Positions 1-64,000 of a DNA stretch of 64,000 bases are shown here, piece by piece. The position numbers were made by a program, and so were the translations under genes. The notes below the pieces were generated by a model, which was not told the origin of the DNA, did no database searches, and worked only from the letters and a program-made list of their open reading frames with translations. The DNA lies in NCBI GenBank assembly GCA_001464425.1, contig LNEK01000012.1, positions 62,001-126,000 on the forward strand, given 5' to 3'. The stretch comes from Alphaproteobacteria bacterium Ga0077535 (GTDB taxonomy: Bacteria > Pseudomonadota > Alphaproteobacteria > Caulobacterales > Aquidulcibacteraceae). The stretch's first letter is position 1, and each line of letters begins with the position of its first letter.

Positions 1-1
1 C

Positions 2-211
2 AACATCAACAATCGCAAGATCTCCCGCCTCGCTAAGCTCGCGGGCGCGCCCGACGATCCCGCCGCCGGAATTGTGTTGCATGTGCGGTTAGGTGATGGC
101 GTCGTCGCCGGGGCCCCGCTTGTGACCGTGCACGCCCAAGCACCTGGGCAACTCGCCTATGCGCTCGACTATGCGGCGGCCAACCCAGACATATTCGAAA
201 TCGAGGCTTGA
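2..211 (+). CDS. Thymidine phosphorylase family protein (C-terminal end only)
   Basis: This is the last 69 residues of a protein that begins before the window. The motif NNRKISRLAKLAGAP, followed by a glycine-rich turn (VRLGDGVVAGAPL) and an acidic end, matches the C-terminal domain of thymidine/AMP phosphorylases, which cleave nucleosides with phosphate. Its TGA overlaps the TTG start of the PRPP synthase gene, so the two are translationally coupled. Together they link nucleoside breakdown to ribose-phosphate metabolism. Whether the substrate is thymidine or AMP cannot be told, because the catalytic half is missing. Confidence 0.72.
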   Translation, partial: NINNRKISRLAKLAGAPDDPAAGIVLHVRLGDGVVAGAPLVTVHAQAPGQLAYALDYAAANPDIFEIEA

Positions 212-1080
212 ACGTGACGCGCCTTTACCTCCCCATGCCCGGAAACGAGACCATCGCCCGTGCGCTTGCTCTCTCGGCCGGCGCCGAACTCGGCGCACTC
301 GAGACGCGCCGCTTTCCCGATGGCGAAGCCTATGTTCGGCTTCTCTCGGCAGTCGAGGGCCGCGAGGTTGAGATTGTCTGCACGTTAGCGCGGCCGGACG
401 AGCAGTTTCTGAGCCTTATCTTCGCCGCCGAAACTGCGCGCGAGATGGGCGCGGCGCGCGTCAATCTCATCGCGCCTTATTTGGCCTACATGCGCCAGGA
501 CAAAAGGTTCAAGGACGGCGAGGCGATTTCCTCGGTGCATTTCGCTCGGCTTTTGTCGCGATCGTTTGACGGGCTCATCACTATCGATCCGCATCTGCAT
601 CGGCGCCGCGACTTGGGCGAAATATTCACCATCGCCACGCGCGTAGAGCATGCAGCGCCGCTCCTTGCCGATTGGATCAAGGACAATGTGAGCGACCCTC
701 TTGTCGTGGGGCCAGATGAAGAAAGCGAGCAATGGGTTGCGGCGGTCGCCGGGCGAGCCGGTGCGCCGCTCATCGTTTCGCGTAAGACTCGCCGCGGCGA
801 CCGCGACGTGAGCATTGATCTGCCCGATCTGTCTAATGTCCGCGGCAGGCGTGCGGTTCTTGTCGATGACATCGTCTCCTCGGGCCGCACTATGATCGAG
901 ACCGCGCGCAAGTTGACCGTGGCCGGCATGGCAAAGCCGGTTTGTGTCGCCGTGCATGCGCTTTTTGCCGATCAGTCTTACGCCGAGCTCTTGAGCCTTT
1001 GCGAGCGCGTCGTTTCGACCGACACCGTGCCGCACGCTTCCAATGCAATCAGCGTGGCGGCGTTGCTTGCGCCTGCGTGA
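208..1080 (+). CDS. prs: Ribose-phosphate pyrophosphokinase (PRPP synthase)
   Basis: This enzyme makes phosphoribosyl pyrophosphate from ribose 5-phosphate and ATP in the cytoplasm. The 290-residue product has the N-terminal FPDGEAYVRL segment, the APYLAYMRQDKRF catalytic stretch, DPHLH in the metal/ATP region, and VLVDDIVSSGRTM as the PRPP-binding loop. It is a little shorter than the usual 310-320 residues. The PRPP loop has SSGRT rather than the DTGGT typical of housekeeping bacterial enzymes, closer to archaeal-type versions. The start is TTG overlapping the upstream TGA; a GTG six bases later is an alternative. Its pairing with a phosphorylase suggests a nucleoside salvage or catabolic role, and it may be a second copy in the genome (inference). 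Confidence 0.9.
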   Translation: MNVTRLYLPMPGNETIARALALSAGAELGALETRRFPDGEAYVRLLSAVEGREVEIVCTLARPDEQFLSLIFAAETAREMGAARVNLIAPYLAYMRQDKRFKDGEAISSVHFARLLSRSFDGLITIDPHLHRRRDLGEIFTIATRVEHAAPLLADWIKDNVSDPLVVGPDEESEQWVAAVAGRAGAPLIVSRKTRRGDRDVSIDLPDLSNVRGRRAVLVDDIVSSGRTMIETARKLTVAGMAKPVCVAVHALFADQSYAELLSLCERVVSTDTVPHASNAISVAALLAPA

Positions 1081-1121
1081 CTGCCGTTTTCGTTTGTTTG
1101 CTTGGACTAAGCGCCTCGGAC

Positions 1122-1768
1122 TCACACGGACAGCGCGGCTGCCAGCGCAGCACCCATGGCCGCCACGATGAGAACGCCGCTCAGAATGAGCAGGAAGCCG
1201 TCGCGTGCAAAGAGCCCAAGGCCCAGCAGGGTTATGGCAAGACCCGGGATCAGCGGGGCCAAAGGAATTAAGCTCAACGGCAAGGTCGCGATCGCCGCGA
1301 GCGCGCACAAAAGCCCCGCTGCGTTGGCGAACGGCGTCTCGGACAGAAAGACCAGACGGGGCTGAAGCACACGGTCGAGCCGACGCGCCCACTTGCGCAG
1401 CCCGTCGCCGGTCGCCGCCCGAATGGATGCTCGAGTGACGTTCAGGCGCAAGAGCACGCGCGGCAGCCAAAGATGCGACGCCCCGAACGCCAGCTGTAGA
1501 GACACAGCTAGCGTTACCAGCGCCGCAGCCGAAGTCATGCCTGGCAATATGGTGGCTGGAGAAATGGAGAATAGTCCGAGCACCAGGAGCAATGGGCCTA
1601 GGAGCGCCGGCCGATCACCGCCATTATGTCGGCAACGCGCATGCTTGTCGGTTCGCCAATGCTGGCGTCCTCGGCAAGCACTGCGATGCTCTCGACGAGA
1701 TGCGAGAATGAGTGAGGCCTGCACGCAAGCCTTGGCGCACACACGCCGCTTGTCGTCTCAGCGCCCAT
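1122..1768 (-). pseudogene. ExoD family membrane protein, frameshifted
   Basis: The protein matches the ExoD family (linked to exopolysaccharide synthesis in rhizobia), with hydrophobic segments and the family signature PGMTSAAALVTLAVS-like helix and SETPF. The N-terminal part is read from ATG 1768 and runs for 56 codons (SHLVESIAVLAEDASIGEP, then MAVIGRRS), stopping at TAG 1600-1598. The rest (GPLLLVLGLFSISPATILPG onward) is in the next frame. One missing base near 1600 joins the two into a normal ExoD. Either the gene is a recent pseudogene or the assembly lost one base. It lies 39 bp after the His-rich lipoprotein gene and is probably co-transcribed with it. Confidence 0.72.
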
Positions 1769-1807
1769 GAGCACGCGTCCGCTGTCGCATGGAGCTACCC
1801 GCAGGCG

Positions 1808-2098
1808 TCAGTTCGGCTGCGGCGTCTCGCCATGTTGATGCGGGTCGGAGGCAACTGGCGGGCATTCCGCTGGCGCCGGATCGGCGTGTTGATGCTCGCC
1901 CTGTGCTTGTCCGGAGGGCGCAGGCGCTGGCGCAAGTTCGCTTTGCTGAGCGCCTGGACAGTTCGCTTGACCATGCTCTCCCGACATGGCGCCCATCATG
2001 CCATCGTGATGGGCGCCATGCATGCCATGGCCCATGCCGGCGCAGCCGCCGAGGCTAAGCGCCAGAGCCAGCACCGCTCCTGAACTCAATATATGCAT
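1808..2098 (-). CDS. His/Met-rich lipoprotein
   Basis: A 96-residue lipoprotein. MHILSSGAV leads into a hydrophobic signal peptide ending in LGGC, the lipobox cysteine. The mature part is rich in His and Met (GHGMHGAHHDGMMG, then HQHAD and DPHQHGE), which suggests copper or other metal binding in the periplasm or on the outer membrane. ATG 2098 was chosen because AGGGAG lies about 9 nt upstream; the in-frame ATG at 2107 touches that site directly. A GGG-N16-CGTAT element lies 37 bp upstream. A second His-rich lipoprotein with the same promoter layout is at 18964-19248. The metal is unknown. Confidence 0.7.
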   Translation of the reverse strand: MHILSSGAVLALALSLGGCAGMGHGMHGAHHDGMMGAMSGEHGQANCPGAQQSELAPAPAPSGQAQGEHQHADPAPAECPPVASDPHQHGETPQPN

Positions 2099-2133
2099 GC
2101 CCGTCATCTCCCTTGGCGTGATGTTGATCCTGA

Positions 2134-2352
2134 TTATACGCACGCCGCCCTAGCGGCCCCGGCGCAGTCGAACGTGGCCCACAGGTTCTCACGGCTTCGT
2201 GCCGCAGCCGTAGGCTTCTTTGGAGGCTTGGTGTTGCGCCGCTGACTTGGCGAAAAAGCGGGCGGATCGCTGGCGGGGAAGGAGACCGGGCGCAGGCGAG
2301 CCTGGGGTGCAGTTGGATCTTGGCGCCCGCTCGTCCTCGTCACCTCACTCAT
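2134..2352 (-). CDS. Small protein with FPASDPPA motif
   Basis: A 72-residue basic protein whose ATG overlaps the stop of the upstream gene (ATGA), so it is very likely translated. It carries VSFPASDPPAFSPSQ; FPASDPPA is a motif I recognise from small alphaproteobacterial proteins of unknown function. The rest is low-complexity and rich in Arg, Pro and Ala. No membrane segment or signal is visible. Its end overlaps the promoter element of the following lipoprotein gene. No function can be given. Confidence 0.5.
   Translation of the reverse strand: MSEVTRTSGRQDPTAPQARLRPVSFPASDPPAFSPSQRRNTKPPKKPTAAARSRENLWATFDCAGAARAACV
2136..2159 (-). promoter_or_regulatory. GGG-N16-CGTAT promoter-like element 1
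   Basis: On the minus strand GGG is followed after 16 bases by CGTATAAT, 37 bp before the His/Met-rich lipoprotein start. It fits a promoter driving the lipoprotein and the ExoD remnant. The same spacing recurs ten times in this island. Confidence 0.6.
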
Positions 2353-2612
2353 CGCGAGCGCCGCCACAAAGGATAAACGCCCACGAGGAGCGCTGCGACT
2401 ATCAGCAACGGCAACACCACCAGCAGATGCACGCCGTGTTCGACGATGGCGTAGTGAGCAAGCGCGCCGAGCAATGCGAAAATCAAGAGCGCGACGATGA
2501 GATAGCGCACAAACCAAAATGCTGCTGACGTAAAAAAGAGCATGAACCAGGAGGTTTGAGAGCCTGCTCCGCCTTTTCGAGGTTCGTTGTGACGAGGCTC
2601 CCGCAATGACAT
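2349..2612 (-). CDS. Small two-helix membrane protein
   Basis: An 87-residue protein. A basic head (REPRHNEPRKGG) is followed by two or three hydrophobic helices (FWFVRYLIVALLIFALLG, then HLLVVLPLLIVAALLVGVY) and a basic tail, so it sits in the inner membrane. The AHYAIVEHGVHLL segment resembles the YYIIAEHGAHLL segment of the DUF2933 protein at 14590-14865, so it is a distant relative of that metal-island family, without the His-rich tail. It heads a two-gene unit with the FPASDPPA protein. Element 2 lies 77 bp upstream. Confidence 0.65.
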   Translation of the reverse strand: MSLREPRHNEPRKGGAGSQTSWFMLFFTSAAFWFVRYLIVALLIFALLGALAHYAIVEHGVHLLVVLPLLIVAALLVGVYPLWRRSR

Positions 2613-2689
2613 TTGTCGTCAACTCCTGGCCCCGGCGGCGAGCCCCCAACGCGCTGATCGGCCGGGACGAAGCGCGGACCCACCAAGCT

Positions 2690-2713
2690 ATACGCGTGAG
2701 GCGCGACGATCCC
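2690..2713 (-). promoter_or_regulatory. GGG-N16-CGTAT promoter-like element 2
   Basis: Minus-strand GGG, 16 bases, CGTATAGC, 77 bp before the small membrane protein gene ending at 2349. Same layout as the other copies in the island. Confidence 0.55.
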
Positions 2714-2838
2714 CGGAGGCGACGCTTGAACCGAAGAGGGGCGTTCGCTAGCCATTCTTTCGCCGGTGCGGTGAGGCCTGAATCGGCCCGATCTCTCCCC
2801 GCGATCTTGGTTGCGGCGCATCGATTGGTTCAGCGAGG

Positions 2839-3594
2839 TTAGCTCCGTCGCTCGCCCAAGAAGGCGAGCAGGAATTGGAAAAGATTGATGAAGTCGAGAT
2901 AGAGACTGAGCGCGCCGTAAGAGGTGGCCGCGCCCAAGGCGGCCGCATCGCCGCCAAGCTGAAAATAGGCGTTCTTGAGCCGTTGGGTGTCATAGGCGAT
3001 GAGGCCAGCGAAGATGAGGACGCCTGCAGCGCTGACGACGAACGAAAAGCCGGGCGGATTCCAGAACATCTGGACGAAAGTTGCGATGATCAGTCCGACG
3101 AGCCCGACAAGCAGGAAGCTCCCGAAGCCCGACATGTCCATCCGCGTGGTGTAGCCGAACAGCGAAAGGGCGCCGAACGCCGTGGCCGTGATCAGGAAAG
3201 TCGAGACCAAAGAGGCGCCGGTGTACACAAGTCCGAGCACCCCCAACGATGCCCCGATGAGAGCCGCGACCGTCCAATATATGAAGCTCGCGCCGCTGGC
3301 GTTCGGGCGGCGCATGACGAACATGGCGCCCAGGAGCACGACAAGCGGCGCGAAAACGACAGCAAGGCCAATCGGCGTGTAGCCGGCGAAAGAGCCTTCG
3401 GGTGTCACCCGAAACAGGATATCGCGCACAGGCGCGATCATGCTTGTTGTGTAAGCAAGCGCCCCCGACAGCGTAAGTCCGAGCGCCACCTTATTGTAGA
3501 CGCCCAGCATAAAGCGGCGAAGCCCAAGATCGATCGACATGTCGGCGCGTGCCGCTGGCGCAGCGGGGAAGCGCTCGTCGTGAGAGTGCGACAT
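2839..3594 (-). CDS. Bax inhibitor-1 / YccA family membrane protein
   Basis: A 251-residue inner-membrane protein with a short soluble head and about seven hydrophobic helices. The order and the segments LGLRRFMLGVYNKVALGLTLSG at the start and AYDTQRLKNAY near the end are typical of BI-1 family channels and regulators. ATG 3594 gives the usual family length. In bacteria the family includes YccA (FtsH regulation) and YbhL; the exact role is unknown. It lies 68 bp after the small His-rich gene and has no promoter element of its own, so it is probably read from element 3. Confidence 0.87.
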   Translation of the reverse strand: MSHSHDERFPAAPAARADMSIDLGLRRFMLGVYNKVALGLTLSGALAYTTSMIAPVRDILFRVTPEGSFAGYTPIGLAVVFAPLVVLLGAMFVMRRPNASGASFIYWTVAALIGASLGVLGLVYTGASLVSTFLITATAFGALSLFGYTTRMDMSGFGSFLLVGLVGLIIATFVQMFWNPPGFSFVVSAAGVLIFAGLIAYDTQRLKNAYFQLGGDAAALGAATSYGALSLYLDFINLFQFLLAFLGERRS

Positions 3595-3662
3595 GTGGGT
3601 TGCTCCTCTGTTTAGTCGTCCTTCGTGACCGCCACGCGCTGCAATGGAGCGATGGCGTCTGA

Positions 3663-3857
3663 TTAGCAGCCGCGCCTGCGATCGGCGTCCAATGTCGATT
3701 GGCCGCCGTGATCAGCGTGCGCGTCCGGCGTCTCGTCGGCGCGTTGGGTGATGCGATGGCCGTGGCGATGCCCGCCATGGCGATGTCCAAACAGGTGAAG
3801 GGCGAAAAAGGCGATGATCAGGATAATCCACGCCCAATTGCTGGCTAGCCAATCCAT
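3663..3857 (-). CDS. Small membrane protein with His-rich tail
   Basis: A 64-residue protein with one N-terminal helix (WAWIILIIAFFALHLFG) followed by HRHGGHRHGHR and a polar tail with more His and Asp. The His cluster suggests metal binding next to the inner membrane. ATG 3857 was preferred over ATG 3869 because GAGG lies 7 nt upstream of it. Element 3 lies 50 bp upstream. It probably heads a unit with the BI-1 gene. Confidence 0.65.
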   Translation of the reverse strand: MDWLASNWAWIILIIAFFALHLFGHRHGGHRHGHRITQRADETPDAHADHGGQSTLDADRRRGC

Positions 3858-3906
3858 GACCGACCTCATTGTGAGAGCGGCGGGACTTGCCGCTCCCTAT
3901 TTCTTG

Positions 3907-3930
3907 ATACGCAGCGGATCGGATCGCCCC
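3907..3930 (-). promoter_or_regulatory. GGG-N16-CGTAT promoter-like element 3
   Basis: Minus-strand GGG, 16 bases, CGTATC, 50 bp before the small His-rich membrane protein gene. I found it by predicting that each minus-strand unit lacking an element should have one. Confidence 0.55.
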
Positions 3931-4131
3931 TGGAGCCTTGCCGCGTTTCATCAGCCCTGCTTGCCTGCACCCGCGCGTGGACGCAGCTCTTCCCGGCGAG
4001 AGAGCTCTGGTCGCATGCGGGGTGGGACGTTTCTGGACGGTTCGGGCGTTGCGCCTATGCCGCGCCCTCCCGGGAGGTTCGAGAAGACGCGGGTGCATGC
4101 GGGCGGGCGTTCGCGAGCGCCGGGTTCGAGG

Positions 4132-5143
4132 TCAAGGCGCGACGACGACGTTCTGCGGCGCTCCTCGCGCAAACGCCTCGATGTTGGCCAGCGTCGTATC
4201 GATGATGCGGGCGAGCGCCTCGGTCGTATTGTAGGCATTGTGCGGCGTCACCAACACGTTGGCAAAACCCAGCAATGCGTGATTGATTAGCGGCGAGGGA
4301 TCTAAGGTCGGCGTTGGTCGCGGCGCCAGCGCGAAAAATCTGGGCTTCGTCGCGAAGCTGGGCCTCCTGCGCCATGACGTCGAGGCCAGCGCCCGCGAGG
4401 CGCCCCTCGGCGAGCGCGCGCACCAGCGCCTCCGCATCGACCACAGAACCTCTGGCGGTGTTGATGGGCACCGCGCCTGGCTTCATCAGCGCAAATTCCC
4501 GCTCGGCGATAAGACGCCACGTTTCCGGCGTTGCCGGAACATGCAAGGTGATGACGTCGGCTTGGCCAAGCGCCGCATCGAGGGAAGCGTAACGAAAGCC
4601 AAGACGCTGTGCCGCCAGTTCGTCGGGGCGGGCATCGACCGCGATGACATCCATGGAAAAGCCCCGCGCGATTTCAATCACGCGCCGGCCGATGCGTCCG
4701 GCGCCAATGACTGCGATTGTCCTACCCTTCAGTTCGAAGCCACGAAGACCGGCCTGATCGAAGCGGCCGCGCCGGGTGCGCTCGGCGGCGCCGGCGATCT
4801 TGCGCGTAAGTCCCAGCAGCAGCGCAAACACGTGTTCGGCCACGCTCGTGTCGCCGTAGCCTGGTACGTTGCAGACGATGATGCCGCGGCTTTGACAATA
4901 GCCAAGGTCGATATGGTCATACCCGGTCGAGCGCGTGGCAATGAGCCGGAGCTGCGCAAAATGCGCCAGCACGCTCGCGTCGAGCTGCGAATAGACGAAC
5001 GATGAGATGATGTCGGCCTTGGCATGCATGCGAGCGGACCCTTCGTCGAGAACATCTCGCACGCAAATCACTTCATAAGCGGGACTAAGGCGCAGGCATG
5101 CGTCATGTTCCCACTGCTCAGTTTCGAACACAGCGAGCTCCAT
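4132..5143 (-). pseudogene. D-2-hydroxyacid dehydrogenase, broken by a 4-bp duplication
   Basis: This NAD-dependent dehydrogenase resembles fermentative D-lactate dehydrogenase. It starts MELAVFETEQWEHD and has the nucleotide-binding motif IGAGRIGRRVIEIA, the NTARGSVVDAEALVRAL segment, and ATRSTGYDHID. After DLRSLAAN the frame is lost: the true end (INHALLGFANVLVTPHNAYN, then NIEAFARG) is in another frame. A tandem GATTGATT at 4281-4288 explains it exactly, because removing one GATT restores AANHALLG. This looks like a real slippage mutation. The truncated product lacks the catalytic His near TPHNAYN. It is probably co-transcribed with the DUF5676 gene. Confidence 0.8.
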
Positions 5144-5260
5144 CTTTGTCCCTTCGCGCCGGAAGGATGGAAGGTCACCGGCCGTTGCATCTGGCCGGCG
5201 CCCGCCGCTAACCGCACGCCGCAAGCTGGCGTCGCATAAACCCTCCGCCCGCGCGGCGTG

Positions 5261-5578
5261 TCAGCGCGCGCCAGCCCTCGCATTCTCCTGCGCGTCCTTG
5301 CCGCCGACCACGACACGGGCAATAGCGCCCCAAAGATTATAGAAGAACACGAAGACGACGGCGACGAACCAGCCATAAAGGGCGCTGGCGATGAGCCCGT
5401 AGAAGAAGCTGGGCAAAGTGAGCAGCTCAAATTGGGGGAAGATGGTCGAGAGCAGTGCGTGCGTGGGAAGCTCCGGCATGAAGGTCCAGATCGCAAGGCA
5501 CGCGAGATAGATGGTCATAAACAGCATGCATGCGCCGAACATCGTCGGTAGATAGGGGAGCGGGTGATACTTGATCAT
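5261..5578 (-). CDS. DUF5676-type small membrane protein
   Basis: A 105-residue protein with hydrophobic helices near residues 14-34 and 60-85. The end VVFVFFYNLWGAIAR matches the FAPVYNLIARA end of the protein at 15097-15387, so they are paralogues of the same family, which is common beside metal P-type ATPases. AAGGAGG lies just before ATG 5578. Element 4 is 65 bp upstream and the broken dehydrogenase follows 117 bp downstream, probably in the same unit. Function unknown. Confidence 0.68.
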   Translation of the reverse strand: MIKYHPLPYLPTMFGACMLFMTIYLACLAIWTFMPELPTHALLSTIFPQFELLTLPSFFYGLIASALYGWFVAVVFVFFYNLWGAIARVVVGGKDAQENARAGAR

Positions 5579-5643
5579 GAGGCGCCTCCTTGGCGGCCAC
5601 GGGCCGAGGGCTTGCCCGAACTGGACGCCGGACTCACTTGGCT

Positions 5644-5668
5644 ATACGCGGGCGGGCCGTTCACGCCC
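5644..5668 (-). promoter_or_regulatory. GGG-N17-CGTAT promoter-like element 4
   Basis: Minus-strand GGG and CGTATAGC separated by 17 bases, one more than in the other copies, 65 bp before the DUF5676 gene. Confidence 0.5.
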
Positions 5669-5769
5669 TGGTGGAAATCATTCGCGATAGAAATACGCGA
5701 AATGAAGCAGGGCAGAGATGGCGCGGGCCCGCGTTGCGGCTTGGTCTTCGTCGCTTTGGCTGTAGCGGC

Positions 5770-7035
5770 CTAGATCACGAAGACGGGCGCAAAACCCCCG
5801 CCAGGCGTGCGCAAGTTGGTGGTCTGCCCCTGATAGAGACGGGCCGCCGCCAGCACGATTTTGGCGTCGTAGGTATAGAGCCGCACATCAACTTTGCGGT
5901 CCTGGTGCGCGCCGTCGAACAAAATCGCACGTGTTCCTGGCGGTGCAAAGGTTTGTGCGACATAGTCGCCGGCGCTGATCTCGGCCCAGACGCGCTGCGT
6001 GAGTTTATCGCCGCGATAAGCCGCCTTGCTACCATAACCGTGGGCCGGCTTGAAAAACCAATGCTTGCGCTCGGCCCAGAGCCCGGGCGCGCTTTCGGAC
6101 GTGACGCGGCGAGTCCTTGGGATCGCTGCGAGCGCTGCGATGTCAGCTTCGGGCACGTGCCACGCGCGGAGCAAAGCGCTATCGCTCATCAGTGTGAGAT
6201 TGCGCTTGTCGGCGAAGAGCGCATGCGCGTGCGGATTGGGCGTCACCACGGCCGCGCCCGATTCATAAGCCGCGCGCAACGGCGTATGCACGGCTTCCGA
6301 CAAAGAAAAATCGACCAGCCGGTTGTAAACAAGGTCGATCGCTTGGCCGTCGATACGGAGACGCCCGTCGGAGAACTTAAGGTCGCGCGCATCAGCCACG
6401 ATACACTCGACGCCATGGCGTTCGAGCGCCCGCGCTGCGAGCAGGAATTCCGGGTAAAGGAATTGCGCGCTTGGATCATCGTCAACGATCGCGATTGAAG
6501 CGGGGCTGCCTGCGCGACCCTGCGCGCGCCATTCCGCCTCGATCATGGCAAGGAACGTATCCTCGAATTGTTCGGCCGGCGCCGACGCGATTCGCGCTTC
6601 CTCGCAACAGACACGCTGTGCGCGCGCCAGCGCCGCGTTCAGAAATGCGCCGCCCGCATTGGTGTTGACCTCAATGAGCGCGGGGCCGGCCGCACCGAGA
6701 TGGAAGTCATAGCCCATGAGCACGCCGCGGGGCCCGTAGTCGCGGCGGGCTACGGCAGGCGCCCAGGCCAGAGCCGCGGCGATATAGGCGGGGCGGCGCG
6801 TCAGACTTTCGATCGCGGCGACGACCTCGCCCATGGTCTCGATTTCGGAACGCGAGACAAACACCGCGACGTTGGAGAAGAGGTGGGGGCGGTCGCCCAG
6901 CAGCGCGTCGCCATCAAGCTCGCGCTCTAGCGCCGATCTGAGCGCGGTCTCGTCAAGCGTTTGGCAGAGGCATGACCGGTTGAGGGCATGAGCAGTCTCG
7001 CCCAGCGCACTCTGATCTTCGCAGATTCGCGTCAC
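5770..7035 (-). CDS. ATP-grasp-like protein of unknown substrate
   Basis: A 421-residue soluble protein. The segment RGVLMGYDFHLG, then LIEVNTNAGGAFLNA, followed by PNPHAHALFADKRNL and HWFFKPAHGYGSKA, looks like an ATP-grasp fold (glycine-rich loop, Lys before a GYGSK strand, metal-binding Glu/Asn). Such enzymes join a carboxylate to an amine or thiol using ATP. GTG 7035 was chosen because AGAGGAG lies just upstream; the open frame runs further but has no site. It follows the lipoprotein gene by 58 bp and probably belongs to the HdeD unit. The substrate cannot be inferred. Confidence 0.66.
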   Translation of the reverse strand: MTRICEDQSALGETAHALNRSCLCQTLDETALRSALERELDGDALLGDRPHLFSNVAVFVSRSEIETMGEVVAAIESLTRRPAYIAAALAWAPAVARRDYGPRGVLMGYDFHLGAAGPALIEVNTNAGGAFLNAALARAQRVCCEEARIASAPAEQFEDTFLAMIEAEWRAQGRAGSPASIAIVDDDPSAQFLYPEFLLAARALERHGVECIVADARDLKFSDGRLRIDGQAIDLVYNRLVDFSLSEAVHTPLRAAYESGAAVVTPNPHAHALFADKRNLTLMSDSALLRAWHVPEADIAALAAIPRTRRVTSESAPGLWAERKHWFFKPAHGYGSKAAYRGDKLTQRVWAEISAGDYVAQTFAPPGTRAILFDGAHQDRKVDVRLYTYDAKIVLAAARLYQGQTTNLRTPGGGFAPVFVI

Positions 7036-7093
7036 GGTCGCTCCTCTTTGCGCGTGTTCCTCACTTGCTCGCCCGCGGCAAGTTCTTTGTGCA

Positions 7094-7591
7094 TCAGTCG
7101 GGCAAGGGCAGCGCGGCGGCGTCATAGACAAAGTTCAGGCGCGCCGCTGCCTGATCGGGACGGCGCGCCTCGATGCTCAAATGATAACGGTCGCGCGCAA
7201 GTGTCGTGAAGCCGCCATAGGCGAGGGCGCCTTCAATGCGCATGGGCTCAAGCCGCAACCGGCGCGCACCGCGGTGGCGTTCGCCGCGCAAGGTCGCATC
7301 GACCGCCGCATCTTCGATGCGCGCGCCGGTGTTTGCGTCAAAGAGCGCGATCATGACATGTGCGTTGCCGCCGCCCTCGCCCGCATGCATGCGCCGCTCT
7401 GCGTGACTTGGCGCGTGCGTTGCGATCAGGGCGCTGGGGGCAACCCCCAGATATGCCGTGACCCCATCAGCGGTCTGGACGAACATGGTCTCATGCTGCG
7501 GCGCGGGCGCGCAGGCCGTAAGAGCCATCAACGCGAGCGCTGCGATGAACCGGCGGCGCACGCAGTTGCGCGGGGCTTGATCGAGCCTCAT
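7094..7591 (-). CDS. Lipoprotein of unknown function
   Basis: A 165-residue protein with signal peptide RRRFIAALALMALTAC, where the Cys is the lipobox residue. The mature domain is rich in beta-type segments (AHVMIALFDANTGARIEDAAV, then YHLSIEARRPDQAAARLNFVY), giving the impression of an Ig-like or carrier-binding periplasmic domain. The start overlaps the stop of the HdeD gene (ATGA), so the two are coupled. It may be an envelope stress or metal accessory protein; this is inferred from context only. Confidence 0.62.
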   Translation of the reverse strand: MRLDQAPRNCVRRRFIAALALMALTACAPAPQHETMFVQTADGVTAYLGVAPSALIATHAPSHAERRMHAGEGGGNAHVMIALFDANTGARIEDAAVDATLRGERHRGARRLRLEPMRIEGALAYGGFTTLARDRYHLSIEARRPDQAAARLNFVYDAAALPLPD

Positions 7592-8157
7592 GGCGCCGGA
7601 CGCGCGGGCGCCGCTGCAAAGAGAGAAAGTCCAAAGCTGATAAGATTGATCGCCAAGAAGACGCCAGGCGCGATCATGCCTGAGTGCGGCAGCGCCCAAA
7701 TGAGCAAGCCGCCCAGAACGATCGCGAGTACGCCGCCCAAGGCCATGCGTCCCCACGGACACGATGTGTGCGTGCGATGCGCCAAGGCGTGTCCAATCGC
7801 GATCGCTCCCTGTGCGATGAGCGCCGCGCCCAGTATCACGGTGAGTGCGAGCGCCCCCGGCCAGGGATGTAGAAGCAAACAGATTCCGCCGAGGATCGCG
7901 ACCACCGACCAGAGCAAGCGCCACGCAAAGCCCTTGGCGCGCCAATCGACGATTAAAAGCGCCAAGCCGGAGACGCCGGCGGCCAGCATCGCCGCGCCGA
8001 ACCATACGCTCGCGGCGAATGTGGCGAGCATCGGCGCGAAGGCGGCGGCGACGCCGAAGGCGATCATCAACGCGCCGACGACCATAAAGATGAGCCGGCC
8101 GCCAGGGCGCTCTGAAGCTTGAGGCGCTTGGGCGGGTGGGGCAGCGGTATCGCTCAT
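7588..8157 (-). CDS. HdeD / DUF308 family membrane protein
   Basis: A 189-residue inner-membrane protein with six hydrophobic helices. The repeating pattern (LMIAFGVAAAFAPMLATFAASVW, LGGICLLLHPWPGALALTVILG, LAINLISFGLSLF) is that of HdeD, the acid-resistance membrane protein of E. coli. A Pro/Ala-rich head precedes the first helix. Elements 5 and 5b lie 34 and 66 bp upstream. It heads a unit with a lipoprotein and an ATP-grasp protein. Confidence 0.82.
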   Translation of the reverse strand: MSDTAAPPAQAPQASERPGGRLIFMVVGALMIAFGVAAAFAPMLATFAASVWFGAAMLAAGVSGLALLIVDWRAKGFAWRLLWSVVAILGGICLLLHPWPGALALTVILGAALIAQGAIAIGHALAHRTHTSCPWGRMALGGVLAIVLGGLLIWALPHSGMIAPGVFLAINLISFGLSLFAAAPARPAP

Positions 8158-8191
8158 GGGCGGCTCTCGCGTGGTGAGGGTCTAAAAGTTC

Positions 8192-8215
8192 ATACGCACG
8201 CGCCGCCTTCGCCCC
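8192..8215 (-). promoter_or_regulatory. GGG-N16-CGTAT promoter-like element 5
   Basis: Minus-strand GGG, 16 bases, CGTATG, 34 bp before the HdeD start. A second GTGCGTAT half-site (8224-8231) lies 32 bp further upstream, without a GGG at the right distance. Confidence 0.55.
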
Positions 8216-8314
8216 TCGAAAAAATACGCACGAAGTGGGCGCGGACGCGCGCATTTGGCGCCGCGCCTTGACAAGAACGCACGCGCGGCTTCGATGCTGG
8301 CGAGGTAGAACATC

Positions 8315-8998
8315 ATGTGCTTTTCAGCCGAAGCAAGTTTCACCGCCGCCGCCCTGTTGATTCCACTGGGCGGGCTCGCAGTGGTTCGAGCGGCAAAGGT
8401 CGCGCCCAAATATGCGCCGCTCTGTGCGCTTCCATTGTTGTTTGGACTTCAGCAGGCGATGGAGGGCATGGTTTGGGTCGCCGGCGGCGGCCCCGACGCG
8501 GCTTGGGTCGAGCGTTTCTCGCTCGCCTACATGTTCTTTTCCTGGATTGCTTGGCCGGTCTGGGTGCCGGTCTCGGTCTATTTCCTAGAACCCCCGCGCC
8601 GGAGGCCGCTCTACATCGCCTTCGCCGTCGGCGGCGCGATGCTAGGTGGGGTGCAATATATCCCGTACTTTACCCATGAGGGCTGGCTGACGACGACCTT
8701 CCTCGCGAACGCCATCAGCTATGGCGACACCCAATTGCTCGACGCGCTGATGACGCGCGAAGCAACCTATCTGCTCTATCTCGTGTTCATCATCATGCCG
8801 CTCATTGTCTCGAGCGACCGCGCGGCGCGTGTCTTCGGCGCGCTGGTGACGCTTGTGCTTGCCATCACCTACTTCTTCTTCTCCTACGCCTATATTTCCG
8901 TCTTCTGCATGGGCGGGGCGATCATGTCGTCTTATCTGGTGTGGATGATCTTCCGCAAAGGCGCCGATACGCCCCCGCGTGTGGTTGCGCCGGCATAG
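8315..8998 (+). CDS. DUF6629-like polytopic membrane protein
   Basis: A 227-residue inner-membrane protein starting MCFSAEASFTAAALLIPLG, with about seven hydrophobic helices. The MCFSAEASF head and FGLQQAMEGMVW are features I associate with DUF6629-type proteins of unknown function. It is divergent from the HdeD unit and convergent with the ABC exporter operon. No GGG-N16-CGTAT copy was found directly upstream on its own strand. The transported or sensed molecule is unknown. Confidence 0.65.
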   Translation: MCFSAEASFTAAALLIPLGGLAVVRAAKVAPKYAPLCALPLLFGLQQAMEGMVWVAGGGPDAAWVERFSLAYMFFSWIAWPVWVPVSVYFLEPPRRRPLYIAFAVGGAMLGGVQYIPYFTHEGWLTTTFLANAISYGDTQLLDALMTREATYLLYLVFIIMPLIVSSDRAARVFGALVTLVLAITYFFFSYAYISVFCMGGAIMSSYLVWMIFRKGADTPPRVVAPA

Positions 8999-9008
8999 GC
9001 GCCTGCGA

Positions 9009-10130
9009 TTACCCTTGGGAGGCGAGGAAGCGGCGGAAGCGGAAGAGACTGAAGGCGAAGAAAAGCGCGCCAATGCCGAGCGTGCCGGCAAAGTGGGGCC
9101 ACACGATCGAAAGATCAGCGCCGCGTATCAGGATCGCCTGCGTCATGGCGACATAGTGCGTCGATGGCGAGGCCTGCATCACCGTCTGGAGCCAGGTCGG
9201 CATGCTTTCAAGTGGGGTGTTGCCGCCCGACAAGAGGTTCATCGGCAACACCACCAATATGAAGATCAGCGCTAATTGCGGCATGGAGCGCGAAATTGTG
9301 CCGAGGAAAATGCCGAAGCTGCCGGCAAAGAAAAGATAGCTTGCAACGCCCAAGAGAAAGAGCGGCACAGAGCCTGCCGGTTCAAGGCCGAGCAGGCCTT
9401 CAACGACGAATACGAGTGCAAGTCCCGCGAGCGCTAAAATAACGGCGCCGTTGGCAAGGGTCTTGGCCGTCATGATCTCAACGGGGCGCACCGGCATGGC
9501 CAGCAAGTGCTCAAGCGTGCCGTGCTCGCGCTCGCGCACAATGGCCGCGCCGGCGAGCAGGATGGCAAGCATTGTCGTGGTGTCGAGGAGTTCGACCACG
9601 CCGGTGAACCAGGTGCTGACCAGCCCCTGATTGAAGGCGGCGCGCAATTCAAAAGGCGGGGTGCGGGGCGGCGGGCGCGCGCGTGCGCGCAAGAAGTCGG
9701 CGACCTCCTGGTTGAGGCTGGCGGCGATATGAGAGGCGCCGAGGCCGGCTTGCGAAATGGCGGTGGCGTCGATCAGGAGTTGGATGCTGGGGCGTCGCCC
9801 GGCGAGCAGTTCGGCCTCGAACCGGGGCGGGATGTCGAGCGCAAATGTCGCCTCGCCGGATTCCAGCAGAGCGCTGAGTTCGCCGGGCGTGACCATGACG
9901 GGTTGGCGAAAGTGCTGCCGAGGCAACATGCCCGCGATGCGGCGTGACAATTCGGAGCCGTCTTCATCGGCGATGACGATGCTGGCGTTGCGGATATCCT
10001 GCGCATTGCCGGTGGCTTGCACATAAATCGAAGCGGTGAAGGCGTAGATGACAAAACCGAGCAGGAAACGGTCGCGAGCGAGACTGCGCAATTCCTTCAG
10101 CGCCAGAGCAAGGACGATGCGCCAATTCAT
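9009..10130 (-). CDS. ABC-2 type permease
   Basis: A 373-residue membrane subunit of an export ABC transporter. A first helix (FLLGFVIYAFTASIYVQATG) is followed by a large periplasmic domain of about 150 residues, then five helices including ILLAGAAIVREREHGTLEHL, the ABC-2 coupling motif. The layout matches the YbhR/YhhJ class. ATG 10130 starts MNWRIVLALALKELR, one base after the stop of the fused ABC gene. It is the last gene of the five-gene operon; the exported substrate is unknown. Confidence 0.88.
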   Translation of the reverse strand: MNWRIVLALALKELRSLARDRFLLGFVIYAFTASIYVQATGNAQDIRNASIVIADEDGSELSRRIAGMLPRQHFRQPVMVTPGELSALLESGEATFALDIPPRFEAELLAGRRPSIQLLIDATAISQAGLGASHIAASLNQEVADFLRARARPPPRTPPFELRAAFNQGLVSTWFTGVVELLDTTTMLAILLAGAAIVREREHGTLEHLLAMPVRPVEIMTAKTLANGAVILALAGLALVFVVEGLLGLEPAGSVPLFLLGVASYLFFAGSFGIFLGTISRSMPQLALIFILVVLPMNLLSGGNTPLESMPTWLQTVMQASPSTHYVAMTQAILIRGADLSIVWPHFAGTLGIGALFFAFSLFRFRRFLASQG

Positions 10131-10131
10131 C

Positions 10132-12822
10132 TCAGCGCTCCTGCTTGCGTAGAAGCGCAATGGAAATCGCCAACAAGACGAGCCAGAAGAGTGCGAGCAC
10201 CGCGAGCTCGCTCGCGAGATCGAAAAAGCCGCGGCCCTTGGCGAAAACGCCGGTGCTGATCTGGTTAAAGTGCGAGGTCGGAAAAAGCGCGCCGATGGCC
10301 CGATCCACTGGCTCTAGACTGGCGAGCGGCTGCATCAGCCCTGAGAATTCGACCGCCGGCACCATGATGACGATGGCGGTGCCGAATACGGCCGCGGTTT
10401 GCGAGCGGGTCAGCGCCGAGGAGACAAAGCCGACGGCGCTGGTGGCGGCCACGTAGAGAAGGCCGGCGAGCAATAGCGCGATCAGACTGCCCTTGATGCT
10501 GAGGCCGAAGAGCACGATCGCGAGCGCGACGAGCAACAAGAAGTTGACGAAGCCCAGCGCGATATAGGGCAATTGCTTGCCGAGCAGAAACTCGGTGCGC
10601 GAGATTGGCGTCACGTAGAAGTTGGTGATCGATCCCAACTCCTTTTCGCGCACCACGGCGAGTGAAGTGAGGATGGACGGGATCATCGCCAGCAGAATGC
10701 CGATCATAATCGGCACGACGGCGTTGAAGCTGCGGAACGCCTGATTGTAGAGAAAGCGCGGCTCCAGCTCATAGGCGGCGGAGAGAGGCGCTCTGCCGCC
10801 CGCGGCCGCCGCGATGGCGCGCTGATGCAAGGCCAGCGCATAGCCGGACACAGTCTCGGCCCGAAACGGCATGGCGCCATCGACCCAAGCGCCAATGGCG
10901 GGCGCCCGTCCGGAGGCAAGCGCGCGCCCAAAGCCCGGGGGAATGTCGAGAACGAGCGTCGCCCTGTTGCTGCGCAACGCCTGTTCGACGGCGCGGTCGT
11001 CGTTGAGCGCTGCTCTCAGTTCAAAATAAGGCGAGGAGGCAAATTCCTCGACGTAGGCGCGGCTCGCTGGGGTCCGGTCGCGATCAATGACCGCAAGCGA
11101 AACGTCCTCAACGTTGAAGGAAATGCCGTAACCGAAGGCCAAGGCCAGGACGAGCGTGCCAGCGAGCGCCATCGCAAAGCGCACCGGTTCGCGCAACATT
11201 TCGAGAATTTCGCGCCGCGCCACGGCCAAGAGGCGCGGCATTTGCTTTGCCGGTTTGTCGCTGACCCCGGTGATGAGCGCAGAAAGGGCGTGCGCCGGCG
11301 GCTCGCCGGCGCCGCCGATCTGCATGTAGCGGACGAAAGCGTCTTCCAACGTCGCCGCGTTCTGGCTTTGCCGCAATGCGTCGGGCGCGCCTTCGGCGAT
11401 GACCCGGCCCGCATGCATGAAGGCGACGCGGTCGCACCGTTCGGCTTCGCTCATGAAATGCGTCGAGATAAAGATCGTGACTTCTTTGTCGCGGGCGAGC
11501 CTCTCTATTTCCTGCCAGAACGCCTCGCGCGCGGCCGGATCGACGCCGGAGGTCGGCTCGTCGAGGATAAGCACTTCCGGCTCGTGCAAAATCGCGATCG
11601 CGAGCGACAGACGTTGGCGCACGCCGAGCGGCAATGCGCCTGCAATGGCGCTTGCATGGGGGGTAAGACCGAATTGTTCCTTGAGCGCGGCAATGCGCAG
11701 TGCGCCCTTATCGTCTTCCAGGCCGAAGAGCTTGGCGTGAAGATCGAGGTTCTGCTGCACGGTCAATTCGCCGTAGAGCGAAAAGCCCTGCGACATGTAG
11801 CCAACGCGCCGGCGGGTTGCCAGATCGCGTGCATCGACGGGACGCCCGAGCATCCGGGCTTCGCCTGCGCTCGCGGGCAAAAGCCCGGTTAGCATCTTCA
11901 TCGTGGTGGTCTTGCCGCACCCGTTCGAGCCCAAGAAACCGTAGATTTCGCCGCGACGAACGCTGAACTCCACTTGGTCTACAGCCACGAACGCGCCAAA
12001 GCGGCGCGTGAGCCCGTGCGCCTCCACGGCGATGGGCGCGTCGGCAGCGGGCGCGCTGCGTGCAATGCGAGCGGCAAGCTCAGCGCCGGTCAAACGCATG
12101 AACAGCGCTTCCATCGAGACCGCGCCATGTTCGGCTTTGAGCGCCGTGGGCGCGCCATCGGCGATGATGGCGCCCGCCTGCATCAAGACCACACGGCCGA
12201 AACGTTCTGCTTCATCGAGATAGGAGGTGGCGACAATCAGCGCCATCGCCGGACGCGCGGCGCGAATGGCGCCGACAAGATCCCAGAATTGACGCCGTGA
12301 CAGCGGGTCAACGCCCGTGGTCGGTTCGTCCAAGATGAGAATGTCGGGGTCATGCACCAGCGCGCAACAGAGCCCGAGCTTTTGCTTCATGCCGCCGGAG
12401 AGTTTTCCCGCTGCGCGCGCCGCAAACGGCGCAAGCCCCAAGGCGTCCATCAGCGCCTCGACGCGCGCGCTGGGCGCACCGCCAAACAGGGCTGCGAAAT
12501 AGTCGATGTTCTCGCGGACGCTGAGCGAAGCGTAGAGATTGCGGCCAAGCCCTTGCGGCATGAAGGCAATGCGCGGCTGCACGGCCGCGCGCGCGCGTTC
12601 TTGCGAGAGGTCGCGCCCGAGCGTTTCCACCGCGCCGTGTTGGATGCGTTTGGCGCCGGCGATCAAAGCGAGCAAGGTCGACTTGCCGACCCCGTCTGGA
12701 CCGATAACGACCAGCGCCTCGCCGGCGGCGACTGCAAGGCTGACATCGTCGAGAGCAGGAGTGTTTCCGTAGGCGTGCCGAACGCCGGTGAGCCGCGCGG
12801 CCCATGGCGGCGCCTCGCTCAT
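10132..12822 (-). CDS. Fused ABC transporter: two ATPase domains plus permease
   Basis: An 896-residue protein with two ABC ATPase domains followed by an ABC-2 permease. Domain one has GPDGVGKST and LSGGMKQKLGL with DEPTTGVD. Domain two has GSNGCGKTT and LGVRQRLSLA with DEPTSGVD. From about residue 560 a permease like the neighbouring one follows (RREILEMLREPVRFAMALAG, then VVREKELGSITNFYVTPISR). The architecture is that of RbbA/YhiH-like exporters. ATG 12822 overlaps the HlyD stop (ATGA). It should pair with the downstream permease and upstream HlyD protein as an efflux pump. Confidence 0.92.
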   Translation of the reverse strand: MSEAPPWAARLTGVRHAYGNTPALDDVSLAVAAGEALVVIGPDGVGKSTLLALIAGAKRIQHGAVETLGRDLSQERARAAVQPRIAFMPQGLGRNLYASLSVRENIDYFAALFGGAPSARVEALMDALGLAPFAARAAGKLSGGMKQKLGLCCALVHDPDILILDEPTTGVDPLSRRQFWDLVGAIRAARPAMALIVATSYLDEAERFGRVVLMQAGAIIADGAPTALKAEHGAVSMEALFMRLTGAELAARIARSAPAADAPIAVEAHGLTRRFGAFVAVDQVEFSVRRGEIYGFLGSNGCGKTTTMKMLTGLLPASAGEARMLGRPVDARDLATRRRVGYMSQGFSLYGELTVQQNLDLHAKLFGLEDDKGALRIAALKEQFGLTPHASAIAGALPLGVRQRLSLAIAILHEPEVLILDEPTSGVDPAAREAFWQEIERLARDKEVTIFISTHFMSEAERCDRVAFMHAGRVIAEGAPDALRQSQNAATLEDAFVRYMQIGGAGEPPAHALSALITGVSDKPAKQMPRLLAVARREILEMLREPVRFAMALAGTLVLALAFGYGISFNVEDVSLAVIDRDRTPASRAYVEEFASSPYFELRAALNDDRAVEQALRSNRATLVLDIPPGFGRALASGRAPAIGAWVDGAMPFRAETVSGYALALHQRAIAAAAGGRAPLSAAYELEPRFLYNQAFRSFNAVVPIMIGILLAMIPSILTSLAVVREKELGSITNFYVTPISRTEFLLGKQLPYIALGFVNFLLLVALAIVLFGLSIKGSLIALLLAGLLYVAATSAVGFVSSALTRSQTAAVFGTAIVIMVPAVEFSGLMQPLASLEPVDRAIGALFPTSHFNQISTGVFAKGRGFFDLASELAVLALFWLVLLAISIALLRKQER

Positions 12823-13916
12823 GGTCGCGGCGCATCCCGAAAGCGGCGCGTCAACTCGGATTCGAGCCGCGCTGGCCATTGCGCGTTCGCGCGCATTTGA
12901 ATGTAGGCCACGCCGGTGACGCCGACATTGAGTCGTTCAGTGCGGCTCAGCGCTAGCGCTTCGGGGATGCGTACGCGCACGCGGTACATGAGATTGTCGC
13001 GCTCGCCGCGTGTCTCCACTTGGCGCGGCGTGAATTGGGCTTCGGGCGAAATAAACGAGACCCGCGCCGGCAAGGGCGCGCTCGCGTCGGCGTCGAGGAC
13101 GATCCGGGCAGGGGCGCCCATGGCGATCGCGCCGGCTTCGCGCGTGGGCAAAAACACGGTCATGTAGATGTCGGAGGTGTCAAGCAAGGTAGCGATCGGC
13201 CCGCCCGCATTGATGAGTTCGCCCGGTTCGGCCAAGCGATAGAGGATGCGCCCCGGGCGCGGCGCAACCAATGTCGCCTCGCCAATTTGCTCGTTGATCC
13301 GATCGGCCTCGGCCTGTGCGGCGGCGATATCGGCGTCGGCGGCTGAGCGCGCGCTTTGCGCGGCGCGCAATCCAGCCGCCGCGGTTTGCTGTGAGGCGCG
13401 CCGCTGATCCAAGAATTGTTCGGGGGCAAAGCCGCGGTGATGCAACGTCTCGGCGCGGCCGAACTCAAGCGTGGCAAGCCTAAGCGCGCTGCCTTGCTGG
13501 GCGATTGACGCCTCGCTCATGGCGCGCTGTTGGCGCGCCCGCTGAATGCGCGCCTCCGCGGCGCGTAGAGCGGCCTCAAGTTCGCGCGTGTCGAGACGCG
13601 CGATCACTTCGCCCGCGGCCACCGCGTCGCCTTCCTGCACCGCGATTTCGAGCAGGCGTCCCGGATAGCGGGCGATGATATCGATCTGGCGCGCCTCGAG
13701 CCGGCCGTTCGCCTTAGCAAAGCCCGGGGGCGGATCTGACGGCGAGGCTAGCCATACGTACGAGCCGAGCGTCGCGCCGATGAGCACAATGAAGGCCCCG
13801 ATCGCCGCCGGCCAGCGCTGGGCGGGACGCAGCGGCGTCTTTGCCAGCAGGGCGCCAAGCTGGCGCTTGATGGTCTCAAAGATCGCGATTGCCGCCTCCC
13901 CAGTTCGAGCGCGCAT
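12819..13916 (-). CDS. HlyD family membrane-fusion protein
   Basis: A 365-residue periplasmic adaptor anchored by one helix (WPAAIGAFIVLIGATLGSYVW). The lipoyl half-motif GRLLEIAVQEGDAVAAGEVI is followed by a long Ala/Arg/Glu-rich coiled hairpin and a beta-barrel domain (RPGRILYRLAEPGELI), as in YbhG/HlyD exporters. It joins the ABC pump to an outer-membrane partner that is not in the window. Its start abuts the methyltransferase stop with no gap. Confidence 0.9.
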   Translation of the reverse strand: MRARTGEAAIAIFETIKRQLGALLAKTPLRPAQRWPAAIGAFIVLIGATLGSYVWLASPSDPPPGFAKANGRLEARQIDIIARYPGRLLEIAVQEGDAVAAGEVIARLDTRELEAALRAAEARIQRARQQRAMSEASIAQQGSALRLATLEFGRAETLHHRGFAPEQFLDQRRASQQTAAAGLRAAQSARSAADADIAAAQAEADRINEQIGEATLVAPRPGRILYRLAEPGELINAGGPIATLLDTSDIYMTVFLPTREAGAIAMGAPARIVLDADASAPLPARVSFISPEAQFTPRQVETRGERDNLMYRVRVRIPEALALSRTERLNVGVTGVAYIQMRANAQWPARLESELTRRFRDAPRP

Positions 13917-14597
13917 CTATGACGCGGAGGCGACATTGCCTGGCGGCGTTACGCGTCCGCCGAGGAAGCGAGGCAGAAAAGCCGGCGTGCGCGCCGCGTA
14001 GGCGCGCCAATGATCGCCGAACTGCGCTTCCGCTTCGCGCTCCTCGCTCTTGGCCAGCCGTAGGTACATGAACACCAGCACTGGAAACATGAGCGCGGTC
14101 AAGATTGTCGGCCATTGCACCAGAAACCCGATCATCACCAGGATGAAGGCGAGATATTGCGGGTGCCGGATCGCCTTGTAGGGGCCCTCGACGGCGAGGG
14201 CGCCGGCGGCTTGCGCCCGATGCAGTACGGTCCAGGATTCCACCAGAAGCCAGAGCCCCGCGACAATGAGGCCGTCGCTCAGCCAGTGGATCGGGGTGAA
14301 GTGCGGATCGCCGCGCCAGCCCAGAAGCGTCGGCCAGAAGTGCCCAGCATTGTGCGTCAAGATGTCGGCGCCTGGCGCAAAGCTCTGCAGCCAAGGCGCA
14401 AGCAAATAGAGCGTCAGCGGAAAGCCGTACATCTCGGTGAAGAGCGCGACGATGAAGGCGGAAAAGGCGCCAAGGCTGCGCCAATCACGCGCCGTTTGCG
14501 GTTTAGCAAAGCTCAGCGCAAACACGATGAAGAAGACGGAATTGACGAAGGCCAAAAGCCATAACCCATAGCCCGAGAAAGCGGCATGCTCAGTCAT
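13917..14597 (-). CDS. Isoprenylcysteine carboxyl methyltransferase-like membrane protein
   Basis: A 226-residue membrane protein with five or so helices. The C-terminal motif GPYKAIRHPQYLAFILVMIGF, followed by LAKSEEREAEAQFGDHWRAYAA, is the SAM-binding signature of the ICMT/NnrU/PEMT-like family. In bacteria the true methyl acceptor is usually unknown and may be a lipid. The start overlaps the end of the DUF2933 gene by 8 nt. These proteins recur in metal-resistance islands beside DUF2933. Confidence 0.84.
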   Translation of the reverse strand: MTEHAAFSGYGLWLLAFVNSVFFIVFALSFAKPQTARDWRSLGAFSAFIVALFTEMYGFPLTLYLLAPWLQSFAPGADILTHNAGHFWPTLLGWRGDPHFTPIHWLSDGLIVAGLWLLVESWTVLHRAQAAGALAVEGPYKAIRHPQYLAFILVMIGFLVQWPTILTALMFPVLVFMYLRLAKSEEREAEAQFGDHWRAYAARTPAFLPRFLGGRVTPPGNVASAS

Positions 14598-14865
14598 TGG
14601 CTACCCCCTCGCTGCGCTGTTGTGTTTGATTGTGCCCGCCATGGCCGCCGTGGCCGCCATGCATGAAGATGTGCATCAAAGGGCAGGCAAGCAGGATAAG
14701 CAGCGGCCATGCCGCCAAAAGGTGCGCGCCGTGTTCGGCAATGATGTAGTAGGCGCCTACGCCGAGTACGGCGAACATCAGAAGGCGCACAAGCCAAGGC
14801 GTGCGCGGGCGCTGGCCGCCGGGCGGGGCGGGCGAAGCGGGTTCATGATGGGCGTGCAGGCTCAT
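14590..14865 (-). CDS. DUF2933 small membrane protein with His-rich ends
   Basis: A 91-residue protein. The head (SLHAHHEP) is followed by helix LLMFAVLGVGAYYIIAEHGA, then helix AAWPLLILLACPLMHIFMH, and a GGHGGHGGHNQ tail. This is the DUF2933 pattern, common next to copper or zinc efflux genes. It is the first gene of the exporter operon, with element 6 lying 101 bp upstream. ATG 14865 was chosen because it removes a low-complexity leader without a ribosome site. Confidence 0.8.
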   Translation of the reverse strand: MSLHAHHEPASPAPPGGQRPRTPWLVRLLMFAVLGVGAYYIIAEHGAHLLAAWPLLILLACPLMHIFMHGGHGGHGGHNQTQQRSEGVAND

Positions 14866-14966
14866 GCTCTGATCCTTCGGCGGCGATCTGGGTGAGCGCG
14901 CCAAGCCGGGTCGACAGGCGGGGAAGGCGGAAGATCGGCGCCCCAGTTTGTCGCGCTCGCAATCTT

Positions 14967-14990
14967 ATACGCACGCTGAACCGCGTTCCC
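14967..14990 (-). promoter_or_regulatory. GGG-N16-CGTAT promoter-like element 6
   Basis: Minus-strand GGGAAC..., 16 bases after GGG, CGTATAAG. It lies 101 bp before the DUF2933 gene and so would drive the five-gene exporter operon. Element 7 points the other way only 40 bp to the right. Confidence 0.58.
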
Positions 14991-15029
14991 TGGAACCGGG
15001 TTCAATTGATCGCTTTGGGACCTCGCCCA

Positions 15030-15053
15030 GGGAAATTGCGACGAGGCGCGTAT
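15030..15053 (+). promoter_or_regulatory. GGG-N16-CGTAT promoter-like element 7
   Basis: Plus-strand GGG (15030-15032), 16 bases, CGTAT (15049-15053), 44 bp before the DUF5676 start at 15097. It is divergent from element 6, which makes the intergenic region a two-way promoter. Confidence 0.58.
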
Positions 15054-15096
15054 GAAGGGAGAGAGCCCGCGCGCGGCCTTTGTTGAGGAGGATCCC

Positions 15097-15387
15097 ATGA
15101 GCCAGCCACCAAACGCCGAACGGCCCTCTGGCATCGGCGTCCTGCCCTTGGGCATCGCGCTGGCGGTGACGCTGTTGGCCGGCTACGGCGCCTGTTGGCT
15201 TGTCGCCGCATCCCCATTTGCCGCGCCCTTCACGCATGCTTGGCTGCAATTGTTCTCCGCTGAACCAGCCGGGTCGACAGAGCAGCTCATCGAAGGCAGC
15301 ATCTTCAGCGCAGTCGCCGCCTGGTTTGCCGCGCTTATCTTCGCGCCGGTCTATAACCTTATCGCGCGCGCCGACCGCATCATCTGA
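15097..15387 (+). CDS. DUF5676-type small membrane protein
   Basis: A 96-residue protein with two helices (LPLGIALAVTLLAGYGACWLV, then FSAVAAWFAALIFAPVYNLI). The spacing and the FAPVYNL end match DUF5676 and the paralogue at 5261-5578. ATG 15097 was chosen because GAGGAGG lies 6 nt upstream; the longer frame from 15052 has none. It is the first gene of a unit with the archaeal-type GAPDH and the P-type ATPase. Confidence 0.72.
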   Translation: MSQPPNAERPSGIGVLPLGIALAVTLLAGYGACWLVAASPFAAPFTHAWLQLFSAEPAGSTEQLIEGSIFSAVAAWFAALIFAPVYNLIARADRII

Positions 15388-15424
15388 AACAACATCGCCG
15401 GCGACGCGGCGCTCGAGGGCAGGC

Positions 15425-16417
15425 ATGACGATTAAGGTGGCTGTCAACGGCTATGGCGTGATCGGCAAACGTGTCGCCGACGCGGTCACACAACAAGCCG
15501 ACATGGTGCTGACAGGCGTTTGCGACATAGCCGGCGATTGGCGCATCGCCGTCGCGCGCGATCGCGGCGTGCCCGTCTATTCCGCGACCGGCGAAGCCGG
15601 CGCCGGTTCGCTGGAGGACATGGTCCGCGGCGCAGACCTTGTTGTCGACTGTACGCCCAAAGGCGTCGCGGCTAAGAACGCGGCGCTTTATCGTGACCTC
15701 GGTAGAAAGTTCATCGTCCAAGGTGGCGAGAAACACGATGTCACGGGCCACTCCTTCGTGGCTGAAGCGAGTTATGCAAGCGCCTTGGACCGGCCGTCCA
15801 CACGCGTCGTATCGTGCAACACGACCTCGATCGTGCGGGTGTTCGGCGCCCTGCGGCGCGCAGGCCTCTTACGCCGCGCGCGCGGCACACTGCTAAGGCG
15901 CGCGCTCGATCCCTGGGAAAGTCATCTCGGCGGCATCATGAACACGCTCGTGCCGGAAACGCGCGTTCCCAGTCACCAAGGGCCTGATGCGCAAACGGTG
16001 GATCCCGCACTCGATATTGTCACCATGGCGGTCAAAGTGCCCGAGACACTTGGGCATATGCACTTCTGGTCGGCCGATCTTGTCGGTCGCCCAAGCCGGG
16101 AGGACGTACGTTCAGTGCTCGCAGCCTCGCCGCGCGTGGCGTTCGTGCAAGCGAGCGAGGGGCTTGGCGCTCTCAATGCCGTCAAAGAGCGCATGCTCGA
16201 TCTTGGCCGGCCGCGCGGCGACCTTTATGAAGTCGCCATGCTTGAAGACACGCTAACGGTCGAAAACGGCGAATTGTTCTGCGCTTACACGGTCGACAAT
16301 CAAGCGATTGTCATCCCCGAGACCATCGACGCCATTCGAGCTCTGACGGGTGCCGAACGAGACGCGGCCCTATCAATGGCCAAAACCAATCGCGCGCTCA
16401 CCATCATTGCGGCCTAA
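15425..16417 (+). CDS. Type II (archaeal-type) glyceraldehyde-3-phosphate dehydrogenase
   Basis: A 330-residue enzyme converting glyceraldehyde 3-phosphate to 1,3-bisphosphoglycerate with NAD(P). The N-terminal VNGYGVIGKRVADAV is the dinucleotide-binding loop. VVSCNTTSIVRV holds the catalytic Cys131, in the SCNTT form of archaeal GAPDH, not the SCTTN order of ordinary bacterial GapA. Later segments VKVPETLGHMH and SEGLGALNAVKE also fit the type II family. ATG 15425 follows 37 bp after the DUF5676 stop, and the P-type ATPase follows 39 bp later. It is an unusual central-metabolism gene for a bacterium and may have been acquired by transfer. Confidence 0.85.
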   Translation: MTIKVAVNGYGVIGKRVADAVTQQADMVLTGVCDIAGDWRIAVARDRGVPVYSATGEAGAGSLEDMVRGADLVVDCTPKGVAAKNAALYRDLGRKFIVQGGEKHDVTGHSFVAEASYASALDRPSTRVVSCNTTSIVRVFGALRRAGLLRRARGTLLRRALDPWESHLGGIMNTLVPETRVPSHQGPDAQTVDPALDIVTMAVKVPETLGHMHFWSADLVGRPSREDVRSVLAASPRVAFVQASEGLGALNAVKERMLDLGRPRGDLYEVAMLEDTLTVENGELFCAYTVDNQAIVIPETIDAIRALTGAERDAALSMAKTNRALTIIAA

Positions 16418-16456
16418 AAGCGATTTGCCCGGCGCGGCGAGCGGGAACAGAAAACG

Positions 16457-18742
16457 ATGCAAACCGAAACCTTGACGTTCGACGATCTCGTCACGCCGCT
16501 CGATCCCCTCGTGCTCGAACGGCATTTGAAACGCACGCCGGGCGTCGCTGACGCGAAGGCCAGTTTTGCAACGGGCTCGGTCACGGTTAAGTTTGATCCG
16601 GCGCTGACCAACGTCGCACTCGTACGCGAGGCCGTGAGCGCTTGCGGTTTTCATTGCCGCGGCGTGTCGGCTCCCCTTCATTTGACGCGTGCGCGTGAAC
16701 ACGAGGCTCACGCGCACAAGGCCGCGCCGGCGCCCTCCGAGCGCGGTCATCAAGACGCGAGTGACGTGGGCCACGAGATGGGCCATGGCGCGGGCATGGA
16801 CATGGCTGCCATGGCCAGGGACATGCGCAATCGCTTTCTGGTCGCGCTCGGTTTTTCCATTCCGATCTTTCTCCTGGCGCCGATGGGCATGGAGGCGATG
16901 CGGATCGATCCGCCGTTCGGCTGGGATCTTGAAGTCACGCTCTTCTTTCTCGCCAGCGGCGCCATCCTCTACCCAGGCTGGCCATTCTTTGTGGCGGCGG
17001 TGCGCGCGCTGAGGCACGGCGTCTTCAATATGGCGGTGCTGGTGCTGCTGAGCGTCGGCGCTGGCTACTTCTTTTCCATAGGCGCCACCTTCATTTGGGG
17101 CGGCGCTCAATTCTACGAAGCGTCGTCGGTCCTGCTCGTCTTCATCCTGCTCGGCCACTGGCTTGAGATGCGCGCGCGGGCAGGCGCTTCGGAAGCCATA
17201 CGACGGCTCATGGATCTAGCGCCGCCGATGGCGATCGTCGTGCGCGACGGCCAGGAGGTCGCGGTCTCAACAGCGGACGTGAAGCTCGACGAAATTGTCG
17301 TGGTGAAGCCCGGCGGCAAAGCCCCAGTCGACGGCGTCATCATCGAAGGACGCTCCGACATCGACGAATCCATGCTCACGGGAGAATCGTTGCCCGTGAG
17401 CAAGAGCGTGGGCGACGCCGTCATCGGCGGCACCATCAATAAGAGCGGGATGATCCGCTACCGCGCCACCAAGATCGGCGCCGACACGGCTTTGGCGCAG
17501 ATCGTCAAGCTCGTGCAGGAGGCGCAGAACTCAAAGGCGCCGGCGCAATTGCTCGCCGACCGCGCCTCGCAATGGCTGGTGATCGCCGCCATCATCATCG
17601 CTGCGGCGACGTTTGTGGTGTGGCTGGCAATCGGTCAGCCGCTTCTGTTTGCGCTCACTCTGGCGATCACAGTGCTGGTCATCGCTTGCCCTGACGCACT
17701 GGGGCTCGCGACGCCCATGGCCATCATGGTCGGCACCGGCATCGGCGCGCGTCACGGCATCCTGATCAAGGATGCAGTGGCGCTGGAGGATTCCGCCAAG
17801 CTCGATGTCGTCGTCTTCGACAAGACAGGCACGCTCACCTTAGGCGCGCCGAAGGTGGTTGAGGTGGTCGCGGGCGAGGGACTAAGCGAAAGCGAACTTG
17901 TCGCACTGGCCGCCGCCGTCGAGGGCGGTTCAGAACATCATATCGCCGTCGCCCTAAAAGAACGCGCCAAGGATCTGACGCTGCCAGAGGTCGCTGACTT
18001 CGCCTCGTTCGAGGGCAAGGGCGTCAGCGGCCGCATCGGGGGCGCGACTATTCTTTCAGGCAACGCCATGCTCATGGCCGACAACAAGGTGGCGTTCGGC
18101 AGGCTCGCCGGCGAAGCCGACCGTCTCCTGGGTTCCGGGCGCACCGTGGCTCACATCTCCCGCGACGGAGTTCTCATCGGCCTCATCGCCATCGCGGACG
18201 CAGCGCGCCCCACCGCGGCGGCGACGGTCGAGCGTCTCAAGCGCCAAGGCGTCGAAGTCGCCATGATGACCGGGGACAATCTGGCGACGGCCAAGCGCAT
18301 CGCTGGCGAACTCGGGGTCGATATCGTGCTTGCCGAAGTCCTGCCCGGCCAGAAGGCGCAAAAAATTAAGGAGCTGCAAGCGCAGGGCAAAAAGGTTGGC
18401 ATGGTTGGCGATGGCGTCAATGACGCGCCGGCGTTGACGCAGGCTGATGTCGGTTTTGCCATCGGCGCGGGCACCGACGTGGCGATGGAGAGCGCCGATG
18501 TCGTGTTGATGCGCAGCGATCCCTATGACATCGTGCGCGCCATCGAATTGTCGCGCGCGACGCTGCGCAAGATGCATCAAAATCTATGGTGGGCCGCAGG
18601 CTACAATGTGCTGGCGTTCCCGTTGGCGGCAGGCGTGCTCTATCCGCTGCTGCTCAGCCCCGAAATCGCGGCGCTGTCAATGTCGGGAAGCTCGGTGATC
18701 GTGGCGGCCAACGCGCTGCTGCTGCGCTGGGTGAAGCTCTAG
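16457..18742 (+). CDS. Heavy-metal P1B-type ATPase with CPD motif
   Basis: A 761-residue metal export pump. A degenerate HMA domain (residues 5-75, no CxxC) precedes a His/Met-rich linker ([22 protein letters not shown]). Eight or so helices carry the metal site [12 protein letters not shown], a CPD instead of the CPC of CopA or CPH of CopB. Catalytic parts are TGES, DKTGTLT (phosphorylated Asp) and [10 protein letters not shown]. The usual SEHP motif reads SEHHIAVAL, so its Pro is missing. Metal choice is uncertain; copper-like ions are likely given the Met/His linker and DUF2933/DUF5676 neighbours. Confidence 0.9.
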
Positions 18743-18963
18743 ATCGCGTGAGGTTGATCGAGCGCAAAGCGATCCGCCACCTAAGGCCATAAAAATACTC
18801 TTCGCGACCGCAACCATCGGCGCGCTCGATCCAACTCTCGGCGCCTGCTCGCCGCGCGACCGCCCAAGCCCCACCCATCGTCAATAGGGCGTGGCCATGC
18901 TCGCGCTGAGCCACGCGCCGCTCGCGGTGATGAGTCGGCGAGCTGAGGGCCGGCGCGCAAGAA

Positions 18964-19248
18964 TTATTGCGGTTGAACTGGCGTCTCGGCCGGCGCGGCC
19001 TCCGTCTCTGCTTGTTCGCGGCAGCCGGGGTGAGCCGCGGTCAGCATGCGACCGTTGTCGTGGGGCCGATTCATATCGTGGCTCGCCGTATCGTAAGGAC
19101 AATCGGTCGGCTCTGCTGGCATGGCGGAATCGCGCATAGCCTCGCCACGGGGGCCATGGCGATGCGTATCAGCCGGCGTCGTACATGCGCCAAGCGCCAG
19201 CAGCGCGCCGGCGGACACGACAGAAACAACGCTCTTCAACACGGGCAT
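18964..19248 (-). CDS. Small lipoprotein, His/Cys-containing
   Basis: A 94-residue lipoprotein: VLKSVVSVVSAGALLALGAC is the signal with lipobox Cys. The mature part has scattered His (DTHRHGPRGEAM, DTASHDMNRPHD) and two Cys, and ends in a Pro/Glu-rich tail. GAGGAG lies just before ATG 19248. Element 8 is 37 bp upstream, the same distance as for the lipoprotein at 1808-2098. A metal-related role is inferred from context. Confidence 0.62.
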   Translation of the reverse strand: MPVLKSVVSVVSAGALLALGACTTPADTHRHGPRGEAMRDSAMPAEPTDCPYDTASHDMNRPHDNGRMLTAAHPGCREQAETEAAPAETPVQPQ

Positions 19249-19285
19249 ATCGACAATCTCCTCGCAACGGCGCCTCAGCATTAGA

Positions 19286-19309
19286 ATACGCGCCAGATCG
19301 CTCTTGCCC
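19286..19309 (-). promoter_or_regulatory. GGG-N16-CGTAT promoter-like element 8
   Basis: Minus-strand GGG, 16 bases, CGTATTC, 37 bp before the lipoprotein start at 19248. Confidence 0.55.
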
Positions 19310-19340
19310 TGAACCTGCAGGCTTTGTTGGCGTTCACCCA

Positions 19341-19364
19341 GGGCGAACACCCTGTCGTGCGTAA
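19341..19364 (+). promoter_or_regulatory. GGG-N16-CGTAA promoter-like element 9
   Basis: Plus-strand GGG (19341-19343), 16 bases including GTG, then CGTAA, one base off the CGTAT of the other copies. It lies 65 bp before the Cfa gene and is divergent from element 8. Confidence 0.45.
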
Positions 19365-19428
19365 TCAATATGAACGTGCGTTTGAACGCACGCCCCAGCA
19401 GCGCACGTGAGAGGAAAGCGCGACTTCG

Positions 19429-20694
19429 ATGCTTGAACGATCAACCGACTCGCCACCTAGCGGCGCTGCGCGCCGCCAACAGCGTCACTTTCGCCTGTCC
19501 GAGACACTTCTTAGTGCAGCGCTCGATCAGCTCATTACGCGCGGGCGCCTTGTCGTCACGTTTCCCAGCGGTGAGCAGCGCCAATTCGGCGAGGACGCCG
19601 GATCGGCCGTTCTTGTCGCCATTAAAGATGCGAGCGCGCTTAGCCGGCTGATGGCCAATGCAGAACTGGCTTTGGGCGAACTTTACGTCGATGGCCTTAT
19701 CGCCATTGACGGCGACGATATCGATGGCCTGCTGGCGCTCGTTCTACAAAACCTTCGGCGCCATGGCTTCAAAACCGGGGCCGCGCCACCGGGCATGCGC
19801 CTCTTCGAGGCGCCGCGCCGCGAAATCAACGACAGAAAGCGCGCCGAACGCAATGTGGCGCATCACTACGACATATCGAACGAACTCTATCGGGTGTTCC
19901 TGGACGAGGATCTGCAATATTCCTGCGCCTATTACGAAACCGGCGCGGAGACGCTTGAAGAGGCCCAGGACGCCAAGAAGGAGCTCATCGCAGCGAAACT
20001 TTGCCTGCGTCCGGGCCTTTCGGTTCTGGACATCGGTTGCGGCTGGGGCGGACTTGCGCTCCACTTGGCGCGTACGCGAAGCGTCAATGTCCGCGGCATC
20101 ACGCTCTCGCAGGCGCAATTGCCGGTGGCGCGGGTGCGCGCCCAGGCGCAGAATCTAGCCGCACAGGCCGAATTCGTACTCGAAGATTATCGAGAGACCG
20201 AAGGCGCGTTCGATCGCATTGTATCGGTTGGCATGTTCGAGCATGTCGGGCGCGGCCACTATGACGAATTCTTCCGCCAAATAGCGTCGTTGCTCGCCGA
20301 GGATGGCGTTGCTCTGTTGCATACGATCGGACGCGCGGACGGAGCGGGCGCCACCAGCCCCTGGATCGACCGCTACATTTTTCCGGGCGGCTACATTCCC
20401 GCGTTGTCTGAGATCATGCCTGCTGTCGAGCGCGCCGGACTTTATGTGACCGACATCGAAGTCTGGCGGCTTCACTACGCTTACACCCTCCGCGCATGGC
20501 GAGAGCGCTTCGAAGCGCGCCTTGATGATGTGCGCGCTATGTTCGATGAGCGCTTCTGCCGTATGTGGCGCTTCTACCTGGCTGCAAGCGAGGCGGCGTT
20601 TCGGTACGGCGGCCATGAAGTGTTTCAGATTCAGCTGGCGCGTCGCCAGGACGCCGTTCCTCGAACACGGCGGTATTTGGAACGCGCTGGATGA
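19429..20694 (+). CDS. cfa: Cyclopropane-fatty-acyl-phospholipid synthase
   Basis: A 421-residue SAM-dependent enzyme that adds a methylene bridge across the double bond of membrane-lipid acyl chains, a membrane-hardening stress response. An N-terminal alpha/beta domain (about residues 1-120, ELALGELYVDGLIAIDGDDI) is followed by the methyltransferase core: HHYDISNELYRVFLDEDLQYS, then VLDIGCGWGGLALHLA (SAM loop), and SVGMFEHVG. GAGGAAAG lies about 10 nt before ATG 19429. Its place in the island suggests envelope protection. Confidence 0.93.
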   Translation: MLERSTDSPPSGAARRQQRHFRLSETLLSAALDQLITRGRLVVTFPSGEQRQFGEDAGSAVLVAIKDASALSRLMANAELALGELYVDGLIAIDGDDIDGLLALVLQNLRRHGFKTGAAPPGMRLFEAPRREINDRKRAERNVAHHYDISNELYRVFLDEDLQYSCAYYETGAETLEEAQDAKKELIAAKLCLRPGLSVLDIGCGWGGLALHLARTRSVNVRGITLSQAQLPVARVRAQAQNLAAQAEFVLEDYRETEGAFDRIVSVGMFEHVGRGHYDEFFRQIASLLAEDGVALLHTIGRADGAGATSPWIDRYIFPGGYIPALSEIMPAVERAGLYVTDIEVWRLHYAYTLRAWRERFEARLDDVRAMFDERFCRMWRFYLAASEAAFRYGGHEVFQIQLARRQDAVPRTRRYLERAG

Positions 20695-20973
20695 GAAGGT
20701 TCCGTCGCGTACGTCGCCGGACCAAGGATCAAAAGCGAGTGAGCGCGCGCGGCCCGAGGTTGCGCCATTACGGGGGGAGGGGCGCGAGGGTTGGATCCCA
20801 GGCCGGCGCGCTCATCTCCTATACGCACCAACGCTGTGGTCCCCTCATGATCGAGCGCTGCGGAACCCAGTGAAGTCGTTGGAGGGGCCAAACCTCAGGA
20901 GCCTTGGCGCCGTCCAAGGGCGCAGCAACCGCGTCGCACGACCACTCGCCGTTTTTATGTCGGAGTCGCTCCG
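20695..20973. other. Non-coding stretch with an orphan GGG-N16-CGTAT copy
   Basis: About 280 bp between cfa and the exporter. No convincing gene was seen. Copy 10 of the promoter-like element lies at 20821-20844 on the minus strand, but no clear minus-strand gene follows; only a 15-codon frame starts just after it. It may drive a small RNA or be a remnant. Confidence 0.4.
20821..20844 (-). promoter_or_regulatory. GGG-N16-CGTAT promoter-like element 10 (orphan)
   Basis: Minus-strand GGG, 16 bases, CGTATAGG. Unlike the others it has no recognisable gene downstream. Confidence 0.4.
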
Positions 20974-21843
20974 GTGAGCTTCGGCGCTCAAGTTCGTCTC
21001 GTCCTAGTGATGGCGCTTTGGGCGTCGTGCTTTCCGCTGATCGCCATAGGGCTTGAACTTGCGCCACATCTGGCGTTTGCGGCGCTCCGCGCCGCCACCG
21101 GCGGGATCGCGCTCATTGGCGTTTCGCTGGTCTTGCGCCGGCCGACGCCAAAAGACGCCGGCGCCTGGGGCATGATTGTTCTGTTGGCCCTAAGCGCGAC
21201 ATCGCTCGGTTTTCTCGGCATGTTTCACGGTGCGGCCTTCTTGTCGCCCGGCCTCGCCACGCTCATCTTCAGCACTCAGCCGCTCGTGGCCGCTGTGCTC
21301 GGGCGCATGTTTCTTGGCGAACAATTGACCGCACGGGGCGCTTTGGGGCTGGTGCTGGGCTTTACAGGTGTCGCCATCGCCAGCTGGCCCCAACTCACTT
21401 CGCCCAGTGCTTCGCTCTACCTGACGGGTGCGGGCTTTGTGATCGCGGCGGCGGCGGGAACGGCCGTCGGCAACGTGGTCATGAAGCGCATTAGTCAGAG
21501 CGTGGACGCGGCGACCGCTGTGGGCTGGAGTCTTGCGCTTGGAGCAATTCCGCTGGCGATTGCATCGGCCGCAACCGAAGACATCGCCATTGCCTGGTCG
21601 AGTGAATTCGTCGCGGCGCTCGCTGTCCTATCGCTCTTTGGCACAGCGCTCGCATTCTGGCTCTGGTTCGAAGCGCTCAAATCGGCCCCTCTGAGCGCGG
21701 CCAACGCTTTCAGTTTCCTTGTGCCGGTGTTTGCACTGGCGCTTGGCAGTATCTTCTTGGGCGAGCGTGTTGGCTTTCCAGAAATCGCGGGGGCTGCGCT
21801 CATTATCGTCGGCGTCGCCATGGCGCAGCGGCGCAGCGCATAA
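20974..21843 (+). CDS. EamA/DMT family exporter
   Basis: A 289-residue membrane protein with ten helices arranged as two EamA repeats (residues about 5-135 and 145-285). Features are GLELAPHLAFAALRAATGGIAL in repeat one, LGEQLTARGALGLVLGFTGV closing it, and FLGERVGFPEIAGAALIIVGV closing repeat two. The family exports amino acids, nucleobases or drugs; the substrate cannot be assigned. Start GTG 20974 is preceded by a weak site. It is probably the last gene of the island. Confidence 0.88.
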   Translation: MSFGAQVRLVLVMALWASCFPLIAIGLELAPHLAFAALRAATGGIALIGVSLVLRRPTPKDAGAWGMIVLLALSATSLGFLGMFHGAAFLSPGLATLIFSTQPLVAAVLGRMFLGEQLTARGALGLVLGFTGVAIASWPQLTSPSASLYLTGAGFVIAAAAGTAVGNVVMKRISQSVDAATAVGWSLALGAIPLAIASAATEDIAIAWSSEFVAALAVLSLFGTALAFWLWFEALKSAPLSAANAFSFLVPVFALALGSIFLGERVGFPEIAGAALIIVGVAMAQRRSA

Positions 21844-22063
21844 AGAAGTCCATGCACCTTCCCGTTACGCACGCGCTGGCGCGATCCCTCGGAGCGGCGG
21901 CTTCTGCGAGCGTTGTGGTGCGGGTTTGAGCGCAAAGCTTGGCCCATCGGCTGTTTGCCAGCATAGGGGCGCTCAAACAGGTTGCGGCGCAGGTGCAGCC
22001 GAGACTGGAGGCGCCAGTGGCGATTGAGCCGCCTCTCGCCGGTCGAGCGACATATCGCTCAGC

Positions 22064-22237
22064 CTATGCTCGGCCCCAAGCGCACATCAGCACCTCGCGG
22101 CGGCGCAACAGATCGCCGTAATGGGCGCAAAGGACACGGACTGGATCGGCCAGGGCCGCTTTGGCGAAGTCGCCTTGCGCCATGAGGGGCGCTGCGCCGA
22201 TCGCGGCGATCACGTTGCGGCGGGACGCGCGGGCCAT
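22064..22237 (-). CDS. Short Tat-signal-like protein, possibly a truncated paralogue
   Basis: A 57-residue frame starting MARASRRNVIAAIGAAPLMAQ, which resembles a twin-arginine export signal. The next part (DPVRVLCAHYGDLLRRREVL) resembles DPAAEACQAWLARNAEHERL of the upstream gene, so this may be a shortened copy of the same family. It starts 4 bp after that gene's stop, which supports translation. It ends early and may be decaying. Function unknown. Confidence 0.35.
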   Translation of the reverse strand: MARASRRNVIAAIGAAPLMAQGDFAKAALADPVRVLCAHYGDLLRRREVLMCAWGRA

Positions 22238-22241
22238 GGCC

Positions 22242-22730
22242 TCACCCGTCTCCATGCAGTGCGCGATAATCGCGCAGGAGGCTCGCGATCAGCCTGTGCA
22301 CATGCTCACAATCGGTCTTCGTCTCAAGGACGGCGATGGTGAGCTTGCCGCCAATGCCAATCGGCGACGCGGCGACGATGGCTGGAAGCGCCTTGAGCAA
22401 GGCGGCGTTTTCGTCGCTAAGCACCTCAATGCGATCGTCGAGAACGTCCAACTCACGGCTCTCAGGAAAACGGCGGCGCTGAGCGCGCGTTAGCTTCATC
22501 CAGTTGTGCTCGCGATGCAGGCGGGCCTCCAGCCGGCTCCATTGAATCGCGAGACGCTCGTGTTCAGCGTTGCGCGCGAGCCAAGCTTGGCACGCCTCAG
22601 CAGCTGGGTCGGCAGCGAGCGCGGCGCCAGGGATGAGCGGCGTGGCGGCGGCGGCGCCCAGGAAAAGTCGGCGGGTGGGATCGTCCGGGCGAGCGCGCTC
22701 GCTCGCCGCCGAAAGCGGGCGTCGGGACAT
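22242..22730 (-). CDS. Secreted hypothetical protein with Tat-like signal
   Basis: A 162-residue protein. The N-terminus has DPTRRLFLGAAAATPLIPGAALA, a twin-arginine-like signal with a clear cleavage region. The mature part is an alpha-helical segment (ACQAWLARNAEHERLAIQW, SRLEARLHREHNWMKLTRAQ) with later Glu/Asp-rich helices, like small phage- or element-linked hypothetical proteins in alphaproteobacteria. No enzyme motif is visible. A short related frame follows at once. Confidence 0.55.
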   Translation of the reverse strand: MSRRPLSAASERARPDDPTRRLFLGAAAATPLIPGAALAADPAAEACQAWLARNAEHERLAIQWSRLEARLHREHNWMKLTRAQRRRFPESRELDVLDDRIEVLSDENAALLKALPAIVAASPIGIGGKLTIAVLETKTDCEHVHRLIASLLRDYRALHGDG

Positions 22731-22813
22731 TTCTAACCCTTTTCATCTATAGTGATCGAAAAGCTAACAGGCGACCGGGTCAGCGTCAACTCAAATAGAA
22801 CATAAGTGCGAAA

Positions 22814-23059
22814 ATGGAACTTACAGCAGGTCAGCTACGTGCGGCGCGTGCGCTGGTGGATTGGAGTCAGGCGAAGCTCGCCGAAAAAACAAAACTGTCC
22901 GTGCTCACCATTCGTCGGATGGAGGGCGCTCGCGGGCCGTCCGGTAGTACGGAGGCGAACGTGGAAGCCGTTCGTCGAGCGCTGGAAGGTGCGGGCGTGA
23001 TTTTCCTCGAGCCCAAGTCGAATAAAGACGGTGGCGCAGGCGTACGTTTGAAGCGCTAG
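22814..23059 (+). CDS. Small HTH (XRE-type) transcription regulator
   Basis: An 81-residue protein that is almost only a helix-turn-helix: LTAGQLRAARALVDWSQAKLAEKTKLSVLTIRRMEG. The second part (STEANVEAVRRALEGAGVIFL) is the usual end of short XRE proteins, some of which control neighbouring element genes. It is divergent from the Tat-signal protein and lies before the conjugation genes; whether it controls them is unknown. Confidence 0.78.
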   Translation: MELTAGQLRAARALVDWSQAKLAEKTKLSVLTIRRMEGARGPSGSTEANVEAVRRALEGAGVIFLEPKSNKDGGAGVRLKR

Positions 23060-23224
23060 ACGGCTCTTCGTGCGCGAAACGGTCTGGGCTTGAGCAATGG
23101 CTTCAATGTGAAAGCATCAGTCGCTGCCGCTGCTGGCCAGATATTCGAGCGACATGTGAGGGCGGCGGTGTGAGTTAGCCGCGAGTGCCTTTTTGCACGA
23201 GCACGGCCAAGTGGCGCGCGTTGG

Positions 23225-23620
23225 TTATTTGGCGCCGTCCCTGGAGAGTAAGGCAGCAAGTTCATCGACCCGAGCCAGAGAATAGGATGGTATCTCACTC
23301 GAAAGGTGCGGCTGGTCTTCTGCCGTAAAGATCAATGCGGCGCCGTTGAAGTCCCCTTCGATGAGCATCGACTGCAGAGCGCGATAATCGACGGGTTCGA
23401 TCCGCGCCACGCAGCGTACAACGGTTAAAGCATCCCCCACTGTCGAACTGAGCGCTATGTCGATAGCTCGCTCCGAATCCAGCACACGTGCGAGGATCGT
23501 TATGCCGTTTGCTCTGAACTGCTCCTCGCAGAGGCGCGCCACATCAACCAGCGCGTCAGATCCAGACTGTGTTGCGTGTATCATCGGGTCGAAGCCTATT
23601 TGCTCACGCCACCGTATCAA
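23225..23620 (-). CDS. Hypothetical protein
   Basis: A 131-residue soluble protein with no motif I recognise. Mixed alpha/beta segments (DALVDVARLCEEQFRANGITI, ALTVVRCVARIEPVDYRALQSM, FNGAALIFTAEDQ) resemble the tail of restriction-endonuclease-like or DUF-type domains, but this is weak. It points away from the traG gene; the codon use looks like its neighbours. Confidence 0.45.
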   Translation of the reverse strand: MIRWREQIGFDPMIHATQSGSDALVDVARLCEEQFRANGITILARVLDSERAIDIALSSTVGDALTVVRCVARIEPVDYRALQSMLIEGDFNGAALIFTAEDQPHLSSEIPSYSLARVDELAALLSRDGAK

Positions 23621-23782
23621 ACTGAAAGATGCGAACGTCTCCTGACGAAAGTCAGGACGCGGGCTGTAAGGAGATCAACGTTTCGCGGAATTCCCGTAGC
23701 TAGGGAATGAACCTCTTGGCAATGGGCCCTTCGGCCCAATGACGCTGCGCGCCCCGGGGCTCAAGGTGGCTAGCGACGCCAG

Positions 23783-25789
23783 ATGCGAGCGGACATGCGC
23801 AGCGCAATCATCATTGCCGTTTCACTTTTGATCGCGCTGGTCGGAGCAGAGGCCGCCACGCAATATCTGGCGCAGGTTTTCGCGTATCAGCCGGCACTGG
23901 GCGGACCGTGGATCAAAACGGACGCGGGCGCTCTCTATGCTCCTTGGGCGGTGATCGAATGGACTGCGCGGTGGTCAGATCGCTTTCCCAAGCCGTTTGC
24001 CGTCGCACGTCTTATCGTGCTTGCCGGCTTCGCGGCGAGCTTTTTTCTCGCGACGCTCGGATTAAGACAACGGCTCCAGCTCAAACCGTTCGGCAAGGAC
24101 GCTTGGGCAAACTTCGTCGACATAGAGTCGGCCGGGCTCTTTGCCGAGCAGGGCGTGATCCTCGGCAGGTTTGAAGGTGAAATCCTCGCATATGACGGGC
24201 CGGGCCATCAGATTCTGATCGGCGCTTCGCGTTCGGGCAAAGGCCGCGGGCACATCGTGCCGACGCTTCTGTCATGGAGCGGATCGGCAATCGTGCTCGA
24301 CGTGAAAGGAGAACTCGATCACGGCGACCCCCGGCACGGGTTTCCGGGTGCGTCTGGGTATCGCGCGCTGTTGGGGCCAGTCCTGCGCTTTGCGCCGACG
24401 CAGAGCTCATCCAATTGCTTCAATCCGCTCCTCGAAATTCGCAAAGGCGAAAACGAAGTCCGCGATGTCCAGAACGTGGTCGACATCGTCGTCGATCCAC
24501 ACGGGCAAACACGCGGCGGCGAGCGGTTCTGGAACGACAGCGCCAAGAACATTCTAACCGGCGTCATCTTGCACGTGCTCTACACTGAGCCGGTGGAGCG
24601 TAAAACCCTCGCAGTCGTGCGCGAAAAGCTCGCCGACCTCGACCGCGCCGCCGACGAGATGCGCTCGACGCTTCATCGCCTCAATCCGCGCACCAAGTTG
24701 CCAGAGGTGCATCCCGAAGTTCTGCACGCCGCCACGTCCTATTTGACCGGCGAGGAGCGTCTTCGCTCTGGCATTAAGGCAACCGCGGAATCCTTCTTCG
24801 GCATTTTCGCCGATCCGGTCGTGGTGGAAAAGACGAGCCGCTCCGACTTCCGCATCGGCGATCTCATGTGCGCAGAGCGGCCCGTCACGCTTTACCTTCA
24901 GCCGCCGCCATCCGATGGCCCACGCCTTATGCCGCTGATGCGTCTCTTCATCGGTCAGGTCGCGCGCGCATTGATGGAAGATCAGACCCGGGACGGCCAT
25001 GGCCGTGAGAAGCGTCACCGCTTGCTGCTGATGCTCGACGAGTTTCCTCAACTCGGCCGCCTCGACTTCTTCGAGAAGATGATGGGCGCGATGGCCGGCT
25101 ATGGCCTCAAAGCATTCCTTGTGTGTCAGTCGCTCAATCACGTCATCAAGGCTTACGGTCGCGACAACGTCATACTCGACAACTGCCATTGTGTGACCTC
25201 ATTCGCTGCAGCCGATCCAGAGACCGCAAAACACATCGCCGAAATGGGCGGCGAAGTCTGGGAGATGCGCCCGCAAGAAAGTGAACATCGGCCCCGCTCA
25301 ATCCTGGGTCCGAAGAAAGGCGCCATCACCTATCGAGAAGAGCGCCGGCCGTTGCTGCTGCCTGGAGACGTGCGTGGTCTTCCTCAAGACCAACAGCTCA
25401 TTTTCGTTTCTGGTTGCAAGCCCATCCGCGCGAAGAAACTGCGATTCGATCAAGAGCGGATCTTTGCTGCGCGCCTGCGCCCGGCCGCGCCCAGCGTCGC
25501 CGCCCTCGTACATGACAATGGGTGGCGCGACGTGCGCGCTCTTGGCCGCCTGGTGAGGGAGAAAAAGCCGGTGACACCAGCGAAGCGGCAAGAGCCGTCA
25601 ACGCCGCCCCGCGCGCAAACCGACTTGTTCGAAGCGGATGAAGCGAAGGTTGCGCCGCCGACGCCGCCGACGGCGCCGCCACCGGCGCCTGGCGAAGCGG
25701 GAGCGAAGATCTCCGATCTGGCGCTTGCCAGCTTCCGCAATCCCGATGGCTCGCGGATAACCGAGCCGCCGCGCTCGAAAGGGATTTGA
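23783..25789 (+). CDS. traG: Type IV secretion coupling protein (TraG/VirD4)
   Basis: A 668-residue inner-membrane ATPase that links the relaxase-DNA complex to the transfer channel. Two N-terminal helices (residues 8-20 and 77-93) precede the motor domain. Walker A is GASRSGKG at 147-154, Walker B is LLMLDEFPQLG, and the ALKxFL-like stretch GYGLKAFLVCQSLNH follows. A Pro-rich tail (PPTPPTAPPPAPGE) closes it. Start ATG 23783; ATG 23795 is an alternative. It is the first gene of the tra/trb block, and the CopG gene starts 5 bp after its stop. Confidence 0.95.
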   Translation: MRADMRSAIIIAVSLLIALVGAEAATQYLAQVFAYQPALGGPWIKTDAGALYAPWAVIEWTARWSDRFPKPFAVARLIVLAGFAASFFLATLGLRQRLQLKPFGKDAWANFVDIESAGLFAEQGVILGRFEGEILAYDGPGHQILIGASRSGKGRGHIVPTLLSWSGSAIVLDVKGELDHGDPRHGFPGASGYRALLGPVLRFAPTQSSSNCFNPLLEIRKGENEVRDVQNVVDIVVDPHGQTRGGERFWNDSAKNILTGVILHVLYTEPVERKTLAVVREKLADLDRAADEMRSTLHRLNPRTKLPEVHPEVLHAATSYLTGEERLRSGIKATAESFFGIFADPVVVEKTSRSDFRIGDLMCAERPVTLYLQPPPSDGPRLMPLMRLFIGQVARALMEDQTRDGHGREKRHRLLLMLDEFPQLGRLDFFEKMMGAMAGYGLKAFLVCQSLNHVIKAYGRDNVILDNCHCVTSFAAADPETAKHIAEMGGEVWEMRPQESEHRPRSILGPKKGAITYREERRPLLLPGDVRGLPQDQQLIFVSGCKPIRAKKLRFDQERIFAARLRPAAPSVAALVHDNGWRDVRALGRLVREKKPVTPAKRQEPSTPPRAQTDLFEADEAKVAPPTPPTAPPPAPGEAGAKISDLALASFRNPDGSRITEPPRSKGI

Positions 25790-25794
25790 GCGCC

Positions 25795-26244
25795 ATGCCG
25801 CGCAAGGGCATCACGGTCTATCTGACACGCGATCTCGAGGTCAAAATCGAGAAGATCGCCCGCGATCAGCACCGGTCGGAATCGTCAGTCATCGCCGAGG
25901 CGGTGCGTGCACGCTACGCTGGCCGAGATGGCGATCCGCTGCCGCCGGTCGGCGACCAGCGGCACGCAAGCCGTCTCGACGCGCGCCTCGACAAAGTGAT
26001 CGGCGAGGGCCTTATCGTCAAAGAAGTGTTGCTGCTCTTCATCCGCGTGTGGCTCGAACACAATCCTCCGATAGACGAAGCGCTGGAAGATAGCGCCGCC
26101 GCGAGTGCGGAGGCCCGGTTCGAGCGGTTCCTTCAAATGGTCGCCAATGCTTTGCGGGGCGGACGCTCGATCAGCGGCGGCAGTGTGCCGAATGGCGAGG
26201 ACGCGACCAGCGCCGGCGGAGACTTTGGAGCAACGGCGCCATGA
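25795..26244 (+). CDS. CopG-type ribbon-helix-helix protein
   Basis: A 149-residue DNA-binding protein. The head PRKGITVYLTRDLEVKIEKIA with SESSVIAEAVRARY is a ribbon-helix-helix domain. A second helical part with a hydrophobic patch (VKEVLLLFIRVWLEHNP) may mediate oligomers. In Trb clusters a CopG gene sits between traG and trbB, where it may control transfer or contact oriT. Its end overlaps the TrbB start (ATGA). Confidence 0.8.
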   Translation: MPRKGITVYLTRDLEVKIEKIARDQHRSESSVIAEAVRARYAGRDGDPLPPVGDQRHASRLDARLDKVIGEGLIVKEVLLLFIRVWLEHNPPIDEALEDSAAASAEARFERFLQMVANALRGGRSISGGSVPNGEDATSAGGDFGATAP

Positions 26245-27164
26245 GCGGCGATGGCTATGCGCTCGTTTCGGCCCGCCGCCGCTCAGCCTTGGTGCGCGCG
26301 CTGGGCCCGGCCGTCGCGCATGCCTTAGGCGAAGCTGACGTAGTCGAGGCGCTGGTGAACGCGGACGGTCGCTTGTGGCTCGATCGACTAGGAGGGGGCC
26401 TTGAACCGACTGCGCACACGCTTTCGATCGCGGAGCGCGAGACCGCCATTCGTTTGCTGGCGCACGAAGCGGGCGAAACGGTGGGCGCCGAACGCCCGGC
26501 GCTCTCGACTATTCTCCCGGATAGTGCGGCCCGGGTGCAGGCGCTGCTGCCGCCGCTGGTCGAGGCGCCGGTGATCGCTATCCGTAAACGACCGTCGCGT
26601 ATTTTTGAACTCGACGACTACGTGACAGCTGGTATCGCAACGAGGTCTCAAGCCGATGTCCTGCGCGCAGCGGTGGCGCACCGGCGAAATATTGTCGTCG
26701 CCGGCGGCACAGGCTCCGGAAAGACGACCCTGCTAAATGCCCTACTCGCCGAAACACCCTTCCTCACGGCCCGCGTCATCATTTTAGAAGACACCTGCGA
26801 ACTTCATTGCGCCAGTCCCAACAGCGTGCAGATGCTGACCAAGCGAACCGAGCCGCAAACGTCGATGCGCGACCTGGTGAAGATGACGCTTCGCTTGCGC
26901 CCCGATCGGATCGTGGTTGGAGAAGTTCGGGACGGCGCAGCACTTGAGGTTCTCAAGGCGTGGAACACCGGACACCCCGGCGGGCTGCTTACTCTGCACG
27001 CTAACTCAGCCGCGGATGCGCTGCCGCGGCTAGAGGATTTGGCGATGGAGGCAAGTGCTGCGCCGCCCACACGCCTCATCAACGCGGCCGTCGATATGGT
27101 TGTGTTCATCGCACGCACCGAGACCGGCCGCATCATCACCGAGATTGTGCAGCACCGGCTCTGA
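26241..27164 (+). CDS. trbB: Conjugal transfer ATPase TrbB (VirB11 family)
   Basis: A 307-residue hexameric secretion ATPase that powers pilus assembly and transfer. Walker A is GGTGSGKTT at 155-163. VIILEDTCELHC is the Asp box, and RLRPDRIVVGEVRDGAALE is the Walker B region with the arginine-rich helix, all in VirB11 order. The length is slightly short of the usual 320. It overlaps the CopG stop by 4 nt. A gap of 237 bp before trbC holds no convincing gene. Confidence 0.94.
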   Translation: MSGDGYALVSARRRSALVRALGPAVAHALGEADVVEALVNADGRLWLDRLGGGLEPTAHTLSIAERETAIRLLAHEAGETVGAERPALSTILPDSAARVQALLPPLVEAPVIAIRKRPSRIFELDDYVTAGIATRSQADVLRAAVAHRRNIVVAGGTGSGKTTLLNALLAETPFLTARVIILEDTCELHCASPNSVQMLTKRTEPQTSMRDLVKMTLRLRPDRIVVGEVRDGAALEVLKAWNTGHPGGLLTLHANSAADALPRLEDLAMEASAAPPTRLINAAVDMVVFIARTETGRIITEIVQHRL

Positions 27165-27401
27165 TCTCGGATCCCTCAGTCTAAGCACTACGACATTGTA
27201 GCAACACGCAGCGCCTTCATGCGCGCAGCGCGATGCTCAGGCCTTATTCTTGAAGCGCAACTCGGCGAGGTGCGACGAGGTGTTTGCGCGCGCTGTGAGA
27301 GCAGGCATTGGCGGCTGCGCGCAGGACTTGAAAGCCATTTCGTCGCGCGCGTCTTCGTGGAAACTATCCTCAACAGGCCTCTACGAGGCGGGGATGTCAC
27401 G

Positions 27402-27713
27402 ATGCGTAAGGTCAGCGCGCAAGCTGCAGCTCTCACTATCACTATTATTTTGATCGCGGGACCAGCTTACGCGTCCGGCTCGGGCATGCCGTGGGAAGGG
27501 CCGCTTGAACAGATTGTCGATTCGATCACAGGACCTGTGGCGCGCGCCGCCGCTGTCATCGCGATCGTCATTGCCGGCGTCACTATCATCTTTTCTGAAG
27601 GCGGTGGCGGCGTGCGCAAACTCGCCTTCGTGGGCCTCGGCATCGCCGTCATGTTTGCGGCGGTTTCGTTCTTCTTGGATTTCTTCGGTTTCGCCGGCGG
27701 GGCGCTGATCTGA
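27402..27713 (+). CDS. trbC: Conjugal pilin TrbC (VirB2 family)
   Basis: A 103-residue pilin precursor. The signal peptide (AALTITIILIAGPAYASG) is followed by two hydrophobic helices (AAAVIAIVIAGVTIIFSEGG, then FVGLGIAVMFAAVSFFLDFFG), as in VirB2/TrbC pilins, which form the transfer pilus. Start ATG 27402 was chosen because the longer frame upstream lacks pilin character. Confidence 0.9.
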   Translation: MRKVSAQAAALTITIILIAGPAYASGSGMPWEGPLEQIVDSITGPVARAAAVIAIVIAGVTIIFSEGGGGVRKLAFVGLGIAVMFAAVSFFLDFFGFAGGALI

Positions 27714-27764
27714 CAGCGCACGGCTGAAACCGCTTGGTGAGTGACAACGACAAAGGAGGTCTTC

Positions 27765-28031
27765 GTGAACGACGAAGAGCCAGACGGATACGCCATGCCT
27801 TTGCGCACCAGCTTGACACGCCCCATTCTGCTGGGCGGCGTGCCGCGCGCCTTCGCCATCCTCAACGCCACTATCGGCGCCGCGATCGGCTTTGGCCTGC
27901 AGCAGCCGTTCATCGGCTTTCCACTTTGGGCCGTGCTGCAAGGCGCCGCGGCGTGGGCCGCCGCGCGCGATCCCTGGTTTCTCGAAACTTGGCCACGGCA
28001 CTTGGCCAAGCCAACCTATTTGTCGGCGTGA
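27765..28031 (+). CDS. trbD: Conjugal transfer protein TrbD (VirB3 family)
   Basis: An 88-residue membrane protein. MPLRTSLTRPILLGGVPRAF is the typical VirB3/TrbD head, and two helices follow (AILNATIGAAIGFGL, then WAVLQGAAAWAA). GTG 27765 was preferred because AAAGGAGG lies just upstream. The product works with the TrbE ATPase, whose gene starts 10 bp later. Confidence 0.88.
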   Translation: MNDEEPDGYAMPLRTSLTRPILLGGVPRAFAILNATIGAAIGFGLQQPFIGFPLWAVLQGAAAWAAARDPWFLETWPRHLAKPTYLSA

Positions 28032-28041
28032 GGCGCGCGAG

Positions 28042-30471
28042 ATGTTTGATCTTCGCCCTTACGCTTCGACCGGCGCCAAGCTCGCCGACTTCCTGCCGTG
28101 GGCGGCGCTGATCGCCCCCGGCGTGGTCCTAAACAAGGATGGCGCCTTTCAGCGAACGCTCGCATTCCGCGGCCCTGATCTGGATTCCGCCGTCGCCGCC
28201 GAACTCATGGGCGCGAGCGGCCGATTGAACAACGCTTTTCGCCGCTTCGGCTCGGGCTGGTGCATTCACGTCGAAGCGCGCAGATCGCCGGCGCCAGGCT
28301 ATCCCGATAGCGAGTGGCCAGACGCCGTGTCGTGGCTCATCGACGAAGAACGTCGCGCTGTATTCGAGACGGCCGGCGCGCGCTTCGAGAGCCGCTATTT
28401 CCTCACGCTCGCGTGGCTAGCGCCCGCCGAACGGCAAGGAAAATTCGAAAGCCTCGTCTTTGAAGGCGGCGCGGAGACCGCCGCCGCAACGGACTATCGC
28501 CGCCACCTCGAACGCTTCTGCCAAGAAGCCGATCAGTTCATGGCGCTCCTCGAAACCGCAATGCCAGAAGCGCGCTGGCTCACCGACGAAGAGACGCTCA
28601 CCTATCTGCATGATTGTGTCTCCGACCGGCCCCACCGCGTCGCAGTGCCTGAGACGCCATTCCATCTCGACCAGTTGCTGACCGATGCCCCGCTCATCGG
28701 CGGGCTCGCGCCCACACTTGGCGCCAGGCATCTGAAAGTCATTTCGGTTCGAAGCTTCATCACCGAAACTGAGCCGGGGCTGCTCGACCAGCTCAACCGG
28801 CTGCCGATCTCGTATCGCTGGGTCACGCGTTTCCTGCCACTCGACCGCGAAGCGGCGCGGCGCGAGCTGGAGAAAATCCGCAAGCGTTGGTTCTCCAAGC
28901 GCAAGGGTTTACTCACGCTATTGCGCGAAGCGCTCTTCCGCGAAGAGGCGGCGCTCCTCGACAATGACGCGGCGAACCAAACGGAAGACGCCGATGTCGC
29001 CCTGCAAGAACTCGGCGCAGATGCCGTCTCAGCAGGATATGCGACACTGACGATCACGGTCGCTGAGGCCGACGAAGATCAGGCAGCCGAAGCTGTCCGG
29101 CAGGTCCAGCAGGTCGCGGACGCATTGGGCTTCGTTACGCAAGTCGAAAGCGTCAACGCCGTCGAGGCCTGGCTCGGCAGCTTGCCAGGCCAAGCTTATG
29201 CCGACGTACGCCGGCCGACCAGCGCGGTGTGGGCGGGACCGGAGCGCAACGCGCATCTCGATGCGCCGCCGCTTATGCTCACGGCGACCGATGGCGCTAC
29301 GCCGTTCCGGCTCGACCTTCATGTCGGTGATGTCGGCCATACGATGATCGTTGGCCCCACCGGCGCCGGAAAATCGGTGCTGCTCGCGACACTCGCGGCG
29401 CAATGGCTCCGTTATGCTGATGCGCAGGTATTTCTCTTCGACAAGGACCGGTCCTCGCGCGCGACCATCCTCGGTCTGGGCGGCGATTTCTTCGATCTTG
29501 GCGAGGAGGACGCGCTAGGCCTCCAGCCGCTCGCGACGATCGATGATTCCGCCGAACGCAGCTGGGCGCTGGACTGGATTACGAGCCTCATCGCCAGCGC
29601 CAATGTCATGGTGACGCCCGAACTGCGCGCCGAGCTCTGGCGCGTGCTGGAGGTGCTGGCCCAGCGTCCACTTGAAGACCGGACGTTGACGCTCTTTGCG
29701 GCACTGGCCCAAGACGCGAGCGTTCGCGCTGCGCTGGCGCCGTTCACACGCGCTGGACCATACGGGCGCTTGATCGACCACGATCAATCGACTTTGGGCT
29801 ATGGCCGCGTCCAGGCTTTCGAGATGGGCGATCTCATGCGCCGTCCGCATGCGGCGAGCGCGGTTCTCTCCGTGCTCTTTCACGCGCTGGAGCGTAGGTT
29901 CGATGGCAAGCCCACTTTGCTCGTTCTGGACGAAGCGTGGCTCTTCCTTAAGGACGCGGCATTCGCTTCCCAAATTCAGGATTGGCTGAAGACGCTCCGC
30001 AAAAAGAACGTCGCCGTTATCTTCGCCAGCCAGGAACTCGCCGACGTTGAAGCGAGCCCGATCGCCTCGACCATTATTGAAGCCTGCCCTACGCGCATCT
30101 TCCTGCCTAACGACCGCGCCCGCGAGCCACGTTCGGCCGCGTTCTACGAATCACTGGGGCTCAACGCTCGCCAGATCGCGCTCGTCGCCACGGCGACGCC
30201 GAAGCGCGACTATTATCTAGCCTCACGCGCAGGCTGCCGCGTGTTCGAGTTGGGACTCGGCCCCGCCGCGCTCGCCTTCGTGGCTGCCTCGCGCCCCGAA
30301 GACCACGCGTGGATGGATCGCGTCATCGCAGAAGGCGGCGCCCAAAACTTCGCGCTCGCCTGGCTTGAAGCACGTGGCCTACGCGACGCCGCCGATGCGG
30401 TGCGCCGCTTCAAGCAAAAGGCCGGATCGCCAGCAGTGCCGGCCGAACAATCCTTGATCGCCGCGGAATAG
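28042..30471 (+). CDS. trbE: Conjugal transfer ATPase TrbE (VirB4 family)
   Basis: An 809-residue ATPase of the transfer channel. The N-terminal CagE/TrbE/VirB domain (residues about 1-400, MFDLRPYASTGAKLADFLPW) is followed by Walker A VGPTGAGKSVLL near residue 436 and Walker B LLVLDEAWLFLKD. The final part carries FASQELADVEASPIASTIIE, usual for VirB4. ATG 28042 is 10 bp after trbD. Length is normal for the family. Confidence 0.95.
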   Translation: MFDLRPYASTGAKLADFLPWAALIAPGVVLNKDGAFQRTLAFRGPDLDSAVAAELMGASGRLNNAFRRFGSGWCIHVEARRSPAPGYPDSEWPDAVSWLIDEERRAVFETAGARFESRYFLTLAWLAPAERQGKFESLVFEGGAETAAATDYRRHLERFCQEADQFMALLETAMPEARWLTDEETLTYLHDCVSDRPHRVAVPETPFHLDQLLTDAPLIGGLAPTLGARHLKVISVRSFITETEPGLLDQLNRLPISYRWVTRFLPLDREAARRELEKIRKRWFSKRKGLLTLLREALFREEAALLDNDAANQTEDADVALQELGADAVSAGYATLTITVAEADEDQAAEAVRQVQQVADALGFVTQVESVNAVEAWLGSLPGQAYADVRRPTSAVWAGPERNAHLDAPPLMLTATDGATPFRLDLHVGDVGHTMIVGPTGAGKSVLLATLAAQWLRYADAQVFLFDKDRSSRATILGLGGDFFDLGEEDALGLQPLATIDDSAERSWALDWITSLIASANVMVTPELRAELWRVLEVLAQRPLEDRTLTLFAALAQDASVRAALAPFTRAGPYGRLIDHDQSTLGYGRVQAFEMGDLMRRPHAASAVLSVLFHALERRFDGKPTLLVLDEAWLFLKDAAFASQIQDWLKTLRKKNVAVIFASQELADVEASPIASTIIEACPTRIFLPNDRAREPRSAAFYESLGLNARQIALVATATPKRDYYLASRAGCRVFELGLGPAALAFVAASRPEDHAWMDRVIAEGGAQNFALAWLEARGLRDAADAVRRFKQKAGSPAVPAEQSLIAAE

Positions 30472-30481
30472 GAGAGGGACC

Positions 30482-31198
30482 ATGCAGAAGGCACTCAGAT
30501 CTCTCGTGATGCTCGGCTTCGCCGCGATCGTCGCGGTGACGCCAATGGCGCCGGCGCGCGCGCAGATGACCGTCATTGATCCGGCCAACCTGGCGCAGAA
30601 TCTGCTGCAAGCCGCACGCGCGCTCCAGCAGATCAACAACCAGATCCGCCAAATCGAGCAGGCGACGCAAATGCTGCGGCAAAACCCGCTGCAGCTCTCA
30701 CCCGAGCTTACCCAATCCATCTCTGAAGCGCGCGAACTCTTCAACACCGCCCAAGGCATCGCCTTCGAGGTCAATCAGGTCGGCGAAAACCTGCGCACGC
30801 TCTATCCCGAAACCTGGGAGGACTTCGATCTTGCAGGCGTGCTGCAGCAATCCGAGCGCTGGGAGCAAGAGAGCCGCGAGAGCCTACAGCGTGCCATGGA
30901 AGCGGAAGCGCGCGCCGCGCGCTCGATTGAGGGCTCGCGGAACCGCATCGACCGCGCCTTGCAATCGTCATCAAGCGCCGAAGGACAGACCGGCGCCATC
31001 CAGGCCAGCAACCAATTGCTCGGAGTCACGGCAAGCCAGCTCGCTGAAATCCACGCGCTCTTGATCGCGCAAGGGCGTGCGCTTGAAACCGAGCGCATGG
31101 AACGTCTCGCGCGCGAAGAACGCGCCCGTGAAATCCAGCGCCGCGCCTTCCCGACCGAAACCACGCGGTCAACCGAACCGGCGCGCACGGCGTTCTGA
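30482..31198 (+). CDS. trbJ: Conjugal transfer protein TrbJ (VirB5 family)
   Basis: A 238-residue secreted protein: signal peptide LVMLGFAAIVAVTPMAPARAQ, then a long amphipathic coiled coil with NQIRQIEQATQMLRQNPLQL, typical of TrbJ/VirB5 minor pilus proteins. A Glu/Arg-rich tail (RMERLAREERAREIQRR) follows. It starts 10 bp after the trbE stop; trbL begins one base after its stop. Confidence 0.9.
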   Translation: MQKALRSLVMLGFAAIVAVTPMAPARAQMTVIDPANLAQNLLQAARALQQINNQIRQIEQATQMLRQNPLQLSPELTQSISEARELFNTAQGIAFEVNQVGENLRTLYPETWEDFDLAGVLQQSERWEQESRESLQRAMEAEARAARSIEGSRNRIDRALQSSSSAEGQTGAIQASNQLLGVTASQLAEIHALLIAQGRALETERMERLAREERAREIQRRAFPTETTRSTEPARTAF

Positions 31199-31199
31199 C

Positions 31200-32234
31200 A
31201 TGGATCCGGCTTCCCTCAATTCGTTTCTCGACCAGTTTCTGGCGCTGGCGGATTCAGGCTTCGGCCTCATCCAGGGCGACGTCACATACGTCCTGAATGC
31301 GTTGATCGTCATCTCGATCACGCTCGCTGGCGCGCAATGGGCGCTAGCCGGTGAAGCGCCGATGGCGCCGTTCTTCCGTAAAGTTCTGTTCGTTGGCCTC
31401 TTCGCCTTCCTCGTGAACAATTGGGCGAGCCTTTCCACCATCATCGTCCGCTCCGGCGCGCAGCTTGGCCTCAATGCTGGCGGCAACGGCATGAGCATGG
31501 CGGATTTGCACAACCCAGGGCGCGTCGGCCAGATTGGCGTCGAGCTTTTCGGCCGCACTGCGGCGATGGCCGAAGGCATGAACATTTTCACCGACGCCTT
31601 CGCCATGGCGACGGTCTGGGTCTCGGCCGTGCTGGTGATGCTCGGCTTCTTCGTGTTGGCGATGCAACTCTTCGTGTCGCTGATCGCTTTCAAACTTGGC
31701 AGCCTCGCCGCGTTCGTCGCGCTTCCGTGGGGCGTGTTCAACGGCACATCCTGGGTGGCTGAGCGGCCGCTCGGCTGGGTCGCGGGGTGCGCGATCAGAC
31801 TCTTCGTTCTCGCCTTCATCGCCTCGATCGCCATCACCTTCGTCAACACGCTGCCAGCAACGTTTACGCTCAACGCCGGTGGCGTGCTCAACATCTTCCT
31901 GTTTGGCCTCACCGTGCTAGCGCTCGCGTGGTTCGCCCCGATGCTGGCGAGCGAAGTGGTGCAAGGCCAGCCGCATCTGTCCGGCTCTGACGCTATCCGC
32001 ACTGGTGTAGGCGCGACCTTCGCCACTGCTGGCGGCGTCTACATGGCGCACGCCGTCTACAAGGCCGCGACGCAGAACATGATCAAGGCGCAACGCGCCG
32101 TTGGCGGCGCCGCGCAAAGCGCGCGTAACCGTCTCGGCGGAGGCCGCGGCGGCGGGAAAGGCGGCGGAGCGCAAAAAGCGGCCATCAACTACAGCGCCAT
32201 GCAGCCCAAACCGAAATCAGGAAGCAGCACATGA
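31200..32234 (+). CDS. trbL: Conjugal transfer protein TrbL (VirB6 family)
   Basis: A 344-residue polytopic inner-membrane protein with about six helices (ALIVISITLAGAQWAL, VLFVGLFAFLVNNW, ALVMLGFFVLAMQLFVSLIAFK, and others). The Gly/Ser-rich tail GGGRGGGKGGGAQK is typical of TrbL. It forms part of the membrane pore. ATG 31200 lies one base after the trbJ stop; its end overlaps trbF (ATGA). Confidence 0.92.
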   Translation: MDPASLNSFLDQFLALADSGFGLIQGDVTYVLNALIVISITLAGAQWALAGEAPMAPFFRKVLFVGLFAFLVNNWASLSTIIVRSGAQLGLNAGGNGMSMADLHNPGRVGQIGVELFGRTAAMAEGMNIFTDAFAMATVWVSAVLVMLGFFVLAMQLFVSLIAFKLGSLAAFVALPWGVFNGTSWVAERPLGWVAGCAIRLFVLAFIASIAITFVNTLPATFTLNAGGVLNIFLFGLTVLALAWFAPMLASEVVQGQPHLSGSDAIRTGVGATFATAGGVYMAHAVYKAATQNMIKAQRAVGGAAQSARNRLGGGRGGGKGGGAQKAAINYSAMQPKPKSGSST

Positions 32235-32914
32235 ACTTCGCGTTTCGCTCACCGATGCGCTCTTATGCGCCAGCACCCGCCGACACGCCGTATAAACGCG
32301 CGCAGCAGGAATGGGATGCGCGCATGGGCTCCGCCGTGCTGTCGGCCCGCGCCTGGCGCGCCATCGCTTTTGGCGCGCTCGGTCTTCTCGGCGTCAGCGT
32401 CGTTTCACTCGTTATAGTGGCGCTCCAACAACGGACCTTCGTCCACGTCGTTGAAGTCAGCCCCGAAGGACAGGTGATGAACGTGCGCGCCGCCGACGGC
32501 CGCTGGTCGCCGACGGAAGCGCAGACGGCCTATCACCTCGGTCAGTTCATCCGCCTCGTGCGTTCGTTGCCGACTGATGGCGTCGTGCTCCGCGAGAACT
32601 GGCTGCAAGCCTATCGTTTCCTCACGCCGCAAGCCGCCGCGCAGCTCACCGAGATCGCACGCCAAGACGACCCCTTTCTCTCGCTCGGCCGTGTCGGCCG
32701 CACAGTCCACATCCGTTCAATGATCGCCCGCTCGAACAATGCCTGGGAAGTCACCTGGGTTGAGCGCGCCACCAACGCGACCGGGACGACCGATCCAGAA
32801 GTTTATTCCGGCGTCTTCACCGTCACCACGCGTGCCCCGCGCAACGCCGACGAAATCGCCAACAACCCACTTGGCCTCTTGATTTCGGACTTTTCCTGGA
32901 GCCGTGAACGATGA
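32231..32914 (+). CDS. trbF: Conjugal transfer protein TrbF (VirB8 family)
   Basis: A 227-residue bitopic protein: a cytoplasmic head (PYKRAQQEWDARMGSAV), one helix (AFGALGLLGVSVVSLVIVAL) and a periplasmic VirB8 fold with VEVSPEGQVMNVRAADGRW, SLPTDGVVLRENW and WEVTWVERAT. It contacts TrbI and TrbG in the channel. Start and end overlap the neighbouring genes by 4 nt. Confidence 0.92.
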   Translation: MNFAFRSPMRSYAPAPADTPYKRAQQEWDARMGSAVLSARAWRAIAFGALGLLGVSVVSLVIVALQQRTFVHVVEVSPEGQVMNVRAADGRWSPTEAQTAYHLGQFIRLVRSLPTDGVVLRENWLQAYRFLTPQAAAQLTEIARQDDPFLSLGRVGRTVHIRSMIARSNNAWEVTWVERATNATGTTDPEVYSGVFTVTTRAPRNADEIANNPLGLLISDFSWSRER

Positions 32915-33768
32915 GCGCGCGCATCTCTGCCATCTTGCCGATGATGCTCATCGCGGCGTCGCTTGCGGCCACATCAGCCGATGCGCAAACGCGCCGCGCC
33001 CGGACGCCAACGCCCGTCGAGACACTTGCCGCCGCAAACACCGCCGCGCGGCAAAGCCCAACGCGAGACGGCTTCGTTCAGGCGCGTCACGTCTATGCCT
33101 ACGAGCCCGGCGCCATCTACGAAGTGTACGCGCATCCAAGCTATGTCTCGACCATCCTGCTCGAGCCGGGCGAAACGCTCACCGACATCGCCGCCGGCGA
33201 CACCTCGCGCTGGATGGTGACGCAAGCTGACAGCGAAACTGCGGAAGATCCACGCACCGTCGTGTTGGTCAAACCGAATGCATCAGGCCTTCGAACCAAC
33301 ATTGTCCTGATCACCGATCGCCGCACGTACTTGATCGAAGCGGTGGCACAGACGGGCGCGGCATACGCAGCACAAGTTGCGTGGTCCTACCCGCAAGCCG
33401 AGGGCGCCGCACAGGCCGCACCGATCGACACCATCAACCTCAACTATCGTATCCGCACCATACGAGGCAGCCGTCCTGCTTGGCTGCCCACACGTGTGTT
33501 CGACGATGGACGCCGCACCTGGGTGGAATTTTCGCCGGATGTGGACGCGAGCGATCTGCCGCCGCTCTTCGCCGTCACGGGCGAGGGCGCCGAACTGGTG
33601 AACTACCGCACGCAGCAGGGCCCATCCGGCCAACGCTACATGATCGATCGCATCTTCGACGTCGCCGAACTGCGGCTCGGCGTGCGCTCGCCGGTGATCG
33701 TGCGCATCGAGCGCAATCCAACAGATCCGCAACGCCGCGCGCGCAACCGTGTAGGCGGGCGCCCATGA
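32911..33768 (+). CDS. trbG: Conjugal transfer protein TrbG (VirB9 family)
   Basis: A 285-residue secreted outer-channel protein. Signal peptide (ILPMMLIAASLAATSADAQ) is followed by the VirB9 segments YEPGAIYEVYAHPSYVSTIL, EPGETLTDIAAGDTSRW and the C-terminal beta domain DDGRRTWVEFSPDVDASDLP. It forms the outer-membrane core with TrbI. It overlaps both neighbours by 4 nt. Confidence 0.93.
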   Translation: MSARISAILPMMLIAASLAATSADAQTRRARTPTPVETLAAANTAARQSPTRDGFVQARHVYAYEPGAIYEVYAHPSYVSTILLEPGETLTDIAAGDTSRWMVTQADSETAEDPRTVVLVKPNASGLRTNIVLITDRRTYLIEAVAQTGAAYAAQVAWSYPQAEGAAQAAPIDTINLNYRIRTIRGSRPAWLPTRVFDDGRRTWVEFSPDVDASDLPPLFAVTGEGAELVNYRTQQGPSGQRYMIDRIFDVAELRLGVRSPVIVRIERNPTDPQRRARNRVGGRP

Positions 33769-34865
33769 GTGTCGCTACGCAAACACCGACGCCGCAGCCA
33801 GCGCCGCCGCCCAACGTCGCGATCCGCGCCAAGCCGCCGTCGCCACGCCGCCTCTCGCGCAAGGTGCTGGTCGCCGCGACTCTAGCGGCAGGCGCTGTCG
33901 TTGCATTTGCCCTGGTCAACGGCTTGTCGGAGCGTCCCGATCGCCGCGCTGCGCAACAGCAAGAAGTCGCTGCCGCGGGTGGTCCACCTGAATCCATCCG
34001 CGGCGCCAGCGATCAGTATGGCGCTCATGATCTTGCCGGCGAAGAGCTGCAGCTCGGCGATGCCGATTTGGTCGCGGTTGAAGGTGACGGCGCCGATCTC
34101 CAGCCGCCGCGCGATCCGATGTGGGCCAACAGCACGAATGGAGGCGCTGGTGGTCCGGCCGCGCCGCCCGCGCCCGATCCGCAAGCCGTGGCGCGCACCT
34201 CTGCGATTCTATTCACGCGCGACGCCGAGAACGCGCAGTCGCCGCTGGATACCGACGCGCGCCTCAATGCGCGCCTTACGCCGCCTGGCTCGCGCTACGA
34301 GATCAAGGCCGGCGACGTCATTCCAGCGGCCCTCGTTACCGCTCTCAATAGCGATCTGCCAGGCCGGATCATCGCGCAGGTGACGGCGCCCGTGTACGAC
34401 ACAATCACCGGCGACCATCTCCTGATTCCGCAAGGCGCGCGTCTCATCGGCACATATGAAAGCGGCGTGCGCTACGGCGACAACCGCATCTTGTTGGTCT
34501 GGAACAGGCTCATCTTGCCAAACGGGTGGAGCATCAATCTCCAGGAAATGAACGCAACAGATGCATCGGGCGCGTCTGGCGTGCGTGACAGCGTCGACAA
34601 CCATCTTGGCCGCCTCGGAGTCGCCATCGGCCTCTCGGCGATCATCTCCGTCGTGGCGAATGAGGCCGAAGACGATGGCGAAGACAACACGTCATTGACC
34701 CAGAGCGTCGGCGACGCTGCAGCCACTCAAGCTGCACAAACTGGGAGCCGCATTGTCGACCGCGAACTGCAGGTGCATCCAACGCTGCGCGTCCGCGCCG
34801 GCGCGCCGGTGCGCGTGCTGGTGACACGCGACATCCAGCTCCGGCCCTACGTCCCACGCCATTGA
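33765..34865 (+). CDS. trbI: Conjugal transfer protein TrbI (VirB10 family)
   Basis: A 366-residue inner-to-outer membrane scaffold protein. A cytoplasmic head rich in Pro is followed by one helix (VLVAATLAAGAVVAFALVNG), a Pro/Gly-rich periplasmic linker, and the VirB10 core with YEIKAGDVIPAALVTALNSD, IPQGARLIGTYESGV and the RVRAGAPVRVLVTRDI end. ATG 33765 overlaps the trbG stop. It is the last structural trb gene; a small HTH protein follows by 4-nt overlap. Confidence 0.93.
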   Translation: MSVATQTPTPQPAPPPNVAIRAKPPSPRRLSRKVLVAATLAAGAVVAFALVNGLSERPDRRAAQQQEVAAAGGPPESIRGASDQYGAHDLAGEELQLGDADLVAVEGDGADLQPPRDPMWANSTNGGAGGPAAPPAPDPQAVARTSAILFTRDAENAQSPLDTDARLNARLTPPGSRYEIKAGDVIPAALVTALNSDLPGRIIAQVTAPVYDTITGDHLLIPQGARLIGTYESGVRYGDNRILLVWNRLILPNGWSINLQEMNATDASGASGVRDSVDNHLGRLGVAIGLSAIISVVANEAEDDGEDNTSLTQSVGDAAATQAAQTGSRIVDRELQVHPTLRVRAGAPVRVLVTRDIQLRPYVPRH

Positions 34866-35173
34866 GGCGCAAAGACCTCCTTCCGCTGAAAGCGGTGGCG
34901 GATGAACTTTGCGTCTCCATCACCACGCTTTGGCGCGCGCGGAACAGCAGGCTCGCGAACTTTCCCGAACCGGTCATCGTGCACGGCGCTGTCTTTTGGA
35001 AGAAGGCGGATCTCGAACAGCTCGAAGAAGCGATCCTAACGTTCAAAGGCCGCGGGGTGTTCGAACGCAACCGGGAGGAAGAGCGTAAGCTTAAACGCCT
35101 GCAAAAAACCAGGAAGGCTTCGGCAGGCACCGCCAAACCGCCAGCGCCGCCGCAACGCGATCTCTTCGATTGA
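34862..35173 (+). CDS. Small HTH regulator after trbI
   Basis: A 103-residue DNA-binding protein. LKAVADELCVSITTLWRAR is a MerR/AlpA-like helix-turn-helix, and FPEPVIVHGAVFWKKADLEQLE is the usual second part of such small regulators. The Lys/Arg-rich tail ends in PPQRDLFD. The start is TTG overlapping the trbI stop. It may regulate the trb operon or assist excision. Confidence 0.72.
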   Translation: MRRKDLLPLKAVADELCVSITTLWRARNSRLANFPEPVIVHGAVFWKKADLEQLEEAILTFKGRGVFERNREEERKLKRLQKTRKASAGTAKPPAPPQRDLFD

Positions 35174-35621
35174 CGAGACTTCATCGGTGTTCTCCCGATG
35201 CTTCTGCCCCGACCTTCTGGGTAAGCGGCGGTCAGGCCGTCTACGCCCCAGAGGCGCAGGTGGCCCGGGCTTGCCTTGGGGCCAGGGGCTTTCCCTGCGC
35301 TGTTTGCGCCTCACCCTCGCCAACGACTGCTCCGTGTTCGACCGCGGCCCGAGTAGGGCAAGGTCGAAAGAAGAGGGACGCGCTCCGCGTCCCGACAAGC
35401 TCCGCCTCGCCGTCGCGCGCAATGCGGGTCAAGCCTTTGCCGCGCGAAGCGCGGATCATGCACTTCTTGGCTTGACGCGCGTGAGCACGATGGCACGTCG
35501 GTTCTGCAGAGGTGGCGACGCCGCAACGGCGCGGATTCACCCTCCACTTGTCGAATCAAGTCAACGTTGCATCGCCGACGCGGATCGTTGGCTTGCGGGC
35601 TTAATTCGTTAAGAGGGACCT
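35174..35621. other. Non-coding stretch with GC-rich hairpins
   Basis: About 450 bp after the trb operon. Frames here are arginine-rich shadows with no family match. I see two strong hairpins (35375-35393 and 35440-35454) and no T-run. The 3' part looks like an upstream region for the next small gene. Confidence 0.4.
35375..35393 (+). terminator. Perfect GC-rich hairpin after the trb operon
   Basis: GGGACGCG, 3-nt loop CTC, CGCGTCCC: an 8-bp perfect stem about 200 bp after the last trb-linked gene. No T-run follows, so it may be a terminator or merely a repeat. A similar CCGCGC-GAA-GCGCGG hairpin is at 35440-35454. Confidence 0.35.
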
Positions 35622-35819
35622 ATGAGAAATGTAGTTCGTTCGCGCCTTCAAGAAGACGCGCCAATTTACAAGAGGATGATTGAGCAAATCAAAGCGGGGG
35701 TCTGGAAACCCAAGACCATGAGAAACGGGAGGTTGGTCGATACGAAAGACGAGACCCTGCAAAACCTGGAAACGACGCTCGCCTCTATTGAGGCCGACAT
35801 CGAGGACATGGCCGACTAG
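35622..35819 (+). CDS. Small hypothetical protein
   Basis: A 65-residue charged protein: VRSRLQEDAPIYKRMIEQIK is an amphipathic helix and TLQNLETTLASIEADIED a probable coiled coil. AGAGGGA lies just before ATG 35622, so translation is likely. No known family recognised. It lies alone between non-coding stretches. Confidence 0.5.
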   Translation: MRNVVRSRLQEDAPIYKRMIEQIKAGVWKPKTMRNGRLVDTKDETLQNLETTLASIEADIEDMAD

Positions 35820-35932
35820 TGTTCCATCGTCACGCGTCAGCGATCGACGCCCGGTAGGGGCGAGACGCGCGCAATGCGCGGCTCGATGGCGAAGCCACGA
35901 GAGCGCGGCCGCCGAAGGCGGCGACGCCCAGG

Positions 35933-36142
35933 TCAACCCCTTAGATCAGCCTCGGCAATCTCTCCCTCGATGAGCGTCATCAGCGTCAGGCGATGATGCG
36001 CCGGCATCGCCGTGAAAACCTCTGTTGTCAGCATCGGGCCGTTCTTTCGCCGCATCTTGCACGCCGGCGTCTGACCAAAGGTCACGCCCTCCAATTCAAA
36101 TTCATCGCCGCCAAGTCTCCCGATCCCGTCGCCTCCATTCAA
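35933..36142 (-). CDS. Small hypothetical protein, last of a four-gene unit
   Basis: A 69-residue protein read from a TTG overlapping the stop of the preceding gene (TTGA). It contains GGDEFELEGVTFGQTPACKM and a C-terminal LTLIEGEIAEADLRG. No domain is recognised. The tight overlap is the main support for the start. Confidence 0.42.
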   Translation of the reverse strand: MNGGDGIGRLGGDEFELEGVTFGQTPACKMRRKNGPMLTTEVFTAMPAHHRLTLMTLIEGEIAEADLRG

Positions 36143-36387
36143 TCGATCCAAGGTCCGTTGTAAAATCGAGCGGCGCGTTCTTCGGCCATGAAGCGGCGAT
36201 GCGCGTCCTCTTCCCAAGTCCAGATCACCCAGACCAGAAACGCCCACCCGTATTGGCCAAAGCAGAAGAGCAGGATCGCCCCCCAGAACGCCAGCCGGCG
36301 TCCAAACCGCGCCCAGATGAATGCGAAGGCCAGAAAAGCGGCGACCACTAGCGCGTGCTGAAAGAAGGAAAGAGCATCGCCGCTCAT
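36139..36387 (-). CDS. Small membrane protein
   Basis: An 82-residue protein with three hydrophobic stretches (FFQHALVVAAFLAFAFIW, AFWGAILLFCFGQY, WAFLVWVIW) and a charged tail (EEDAHRRFMAEERAARFY). It is translationally coupled at both ends: its start overlaps the HNH gene stop by 4 nt and its stop overlaps the next start. It sits in the inner membrane; function unknown. Confidence 0.6.
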   Translation of the reverse strand: MSGDALSFFQHALVVAAFLAFAFIWARFGRRLAFWGAILLFCFGQYGWAFLVWVIWTWEEDAHRRFMAEERAARFYNGPWID

Positions 36388-36695
36388 CGCCCACCTCGAT
36401 AGAATCCGCGGCCACGCAGTTGCGGACCAAACTTCTTCCGCCGCTCGTATTGCGACAGCGCCGCGCCGTTGAGGCGCTTGACCTTCCAAACCTTCTTGAT
36501 GTCCGACCGCGTCTTGATCTTGTGATGCGCCTTGCACATCAGCTGATCCGGCTTGCCGTGCGCCCACACCTCCGGCGTCGAGTGTTCAGCCTCTAATCCC
36601 TTAGACTCGTGGCAACCCTTGACGCAGCACTTGCGTCCCTGCTGCTCGAACAGCTCGTCGTATTCAGTCTGGGTGAGATAGAGCCGCCCCATCAC
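36384..36695 (-). CDS. Small HNH-endonuclease-like protein
   Basis: A 103-residue protein with CCVKGC near residue 23, then LEAEHSTPEVW and LMCKAHHKIKTRSDI: the zinc Cys pairs and His residues of an HNH nuclease fold. The N-terminal TQTEYDELFEQQGRKCC is the usual lead-in. It may be a nuclease of an accessory or defence function. It overlaps both neighbours by 4 nt. Confidence 0.65.
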   Translation of the reverse strand: MMGRLYLTQTEYDELFEQQGRKCCVKGCHESKGLEAEHSTPEVWAHGKPDQLMCKAHHKIKTRSDIKKVWKVKRLNGAALSQYERRKKFGPQLRGRGFYRGGR

Positions 36696-36904
36696 GTCTC
36701 TTCCGGCGGCCCATCGACCTCAGAATAGGGCCGCGCCATCCCGCACTTATCGGCAAGCGCGTTCAGCTTCGCTTTGCGCGCGCGCACTTCGTGGGGATTG
36801 GGTTTGCCAGCCAGAAGCCAAGCGCGAACGCTGTCAGCCGCCGCGATGCGCTCGCGTATGCGTGCGCGTTCTTCGCGCGTCGGCCAACGCTCGCGTTTCA
36901 CGAC
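36692..36904 (-). CDS. Small hypothetical protein, first of a four-gene unit
   Basis: A charged protein of about 70 residues: VKRERWPTREERARIRERIAA, then WLLAGKPNPHEVRARKAKLNA and a short acidic end. Start GTG 36904 (or 36901) is a choice, because the frame further up has no coding look. It begins the unit with the HNH protein and overlaps it by 4 nt. Function unknown. Confidence 0.42.
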   Translation of the reverse strand, partial: VVKRERWPTREERARIRERIAAADSVRAWLLAGKPNPHEVRARKAKLNALADKCGMARPYSEVDGPPEET

Positions 36905-36978
36905 ACGCCGCGCGCACAGACAGAATAGAGAGAAGCGCACATGCGCGGCCCTTCGTCCGACGAAACGAAAGGCCCGGC

Positions 36979-37566
36979 ATGACGGCGCCAGGAGAGGCAC
37001 GACCGTCAGCCGCTAGAAACAACGCTGTTCAAACGAACAACGCTGAACACCTCGCGCGCTTTACAGCCGTTACCCGCCGGCTTGCTCGGCTCCTCGAACA
37101 CATGCGCGCGTTGGCATTGACTCTACCAGAACAAACACGGAACGCAAGTGAAATGAGGCGACGCGATTGGATCGCGGCTGAACGCGCCTTCAACCGGCGC
37201 GAGCCGCTCTCAAAGGAATGCGACATGGGCCGAGGCCGCTGGAGCAAATGGAGCGTCGGCGGCGACGAGCGGCACACGCTCGAGTTTGGTTTTGCGTATC
37301 GCTTCGATATTCGTGCTGGTCCCAAGTCCAACGGACTTCAACCTGACTTTTGGTACGCGAGTGCGCGTGCGGGTTCGCTTGGAGAATTTCCGACATTCGA
37401 AGCAGCGGCGCAGGCCTGCGAGGATGAAGCGAGGCGTCTCATCGAAGAGGCGCTTCAGCGTGGCGACGCCAGCTACGACATGAAGCTGATCGACGAACAA
37501 TGGACGCTGTATTTGGCGCTGCCACATCGTTTGCGGTCACGGAAAACGCGCACGCGGTACAAGTGA
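36979..37566 (+). CDS. Hypothetical protein
   Basis: A protein of about 195 residues. The first part is helical (ARFTAVTRRLARLLEHMRALA); the second (GRGRWSKWSVGGDERHTLEF, then FWYASARAGSLGEFPTFEAA) is a more globular domain, perhaps starting alone at ATG 37225. No family recognised. The start is uncertain. Confidence 0.42.
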   Translation: MTAPGEARPSAARNNAVQTNNAEHLARFTAVTRRLARLLEHMRALALTLPEQTRNASEMRRRDWIAAERAFNRREPLSKECDMGRGRWSKWSVGGDERHTLEFGFAYRFDIRAGPKSNGLQPDFWYASARAGSLGEFPTFEAAAQACEDEARRLIEEALQRGDASYDMKLIDEQWTLYLALPHRLRSRKTRTRYK

Positions 37567-37581
37567 AGCTGCATCACACCG

Positions 37582-38280
37582 TTAGGAACGGTTCACAGAT
37601 AAGCCGCTGGCTTGAATGATGATTGGCACGCCGTCTTTGGATGGGTCATTCAAGATTAGGGCGCTCAAGTTGTCGATAGATTCGGCCGGGTTAAGGTCGT
37701 CGAGGTCATCGCTCAGAGGGCGCGCTCGTGCATTTGCAAATTGCTCGGGCAGTGCGGCGGTGAATGGCGCGATGCGACAGATCAGAGACAAATACTCGCC
37801 GTTCGGCAACTCCGAGTAACCAAAGGGCATTCCAAGTTTTGCCAGTTTGGCCTCGAGCGTTTCCGGTTTTTCGTTCGAGAAGAAGAAACCTACTTCGATC
37901 GCCTGGCCGGCTGGTGCGGGCTCCCACCAAAACACAGGCTTGCCCTTTTGTCCTTCCGCCAGCGGCTGGCGGCCCGTCAGATAATCCGTCGGGAATACCA
38001 GGGTGAACACATGCGCCGCGCCTCGTTCAGGCGTTGGCGGGCGCTTCCATTTGGAAAGCGCTCGATCAGGTGCAGCATCCCCCGGTGTCGCCAGCTTGGG
38101 TACGTAGCGGTCGGCGAGCGCGAAGCGAACCCATCCGCTGGCGTGAAAGCTCACCTTCGCGTGTCCCGTCTGACCATGCACGCCCAGATAAACGTCATTC
38201 TTGTGCTGCGACACGACCCACAGTGAGGAGTGAGCGACGTCGCCCTTGCCTACACCGAACCGGAATTTGTCGACCTTCAC
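37582..38280 (-). CDS. Hypothetical protein
   Basis: A 232-residue soluble protein. The N-terminal VDKFRFGVGKGDVAHSSLW with VYLGVHGQTGHAKVSFHASG is a beta-rich fold, followed by VFTLVFPTDYLTGRQPL and an acidic tail. No motif identifies it. It is divergent from the kinase gene at 38527 and borders the suspected defence island, so it could be one of its members. Confidence 0.48.
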   Translation of the reverse strand: MKVDKFRFGVGKGDVAHSSLWVVSQHKNDVYLGVHGQTGHAKVSFHASGWVRFALADRYVPKLATPGDAAPDRALSKWKRPPTPERGAAHVFTLVFPTDYLTGRQPLAEGQKGKPVFWWEPAPAGQAIEVGFFFSNEKPETLEAKLAKLGMPFGYSELPNGEYLSLICRIAPFTAALPEQFANARARPLSDDLDDLNPAESIDNLSALILNDPSKDGVPIIIQASGLSVNRS

Positions 38281-38526
38281 CGCACCCTCTTACGCGAAGA
38301 CAATGGCGCGACCGCTATCGAGCCGCAGAAGAGGATACACAGTACGTGGGCGGTTATCTGAAGTAGCTGGGGCCGCGTCGGACCCGGCGCGAGCCAAGGG
38401 TCTGATTAAACTGTACTTTATCCCCTACCTTTGATTACCAAGGCGTTGCGGGCGCGCGGCGGTTGGAGGCGTTGGCGAAGCCTCCAATATCTATGAGAAT
38501 GGCCCGAGAATCGGGAAGTGAATGGA

Positions 38527-39105
38527 ATGAGTGAAACTGGCGTTCTTGTCGCTTTCGCGGGCCCCATCGGGTCGCGGAAATCTGAAGTCAGCAAAGCCGT
38601 CGCCAAGGCGTTGGACTGGCCGCGGTGCAGCTTTGGCGATCATTTGCGAGCCGTGGCCGAACGCATGGGCGGCGATCGCAACGACCGCGCCCTCCTGCAG
38701 GAGCTTGGACAGAACAGCGTCCAAACCGACGTGGACAAGTTTGTAGGCGACGTCTTGGGCGACATCGATTGGTCGAAGACGCGCAACGTCATCCTGGATG
38801 GGTTACGCCACGCCGAAGTTCGTCACGCGCTCTTGCTCTATCTCCGCGCCCGCGATGTCGACCTCAAAGTCGTTTATGTCGAGATCTCCGAGCGCGAGCG
38901 CGAGGAAGTAGAATTGAAGCGTGGCGTTTCGCTTCGCGAGCTTGCGACCTACGACCGCGATCTGACTGAGGCGCAGATCTACGACATCATTCCCGCGTAC
39001 GCAGATCTGAAAGTGAAAGGGGGTTGGCCGCAAGAATATGCGGTCGACACCATCATCACACGTCTGAATTTGCGAGAACGACCCCAGTCTGCCGCGCACG
39101 CCTGA
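38527..39105 (+). CDS. P-loop nucleotide kinase-like protein with altered Walker A
   Basis: A 192-residue P-loop protein. Its Walker A reads GPIGSRKS, with Arg where Gly is usual. SFGDHLRAVAERMGGDRND, LLQELGQNSVQ, ILDGLRHAEVRHALLL and YVEISERERE follow. These match the second protein at 40797-41333, so both belong to one dNMP-kinase/dephospho-CoA-kinase-like family. The substrate is likely a nucleotide, but the Walker change questions activity. GTG 38518 is an alternative start. The patatin gene begins 6 bp after its stop. Confidence 0.68.
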   Translation: MSETGVLVAFAGPIGSRKSEVSKAVAKALDWPRCSFGDHLRAVAERMGGDRNDRALLQELGQNSVQTDVDKFVGDVLGDIDWSKTRNVILDGLRHAEVRHALLLYLRARDVDLKVVYVEISEREREEVELKRGVSLRELATYDRDLTEAQIYDIIPAYADLKVKGGWPQEYAVDTIITRLNLRERPQSAAHA

Positions 39106-39111
39106 GGCCTC

Positions 39112-40824
39112 ATGAAGGCGTTCGGTGTTTTTGAGGGCGGGGGAGTTCGAGGCTATGCGCACATTGGCGCGCTGCGTGCCGTGGAGCGCAGAAAGATCGA
39201 GTTTGAGCAGGTCGCCGGAACCTCGATCGGGGCGGTGATCGCAGCGCTGGTTGCGGCGGGTTATCGCGCCGATGACCTCTATAAAGAAGTCGACGGCAAG
39301 GCGGAGGGTGCGGCGGTCATCGCTTTCGACACGCTCTTCTCGGCGGATGATTGGCGAAGCATCGAACGAATGGCGCGCGACGCGCGTCGGTTGCACCGCG
39401 TCAGTCAGTGGCTGGAAGCGCGCGGTTTCCGCTCACCGATTGATATGAGCCATCCTCTGGGCGCGGCAGTCCTTGGTTGGATTGTGACGCCGTTCATTTG
39501 GGTCGCTGCGCCTTTTGTTTATCCGCGTTATCGCCGGGCACATGCGAGCCTCTGGCGTCATTGGGGCGCGGTGGACGCAAGTCCGCTCCGGACTTGGCTT
39601 GACGCCACACTCCGCCAGCGTCTGGCTCACGTCCCTGATGATCGTGAGATCCAATTTGTCGACCTTAAAACGCCGCTCCGTGTGGTGGTTGCCGACGTGC
39701 AATCGGGTGCGTTGAAGGTGGTAGGGGACAATCCGCACGACCACGTGGTCGACGCAGTGATCGCATCGGCGTCGGTTCCCTTCTTTTTTCGTCCGCAGCG
39801 GCGCGACGGATCGATTTTTGTCGATGGCGGCATGTTGTCCAACGTGCCGGCGTGGGTGTTCGATCGTGAACGCGCAGCGTTGGCACATTCCATGCCGACG
39901 CTGACGTTTCGGCTCATCCCAACGGCAGCGCTGCAAGCGCTCGCGGAGGCAGCGACCCTTGCGCGGTTTGCGCCGCGCCTGCTGGGGACTGCGCTTGATG
40001 GCGCGCGTCAACTCGAGCTCCGCCGCATCAATGACCACCACATGATCCCACTCGATGCCGACATTGGCATCCTCGATTTCGACAAGCTGGAGCATGAGCG
40101 CGCGACCCTCGTTACCCAGGGCGAAAGCTGCGCGGAGACGTATTTCCGAGCCAATTTGGGCCCATTTGATCCGGTAGATGGGCGGAGGGCGCTAAAAGCC
40201 ATCGCTTCGATCATTAAGCAAGTGCTTCGGATAGCGGGCTATGTGAGGGTTTGTGCAATTTTGCCGTTGGACGAGGAATATCTTCGCGTCGCCTGCGCCG
40301 CCAATATGGACGAGGACTTGGACGATCAATTGTTGATCCGTCGCTCGTCGCTCGGACCGGGACTCGCCTTTGCCCGCAAAGAGCCGGTCATCGTCACGGT
40401 TGATCGGCTGGATCCCGCACAGACGCTCGATCCGCTCTTCAAGTATGAATACCTTGCGCGGCCGCGGGCGTTGAAGACGATCTGCGCGGTGCCGTTCTTT
40501 GCTGATCCTGCAGATTGGCTTAAGGTGCCCGATCAACGTCAAACGCCGATGGGGCTATTGGCTTTCGACGCCGACGAAACGATGCGCACAAAATTGGTGG
40601 ACCTCGCGGTTGAAGACGCTGTTGCAAGCTATGCGCAATTCGTTGGCGAGCGTTTTCGGCGCAACGAAGTGAAGGCGTTCGGCGTCGACATTCATGGCGC
40701 CGAAGATGGCGGCAATCTTCTGGAAATTGTCCCCGGCGTTGAAGTTTACGATCGCAAGGAACGCTCTTTGCGCATGGACCGCGAACTCGTAAAGCTTCAA
40801 TCAGAGCTGGCGACAGCCGCTTGA
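39112..40824 (+). CDS. Patatin-like phospholipase with C-terminal GAF-like domain
   Basis: A 570-residue protein. The patatin domain has GGGVRG (9-14, oxyanion loop), GTSIG with catalytic Ser38, and VDGGMLSNVP with the catalytic Asp. From about residue 360 a GAF-like sensor follows (IAGYVRVCAILPLDEEYLRV, TICAVPFFADPADW, PMGLLAFDADE). Patatins cut membrane lipids, and GAF domains bind small molecules such as cyclic nucleotides, so a signal-activated membrane-attack effector is plausible (inference). It is paired with the kinase-like gene upstream; its end overlaps the convergent kinase gene by 28 nt. Confidence 0.82.
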   Translation: MKAFGVFEGGGVRGYAHIGALRAVERRKIEFEQVAGTSIGAVIAALVAAGYRADDLYKEVDGKAEGAAVIAFDTLFSADDWRSIERMARDARRLHRVSQWLEARGFRSPIDMSHPLGAAVLGWIVTPFIWVAAPFVYPRYRRAHASLWRHWGAVDASPLRTWLDATLRQRLAHVPDDREIQFVDLKTPLRVVVADVQSGALKVVGDNPHDHVVDAVIASASVPFFFRPQRRDGSIFVDGGMLSNVPAWVFDRERAALAHSMPTLTFRLIPTAALQALAEAATLARFAPRLLGTALDGARQLELRRINDHHMIPLDADIGILDFDKLEHERATLVTQGESCAETYFRANLGPFDPVDGRRALKAIASIIKQVLRIAGYVRVCAILPLDEEYLRVACAANMDEDLDDQLLIRRSSLGPGLAFARKEPVIVTVDRLDPAQTLDPLFKYEYLARPRALKTICAVPFFADPADWLKVPDQRQTPMGLLAFDADETMRTKLVDLAVEDAVASYAQFVGERFRRNEVKAFGVDIHGAEDGGNLLEIVPGVEVYDRKERSLRMDRELVKLQSELATAA

Positions 40825-41333
40825 AACGCGTTGACCAGGTTTTCGAGAGCGTGCGCACCGTCGAATTCCAAGTCCGCTGCCGCCTTGATCTGATCGAGCT
40901 CACGCTCCATTGCGTGTGATTGCCAATGTGCAATTTGCTCAGGTGCGTGCCCGCGCTTAGCAAGCCTGTCCCGCCGCGTCTCAGACGACGTGACAAGAAA
41001 GACGAGGCTCGAACGAACTGGGAGACTACCTGCGTGCGCAGCAATGGCGTCCCAGACGCCCACGTGGCGAACTCCATCATAGATAAGAGCGGGCGTGTCG
41101 CTGAAGCCGTTGCGTGCGAGAAAGTCAGCGACAAACGCGGCGGGCGCCTCGGTCGCCAATCTCTGCCCAAGGTCTTGCAGCGCCGTTCGGTCGTCGGCGT
41201 CAAGGCCAGCTTCTTGAGCGCGGACGCGAACATAAGCGCCAAACGAGGCGATTGGTGCGTTCAAACGGGCACCTAGCGCCTTCGCGAGCGTAGATTTGCC
41301 GCTTCCAAGGTGGCCAGCGAGCGCGACGTGCAT
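40797..41333 (-). CDS. P-loop nucleotide kinase-like protein
   Basis: A 178-residue P-loop protein with intact Walker A GHLGSGKST. SFGAYVRVRAQEAGL, ALQDLGQRLATEAPAAF, IYDGVRHVGVWDAIA and FLVTSSETRRDRLAKRG show the dNMP-kinase/dephospho-CoA-kinase-like fold, shared with the protein at 38527-39105. It is the last gene of the seven-gene operon, one base after the ASCH gene. Probably phosphorylates a nucleoside monophosphate; the true substrate is unknown. Confidence 0.75.
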   Translation of the reverse strand: MHVALAGHLGSGKSTLAKALGARLNAPIASFGAYVRVRAQEAGLDADDRTALQDLGQRLATEAPAAFVADFLARNGFSDTPALIYDGVRHVGVWDAIAAHAGSLPVRSSLVFLVTSSETRRDRLAKRGHAPEQIAHWQSHAMERELDQIKAAADLEFDGAHALENLVNAFQAAVASSD

Positions 41334-41334
41334 C

Positions 41335-41865
41335 TCAGGTTTCGATCAAGAGCTCATCTCTGGCGCCACCATAGGTGACCCAACCTTGCCTGTCTCGCTT
41401 TGCGATGGAGAACGGCGACACCGGCGCTGGGTCTTCAAGATCGATCAAGGTGGCAAAGTGCTTCTCACGCCGCTCTTCCCAAAAGGCGTCGTCACGCGCA
41501 AACAGCGCCTCAGCAAACTCATCGCGTAGATGGTCGAGTACGCTGGGGGAGAGCTGATAGAACCGTACAGTGTGCGCCAGCGCGACGCCCATGATCGGTC
41601 CGCCGGAGCGTTTGAGCACGATAATGTCGCCCGCCTCGACGCGGAGGTAGGGCGCCCGTTTGTGCATGGCGAAACGCGATTCAATCGTCTTGCGTCCGTC
41701 GAGTACGGCGGAGAGGTAAGGTTCAACAAAGATGGCGAGATGAACCGTCAGATCGGAATTGCGTTTGCCGAGCGCGCTGCTTAGGCGCCGCCGCCAAGGC
41801 GATCTCTTAGGAACGTGCTCAACGAGCTGTTCAAGAATCGCGCGTCTTTCACAGATCTCAACCAT
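41335..41865 (-). CDS. ASCH-domain protein
   Basis: The core VHLAIFVEPYLSAVLDGRKTIE with APYLRVEAGDIIVLKRSGG and IMGVALAHTVRFYQL is an ASCH fold, related to PUA RNA-binding domains and to enzymes acting on modified nucleosides. The start is unclear: ATG 41865 gives 176 residues but overlaps the upstream gene by 85 nt, and no good start lies nearer the domain. A non-standard start cannot be excluded. It lies between the DPPW protein and the kinase. An RNA- or modified-base-binding role is inferred. Confidence 0.65.
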   Translation of the reverse strand: MVEICERRAILEQLVEHVPKRSPWRRRLSSALGKRNSDLTVHLAIFVEPYLSAVLDGRKTIESRFAMHKRAPYLRVEAGDIIVLKRSGGPIMGVALAHTVRFYQLSPSVLDHLRDEFAEALFARDDAFWEERREKHFATLIDLEDPAPVSPFSIAKRDRQGWVTYGGARDELLIET

Positions 41866-43073
41866 GACTGCGCCCCGACAAGCTCTTCCATCGCGGCGGT
41901 TTCTCTGACCGCCACATCGTGGAATTGCCGCATCAATGCCTGAGTCGCAGAACGATTTCCTAACGCAACCAGTTTCTCCAACGAATTCATCGGATCGGAC
42001 GCCACGCCGTGATCGAGAGCCAGCGCAGCGAGGGCGGCGACGGCCTGCGGCAGCGGCGCCTGAAAAGCTCGATTTCCGGAAGTCCAGAAATTGGCGCGTG
42101 AGCGTCCTTCAGCCCGTGTGCTCACGGTTGGGAAGATCTCACTTTCCGTGAGCGGCGTGAGCGGGCCGTCATCATTAAAGTTGGTGAACAACGCACGGAA
42201 CCGAACGCCGTCCAAGGTGACTTCAAAAGCCGCGGGGCGTTCGATCGTTGCAGGCGCAGGGGCTACGTCGCGCGTCTTACGGAAGGTGATGAGGTCGCCG
42301 CGACGCCAGTCCGGCAGGTGGGTCCTGATTCCCGCCTGCGCGAGGGCGGCGAGTTCGAACGCGGGCGAACGATAGCGAAGCACGCCGGCTTCGAGCGATT
42401 GAAATTCGAGTCCGAACCCATTGGCGGCGGCGATCATCGCGGCGACATCAGCTTCGGCGTTCGGGCGAGCCCCCGACGGTGGCGCGCCGACCAAAATTAT
42501 TGCGCCGATCGCGCATCGCCGCACGAACGCGTCGAACATCTCATCGTACGCGGAGGGGTACCAGGGAGGGTCGACAATTGCGGCGGTCACCGGACGCGGC
42601 TCGGCGCTGACGACGGCAAACCTCGCGTCGTCTCTCGTCAGCGTACTCAGCACCGACCAAATGATGTCGTCCGTTCCGATCACGCTCCAATGGCGGTCAA
42701 GTGCGCTTTCGTTCGCGGCAACGACTAGAGATGGCATGCCGACAAGCAACGTAGTATCCGCGGGCTGGGTCGCATCTTCGAGGCGCGCGAGCATTGCGGC
42801 AGCTGTCCCGCTCGTAAAACGCCATTCGAAGTCGCAAGGGTGAGGCAGCGGCAATTCTGCGATTTGGTTGGAAACTGTCCGCGCGCTCAAGCCGGCGTCC
42901 ACCAGCAGTGTCTCAATAAGAGGATCGGGCGCCGCGCGCCCCAGCGCCGTAAGCACGTCGCTTGGATATTCGCCGTTTAGGAGCTGGAGCAACGCGCGAA
43001 ACGAACTCGGCCGCCCCGCAAGTGCGGCCAGGAGGTTTCGATCAATCGCGGTTGTGTCCTGAATTGTTGTCAC
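41781..43073 (-). CDS. Rossmann-type protein with DPPWY motif (methyltransferase-like)
   Basis: A 430-residue protein. CDFEWRFTSGTAAAML (80-95), LLVGMPSLVVAANE (109-122) and VDPPWYPSAYDEMF (167-180) look like a SAM or aminopropyltransferase-type Rossmann core: a glycine-type loop, then DPPWY, the active-site motif of amino-methyltransferases. An extra C-terminal part (about 270-430) is of unknown fold. Its start overlaps the radical SAM stop (ATGA), so the two are coupled. No named family was recognised; the target could be a base, peptide or polyamine. Confidence 0.55.
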   Translation of the reverse strand: MTTIQDTTAIDRNLLAALAGRPSSFRALLQLLNGEYPSDVLTALGRAAPDPLIETLLVDAGLSARTVSNQIAELPLPHPCDFEWRFTSGTAAAMLARLEDATQPADTTLLVGMPSLVVAANESALDRHWSVIGTDDIIWSVLSTLTRDDARFAVVSAEPRPVTAAIVDPPWYPSAYDEMFDAFVRRCAIGAIILVGAPPSGARPNAEADVAAMIAAANGFGLEFQSLEAGVLRYRSPAFELAALAQAGIRTHLPDWRRGDLITFRKTRDVAPAPATIERPAAFEVTLDGVRFRALFTNFNDDGPLTPLTESEIFPTVSTRAEGRSRANFWTSGNRAFQAPLPQAVAALAALALDHGVASDPMNSLEKLVALGNRSATQALMRQFHDVAVRETAAMEELVGAQSWLRSVKDARFLNSSLSTFLRDRLGGGA

Positions 43074-44095
43074 GCGCGCGCGCCCAACGGAATAGAGTAG
43101 ATGGGCGCTGCCCGTTCAGCAGCCGAGAACCGTCGTTCAATGAGATCATTCCAGAGTGCGATGGCTTGATCTTGCACGGCGTCGGTCTGAGCATTCGACC
43201 AGTGGCGTCGTTCTTGTCTCAGCGTGTTCGGCGCGAAGGGTTCGATGCGCAGAGGCACGATGCGAAGCGGCCAGGCTTCGTCGAGCCGCTGTAGGCGATC
43301 CATGAAGACGGGCATACCCTCATCGACTGTACTCAATTCCGGCCCAGTCAATGTCACGTAGCCATAAAGGTCGATACCCAGACCTAGATAGCGTTGGAAA
43401 ATCTCAAACTGCGCGTCGAAGCCGGCGCCGTCTGCGCCGGTGTTGAATTGAAAAGACGCGTTATCAAAGCCCTTAAAGCAGCATACGCGTCCATAATTCT
43501 TATGCGCGCGCAATCGCCGTCGCTGTTGGTCCGACAGCTTGGTGAAGAGATAATCGGTGCTGAGATTGTCGTCGGACCAAAGATAGGTCGTGTCGGCGGC
43601 GCCGGCGCGCTCGAGGCTTTCCATCATCCAGACGGTCCATTCCGGGGTCAGGTCTGGCGAGCCTCCGGAAAGGTCGAGGATCTGAGGCCGGTCGGGTTCA
43701 CGAAGATAAAGGTCGACCAGAGCGTCAGCCGTCACCCAGCGTCCGCGCGTGGCGTCGCCGGCGAGCAGGTTGTAGGGCACGTAGCAATACCAGCAGCGCC
43801 AGGCACATGCAGCGTTCTGAAAAACCTGCGCCCGCATCATGTCCGCGCGCGCAAGTCCAAGGGCCGCCGCTGCGGGGTCGATCGGCAAGGAGTTGGACGG
43901 CCAATTCTCTGACGCAGCGCGGCGAAAATGGCGGATGCGGCCAAGGCCTTCGCAATTTGGCGGCACGGTCAGATCGTCTTCCTGATCCGAGTGCTCCAAC
44001 CGACTAATGAGGATTTGCCCTTCAGTAGGTTTGATGATGCGTTCGCGCATACTTTTCGCGAACGTATCAGTTTGAATGAGGCGCGGCCCGCTCAT
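43070..44095 (-). CDS. Radical SAM enzyme
   Basis: A 341-residue enzyme with the CxxxCxxC cluster motif as CAWRCWYC (Cys97, Cys101, Cys104), which binds a 4Fe-4S cluster and cleaves S-adenosylmethionine. LDLSGGSPDLTPEW at about 140-152 is the GGE-like SAM motif. NYGRVCCFKGFD and LYGYVTLTG complete a radical SAM barrel. The start overlaps the zinc-ribbon gene's stop by 4 nt. It is linked to the DPPW protein by a 4-nt overlap. Its substrate is unknown; the partners suggest a nucleic acid, nucleotide or peptide modification. Confidence 0.82.
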   Translation of the reverse strand: MSGPRLIQTDTFAKSMRERIIKPTEGQILISRLEHSDQEDDLTVPPNCEGLGRIRHFRRAASENWPSNSLPIDPAAAALGLARADMMRAQVFQNAACAWRCWYCYVPYNLLAGDATRGRWVTADALVDLYLREPDRPQILDLSGGSPDLTPEWTVWMMESLERAGAADTTYLWSDDNLSTDYLFTKLSDQQRRRLRAHKNYGRVCCFKGFDNASFQFNTGADGAGFDAQFEIFQRYLGLGIDLYGYVTLTGPELSTVDEGMPVFMDRLQRLDEAWPLRIVPLRIEPFAPNTLRQERRHWSNAQTDAVQDQAIALWNDLIERRFSAAERAAPIYSIPLGARA

Positions 44096-44751
44096 TGCTC
44101 GGGCTCCATCTCATCGCCCTTTGAAGCGCTGGCTTCATCCTCCGGCTCTTCCAACGCCGGCTCGTCCGGGCCGGCCTCTTTCGGGAAGAGGTCGTCCTCG
44201 CGTCGTTCCAGATACTCAAGCATGAGGCCCTGGCAGAAATCGAGCTCAGCGTCTGTCAGCGGCCGATCGCGCGGAATGCCGTACCAGTATTCGAGGCATT
44301 TGCGGCAGCACGTCGCGGTGGCGTGCTGCGCGAAGTTGAGCGCCGTTTCTCCTTTCGGCGTTTGTGTGCCGTCACGGAAGATTTCCGGCCCAGCTTTGCC
44401 AACGCGCTGCACCAATTGCTTACGGATGCGCGCCTTGATCTCGTCCATGCCAATCTTCTTGGCTTTCCGGAGTGAGTCTTCGTCAAATGGCGCATTGAAG
44501 AATACGTAGCGGATCAGTTCGCGCTGCAGCTCGGTGAAGGTGTTGTCGATGTCGCCAATGTTGCGTTGCCGCACGCGTGGAAAATCCACCAGTTGCTTGC
44601 CGCAACCCTGGCAGTTTCCAGAGAAGTCCACTTTTCTCTTCCGCCTATTAGGCGCAAAGCAGTGCAAGCCGGAATCGCATTTATGATCGCCGCATTTGAT
44701 CTTCAGCGGCTCAAGGGGAATATCGTCGTCATCATCCATAGCGCTAATCAT
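44092..44751 (-). CDS. Zinc-ribbon-like protein of unknown function
   Basis: A protein of about 219 residues with paired Cys motifs: CGDHKC, GLHCFAP, GNCQGCG and CCRKCLEYW, so it likely binds one or two metal ions. A middle helical part (FTELQRELIRYVFFNAPFDE) and an acidic tail (DEPALEEPEDEASASKGDE) follow. The start overlaps the ImmA gene's stop by 8 nt (ATGATTAG); ATG 44739 is an alternative. It may be a nucleic-acid-binding partner of the radical SAM enzyme. Confidence 0.6.
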   Translation of the reverse strand: MISAMDDDDDIPLEPLKIKCGDHKCDSGLHCFAPNRRKRKVDFSGNCQGCGKQLVDFPRVRQRNIGDIDNTFTELQRELIRYVFFNAPFDEDSLRKAKKIGMDEIKARIRKQLVQRVGKAGPEIFRDGTQTPKGETALNFAQHATATCCRKCLEYWYGIPRDRPLTDAELDFCQGLMLEYLERREDDLFPKEAGPDEPALEEPEDEASASKGDEMEPEQ

Positions 44752-46144
44752 TCAAAGCTAAGGTTAGAAGTTCGAGTTCGCTCTCATCTATTTTTGTGAA
44801 GTCGAAGCGTTCGAAGAACACATCGCGCGCGACGGCGAGCGGTTGTTCGCCGCTTGGCTGCAAATTGGCCGCCGTACCCCACCAATTCTCGCCCTGGAAC
44901 GACAATCGAAATGCGAGGTAGTTCGCCAGTAGTCCAAGATCGGCGCCTTCGGACGTCGCGACCTCTTGAACGGCGCGCTTCAGCTTTCGGAGATCGCCGT
45001 CGGCGGCGGTGACCGATTTTTTTGCAAGCGTCTCGGCCTGGCCGTCGAAGGCGACATTGCCGGCAAACCGCATGGCGGCCTTTTCCTCCTTGGAATCGCG
45101 CCGCTCGTCTGAGGTTTCCGGCGCCTCCACCACCTCCAATGTCGCATCGTCTGGGTTCTGCGCGGCATGGAAGAGTTCGTGCAAAAGGTCGAAGATCCAG
45201 CGCGCCGTGAAGGCAGTCGCCTGTTTCAGCACGACGACATTGACATGATCAATTCGCCAACACGCGCCGTGAAACGCGCCGGAATCATTGAGCGGGAGCA
45301 CGACGACGCCGAGATCCCAGGCATAGTCGAGAGCGCTCCGAAGCGAGAGTTCGCCATACTTTTCGATCAGCTTGGCGCGGAAGGTCTTCCAATCCGCGGG
45401 CACGGGTTCACGTGGAGCCGACTGCATGGCGCGCGCGCAAAGCGTAGCAAGGTGGAAAGCGTATGCAGTGTAGATCGCCACGGAACGCGCATCGCGTCCT
45501 TTAGGCATTTTGAAGCGCGCCATTGCTGCGCCAAGCCCGGGCGGATCGGGTGCGACAGGTCCAAATAGCTGACTTTCCGACCATCCAAACAGCCGGGTTG
45601 TCGTGTTCGCCAGTCGCCGAACGCCTTCCGCCGACGCTGGCAGTTGAGGCGAGAGGCGTTTTTGTATGAAGTCAGCATCGAGCCCGGTGGCGGCGAGGCG
45701 TTTGACCAAACCATCGATCGTATCGGCGTCATAGAGTTCAAGTCGCTTGCTGATGCGCAGGCCAATGGCGTCGGCAATTTGCCGGATGCGCGCGAAACTC
45801 GCGCCCTCATAGCGCGTCGTTTCGTAGCGCTGGATTTGCTGCTCCTTCAGACCCAGGCGATCGGCCAGGTCTTTCTGCGTCAATCCTGCAGCGATGCGTG
45901 CTCTGATCAAACCTTCAGGCAGCTCGGACAGAGCGCTTAATTCGAGAACGGAAATATCGCCGCCGCGCAGCGCTTCGTAGTCTTCAATTTCTTTGCGAAT
46001 GAGATCGGCTTGGCTCTGCAGGGCGCCTTTTTGCGCCGCGGCAATCAGAGCGTCGCCATCTGCGGCCGAGCTCGCTGCGAGTTCTGCTTCGAAGCGCGCA
46101 AGTTGCGTGCGCGCCATCTGTAGCTGTCGTTCATTGGTGATCAT
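44744..46144 (-). CDS. XRE-type HTH and ImmA/IrrE metallopeptidase
   Basis: A 466-residue protein with three parts: a helical head (residues 1-75, QLQMARTQLARFEAEL), an XRE helix-turn-helix (RARIAAGLTQKDLADRLGLK, 81-120) and an ImmA/IrrE domain with HELFHAA at 322-328 as the zinc-binding catalytic motif. Such proteins repress and then self-relieve gene expression after a signal or DNA damage. It follows the DUF6932 gene by 4-nt overlap; it probably controls the seven-gene operon through the palindrome at 46587-46606. Confidence 0.85.
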   Translation of the reverse strand: MITNERQLQMARTQLARFEAELAASSAADGDALIAAAQKGALQSQADLIRKEIEDYEALRGGDISVLELSALSELPEGLIRARIAAGLTQKDLADRLGLKEQQIQRYETTRYEGASFARIRQIADAIGLRISKRLELYDADTIDGLVKRLAATGLDADFIQKRLSPQLPASAEGVRRLANTTTRLFGWSESQLFGPVAPDPPGLGAAMARFKMPKGRDARSVAIYTAYAFHLATLCARAMQSAPREPVPADWKTFRAKLIEKYGELSLRSALDYAWDLGVVVLPLNDSGAFHGACWRIDHVNVVVLKQATAFTARWIFDLLHELFHAAQNPDDATLEVVEAPETSDERRDSKEEKAAMRFAGNVAFDGQAETLAKKSVTAADGDLRKLKRAVQEVATSEGADLGLLANYLAFRLSFQGENWWGTAANLQPSGEQPLAVARDVFFERFDFTKIDESELELLTLALND

Positions 46145-46590
46145 GGCAGCGTTCTCAGGTCGATTTGCACCACGCCTTTTGCGAGGCCCGACCTGTCCTT
46201 CTGAAAGAACTCCAAGAAAATGACCCCCGATTTGCGCTCAGCGATCGCCCCCCACGGAAACGTTTCGCCCAGATATTTGGCTTTCATCGCTTTGCGGCCG
46301 TCCCAGTGCCGCAGCAAAATCGGATCGACCTTGGCGCCGTCGACGCCGGTCGGATCAAACGCCGCGTCGTAATCGCCCGGCTCGTCCTTCGCGGACACAA
46401 AGCTCCCATCGATGATGACCACGAGGCAGCCCGCGGCTTTGAGGTTGCGCAGGGCCCGTAACAGGCCTGCGCAAAGTCTCACCCGCCAATCGTTCCAACC
46501 GAACCTCTGAGCAAACGCGGCCCAGGTCAGGCTGTGTATGCCCGGCGGCAAATACCCGGTGTCTTTGTCGAACTGGGGAATCACAGACAC
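46141..46590 (-). CDS. DUF6932-like nucleotidyltransferase-fold protein
   Basis: A 149-residue protein. GYLPPGIHSLTWAAFAQRFG is the DUF6932 head. IIDGSFVSAKDEPGDYDAAF contains GS followed nine residues later by DYD, the polymerase-beta nucleotidyltransferase pattern. The start is GTG 46590, which lies inside the operator palindrome; GTG 46584 is an alternative. It leads the seven-gene operon. Such proteins often pair with XRE/ImmA genes as toxin-antitoxin or defence modules. Whether it transfers nucleotides is unproven. Confidence 0.72.
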   Translation of the reverse strand: MSVIPQFDKDTGYLPPGIHSLTWAAFAQRFGWNDWRVRLCAGLLRALRNLKAAGCLVVIIDGSFVSAKDEPGDYDAAFDPTGVDGAKVDPILLRHWDGRKAMKAKYLGETFPWGAIAERKSGVIFLEFFQKDRSGLAKGVVQIDLRTLP

Positions 46591-46606
46591 AACGATAACG
46601 TTGTGT
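46587..46606. promoter_or_regulatory. Operator-like palindrome before the seven-gene operon
   Basis: ACACAACG, 4 bases ATAA, CGTTGTGT: perfect 8-bp arms. It overlaps the GTG start of the DUF6932 gene, so a bound repressor such as the XRE/ImmA protein would also block translation initiation or a leaderless transcript. A second weaker pair (TGTGCT/AGCACA) lies just to its right. Confidence 0.55.
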
Positions 46607-46735
46607 GCTGTAATAAGTCAAGCACAAAGGCAGAACATCCGCGCATATCCACGCTCGGATAATTGCTCAGAAAGTATCAGATTGAGATGCTTTCTACGCA
46701 ATCCGTCGGATTGGATTGGATATTAGGTATTCAAA

Positions 46736-46752
46736 GTATCGACATGTGATAC
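46736..46752. promoter_or_regulatory. Operator-like inverted repeat before abiE
   Basis: GTATC, 7 bases, GATAC, ending 3 bp before the AbiEi start codon. AbiEi antitoxins repress their own operon by binding such repeats. Confidence 0.4.
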
Positions 46753-46755
46753 GTT

Positions 46756-47565
46756 ATGAGCGTGAAAACGGAACGCCATCCCCCTCACGCGCGCGCCTAC
46801 GTGGACGACCTAGCTGCCTCTGGCCGTCACCATTTCACGTCGGCAGACGCCCAAAAGGCGCTTGGCGTGTCGCCGGCCGCGGCAAAGCTCGCCCTGGGCC
46901 GCCTAGCCAAGCAGAAGCTTGTGGCCTCTCCGGCACGCGGCTTCTACGTGATCGTGCCCCCTGAATATCGTGCGCTGGGATGCCTGCCGGGCGACCAATT
47001 CATCCCGGCGCTCATGCAATGGCAGGGGCTCTCTTATTATGCCGGGCTGCTGTCGGCGGCTCAGTATTATGGCGCGGCGCACCATGCGCCGCAGGTTTTC
47101 CAGGTACTGCTGCCGCGGCGGCGTCTCAACATCGCGTGCGGCGCCGTGCGCGTCGCTTTCTACGCGCGCCGCAATCTCTCGGCCGTCGCCACGCGCTTGT
47201 TCAACACGCCCCGCGGTACGATCGCGGTGTCCACGCCTGAGGCCACGGCGATTGATCTCGTCGGCTATCATCATCATGTCGGCGGCTTCGACAACGTCGC
47301 CACGGTCCTCGCCGAACTTGCGGAACAGATTGATGCAGCCAAGCTCGTCGATGCCGCGCAGACGGCGCCGCTGCCGTGGGCGCAGCGTCTGGGCTATTTG
47401 CTGGATCACATCGGCGCGGGCGATCGGGCAGGGCCGTTGCGGGACTATGTGAAAGCACTGGCGCACGATTATGCGCCACTTCTGTCGTCGGCAGACTCCG
47501 TCCAAGCCAAACGCGATCCGAACTGGAAGCTCTTGATCAATGAGCGCGTGGAGGCCGAAGTTTGA
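46756..47565 (+). CDS. abiEi: AbiEi antitoxin
   Basis: A 269-residue antitoxin of a type IV toxin-antitoxin pair. The N-terminal winged helix (ADAQKALGVSPAAAKLALGRL, then GFYVIVPPEYRALGCLPG) binds DNA; the rest is the antitoxin domain with LSYYAGLLSAAQYYGAAHHAP and STPEATAIDLVGYHHHVGG. AbiEi neutralises AbiEii and represses the operon. Its stop overlaps the toxin's TTG start (TTGA). It is divergent from the seven-gene operon. Confidence 0.9.
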   Translation: MSVKTERHPPHARAYVDDLAASGRHHFTSADAQKALGVSPAAAKLALGRLAKQKLVASPARGFYVIVPPEYRALGCLPGDQFIPALMQWQGLSYYAGLLSAAQYYGAAHHAPQVFQVLLPRRRLNIACGAVRVAFYARRNLSAVATRLFNTPRGTIAVSTPEATAIDLVGYHHHVGGFDNVATVLAELAEQIDAAKLVDAAQTAPLPWAQRLGYLLDHIGAGDRAGPLRDYVKALAHDYAPLLSSADSVQAKRDPNWKLLINERVEAEV

Positions 47566-48389
47566 TCCCGCGCGACTACATCACCGCCTGGCGCAAGAAC
47601 GCGCCATGGGTGCAGGACATCCAAGTCGAGCAGGACCTGGTGATCTGTCGCGCCCTCGTGGCGATCTTCGTCCATCCCCTCTTGTCGAAGGCGCTGGCCT
47701 TCCGAGGCGGCACCGCGCTCTACAAACTCTTCCTGAAGCCGGCTGCCCGCTATTCTGAGGACATCGATCTGGTGCAGGTGGAGGCAGCGCCCGCGGGACC
47801 CATCATGGACGCGCTGCACGAAGTGCTCGATCCATGGTTGGGCAAGCCGAGCTTCAAGCAAAGCGAAGGCCGCGTCACTTTTTTCTATCGCTTCGAGTCA
47901 GAGGGCCAACCGCCGGTCAGGTTACGGCTCAAGGTCGAGATCAACACGCGCGAGCACTTTACCGTCTATGGGCTCACGACGCAGCGGTTCGCCGTCGACT
48001 CGCCCTGGTTCGCGGGCGAATGTGCAATTCTGACATACGATTTGGACGAATTGCTGGGCACCAAGATGCGCGCGTTGCATCAGCGCAGGAAGGGGCGCGA
48101 TCTCTTGGACCTTCATCTCGCCTTGGAAAGCGGCTCCGCTGATCCCGAGCGCACCGTCGATGCGTTTCGTCGTTACATGGACGAAGAAGGTCATCCGACG
48201 ACACGTGCCATGTTCGAGAAGACCTTCGCCGCCAAGCTCGACGACCCTGTGTTTCGCGCCGACATCGGCCCGCTCCTGGCGCCGGGCTACGTCTGGGACA
48301 TAGATGCAGCCGCTGACAATGTGCGCATGCGACTGATCGAGATATTGCCAGGCGATCCCTGGAAGGGAGACGGCAAGCCGAAGGCATGA
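47562..48389 (+). CDS. abiEii: AbiEii nucleotidyltransferase toxin
   Basis: A 275-residue nucleotidyltransferase: FRGGTALYKLFLKPAARYSE with SEDIDLV at 65-71 is the catalytic GG[S/T]...DhD pattern. Later Lys/Arg residues near GTKMRALHQRRKGRDLLDLH fit the family. AbiEii stops growth and limits phage when AbiEi is lost. The start is TTG, overlapping the antitoxin stop. Full length for the family. Confidence 0.92.
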   Translation: MIPRDYITAWRKNAPWVQDIQVEQDLVICRALVAIFVHPLLSKALAFRGGTALYKLFLKPAARYSEDIDLVQVEAAPAGPIMDALHEVLDPWLGKPSFKQSEGRVTFFYRFESEGQPPVRLRLKVEINTREHFTVYGLTTQRFAVDSPWFAGECAILTYDLDELLGTKMRALHQRRKGRDLLDLHLALESGSADPERTVDAFRRYMDEEGHPTTRAMFEKTFAAKLDDPVFRADIGPLLAPGYVWDIDAAADNVRMRLIEILPGDPWKGDGKPKA

Positions 48390-48600
48390 CGAGCCGTTGC
48401 AGTTTTCCGCGCAGGAAGCGTCGGGAAACAGCGGGAAATCATCGCGTCGGTGACACGACCGCAACGACATGGCGGTTTGGAGCCATGCGCCGTCGAGCGC
48501 ACCTTTGACGTGAACTGCGAGGCATTACTGCGTTGGATGCAGGCTGCGGAGGGCGACGACCGGGAAGAGGATCAAGAGAACGACTGGGACGCACCCCCGT

Positions 48601-48771
48601 TCACCGTTGCTTGTCAGTGTGGCGCTGAAACTCCTCGCGCGCCAGCTGCTTGCCGATCAGCCGGGCGAGCTGCTGCAGTTTCTCGTTAGCCTCCGGGGTG
48701 CGTGCCGCGAGGTGTGAGGTCTCTGGAAGCCCCGAGGGGTCAATCCCGCCGCCATCTCGATCCGTCGCCAT
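48601..48771 (-). CDS. Small integrase-linked protein
   Basis: A 56-residue protein: MATDRDGGGIDPSGLPETSH, then helix NEKLQQLARLIGKQLAREEF. It lies on the same strand as, and about 280 bp downstream of, the integrase. Short helical proteins of this look follow tyrosine recombinases in alphaproteobacterial elements. It may assist recombination; no direct evidence. Confidence 0.5.
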   Translation of the reverse strand: MATDRDGGGIDPSGLPETSHLAARTPEANEKLQQLARLIGKQLAREEFQRHTDKQR

Positions 48772-49054
48772 AATCCGTTCTAACGGGAGAGCGACACGCC
48801 GGAAATGTCCGGAAAGGCGTTTGAGCCTTCAGGGCCCGTCCTTAGGTGGCTCCTGGGCGACCAAGCTTCGATTCCAGTCCTGAAGGACGCCAAACACCTG
48901 GTCCCAGGCCCGGAATTCGGCCAATTCGGGGTTCAAACAATTATCGTCGCGGCCCACCATTTTCCCCCTGTTTTTCCGGGAAAATATAGAAGCCTGCAAA
49001 CCAAGTCTGCAAACTTTCGTTCTCGACCTGTAACGCGTTCGTTCTGCGTTCCAC

Positions 49055-50389
49055 TCATTGCTTCGGTAGGATCAGGCCGCGCTTTTGCTGGATCTCCACA
49101 GTGATCTTGGCGCTGGTTTGCACATAAACCTCACAGTTCATGGCGCTGTCCTTGTGGGCGGTGAGGTGGCGAACCTTATCGAGGGCGACGCCCATCTCTT
49201 CGGCCTCGGTGGCCGCACTGTGGCGCATATGGTCGTAGATGCGTTTGCGACCGCCAGCCTTCACCACCTGCTCTTGCAGCGTGATCATGTGGCCGCGCAT
49301 GCGGGCGTCGTCCCTGACCGGCTCGTAGGGATCGCCGAAGGGATCGGTGACCAGAAAGAACGCGCCGCTCTCGTCGATCTCACGCAGCAGACGATCACTG
49401 AGAGGAATGAATGTCGGCTGTCCGGTTTTGCCGCGGTCAAAGTCGATTCCGCGATAGCCTTCGCGTTCGACAACATGGGTGGCTTTCTCCCAGGTCATGA
49501 CGTCGGTGCTGTCAGCCGCGGTCTCATACATCAATCGGATGAGAATTGATCCGCCGCGCCAGGCAACCTTGCGCCGTCTGCCGATTGCGTTCTGCCAGCC
49601 CGGCGTGGTGAGGGCGACGTGGCAATAGAAATCTACATCTGTGCGCGACCAGCACTCGACGTTGGATTTGCGCCCGCCTTTGACGCGCTTCCTCAGTCTG
49701 CGCTTTACGCTGGCCTTCCTGCCGTTGAGCGGGTTGGTTTCGAGCACGCCCTCTTCGCCGGCAATGCCGAACAATTGGCTGAGCGCATCGCGGATGTTTT
49801 TGCGCTGACCTGGTGTGAAGAGGTTCAGATAGTCGCGGACCTGCAGCGGCGTCATCAACGAGACAGGGGCGTGGCGTATCGAAATTGACCAAGCCATCAC
49901 CGAACGCAGCGAGCGTATATAAAGTTTGCGTGTTCTTGGCTCGCAGTTCAGCCACTCTTCCCGTGCTCTGGGATCGGGATTAAGTGCGGCGTCAGATGTC
50001 GACAGCCGACCTTCGACTGCGGCGAGCAGATCTGGTCCGCCCCATTTTTCGATGAGCCACGGCGCGCTGCCGACGCGTGTCGTTGGAGGGCGATCATCGG
50101 CGCTCGACCGACCCACTCTGAGCGCAGCAAAGAGGGCGGCAGCGTCTTCTTTGACGCGGATGATGCATTGAAGATCGTCGGGCCCTTTGCAGTAAGGCTT
50201 TGCCTTCGGCAGATTAATGGTTGGGGGCCAACCGTCGGGGCGCAATCGCGCCGGCACGTGGAATTGGATGAGCCATGTACCGGCCGCGGCCCCGCGGCGC
50301 CGCAGATATTTTGGCACGACGTACAAGCCCAGCCAGGGCCAAGCGGATCGCTTCTTCATTGACCGTCCAACCTGTGGCGGTTTGCTCAC
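49055..50389 (-). CDS. int: Tyrosine recombinase / site-specific integrase
   Basis: A 444-residue recombinase. The N-terminal domain (WPWLGLYVVPKYLRRRG) and core-binding domain (LYIRSLRSVMAWSISIRHAP) are followed by the catalytic domain: IRLMYETAADSTDVMTW (first Arg), then YDHMRHSAATEAEEMG and LTAHKDSAMNCEVYVQ (His and active-site Tyr). The usual HxxR box has Asp where His is common. Start GTG 50389, with ATG 50359 as an option. It is downstream of the AlpA-like gene, whose frame overlaps it, forming one integrase module. Confidence 0.8.
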   Translation of the reverse strand: MSKPPQVGRSMKKRSAWPWLGLYVVPKYLRRRGAAAGTWLIQFHVPARLRPDGWPPTINLPKAKPYCKGPDDLQCIIRVKEDAAALFAALRVGRSSADDRPPTTRVGSAPWLIEKWGGPDLLAAVEGRLSTSDAALNPDPRAREEWLNCEPRTRKLYIRSLRSVMAWSISIRHAPVSLMTPLQVRDYLNLFTPGQRKNIRDALSQLFGIAGEEGVLETNPLNGRKASVKRRLRKRVKGGRKSNVECWSRTDVDFYCHVALTTPGWQNAIGRRRKVAWRGGSILIRLMYETAADSTDVMTWEKATHVVEREGYRGIDFDRGKTGQPTFIPLSDRLLREIDESGAFFLVTDPFGDPYEPVRDDARMRGHMITLQEQVVKAGGRKRIYDHMRHSAATEAEEMGVALDKVRHLTAHKDSAMNCEVYVQTSAKITVEIQQKRGLILPKQ

Positions 50390-50633
50390 TTCGCTTTCCG
50401 GCGAGATGATCTTCTACTTCGCAGCGTCGCCAGCGATCCACGTCAATCTTCGGCGGAAATTTCCCAGCGTTGATGCGGCGGCGCAGTTGCTGCGCATTCC
50501 AGCCTGTCCGCGCGCGCACCTCGGCGCCGTTGATCCAATCGCTCGCGATGACGTCGTCGGTTTGGGGCTCACGCATCATCGTGCTGCCGTCAGAGAACGG
50601 AAATCGAATTTTGCGCATATTAGCAATCATCAT
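50214..50633 (-). CDS. AlpA/excisionase-like protein (3' end uncertain)
   Basis: The clear part, DWINGAEVRARTGWNAQQLRRR and INAGKFPPKIDVDRWRRCEV, is an AlpA/Xis-type winged helix, used as recombination direction factor or regulator. The N-terminus MIANMRKIRFPFSDG is at ATG 50633. The frame runs on to 50214, 176 bp into the integrase gene, and that part is probably an overlap artefact or a shared region. The gene is preceded by the 80-bp leader repeated at 52881. Confidence 0.55.
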   Translation of the reverse strand: MMIANMRKIRFPFSDGSTMMREPQTDDVIASDWINGAEVRARTGWNAQQLRRRINAGKFPPKIDVDRWRRCEVEDHLAGKRSEQTATGWTVNEEAIRLALAGLVRRAKISAAPRGRGRYMAHPIPRAGAIAPRRLAPNH

Positions 50634-50710
50634 GGTCAGGGCTTGCGGCTTCTCCCGTAGGCTGCGCCGCGCCCCGGAGTGTGTCCTGCTTGGCGTGGCG
50701 GGGGACAAAG
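50631..50710 (-). repeat. AlpA leader repeat, copy A
   Basis: About 80 bp that match 52881-52961 at roughly 80 percent by eye, sharing GGCTTGCGGCTTCTCCCGT and GGCGGGGGACAAAG-like ends. Both copies sit just upstream of an AlpA-like gene on the minus strand, with their own ATG frames, so this is a shared leader or integration-module signature. Confidence 0.6.
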
Positions 50711-51295
50711 CGAAGCCATGCTCGAGGCCGTTATGGCAAGATAGCGTTGCTTCGAGGTCGTGCTAGTCTGGGGCGCGCTCGATCCATATCGATGTGCGCG
50801 CAATGCACGCCCCTAACGCGGAGATCAACGAGCTAGCGAATGTAGACAAAACACCACACTCTTCGGCAAAATCGCGATCTTGAATGATTTCCGAAGGTTA
50901 GTTTTTTTGCCGGTGGAGTTGTCGGCATACGCGCCCGTTGAGCGCGCAAAAACCGCGTGGAATAAGCAAAAACAACTCGCTCCGCACAATCGAGTGGGAA
51001 TGATTCAGGGCCTTTCGCTGCCTTTCGACAACAATCGAAAAAGCGGCCCAAATACCTGAGAAGTAAGACAAAATCTCTCGACTACGTTCACCAACTGGCG
51101 CGGGTCGTCGAAATCTTTTGACGGTATAGCTGACGGTGCGCTCAGCGTTGCCCAATTGACCTTTGCTCCATACCGTCGCCCGAAATCTCGTCGCGACGGT
51201 ATTTCGGTCGGTGAAAACGCTATCCTATTCAATTGGATGCGCTGAAATTGAGCCCGAAAAATGCGTGACGGTATTTCTTATGGAGGTATTTCGTC
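50711..51295. other. AT-richer intergenic region between two integrase modules
   Basis: About 590 bp without a convincing gene. Its 3' end holds the inverted repeat at 51170-51202 and two copies of GACGGTATTTC. It could contain an attachment site or integrase arm sites; the boundaries cannot be told without a second genome. Confidence 0.4.
51170..51202. repeat. ATACCGTCGC / GCGACGGTAT inverted repeat
   Basis: Perfect 10-bp arms (51170-51179 and 51193-51202) with a 13-nt spacer. GACGGTATTTC recurs at 51195-51205, 51267-51277 and inside the integrase gene at 51466-51476. Such clustered sites are expected for integrase arm-binding or an operator. Confidence 0.5.
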
Positions 51296-52548
51296 GTGCT
51301 CAGTGATGTGCGCTCAAGGCTCTGAAACCAAGGCCAAAAACCTACAAAGTTGCGGACCGAGACGGCATGTACGTTGTGGTCTCGCCGGCGGGCTCGGTCG
51401 TCTTTCGGCTGGATTACAGGCTGAACGGCCGGCGTGAGACGCTGACCATCGGCAAGTACGGGCGTGACGGTATTTCATTGGCGGACGCACGCGAAGCGTG
51501 CGTCAAAGCGCGAAAGACCGTCAAAGCCGGCCTCTCGCCCGCGCAGGAAAAGCAGCGTGAAAAAGTGCGCCTGAAGGCTGCGCAAACCTTCGGTGATTTC
51601 GCCGAGCGCTGGTTTGCGGAATCCTCGATGGCCGACAGTACGCGCTCGATGCGCCGCTCGATCTACGCCCGTGATCTAGAGGGGGCCTGGAAGAAGCGAC
51701 TGCTCAGCGAGATCAGCGCCCACGATCTTCGCGCGTCTGTCACCGGATTAAGGAACGCGGTGCGCCGGCGACCGCCGTCCACGTGCGCGACATCACCAAG
51801 CAGATATTTAGATTTGCAATCTTGCACGGCGAGAAGGTCGCCAATCCGGCCGACGAAGTCGGGCCCGCCTCGATCGCGACCTTCGCGCCCAAGGACCGCT
51901 CATTGGTCTGCCAATGAAGTTCGCCTGATGCTGCGCCTTTTGGAGCAGGTGACGACATTGCCGACCATACGCCTAGGTTTGAAGCTCATCCTGCTGACCA
52001 TGGTGCGCAAGAGTGAATTGCAGGATGCGGTCTGGGACGAGATCGATTTCGAGAACGCCGTCTGGTCGATACCGAAGGAGCGGATGAAGCGGCGCCATCC
52101 GCACAACGTCTATTTTTCGCAGCAAGCGCTCGACATCTTTGTGGCCCTGAAGACCTGCGCCGGCAATTCTAACTACGTATTGCCGTCGCGCTATGACTCC
52201 GATGCGCCGATGTCCCGCGCGACTTTCAATCGGGTCACGTCGGCGATCGCCGAGCTTGCACGCAAAGAGGATCTGCCGCTTGCGCCCTTTACGGTGCATG
52301 ATCTGCGACGCACCGGCTCGACGCAGCTCAATGAATTGGGCTTCAACCGCGACTGGATCGAAAAGTGCCTGGCGCACGAAGACCGGACCTCGTCGCGAGG
52401 CGTCTATAATCGCGCCGAGTACGAGCCGCAGCGCCGGCACATGCTGCAGGAATGGGCCAACATCATCGACGCCTGGTCGCGCGGTGAGCGCTATGCGGTG
52501 ACGCTTGCGCCGCCAACGCCGGTCATAGCGCTCCAGTCCGATATCTAG
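51296..52548 (+). pseudogene. P4-type integrase with three indels
   Basis: This integrase belongs to the P4/DUF4102 type: KPRPKTYKVADRDGMYVVVS near the start, then a catalytic end with TMVRKSELQDAVW, FTVHDLRRTGSTQL and AHEDRTSSRGVYNRAEY (Arg, His-Arg and Tyr in place). Its natural start is GTG 51296 behind TGGAGG. One base is missing after about codon 6, one near 51732 (where RIKERGAPATAVHV is pushed out of frame) and one extra is present near 51906, returning the frame to ANEVRLML. Each can be undone by a single base. A continuous frame from ATG 51367 exists, but its middle 55 or so residues are garbled. Confidence 0.75.
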
Positions 52549-52550
52549 CT

Positions 52551-52835
52551 TCAGAGAGCTTTCTTCGTCGGCGCCTTTACGGGAGGTGCTTTGCGCCGAC
52601 CGACATCTGGATAAGCGACATGGGGATGTTCCTCAGCCCGCCGCTTCTGCAGCCATTGTTGGACTTCGCCTAGATCCCAGACGGCGCACCGTGCGGTGAG
52701 ATAGAAGCGCCGCGGGAACTCGCCGCGCAGCTCCATTTCGTAGATCGTCGTATCTGCAAGCGGCACTAATTCGCGCAGCTGCGCGCGGCGGATGGGGCGG
52801 ACGTCGTGCGGATCGTTCTCGTGCGTGCGAGGCAT
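52551..52835 (-). CDS. AlpA/excisionase-like protein
   Basis: A 94-residue protein: RRAQLRELVPLADTTIYEME, then LRGEFPRRFYLTARCAVWDL with GEVQQWLQKRR is a complete AlpA winged helix. A basic tail (RRKAPPVKAPTKKAL) may bind DNA. The start at 52835 gives MPRTHENDPHDVRP. It is convergent with the second integrase, whose stop is 2 bp away, and lies behind the leader repeat copy B. Confidence 0.75.
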   Translation of the reverse strand: MPRTHENDPHDVRPIRRAQLRELVPLADTTIYEMELRGEFPRRFYLTARCAVWDLGEVQQWLQKRRAEEHPHVAYPDVGRRKAPPVKAPTKKAL

Positions 52836-52880
52836 GATTGCGCCAATCGAAATAGAACGTCGCAACATGATAGCGCGCGT

Positions 52881-52961
52881 CATGGCCAAGGCTTGCGGCT
52901 TCTCCCGTGAGCCTGCGCCGAGCGCCAAAGCGTGTCTTGATTGGCGTAGCGGGGGACAAAG
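52881..52961 (-). repeat. AlpA leader repeat, copy B
   Basis: Counterpart of the leader at 50631-50710. It begins CATGGCCAAGGCTTGCGGCT and ends in a GGGGGACAAAG block. It lies upstream of the AlpA gene and directly next to the end of the short relaxase gene. Confidence 0.6.
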
Positions 52962-52998
52962 AGACGCGAGGATCGGCCCACCCCCACGCATTTGCTTT

Positions 52999-54147
52999 CT
53001 AGCGCTCGGGCCCGCGATGGACGCCGCGTTTCACTTCTGGCGTGGGCGTAGAGCGATAGGGCGGCGTCAAAGTGCGCTCGCGCATGAGCCCTTTGCGAAT
53101 GTCGAGATGGAGTTCCATCGCCTTAAGCCGTTCGCGCCAATCGCTGTTCATTTGGAGCACATTGCGACGCGGCTCGGATGCAAGCCCCAGACGCTGCAGT
53201 TCGCGTGCGCGCAGCTTTAACGCCTGCGTAACCGCGGGATCGCGATTGGGCGCTTCGATCGCGGCGATCGCAAGCTTGCCCTCCTTCACATGTCGGGCGA
53301 GGAGGGCGTCAAGACGCGTCGGCCGATGCGCACGCGCCTCCCGGAGCAAAGCTGCATTCTCGTCGCCGCGGGTTCGAGGGCCGAGGCGCTCGGTGGCGGC
53401 GTTGCGCGCGATTTCACGCAGGCCATGTTTGACGAACTCGCGCGGCAGCATGAGCGGCCTTCCATTGGCGTGGCGCCCACGCAGTACGATGTGACTATGC
53501 GGATTGTCTGTGTCGTAATGATTGACCGCCACCCATTCCAGGCGAGACCCAAGCTCGCTCTCGGCGCGCTCCATCACGGTGCGCACATAGGATTTGAGAT
53601 CGCCGAGACGACCGCCATTCTCGGGCGAGAGGATGATGCGGAAGTGACGCCGATCCTCGCGCGCCCACACCGCCATGCGCGCCCGCCCATCGACCGTGTC
53701 GCGAAGGCCGTCATAGAAGACCGCGCGCTCGCCACTGAGATAGTCGGCGTGCGCCCGCGCCGCAGGTTCTGGCGCCTCACGCGTCTGGGATTTGTGCGCC
53801 TGTTCCAGATCGCCGCGCGCCGCCTCACGCGCGATGTAGCGCCCATGCGCCGCAAGGCTCGCGCCGCCGCCGCCGCCATGGCCAAAGAAGTGCACTTTCG
53901 ACACCGCCCGCTGACGCATGTCAAAGTCGCCGGAACCGGCGCCCGTCGTACTGCGCAGGCCAAAACGTTTGGACAGGCCGAGCCTGGCGTCGAGGCCTTT
54001 CGATAACCGCGCCGCGGGCGCTTCTGCTTCTTGCTGGGGCCGAACGCGCCGCGCAGGTCGTCTCGATCTATCGGCGCCACAAATCGCATAGAGCTGCGCG
54101 CGGAAAATACTGACGCCGCAACATTGGCCGCCGCGCCGCCGGCGCAC
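52999..54147 (-). CDS. VirD2-like relaxase, lacking a usual C-terminal domain
   Basis: A DNA-nicking relaxase of about 382 residues. FFGHGGGGGASLAAHGRYI (a likely catalytic Tyr at 104), AWVAR-like helices and NHYDTDNPHSHIVL (His210, His217, His219) form the HUH-type active site. Family members of this type usually continue for about 200 more residues (a DUF3363 domain), but this one stops at 52999, next to the AlpA leader repeat, so the end has probably been replaced. The N-terminus is unclear: an Arg-rich lead runs to residue 50, and another frame (RFVAPIDRDDLRGAFGPSKK) may hold the true start. M77 (53919) is the conservative start. Confidence 0.7.
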   Translation of the reverse strand: MRRRRGGQCCGVSIFRAQLYAICGADRSRRPARRVRPQQEAEAPAARLSKGLDARLGLSKRFGLRSTTGAGSGDFDMRQRAVSKVHFFGHGGGGGASLAAHGRYIAREAARGDLEQAHKSQTREAPEPAARAHADYLSGERAVFYDGLRDTVDGRARMAVWAREDRRHFRIILSPENGGRLGDLKSYVRTVMERAESELGSRLEWVAVNHYDTDNPHSHIVLRGRHANGRPLMLPREFVKHGLREIARNAATERLGPRTRGDENAALLREARAHRPTRLDALLARHVKEGKLAIAAIEAPNRDPAVTQALKLRARELQRLGLASEPRRNVLQMNSDWRERLKAMELHLDIRKGLMRERTLTPPYRSTPTPEVKRGVHRGPER

Positions 54148-54242
54148 AACACGCGATTAAAGCTCGATGACGCCGTCATAGGTGCGCGCGCCCTGAACAC
54201 TGGAGGCAATGTGCAGACACATTTTTCAGTTGATCGCATACA

Positions 54243-54310
54243 TTGGTTTTTTCCAAGCGGATACAGGCGCCTGGCGACACGCGCACAGCGCGCTTTATCT
54301 TGCCCTCACA
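54243..54310 (+). other. Candidate oriT with IncP-like nic site
   Basis: Between the relaxase and the TraF gene (286 bp, AT-richer). TTTATCTTGCCC at 54294-54305 contains TATCTTG^C, matching the IncP/VirD2-type nic consensus YATC[C/T]TG^Y, with the nick expected between 54302 and 54303. Just upstream are CGCGC-ACA-GCGCG (54280-54292), the palindrome CAGGCGCCTG (54264-54273), and TTGG...CCAA around a T6 loop (54243-54256). Confidence 0.55.
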
Positions 54311-54433
54311 ACTTTTTCTGCATTTTGAATTGGTTGCGGCGCCTCGATGTTTTCTCTTCGCACGTTCGGAGCGAGCCACAGACTAAGCAGATATTGCCGC
54401 GCTTTGGATGGCGATTGCCTATTGCACTAAGAG

Positions 54434-54922
54434 TTATGGGTTGAGGGGACGCCAGACTTGCTCGACCGCGTCGATCGAGATCGGTCCCCAATAGCGCCCG
54501 TCGAAACTATCTTGGCTATCGCCCGCAAGGAAAATCTCGCCCTCGCGCAGCACGCGGCATTCAGACCAAGCCGGCAACACCTCGTCATTGCTGTCATAGG
54601 CTGCGCGTCTCAAAACCATTTCGCCGCGCAACACCACCTTGTCGCCCATTGCGCAGACGTGATCGCCAGCGACAGCGGCGATGCGTTTGATAAAGCGGTC
54701 GGAGCGATCGTCGTATGCTCGCGTGCGGGCATAATCTGGCGCTACAGTCGCCGCCGCGACGCTCACCAGAGCGCCCAATTCGAGCGGCCCATTCGATCTC
54801 ACATAAAAGCCGATCGGCACGCTCGCCGAGCGGTTATAAATCACCCATGGGCTCGAACGCGGCGCGCCGGCAAAGGCGGCTGCAACAGCGATCGCAAGCA
54901 CAAAAGCGACAAAACGTGTCAT
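54434..54922 (-). CDS. traF: TraF-type S26 signal peptidase
   Basis: A 162-residue membrane protease of the conjugation system that matures the pilin. One N-terminal helix (FVAFVLAIAVAAAFAG) is followed by ASVPIGFY with catalytic Ser34, then FIKRIAAVAGD with Lys79, and GDSQDSFDGRYWGPIS, the usual end box. ATG 54922 drops a basic leader from the longer frame. It cuts TrbC pilin, whose gene lies in the trb operon. Confidence 0.9.
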   Translation of the reverse strand: MTRFVAFVLAIAVAAAFAGAPRSSPWVIYNRSASVPIGFYVRSNGPLELGALVSVAAATVAPDYARTRAYDDRSDRFIKRIAAVAGDHVCAMGDKVVLRGEMVLRRAAYDSNDEVLPAWSECRVLREGEIFLAGDSQDSFDGRYWGPISIDAVEQVWRPLNP

Positions 54923-54962
54923 CGGACAAGCTTGGCGCCTTTGTGCGAGGAGGCGAGGCTGC

Positions 54963-55877
54963 TCACGCGTCGGAGATCTGACTGGCCGGCGTCTCACCCA
55001 TAAGATGCAAAAGGTAATCCGCAGCAGCTTGCGCTTTTCCGGCGGCGGTGAGGAATGCTGACGGCTGCTCTTTCAGGATGTCGAGCCAGCTTTGAATATA
55101 GGCGGCGTGATCTTCCAGGTGATCTGGCGGCAGACCGATCACCGCGCCGACGAAGGCGGCGCAGAGTTCGGCGACCAGCTCTTCCATGGCGTAGCCGCAA
55201 TCGGCAAAGCGCTTTTGGCCAAAGTCGCGGTCAAGCCGGGAGGGGTGGCGGGTCCAATGGCCAAGCTCATGGGCAAGTGTCGCGTAATACTGGGTGCGGT
55301 CGGCGAAGGCGTCCGGCGGCGGCATCTGCACGTGATCGGTTGATGGCGCATAAAAGGCGCGGCCGCCGCCAATCCGGATCGTAGCCGGCACCTTTTCGAA
55401 GCGCGCAGCATAAGCGTCGGGTGAGGGTGAGGGCGCTTGGGGCGCGGATCCTTGCGCCTCCTCCAGACCATCGATCTGTTCTCGGTTGAAAACGACATAG
55501 CCGCGCAACACTGCGCGGCCTGAGCCCTCGTCGCTCTCATCATCTTCCGCGGCGCGCGCCTCAGCTTTCGTAAGCGGCTTATAGAAGATGACATAGGCGC
55601 CGTGTTCGCCTTTGCGGACCTGGCCGCCCTGCGCCAGCGCTTGCTTGAAGGTGTACCAATAGGGCGAGGCGTAGCCTGCTTCGAGCGCTGCGGCCCAAAG
55701 CGCAACCACGTTCATGCCGCGATAACGCTGACCATTGGCGCGCAAGGGCAGGACGCTGCTTGCATCTCCGCCCTCCCAAGGCTTGGTCCAAGGCCGCACG
55801 CCGCGTTTCAGCAGGGCGGCGATCGCGGCGGTGACGCGCTGCGCTGGCGGCAGCTTGGTTGAATCGTATGAGGTCAT
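54963..55877 (-). CDS. ardC: ArdC-family antirestriction protein
   Basis: A 304-residue protein. An N-terminal ssDNA-binding domain (RVTAAIAALLKRGVRPWTKP, GQRYRGMNVVALWAAALEAGY) is followed by a zinc metallopeptidase domain with HELGHWTRH (203-211), then EELVAELCAAFVGAVIG. ArdC proteins protect incoming conjugative DNA from host restriction. ATG 55877 was chosen over a longer leader. The gene sits 40 bp before traF, in the same direction, and just after the long inverted repeat. Confidence 0.9.
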   Translation of the reverse strand: MTSYDSTKLPPAQRVTAAIAALLKRGVRPWTKPWEGGDASSVLPLRANGQRYRGMNVVALWAAALEAGYASPYWYTFKQALAQGGQVRKGEHGAYVIFYKPLTKAEARAAEDDESDEGSGRAVLRGYVVFNREQIDGLEEAQGSAPQAPSPSPDAYAARFEKVPATIRIGGGRAFYAPSTDHVQMPPPDAFADRTQYYATLAHELGHWTRHPSRLDRDFGQKRFADCGYAMEELVAELCAAFVGAVIGLPPDHLEDHAAYIQSWLDILKEQPSAFLTAAGKAQAAADYLLHLMGETPASQISDA

Positions 55878-55892
55878 GATGCGAGCTCCGTT

Positions 55893-56047
55893 CGCCGGAC
55901 CATTCCGGCGCAGAGCCGCCTTGGGGCGCTCCTGCGCGCACGCGGCGCACCGCTTCGGCCGCAACGGAGTGGAGGACGGCGGCTTGTCCGCCGTTGCGCC
56001 GCGTGCGTGCGGAGCGCGGGGCTCTAAAGCGCCGGAATGGTCCGGCG
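55893..56047. repeat. Long imperfect inverted repeat between ssb and ardC
   Basis: Perfect 19-bp arms (CGCCGGACCATTCCGGCGC at 55893-55911, its complement at 56029-56047). Further pairs inside, AGAGCC/GGCTCT-like and CGCACGCGGCGC/GCGCCGCGTGCG, make a hairpin of about 155 bp. Each arm is itself a small palindrome. It may be a regulatory RNA, a transcription barrier or a site used when DNA enters as a single strand. Confidence 0.6.
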
Positions 56048-56099
56048 ATGCGGCAGAGCGCTGAGCGTGAGCGCCGAAGCGCCCACGCTCGTTTGTGCG

Positions 56100-56462
56100 C
56101 TAAGCTGCAAGGTCTGCCTTGGGCTTGGCCCGAGCGAGGATCTCGATATCGCCAGGCGGCCCGACGACGAACTCGACCACGTATTTGGTCTGGCCTTTGT
56201 CGTCCTCATAGGAGCCGGGACGGACTTGGCCGACGATGCGCACGCGCGTGCCTTTTTGCACCATGGTCTCGATGCGTTGGACCTTAGCCGGCGCGAACAC
56301 CGCCACGCGATGCCAATAGGTTTTCTCGTTCCACTCGCCATCGTCGCGCTTCCAGCGTTCGGAGGTGGCGACGGAGAGGATTGCGATCTTCTTGCCGCCC
56401 TTGACGTCTTTCAGCTCGCACGTGCCGACGTTGCCGATGATTTCAAACGATGCCTTATCCAT
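56100..56462 (-). CDS. ssb: Single-stranded DNA-binding protein (SSB, short)
   Basis: A 120-residue OB-fold protein. It starts DKASFEIIGNVGTCELKDVK and continues KIAILSVATSERWKRDDGEW with TYWHRVAVFAPA, typical of SSB. VRIVGQVRPGSYEDDKGQTK, then VVEFVVGPPGDIEIL closes it. It lacks the long acidic tail of housekeeping SSB. ATG 56462 was chosen because the longer frame is arginine-rich and unlike SSB. It likely protects DNA during transfer, with ArdC. Confidence 0.85.
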   Translation of the reverse strand: MDKASFEIIGNVGTCELKDVKGGKKIAILSVATSERWKRDDGEWNEKTYWHRVAVFAPAKVQRIETMVQKGTRVRIVGQVRPGSYEDDKGQTKYVVEFVVGPPGDIEILARAKPKADLAA

Positions 56463-56906
56463 TGTCTTTCTCCAGGTGCGCGGCGGGCCGATCCCGCCGC
56501 GGTCGCCTTCGCGACGTCCATGGCAAGGCGGCCGTCCAAGGAAGCGACAGCGGCGAGGGCGCAACGGGTCGTGGCGCGGCGCGCAGCCGAAGGCGAGCAC
56601 TCGGGGCACTTGCGCGCTCGTCCGAGGGCAGCACGAATGGACGTTGATGAGCGAAGGCGCCGCGCGGGCGCGGCGGCGCGTGCGGTGAAGACTTGAGGCG
56701 CGAAGAAATCAGAACGTCGGCATTGGATGAGCCGTTTGGCGCGGAAGAGCTGACGCAATCTATTGGTTAAGCGACCGCGCAAGATCACACGCCACGAGCG
56801 TAAACGGCAAAGTCGCGCAATCGCGATCGCGATCGAGGTCTTGCGCTTGGCGCCAATCCAGGAGCTAATCGCAATTTAGAGTTGCGGGCTAAAAGAGGAG
56901 GCGATC
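56463..56906. other. Non-coding stretch between ssb and luxR
   Basis: About 440 bp with only Arg-rich shadow frames. TCGCGATCGCGA (56821-56832) is a perfect palindrome, about 75 bp before the LuxR start. Promoters for the divergent units probably lie here; no lux-box was seen apart from the one at 57680. Confidence 0.4.
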
Positions 56907-57641
56907 ATGCAGCCGCGCATCAATTGGTCCTTCGCCGAAGCATGCGATGACGCGCTCACCATCGCGGCGATCCAGTCGACATTCATGCGTGAGATCAGAG
57001 CGCTTGGGTTCAGCTACGCGGCGTGCGCATCGCATGTCGATCCACTGCGGCCGCCGCCAGGCGCGGTGATGATGGTGGATTATCCGCACGCTTGGCTCGA
57101 GCGCTTTAGCGCGCAGCGTTACGCACAGCGCGATCCGGTCTTTCATGCGGCGAGAACCCAGGCGCTGCCGTTTCAATGGTCGGATCGTCGCTTTCGTGCG
57201 GCATTGGACGACGATCAACTCGTCATTCTGACGGAGGCGGCTGCAAATGGCTTGCGTGAAGGCTTCACCATTCCGATCCATTCGCCCAATGCGCTGCCGG
57301 CCTCATGTTCGCTTGCCATTGGCGAAGATGGCGTTGATCCGCTCAACGTTCGCGCGGCGCACTGGTATGCGGTCTACGCGCACGAAGCTGCGCGGCGCCT
57401 GTTGCTGGCGGATACGCCAGCGGACAAACCGGTCTTAAGCCCTCGCGAGCGCCAGTGTTTGGCCCTCGTCGCCCAAGGCAAAGACGACTTCTCGGTTGGC
57501 ATGATTTTGGGGATCAGCGAACACACGGCCCACAACACGGTGCGCCGGGCGATGCGTAAGTACGGCGTCGCCACACGCATCCAGGCTTTTGTCAGGGCGT
57601 TGCGCGACCGCGAAATCCGCTTGGAGGACGTCGCCGATTAG
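56907..57641 (+). CDS. LuxR-family quorum-sensing regulator
   Basis: A 244-residue protein. The N-terminal autoinducer-binding domain has AACASHVDPLRPPPGAVMMV, then YAQRDPVFHAARTQALPFQW and EGFTIPIHSPNALPASCSLA, where conserved Trp, Tyr and Asp of TraR/LuxR proteins are visible. The C-terminal LuxR helix-turn-helix is SPRERQCLALVAQGKDDFSV with ISEHTAHNTVRRAMRKYGVA. Strong site AGAGGAGG before ATG 56907. It probably senses the AHL made by the next gene and may control transfer. Confidence 0.92.
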   Translation: MQPRINWSFAEACDDALTIAAIQSTFMREIRALGFSYAACASHVDPLRPPPGAVMMVDYPHAWLERFSAQRYAQRDPVFHAARTQALPFQWSDRRFRAALDDDQLVILTEAAANGLREGFTIPIHSPNALPASCSLAIGEDGVDPLNVRAAHWYAVYAHEAARRLLLADTPADKPVLSPRERQCLALVAQGKDDFSVGMILGISEHTAHNTVRRAMRKYGVATRIQAFVRALRDREIRLEDVAD

Positions 57642-57679
57642 GACGCCGCGCCCTTCGGTGAGCCGGATCAGAGGTCAAT

Positions 57680-57695
57680 AGGCCTGATCAGGCCT
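57680..57695. promoter_or_regulatory. Lux-box-like palindrome before luxI
   Basis: AGGCCTGATCAGGCCT is a perfect 16-bp palindrome, ending 55 bp before the LuxI start. Its size and place fit a LuxR/TraR-binding site that gives positive feedback on AHL synthesis. Confidence 0.6.
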
Positions 57696-57750
57696 GTTTC
57701 GCGCCAGAGGCGAAAATCGTATCTCTCCGCGCGCCGCAGGGAGAGCGTTC

Positions 57751-58350
57751 ATGATCCACATTGTCACCGCCGAAAACCGCAGCTTGTTTCGGCACGCGCT
57801 CATGGAAATGCACCTGCAGCGTAAGCAGGTCTTCATTGATGAGCTTGGCTGGCCATTGCAGGCGGACGCTGGCGTTGAGATTGACGAGTATGACAGCGAA
57901 GAGGCCATCTATCTCATTGAAGCGCAGTCACCGCGCGCGCCGGTCACCGGATCGGCGCGGCTTTTGCGCACTGATCGGCCGCATCTGTTAGGCGACCGCT
58001 TCTCACATTTGTGCGCGTCGGCGCCGCCGGCCGGGCCTGACATCTGGGAGGCGACGCGGTTTTGTCCTGCGCCAATGCTGGCGCGCATGATCGCCGCCAT
58101 CATGGAAACTGCACTGATCTTCGGAACGCGCCGGGTCAGCTTTGTTGCGAGCGCAGCCTTGGCGCCGCTCGCGCTCAAAGTGGGATGGAGCGCCAAGGCG
58201 CTTGGACCTACGCATCGGGCGGGACGCGAGCGTGTGCGCGCTTTTGCGGCTGACATTGATGCTGAAGGGCTCGCCCGCGTGCGTGCGCAGAACGCAATTG
58301 CTGGCCCGCTCACGCGCTATGCGCCTGGCACGCTCAATCGCGCCGCATAA
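57751..58350 (+). CDS. Acyl-homoserine-lactone synthase (LuxI family)
   Basis: A 199-residue enzyme making an acyl-homoserine lactone signal from acyl carrier and SAM. MEMHLQRKQVFIDELGWPLQ, EIDEYDSEEAIYLIEA, and GSARLLRTDRPHLLGDRFSH with IWEATRFCPAP match the LuxI core (conserved Arg, Phe, Trp, Asp, Glu, Arg positions). The acyl chain length is unknown. The phyH gene starts 9 bp after its stop. Confidence 0.92.
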   Translation: MIHIVTAENRSLFRHALMEMHLQRKQVFIDELGWPLQADAGVEIDEYDSEEAIYLIEAQSPRAPVTGSARLLRTDRPHLLGDRFSHLCASAPPAGPDIWEATRFCPAPMLARMIAAIMETALIFGTRRVSFVASAALAPLALKVGWSAKALGPTHRAGRERVRAFAADIDAEGLARVRAQNAIAGPLTRYAPGTLNRAA

Positions 58351-58359
58351 GGGCCGCAG

Positions 58360-59226
58360 ATGACACTCCAAGAGCAAGCCCAATTCTCAGGTGATCTGGA
58401 AGAGCTTGAGCGCGACGGCTATCTCATTTTGCCCGATCTGATCGGTGGCGATGCGCTCTTGCAATTGCGGGAGCAGCTCGAGCCTTGGCTTGTCCGCACA
58501 CCTCGTTGCGAAGGCGACTTTTACGGCTGGAAGACAACGCGGGTAGGCGGCCTGTTGTCGAAAGCGCCGATCGTGCAGCGTCTGGTGATGGCGCCGCAGA
58601 TCTTGGCTATTGCCGAAGCTTTGCTGCGGCCGTCCTGTGATTGCATTCAACTCAATCTGACCCAGGCGACGCGCGTGCATCCGGGCGAGCGGGCGCAAGC
58701 GCCGCATCGCGACGAAGAGATGTGGCCGTGGCCGACAGCGGGGCGCCACTGGCTCATCAATGTGATGTGGGCGGTGAGCGACTTCACTGCTGAGAATGGC
58801 GCAACCCGGCTTTGGCCTGGCAGCCATCGTCGCGCTCTCGATCGTGGTGAGGCCGAAGCGACCAGCATTGCCGGCGAAATGCGGGCAGGCTCGGCGCTCG
58901 TATTTCTAGGCTCACTCACGCATGGCGCCGGCGCCAATCGCACACAGGCGCCGCGCACTGGGATCATTGTGAGCTACTGCCTTGGCTGGCTGAAAACTTA
59001 TGAAAACCAATTTCTCGCTTACCCGGCCGAGGTGGCGCGAGAGTTTCCAGACGCGTTGCAGCGGCTCATCGGCTATCAGATGCATCGACCCAATTTGGGC
59101 GGCTGGGAGGGACAAGATCCTATTCAATATCTTCGCGGCGCCCCAGCGTGCGGTCCGCACCGAGACGCGCTGCCGCCAGATATTGCGGCTGAGCTGAAGG
59201 CGCTCATGGCGTCCAGCGGCGACTAG
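58360..59226 (+). CDS. Phytanoyl-CoA dioxygenase (PhyH) family protein
   Basis: A 288-residue Fe(II)/2-oxoglutarate dioxygenase. HRDEEMW (metal-binding His and Asp/Glu) in APHRDEEMWPWPTAG, then HGAGANRTQAPRTGIIVSYC (second His and Arg) complete the facial triad. LERDGYLILPDLIGGDALLQ is the PhyH head. PhyH genes beside luxI/luxR are a recurring layout in sphingomonad-type alphaproteobacteria (recalled, not checked). It may modify a lipid or signal under quorum control. Confidence 0.88.
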   Translation: MTLQEQAQFSGDLEELERDGYLILPDLIGGDALLQLREQLEPWLVRTPRCEGDFYGWKTTRVGGLLSKAPIVQRLVMAPQILAIAEALLRPSCDCIQLNLTQATRVHPGERAQAPHRDEEMWPWPTAGRHWLINVMWAVSDFTAENGATRLWPGSHRRALDRGEAEATSIAGEMRAGSALVFLGSLTHGAGANRTQAPRTGIIVSYCLGWLKTYENQFLAYPAEVAREFPDALQRLIGYQMHRPNLGGWEGQDPIQYLRGAPACGPHRDALPPDIAAELKALMASSGD

Positions 59227-59227
59227 A

Positions 59228-59848
59228 ATGGCGCCCGATGCGAGCGCCGCGCAGCGCGCGTACGAAGAAATCAAGAAGGAGATATTAGACGGCGCTTTGC
59301 CGGTGCAGAGCCGTCTCGATGTGGAAGCTTTGGCGCGCACATTGGGTTTAAGTTCAATGCCGGTCAGACAAGCGCTGAGCCTGCTGACGTGGGAGCGGCT
59401 CGTGCGTCCTGGACGGCATTCGGCCTATGAAGTGGCGCTCTGGTCAGAACTTGATCTGGCGCAGCTTTATGAATGGCGCGGCGCGCTTTTGAGTTTGGCG
59501 CTGCCGAGCGCTGCATCTGGACCGGAGCTCAAGCGTATCGTGCGCACGCAGCCTTATGCCGAAGCGGTGCAGGCAGTGATGGGTTTGATTGAGGCAGAGG
59601 CCAATCTCGAACTGCGCCGCGCCGCCACGAACGCTGACGAGCGTCTCCTGGCGGCGCGCAAAGCGGAAGCGGAAGTCCTCGGCGACGTGCAAGGCGAGTT
59701 CGAGGCTTTAGTGACGGCGCTCGCCGACCGCTCGCGGCGCGCATCGACGCTGCAGCGGGCTTATGTGCGCCGCCGCATCAACGCCGCGCCCGCTTTGCGC
59801 CAGCGTGTTGTGCTGAAGGCGTTGCCAAGCAATGGCGGGCCGCGCTGA
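59228..59848 (+). CDS. GntR-family transcription regulator
   Basis: A 206-residue regulator. The N-terminal winged helix is EIKKEILDGALPVQSRLDVE, then ALARTLGLSSMPVRQALSLL and LTWERLVRPGRHSAYEVALW, the GntR signature. The second domain is helical (FCD-like but short) with few metal ligands. It starts one base after the phyH stop and probably belongs to the quorum-sensing unit. Confidence 0.82.
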   Translation: MAPDASAAQRAYEEIKKEILDGALPVQSRLDVEALARTLGLSSMPVRQALSLLTWERLVRPGRHSAYEVALWSELDLAQLYEWRGALLSLALPSAASGPELKRIVRTQPYAEAVQAVMGLIEAEANLELRRAATNADERLLAARKAEAEVLGDVQGEFEALVTALADRSRRASTLQRAYVRRRINAAPALRQRVVLKALPSNGGPR

Positions 59849-59912
59849 CGGATGGGCCGACGCTATCGAGTTTCCAATCGCTGACCGCTTGCTGGTCCTT
59901 CGACCGGGACGT

Positions 59913-60992
59913 CTACGCGAGCCGCGCGACCAAGGCTGCGAGCGCGCCTTGGCGATTGACGCCGGTTTTTCTGAACACTGCACTGAGCAGGGTGCGCGTC
60001 GTCGCCAGCGTGACGCCGCGCTGATGTGATAGCTCCGCGATCGATAAACCCTCCGCGATGGCGTACGCCACCTCGCTCTCAGCCGTCGTTAAGTTGAAGA
60101 GGGTCTTCAAGAGCGGCCGCTGATCGCGCTGGCGCGCTTGCAGATCGCGTAACAGCAACAAGGCGCTGACATCTGCGAACATATCTCGGCCTGGGCCGGT
60201 ATTGAGTATCGGGATGCAAAGCATGCCGACATTTGCCTCGTCATAAACGAGAAAGCTGGGCGGGGCGCTGGTGTCGTGCGGATTCTGGATTTGGCCACGC
60301 ACGCGGCCCAAAGCGGCGTCCGCTGCGGGCTGGCGGCCGCTGAGCACGCCTGATTGAACTGCAAAATAGCGCGGCAGCAAGGGCGCGGCGGCGGCAGTGT
60401 GCGCGGTCAAACGGCCGTTTTCGTCGAGCGCCAGCACCGCTTCTCCGGCACAGTCCAGTCCTTCCAGAACGCCTGCATGACGGGCGCGCTGAAGCGCACA
60501 TGAGACTTGCGCCGCGGCGGTTGCGGGCGCCATGAGCGCCGCCAATTTCGCGCGGTCCGCTTGTGTCGCTGGTCCGCTCGCCGCCGAGCGCATGCTGGTG
60601 AAGAAATATTGCCGATGCTCGTCTTTAAAGCCCCAGCCTAAGAAGAACGGCACGTCTTCGGCTGCAGCAAAGCCGCGATAGAAGTCGGAGGTTTGACGCT
60701 CCAACGGATCGACGACATCGTCGTCGCAAACGAGCGTCATCTGTGACGCGTTCGGGGCGCGCAAACCACGCAGGTCGCGTTCGGCCCATCCACCTTTGAC
60801 GTAGGTCTCAAGATGCCGCTCGCGACCTGGCGGCGTGATCATGAGCGGGCCGCGAGCTTCAAATCGCAGAAGCGCAAAGGTGTCGCCGCCCAGCGCTTCG
60901 CCCACTTTTGAGCAAGCCGCCGGCCACAGCGCCGGATTGAGCGCCGCTGCATGAAGCGCCAATTGAGCGGCTGATATGGATTGAGAACTCAC
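59913..60992 (-). CDS. LuxR-type HTH regulator with PAS/GAF-like sensor
   Basis: A 359-residue protein with an N-terminal sensor part (residues about 1-290, including DVVDPLERQTSDFYRGFAAA and VLALDENGRLTAHTAAAAPL, PAS-like) and a C-terminal LuxR helix-turn-helix: LTTAESEVAYAIAEGLSIAE with RGVTLATTRTLLSAVFRKTG. It is not an AHL-binding type by eye. It is convergent with the quorum cassette and may respond to another signal. Confidence 0.8.
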   Translation of the reverse strand: MSSQSISAAQLALHAAALNPALWPAACSKVGEALGGDTFALLRFEARGPLMITPPGRERHLETYVKGGWAERDLRGLRAPNASQMTLVCDDDVVDPLERQTSDFYRGFAAAEDVPFFLGWGFKDEHRQYFFTSMRSAASGPATQADRAKLAALMAPATAAAQVSCALQRARHAGVLEGLDCAGEAVLALDENGRLTAHTAAAAPLLPRYFAVQSGVLSGRQPAADAALGRVRGQIQNPHDTSAPPSFLVYDEANVGMLCIPILNTGPGRDMFADVSALLLLRDLQARQRDQRPLLKTLFNLTTAESEVAYAIAEGLSIAELSHQRGVTLATTRTLLSAVFRKTGVNRQGALAALVARLA

Positions 60993-61332
60993 TGCTGCAA
61001 CCTGTTGTGACCGGGCGTGCTCATCTCATACATTTTATGTAGAGGTTTAAATCTCGCCATTACAATGTTGGCTTCGCTGACGCGGCTTTGGCTTGGATTG
61101 CGCTTCAGCGATTAACCAATTTTAGATGTGACAAATATCACAGTTTCTGGTATCGGCGCTCTGCAAACTCCAGGTTTTGGGGGCTGTGAGCTCCGTCAGG
61201 CTGTAAAAAGCGGTCACATCCCGTCATCACCTTGTATTTACTGCCCGCAAACTAATCCTGCAGGCAAATTTGTTTGGGAAGAAAGCGGATTATTTTGCTC
61301 TTTCTGGCTCTAATCTCCGGGTTTATTGGCGG
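60993..61332. other. Intergenic region with a CRP/FNR-like site
   Basis: About 340 bp, AT-richer than its neighbours, with no convincing gene. TGTGA-CAAATA-TCACA at 61127-61142 is the only clear site. A 61-codon frame at 61128 overlaps it and looks spurious. Confidence 0.45.
61127..61142. promoter_or_regulatory. CRP/FNR-like operator
   Basis: TGTGA, 6 bases, TCACA: a perfect match to the CRP half-site consensus and spacing. It lies 190 bp before the gene at 61333 and 135 bp before the divergent LuxR-type regulator start. Confidence 0.5.
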
Positions 61333-61734
61333 ATGGTAAGTGATCCATTAGCCGTCTTACGCGCGCGGCGCGCAGAGATCGCGCGCGAGATCGAATTGCT
61401 GCGCGGCGAGGACGCCGATTTGGCGACCGCGGAGAATGTGCTTGGCCGGTATGCCAATTTAAGCCGTCCCGGCCAAGCGCCGGCGCCGGCGCCCCGCCGA
61501 AAAAGCGAGCGCCCCGGCAGTCAGCGTGAGTTTGTCATGGACGTTTTGCTCGATTGCGATCCGCCGTGGCTCCAGACCGGCGAAATCTTGGAAGCCGTCG
61601 CACGCCGATGGAACCATAAAATACCGGCGCAAAGCCTGCGCCCGTTGCTCTCCGGCATGAAGCGCGAAGGCGTCATTGCGCGGCGAGGCAGGTTGGTCGC
61701 GCTCAGCTCCCGCGCCGTCGGCAAGGGCGTCTAA
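61333..61734 (+). CDS. Hypothetical protein with coiled coil and winged-helix-like end
   Basis: A 133-residue protein. VLRARRAEIAREIELLRGED is a coiled coil, APAPAPRRKSERPG a linker, then REFVMDVLLDCDPPWLQTGE and ILEAVARRWNHKIPAQSLRP with MKREGVIARRGRLVAL resemble a small winged helix. It may be a DNA-binding accessory protein. The start ATG 61333 was chosen as the first with a coiled-coil head. Confidence 0.52.
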   Translation: MVSDPLAVLRARRAEIAREIELLRGEDADLATAENVLGRYANLSRPGQAPAPAPRRKSERPGSQREFVMDVLLDCDPPWLQTGEILEAVARRWNHKIPAQSLRPLLSGMKREGVIARRGRLVALSSRAVGKGV

Positions 61735-61875
61735 GGCGAAATAGCGCCCCAAAAAGCGACCTGACTTTATTATCTAATATTAGCGGCGTAAGGTCCGCCC
61801 CTAGAGCCGCTGCGCGCCCCCGATCACCCCCTTCCAAAGTGGGCGGCGCGAACTTCCCCCCTGTGCGGCTCTTCA

Positions 61876-61905
61876 CCCGCGGCGGCGATGATCCGCCGCC
61901 GCGGG
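61876..61905. terminator. Perfect 12-bp GC hairpin
   Basis: CCCGCGGCGGCG, 6-nt loop, CGCCGCCGCGGG directly after the stop of the minus-strand gene ending at 61915. No T-run follows, so termination is only likely, not sure. Confidence 0.45.
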
Positions 61906-61914
61906 CGCCGCGGC

Positions 61915-62529
61915 CTAAACCGCGTCGCGCATGAGCGCCTCATAGAGTTCTGCGGGCGGCAAAAAATCGAGGCACGCGGCGGCGACGCGGCGCGGATGGG
62001 TCTGGACATAGGCGTCAATGCGGGCATCGGCGCTGGTTAGCGCGCCCACGCGATAAGCAATTCTCAGGCGCTCGCATCCGCCAGCGCCGTTGAGGAGGGG
62101 CGCCACCCTCCAGGCGTGCGCAAGGCATTCGGTCACGCGACACAAACTGTTTGCAATGCCGCCTTCGTCGAGCGCCGCCAGTCGAATCCACGCATGCGGC
62201 TGCACCGGCGCCAGTCGAACGGTGTTCTCCGCCCAATTGGCGCTCTGGCGCAGCAGGGCGGTGTCTTGCGCGACCAATCCATGCGCGTAATACGCGCCTG
62301 ATAGCGCCTCGCTGGCGCCCGCGTGCCACAGCACCGGGCGCGCCCAGCTGTTCTGCAGCGTGTGCTCGGCTCGGGTGAGGAGCTGAGTTTGCACGCGTTG
62401 CGAGGTGCTGACGCGCGCGCGCTCAATGAGTTCGAGCGCGACCGAGGTCTGGGCGGAGGCTTCGAAGGCGATTGCACAAAACCCGGCCAAGACGCCAAAG
62501 CCGAGCACAAGAATAAGGCGTTTCAACAT
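61915..62529 (-). CDS. Membrane-anchored or exported hypothetical protein with TPR-like helices
   Basis: A 204-residue protein. LKRLILVLGFGVLAGFCAIA is an N-terminal signal or anchor helix. The rest is helical (ALELIERARVSTSQRVQTQL, RLAPVQPHAWIRLAALDEGG, YVQTHPRRVAAACLDFLPPA), like a short TPR domain. No enzyme motif. A hairpin lies directly downstream. Confidence 0.55.
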   Translation of the reverse strand: MLKRLILVLGFGVLAGFCAIAFEASAQTSVALELIERARVSTSQRVQTQLLTRAEHTLQNSWARPVLWHAGASEALSGAYYAHGLVAQDTALLRQSANWAENTVRLAPVQPHAWIRLAALDEGGIANSLCRVTECLAHAWRVAPLLNGAGGCERLRIAYRVGALTSADARIDAYVQTHPRRVAAACLDFLPPAELYEALMRDAV

Positions 62530-62562
62530 CGGACCAGCTTAGCAGAAAAGCGGGGTCATCCA

Positions 62563-62793
62563 ATGTTTGACAATCATGCGCCGCGCGCCTTTGCTCGCGG
62601 GATGACATTTCAGAGGCCGAAAACAACGATGTTGGCGGAGCCGCGACGCGTCCGCATCGCCCGATTTGATCGGATAGAAGATCTGATCGGCGTGACAAAG
62701 GCGCCGGCGCCAGCGGCGGCGCAGCCGCCAGCGGGGCGTTCAACGCCGAGCACGCTACAGCCGATCCCGCTTGGTTTGCCGGGCGAGGTCTAG
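62563..62793 (+). CDS. Small hypothetical protein
   Basis: A 76-residue frame (FDNHAPRAFARGMTFQRPKT, then RIARFDRIEDLIGVTKAPAP and a Pro-rich end). The ribosome site is weak. It is divergent from the TPR-like gene and its stop overlaps the stop of the Hsp70-like gene. It may be real, but the support is modest. Confidence 0.35.
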   Translation: MFDNHAPRAFARGMTFQRPKTTMLAEPRRVRIARFDRIEDLIGVTKAPAPAAAQPPAGRSTPSTLQPIPLGLPGEV

Positions 62794-64000
62794 GCCAGAG
62801 CTTTATCGGCGACAGTCTCCAGTTCTGCGAGCGCCCCGCCCATGGAAATAGCAAGTTGGGGCAATGCGCTCTGCATGCTGGCGTCGGAGTTGGGCGGCAA
62901 ACGCCAGCCAACGCCCAATCGCTCAAGCTGCATTTCAACACCGCCGCCAGCGCGCGCAGCGCCCGCCCGTACGGCGTCGCTGAGCAGACTGGTGTTGGCG
63001 CCGCCGCCCGCCAGGAGAATGGTGATTGACGGCGCGCCCAGGGTTTGGGCGCGTGCGCGCACGGGGGCGAGGCTCGCGGCGATGATCTCGCCGAGAGCGG
63101 CCGTGAGGGCCCGATAATCCCGCTGTCCAGTGAGTTCGCGACGAGACAGACTAAGGTGCATGCCGTCTTGTTGGTGTCGACACTGGCCAGTCTCGAACAG
63201 TTGCCGCTTTAATGCGCGCGCGCCGAGCTTGAGGCTTTGAAAGAGGGCGTCCGCCGCAGCCGGGTCACGTAAGCGTTTCTTGGAAGCGAGCGTTGCGACA
63301 AGGAGCTGATCGAGTTCATCACCGGCCAATCCGCAGCTTTGCCGTGCAGCCATGATTTCCGACATGACAATCCGATCGCCGCCGCTGTGCTCAAAACCGG
63401 CGATGTCGGTCGTTCCTGCGCCCATATCCACGAGCAGAAAGCATTGCGCGGGCGCCTCCTTGCAGGCGCCGTATGCAGCCGCCGCTGCATGGGCCTCGAA
63501 AACGCCGGTTTCCAATTGACCGATGCCGAGCGTGGCCGCCGCGCGCGTCAGTGCATCCTTGGTCTGTGCGATTGAAACGCCCTCGCGCTGGATCAGCGCA
63601 TCTCCCAATCGCTCGGATACGGCGGCCGCCTCATCAAACAATCTGCCGATGGCGCGATCAGCGTCTTCGCGTTGGCGCCAGATCGGCGTGGTGTAGCGGC
63701 GCGGCGCCAGCGCAACGTCGTCCGGCAAGCGTGCGTCGGCGGCGATCGCATGGCGGGTCAATCGATCAAGGTAGGCAAGGTAGAGCGTCAGCGCTTCGCG
63801 GTGACTAAGCGAGCCTGTCGGGTCGATTGAGCGCTTGACCTGGAGCGAGAGCGCAGCATCCAGATCGCGCGCCGCCAGGACGGTCTTGAACGAAATGATC
63901 GCCTCGCGGCCGCTACGGGTCTGTGTCGCCGCGGCCCTGAATGCAGGCGGGCCGATCAGCAAGCGTCCGCCGTCCACGAACATGACGGAGGGGGCAAGCC
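62790..64000 (-). CDS. Hsp70/actin-like ATPase (N-terminus beyond window)
   Basis: A protein of at least 403 residues that continues past the window edge: APSVMFVDGGRLLIGPPAF is in frame up to base 64000. The ATPase core has FLLVDMGAGTTDIAGFEHSG (phosphate-binding loop 2) and ITILLAGGGANTSLLSDAVR (adenosine loop), as in Hsp70-like proteins of the DnaK/HSP70 superfamily without a peptide-binding domain. A Cys-rich insertion (TGQCRHQQDG) is unusual. Role unknown; perhaps a chaperone-like or sensor ATPase. Confidence 0.72.
   Translation of the reverse strand, partial: LAPSVMFVDGGRLLIGPPAFRAAATQTRSGREAIISFKTVLAARDLDAALSLQVKRSIDPTGSLSHREALTLYLAYLDRLTRHAIAADARLPDDVALAPRRYTTPIWRQREDADRAIGRLFDEAAAVSERLGDALIQREGVSIAQTKDALTRAAATLGIGQLETGVFEAHAAAAAYGACKEAPAQCFLLVDMGAGTTDIAGFEHSGGDRIVMSEIMAARQSCGLAGDELDQLLVATLASKKRLRDPAAADALFQSLKLGARALKRQLFETGQCRHQQDGMHLSLSRRELTGQRDYRALTAALGEIIAASLAPVRARAQTLGAPSITILLAGGGANTSLLSDAVRAGAARAGGGVEMQLERLGVGWRLPPNSDASMQSALPQLAISMGGALAELETVADKALA

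Follow-up and report, generated by a model that had tools for sequence, protein, structure and literature searches.

A probable origin of transfer beside a short RlxS-related relaxase gene in an alphaproteobacterial integrative and conjugative element

In the integrative and conjugative element (ICE) ICEMlSymR7A, the origin of transfer (oriT) is located between the traF operon and rlxS, and it is functional when cloned (PMC11963761). A related gene order was described for the ICEs of the Tn4371 family, in which traF adjoins the gene of an RlxS-like relaxase and trb genes are present (PMC2789088). The sequence ATCCTG is the biochemically defined core of MOBP nick sites and is required for cleavage by TraI of RP4 and by VirD2 (PMC3772185). 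Here we compare these systems with a locus in a 64-kb stretch of DNA (the window) from the alphaproteobacterium Ga0077535, for which an earlier note had proposed a candidate oriT with the nic sequence TATCTTG^C. The site is of an ordinary type, but the variation around it is of interest.

The site and its likeness to described origins of transfer

The candidate site lies in a gap of 286 bases (54148-54433) between the ORF of a MOBP relaxase (52999-54147, minus strand) and a gene for a traF-like signal peptidase of the S26 family (54434-54997, minus strand; PF10502, with TIGR02771 under its cut-off). The GC content of the gap is 51-58%, versus 60-70% in most of the flanks. Along the plus strand, the order is CGCGC (54280-54284), ACA, GCGCG (54288-54292), CTT and TATCTTGC (54296-54303). 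Thus, the foot of the proximal inverted repeat CGCGC-ACA-GCGCG (54280-54292) is located 3 nt before TATC, and TATCTTGC agrees with the MOBP nic core (C/T)ATC(C/T)TG(C/T). The AT-richer gap and the spacing of three bases between repeat and nic sequence, both pointed out in the earlier note, are exactly as it described them. By analogy to other MOBP systems, the nick is likely to occur on the plus strand between G54302 and C54303. Further upstream, the palindrome CAGGCGCCTG (54264-54273, plus strand) corresponds to a conserved CA(A/G)NNNN(T/C)TG block, which occupies approximately the positions -31 to -19 when related sites are compared in an anchored alignment. A profile (R1), which was built from 29 sites including that of the window, matched the region 54235-54330 on the plus strand when searched against the own genome (48.9 bits, E=2.0e-12), and we consider this region to be the probable core oriT. 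A comparison of 53900-54700 with Rfam gave no match.

The order S26 peptidase (traF)-oriT-relaxase, with traF upstream of both, is shared with ICEMlSymR7A and with RlxS-type ICEs and plasmids (MOBP1), as are the antisense orientation of the nic core and a trb-type type IV secretion system (T4SS), the oriT of ICEMlSymR7A being compared by its description. In contrast to these systems, the relaxase of the window lacks the domain DUF3363, and ardC and ssb adjoin traF. In ICEMlSymR7A, rdfS and msi107 (encoding a transglycosylase) are located upstream of the oriT; neither was seen among the genes annotated around the site of the window. The inverted repeat directly 5' of ATC(C/T)TG^C is a feature of MOBP origins that is also seen in the oriT cleaved by TraI of RP4 (IncP) and in the Ti borders cleaved by VirD2 (for the core, PMC3772185), although the core in the window has a T in place of a C, and the flanks and the relaxase are only distantly related. 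Judged by their description, the Tn4371-family ICEs have in common with the window the position of traF beside an RlxS-like relaxase gene and the presence of trb genes; they differ in that their relaxase was described as similar to both VirD2 and RlxS, and in their hosts.

The nic motif by itself is at chance level. In the 64-kb window, YATCYTGY has 17 matches versus 11.8 expected, and we therefore refrained from judging the site by its motif. The 5-bp hairpin is also not unusual for the base composition, since an equally good one arises in approximately 13% of shuffled sequences (p ~0.13). These two values are what could be put forward for the view that a degenerate nick consensus came to lie by chance beside a chance hairpin in GC-rich DNA. 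The window harbors one other exact copy of TATCTTGC (50736-50743, minus strand), which is without the TT prefix and is not matched by the oriT profile. Copies of YTTTATCTTGC on the contigs C20 and C35 are located within reading frames, without the context of an oriT.

Conservation of the nic core and of the hairpin

Relatives of the relaxase were sought in 60 genomes of the family to which the host belongs. Dozens were found, often several per genome, with approximately 50-66% identity. In 58 of the 59 related loci, the 440 nt upstream of the relaxase gene contained, in antisense orientation, a copy of TTATCTTGC that deviated at no more than one position. Controls of the same size gave 1/59 for the sense strand, 1/59 inside the gene, 2/53 further upstream and 2/58 downstream. 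In almost every locus with a short relaxase, the strand of the site is the same and its distance to the gene nearly the same. When 31 dereplicated sites of short relaxases were aligned, the column information peaked exactly on TTTATCTTGC; it reads TTTATCT(T/A/G)GC followed by C and T, and the nic core is invariant or nearly so except for its second T.

The conservation extends to more distant systems. Nine plasmids with full-length RlxS relaxases (L107-L114 and L116), which span alpha-, beta- and gammaproteobacteria (hosts: Hydrogenophaga, Delftia, Acidovorax, Agrobacterium, Mesorhizobium, Bradyrhizobium, Paracoccus, Ketogulonicigenium and Thiothrix), all contain TT(A/G)TC(C/T)TGC upstream of the relaxase gene, in antisense orientation. 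In seven of them the site is approximately 400-440 nt away from the annotated rlxS start, the starts in the other two being assumed. The plasmid version in Mesorhizobium, Bradyrhizobium and Paracoccus is TTATCCTGC, and thus includes the ATCCTG core. It is this conservation in related loci, and not the motif or the hairpin, that lifts the site above chance. The chance origin considered above has practically no probability left: it is already refuted by the recurrence of the site at the same place and on the same strand in the related loci and, likewise, in the distant RlxS plasmids. The earlier note had stated that its proposal would fall if the sequence failed to be conserved along with the relaxase; the 58 loci show the opposite.

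The foot of the hairpin is found two bases ahead of TTATC in many relatives, as it is in the window. Around the clade to which the window belongs, the arms are CGCGC/GCGCG or GGCGC/GCGCC. Because the register of the hairpin shifts between clades, which rules out one fixed hairpin for all relatives, covariation was analyzed inside a single clade. Among its eight distinct sequences, 96.9% of the cells are paired, while control structures obtained by sliding gave 31-48%; a compensatory change on both sides was found in three of the eight hairpin pairs. A simple 5' hairpin is absent from some clades, and in some a repeat flanks the nic site instead, so the hairpin is not universal. For the sequence 54266-54312 of the window, the predicted DNA fold of minimum energy favours a longer, alternative hairpin.

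The stem together with the CTTTATCTTG tail scores as terminator-like on the plus strand when a loose pattern is applied. The conserved element could accordingly be a transcription terminator or have another regulatory function in the gap, with no nick site at all. However, the transcripts on which a plus-strand terminator acts would run antisense to the genes on either side. A true run of T's is absent from the tail, and conservation is strongest at TATCTNGC and not at the T's. Since the core additionally matches the biochemically known MOBP nick site (PMC3772185), we regard a purely regulatory function as very improbable, and return to the interpretation of the site as an oriT.

The short relaxase and the surrounding element

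The relaxase matches PF03432 above the cut-off, and its true start may be downstream of the GTG at 54147. Its candidate catalytic residues are Y104 in motif I and H210, H217 and H219 in motif III (HxDxxxPHxH), all of which are invariant in the aligned relatives. The match to NF041267 (RlxS) is partial: the score of 175.4 bits covers only the profile positions 30-322 and remains below the cut-off of 850, which applies to 654 positions. DUF3363, which is present in the relaxases of L082 and L109, is missing. Owing to this lack and to a score far under the RlxS cut-off, we assign the protein to a short RlxS-related subfamily and not to RlxS. In the literature, we found no description of this group of short relaxases or of its ICEs.

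The missing half of the protein raises the question of whether the site is a genuine oriT by descent in an element that is no longer transferring, with the short relaxase as a truncated remnant. In line with this, the score is 175 versus a cut-off of 850, and two integrase genes are located side by side. However, approximately 50 relatives are equally short, with open frames mostly of ~390-490 codons and with invariant motif residues, so that shortness is the rule in this clade; the interpretation as a truncated pseudogene was set aside for this reason. The trb genes are open, too. Altogether, we consider loss of transfer unlikely, although clearly less so than a regulatory role of the site.

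A T4SS cluster with traG, trbB, trbC, trbE, trbL, trbF and trbI was recognized by Pfam matches at 23783-34865 on the plus strand, so that the element, like ICEMlSymR7A, contains traG and a trb-type system. In many relatives, trbE and the short relaxase gene share a contig, at distances from 12 to approximately 130 kb. We had initially suspected a mobilisable element without an own T4SS; the trb genes, present in the window and close to the relaxase genes of relatives, rule this out. The presence of the trb-type T4SS in the window thus points to the oriT of an ICE. In agreement with the proposal of the earlier note, an oriT is what the conservation, the anatomy of inverted repeat plus nic core, the strand polarity and the position of the site beside traF lead one to expect. 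Taking into account also the T4SS genes and the covariation of the hairpin in related sites, we propose, with a probability of roughly 94%, that the region 54235-54330 serves an ICE as its oriT.

On the side of traF follow genes for an ArdC-type anti-restriction protein (54963-55964, minus strand; PF08401 and PF18818) and a single-strand DNA-binding protein (ssb; 56100-56609, minus strand; PF00436, TIGR00621 above the cut-off). With traF as the first gene, they form the predicted leading region, beside which a quorum-sensing pair of the LuxR/LuxI type is located (56907-58350, plus strand; PF03472/PF00196 and PF00765). In at least 34 loci, ardC is found on the traF side and in the orientation of the relaxase gene.

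By analogy to MOBP relaxases, transfer could proceed as follows. The relaxase, with or without helper proteins, would bind the excised element at the palindrome and hairpin; Tyr104 would then cut the plus strand at TATCTTG^C and remain joined to the 5' C. The plus strand would be unwound rightwards and exported via the TraG/Trb system of the element, whereby traF, ardC, ssb and the quorum-sensing genes would enter the recipient first and the relaxase gene last. Since traF, ardC and ssb are on the minus strand, the incoming plus strand would serve as the template for their expression. In plasmids, SSB and anti-defence genes of the leading region are oriented for transcription from the strand transferred first (Samuel et al., PMC11541004).

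On the other side of the relaxase gene are a P4-type tyrosine integrase (51367-52548, plus strand; PF00589 and PF13356) and an AlpA-like excisionase candidate (52551-52991, minus strand; PF05930). A second, more distant tyrosine recombinase (49055-50389, minus strand) has a weak match to PF00589 under the cut-off, and a homologue adjoins the relaxase gene in L050. Each of the two recombinases is accompanied by a small AlpA-like or similar gene, and the 5' regions of these small genes have a 43-nt repeat in common, whose copies at 50616-50658 and 52866-52908 are 81% alike; the region 49055-52991 may have arisen by tandem or nested insertions. Words similar to ACGGTATTTC are repeated at 51100-51330, upstream of the P4-type integrase, and could possibly be arm-type binding sites near an att site. 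A search for att sites revealed no clear long pair of direct repeats bounding the element, and no tRNA was found in the 64-kb window.

Variants of the nic core and copies without a relaxase gene

The nic core depends on the clade. Besides TATCTTGC, the variants TATCTAGC, TATCTGGC and TAACTTGC occur, for example in L050, L068, L071, L075, L079, L080 and L081, and they follow the relaxase clades. On a tree of 63 relaxases, short and full-length, the cores are TTATCTTGC (34), TTATCTAGC (16), ATATCTTGC (5), TTAACTTGC (4), TTATCTGGC (2) and two singletons, and 10 changes of the nic label were counted versus 26.4 in shuffles. This suggests co-evolution of nic core and relaxase, at a strength limited by the fact that shared descent alone would also cluster the labels.

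The contig C16 of the same genome encodes a related full-length relaxase with TAATCTTGC upstream of its gene. As the nic cores of the two sites are nearly alike, the oriT of the window could be used mainly in trans by the relaxase of another element such as this full-length RlxS. However, the two origins are unlike in their flanking hairpin and palindrome, and the window possesses its own conserved relaxase. Predominant use in trans thus seems improbable to us, and we favour use of the oriT by the relaxase encoded beside it.

A further site was found on the contig C40 of the same genome (L122:5371-5471). It consists of the same blocks as the oriT of the window but has a different hairpin, CGCACC-GCAA-GGTGCG. 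No relaxase match was found on C40, and the surroundings of the site resemble both flanks of the trb cluster in the window, as though an ICE had degenerated and kept its oriT.

Exact matches of CTTTATCTTGCNCTACRC in related genomes were located away from the relaxase genes found there in all seven cases: on the minus strand at L164:5071 and 16112, L167:1063, L199:~1514 and L198:~5949, and on the plus strand at L163:6207 and 7931. Direct searches revealed no RlxS-type relaxase in the stretches around six of them, while the surroundings of the site in genome G059 were inspected as an ORF list only. The apparent orphans on G047:C4, G037:C191 and G042:C9 are at contig ends and were left out of the count. 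Five of the seven sites are approximately 0.9-1.4 kb downstream of an Rhs core (Rhs toxin-immunity genes). The assumption that an oriT-like site accompanies each Rhs module was put to a forward test, in which eight other Rhs loci were without it; the site is therefore not a general Rhs feature.

Tentatively, one may speculate that the nick cores TATCTTGC, TATCTAGC, TATCTGGC and TAACTTGC changed along with the short relaxases, and that the copies without a relaxase gene are trans-mobilised passengers spreading with the ICEs. We consider this doubtful, but less so than a loss of transfer in the element of the window.

The proposed oriT is of interest for several reasons. What was a guess from a motif is now an oriT prediction with good support, to which a likely nick position and a predicted direction of transfer can be assigned; the match to dozens of related elements strengthens the prediction and at the same time reveals unusual variants. 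The clade-specific nic variants are a ready set for studying how MOBP relaxases read their site. Last, the copies without a relaxase gene make hitch-hiking through oriT mimicry testable in environmental alphaproteobacteria.
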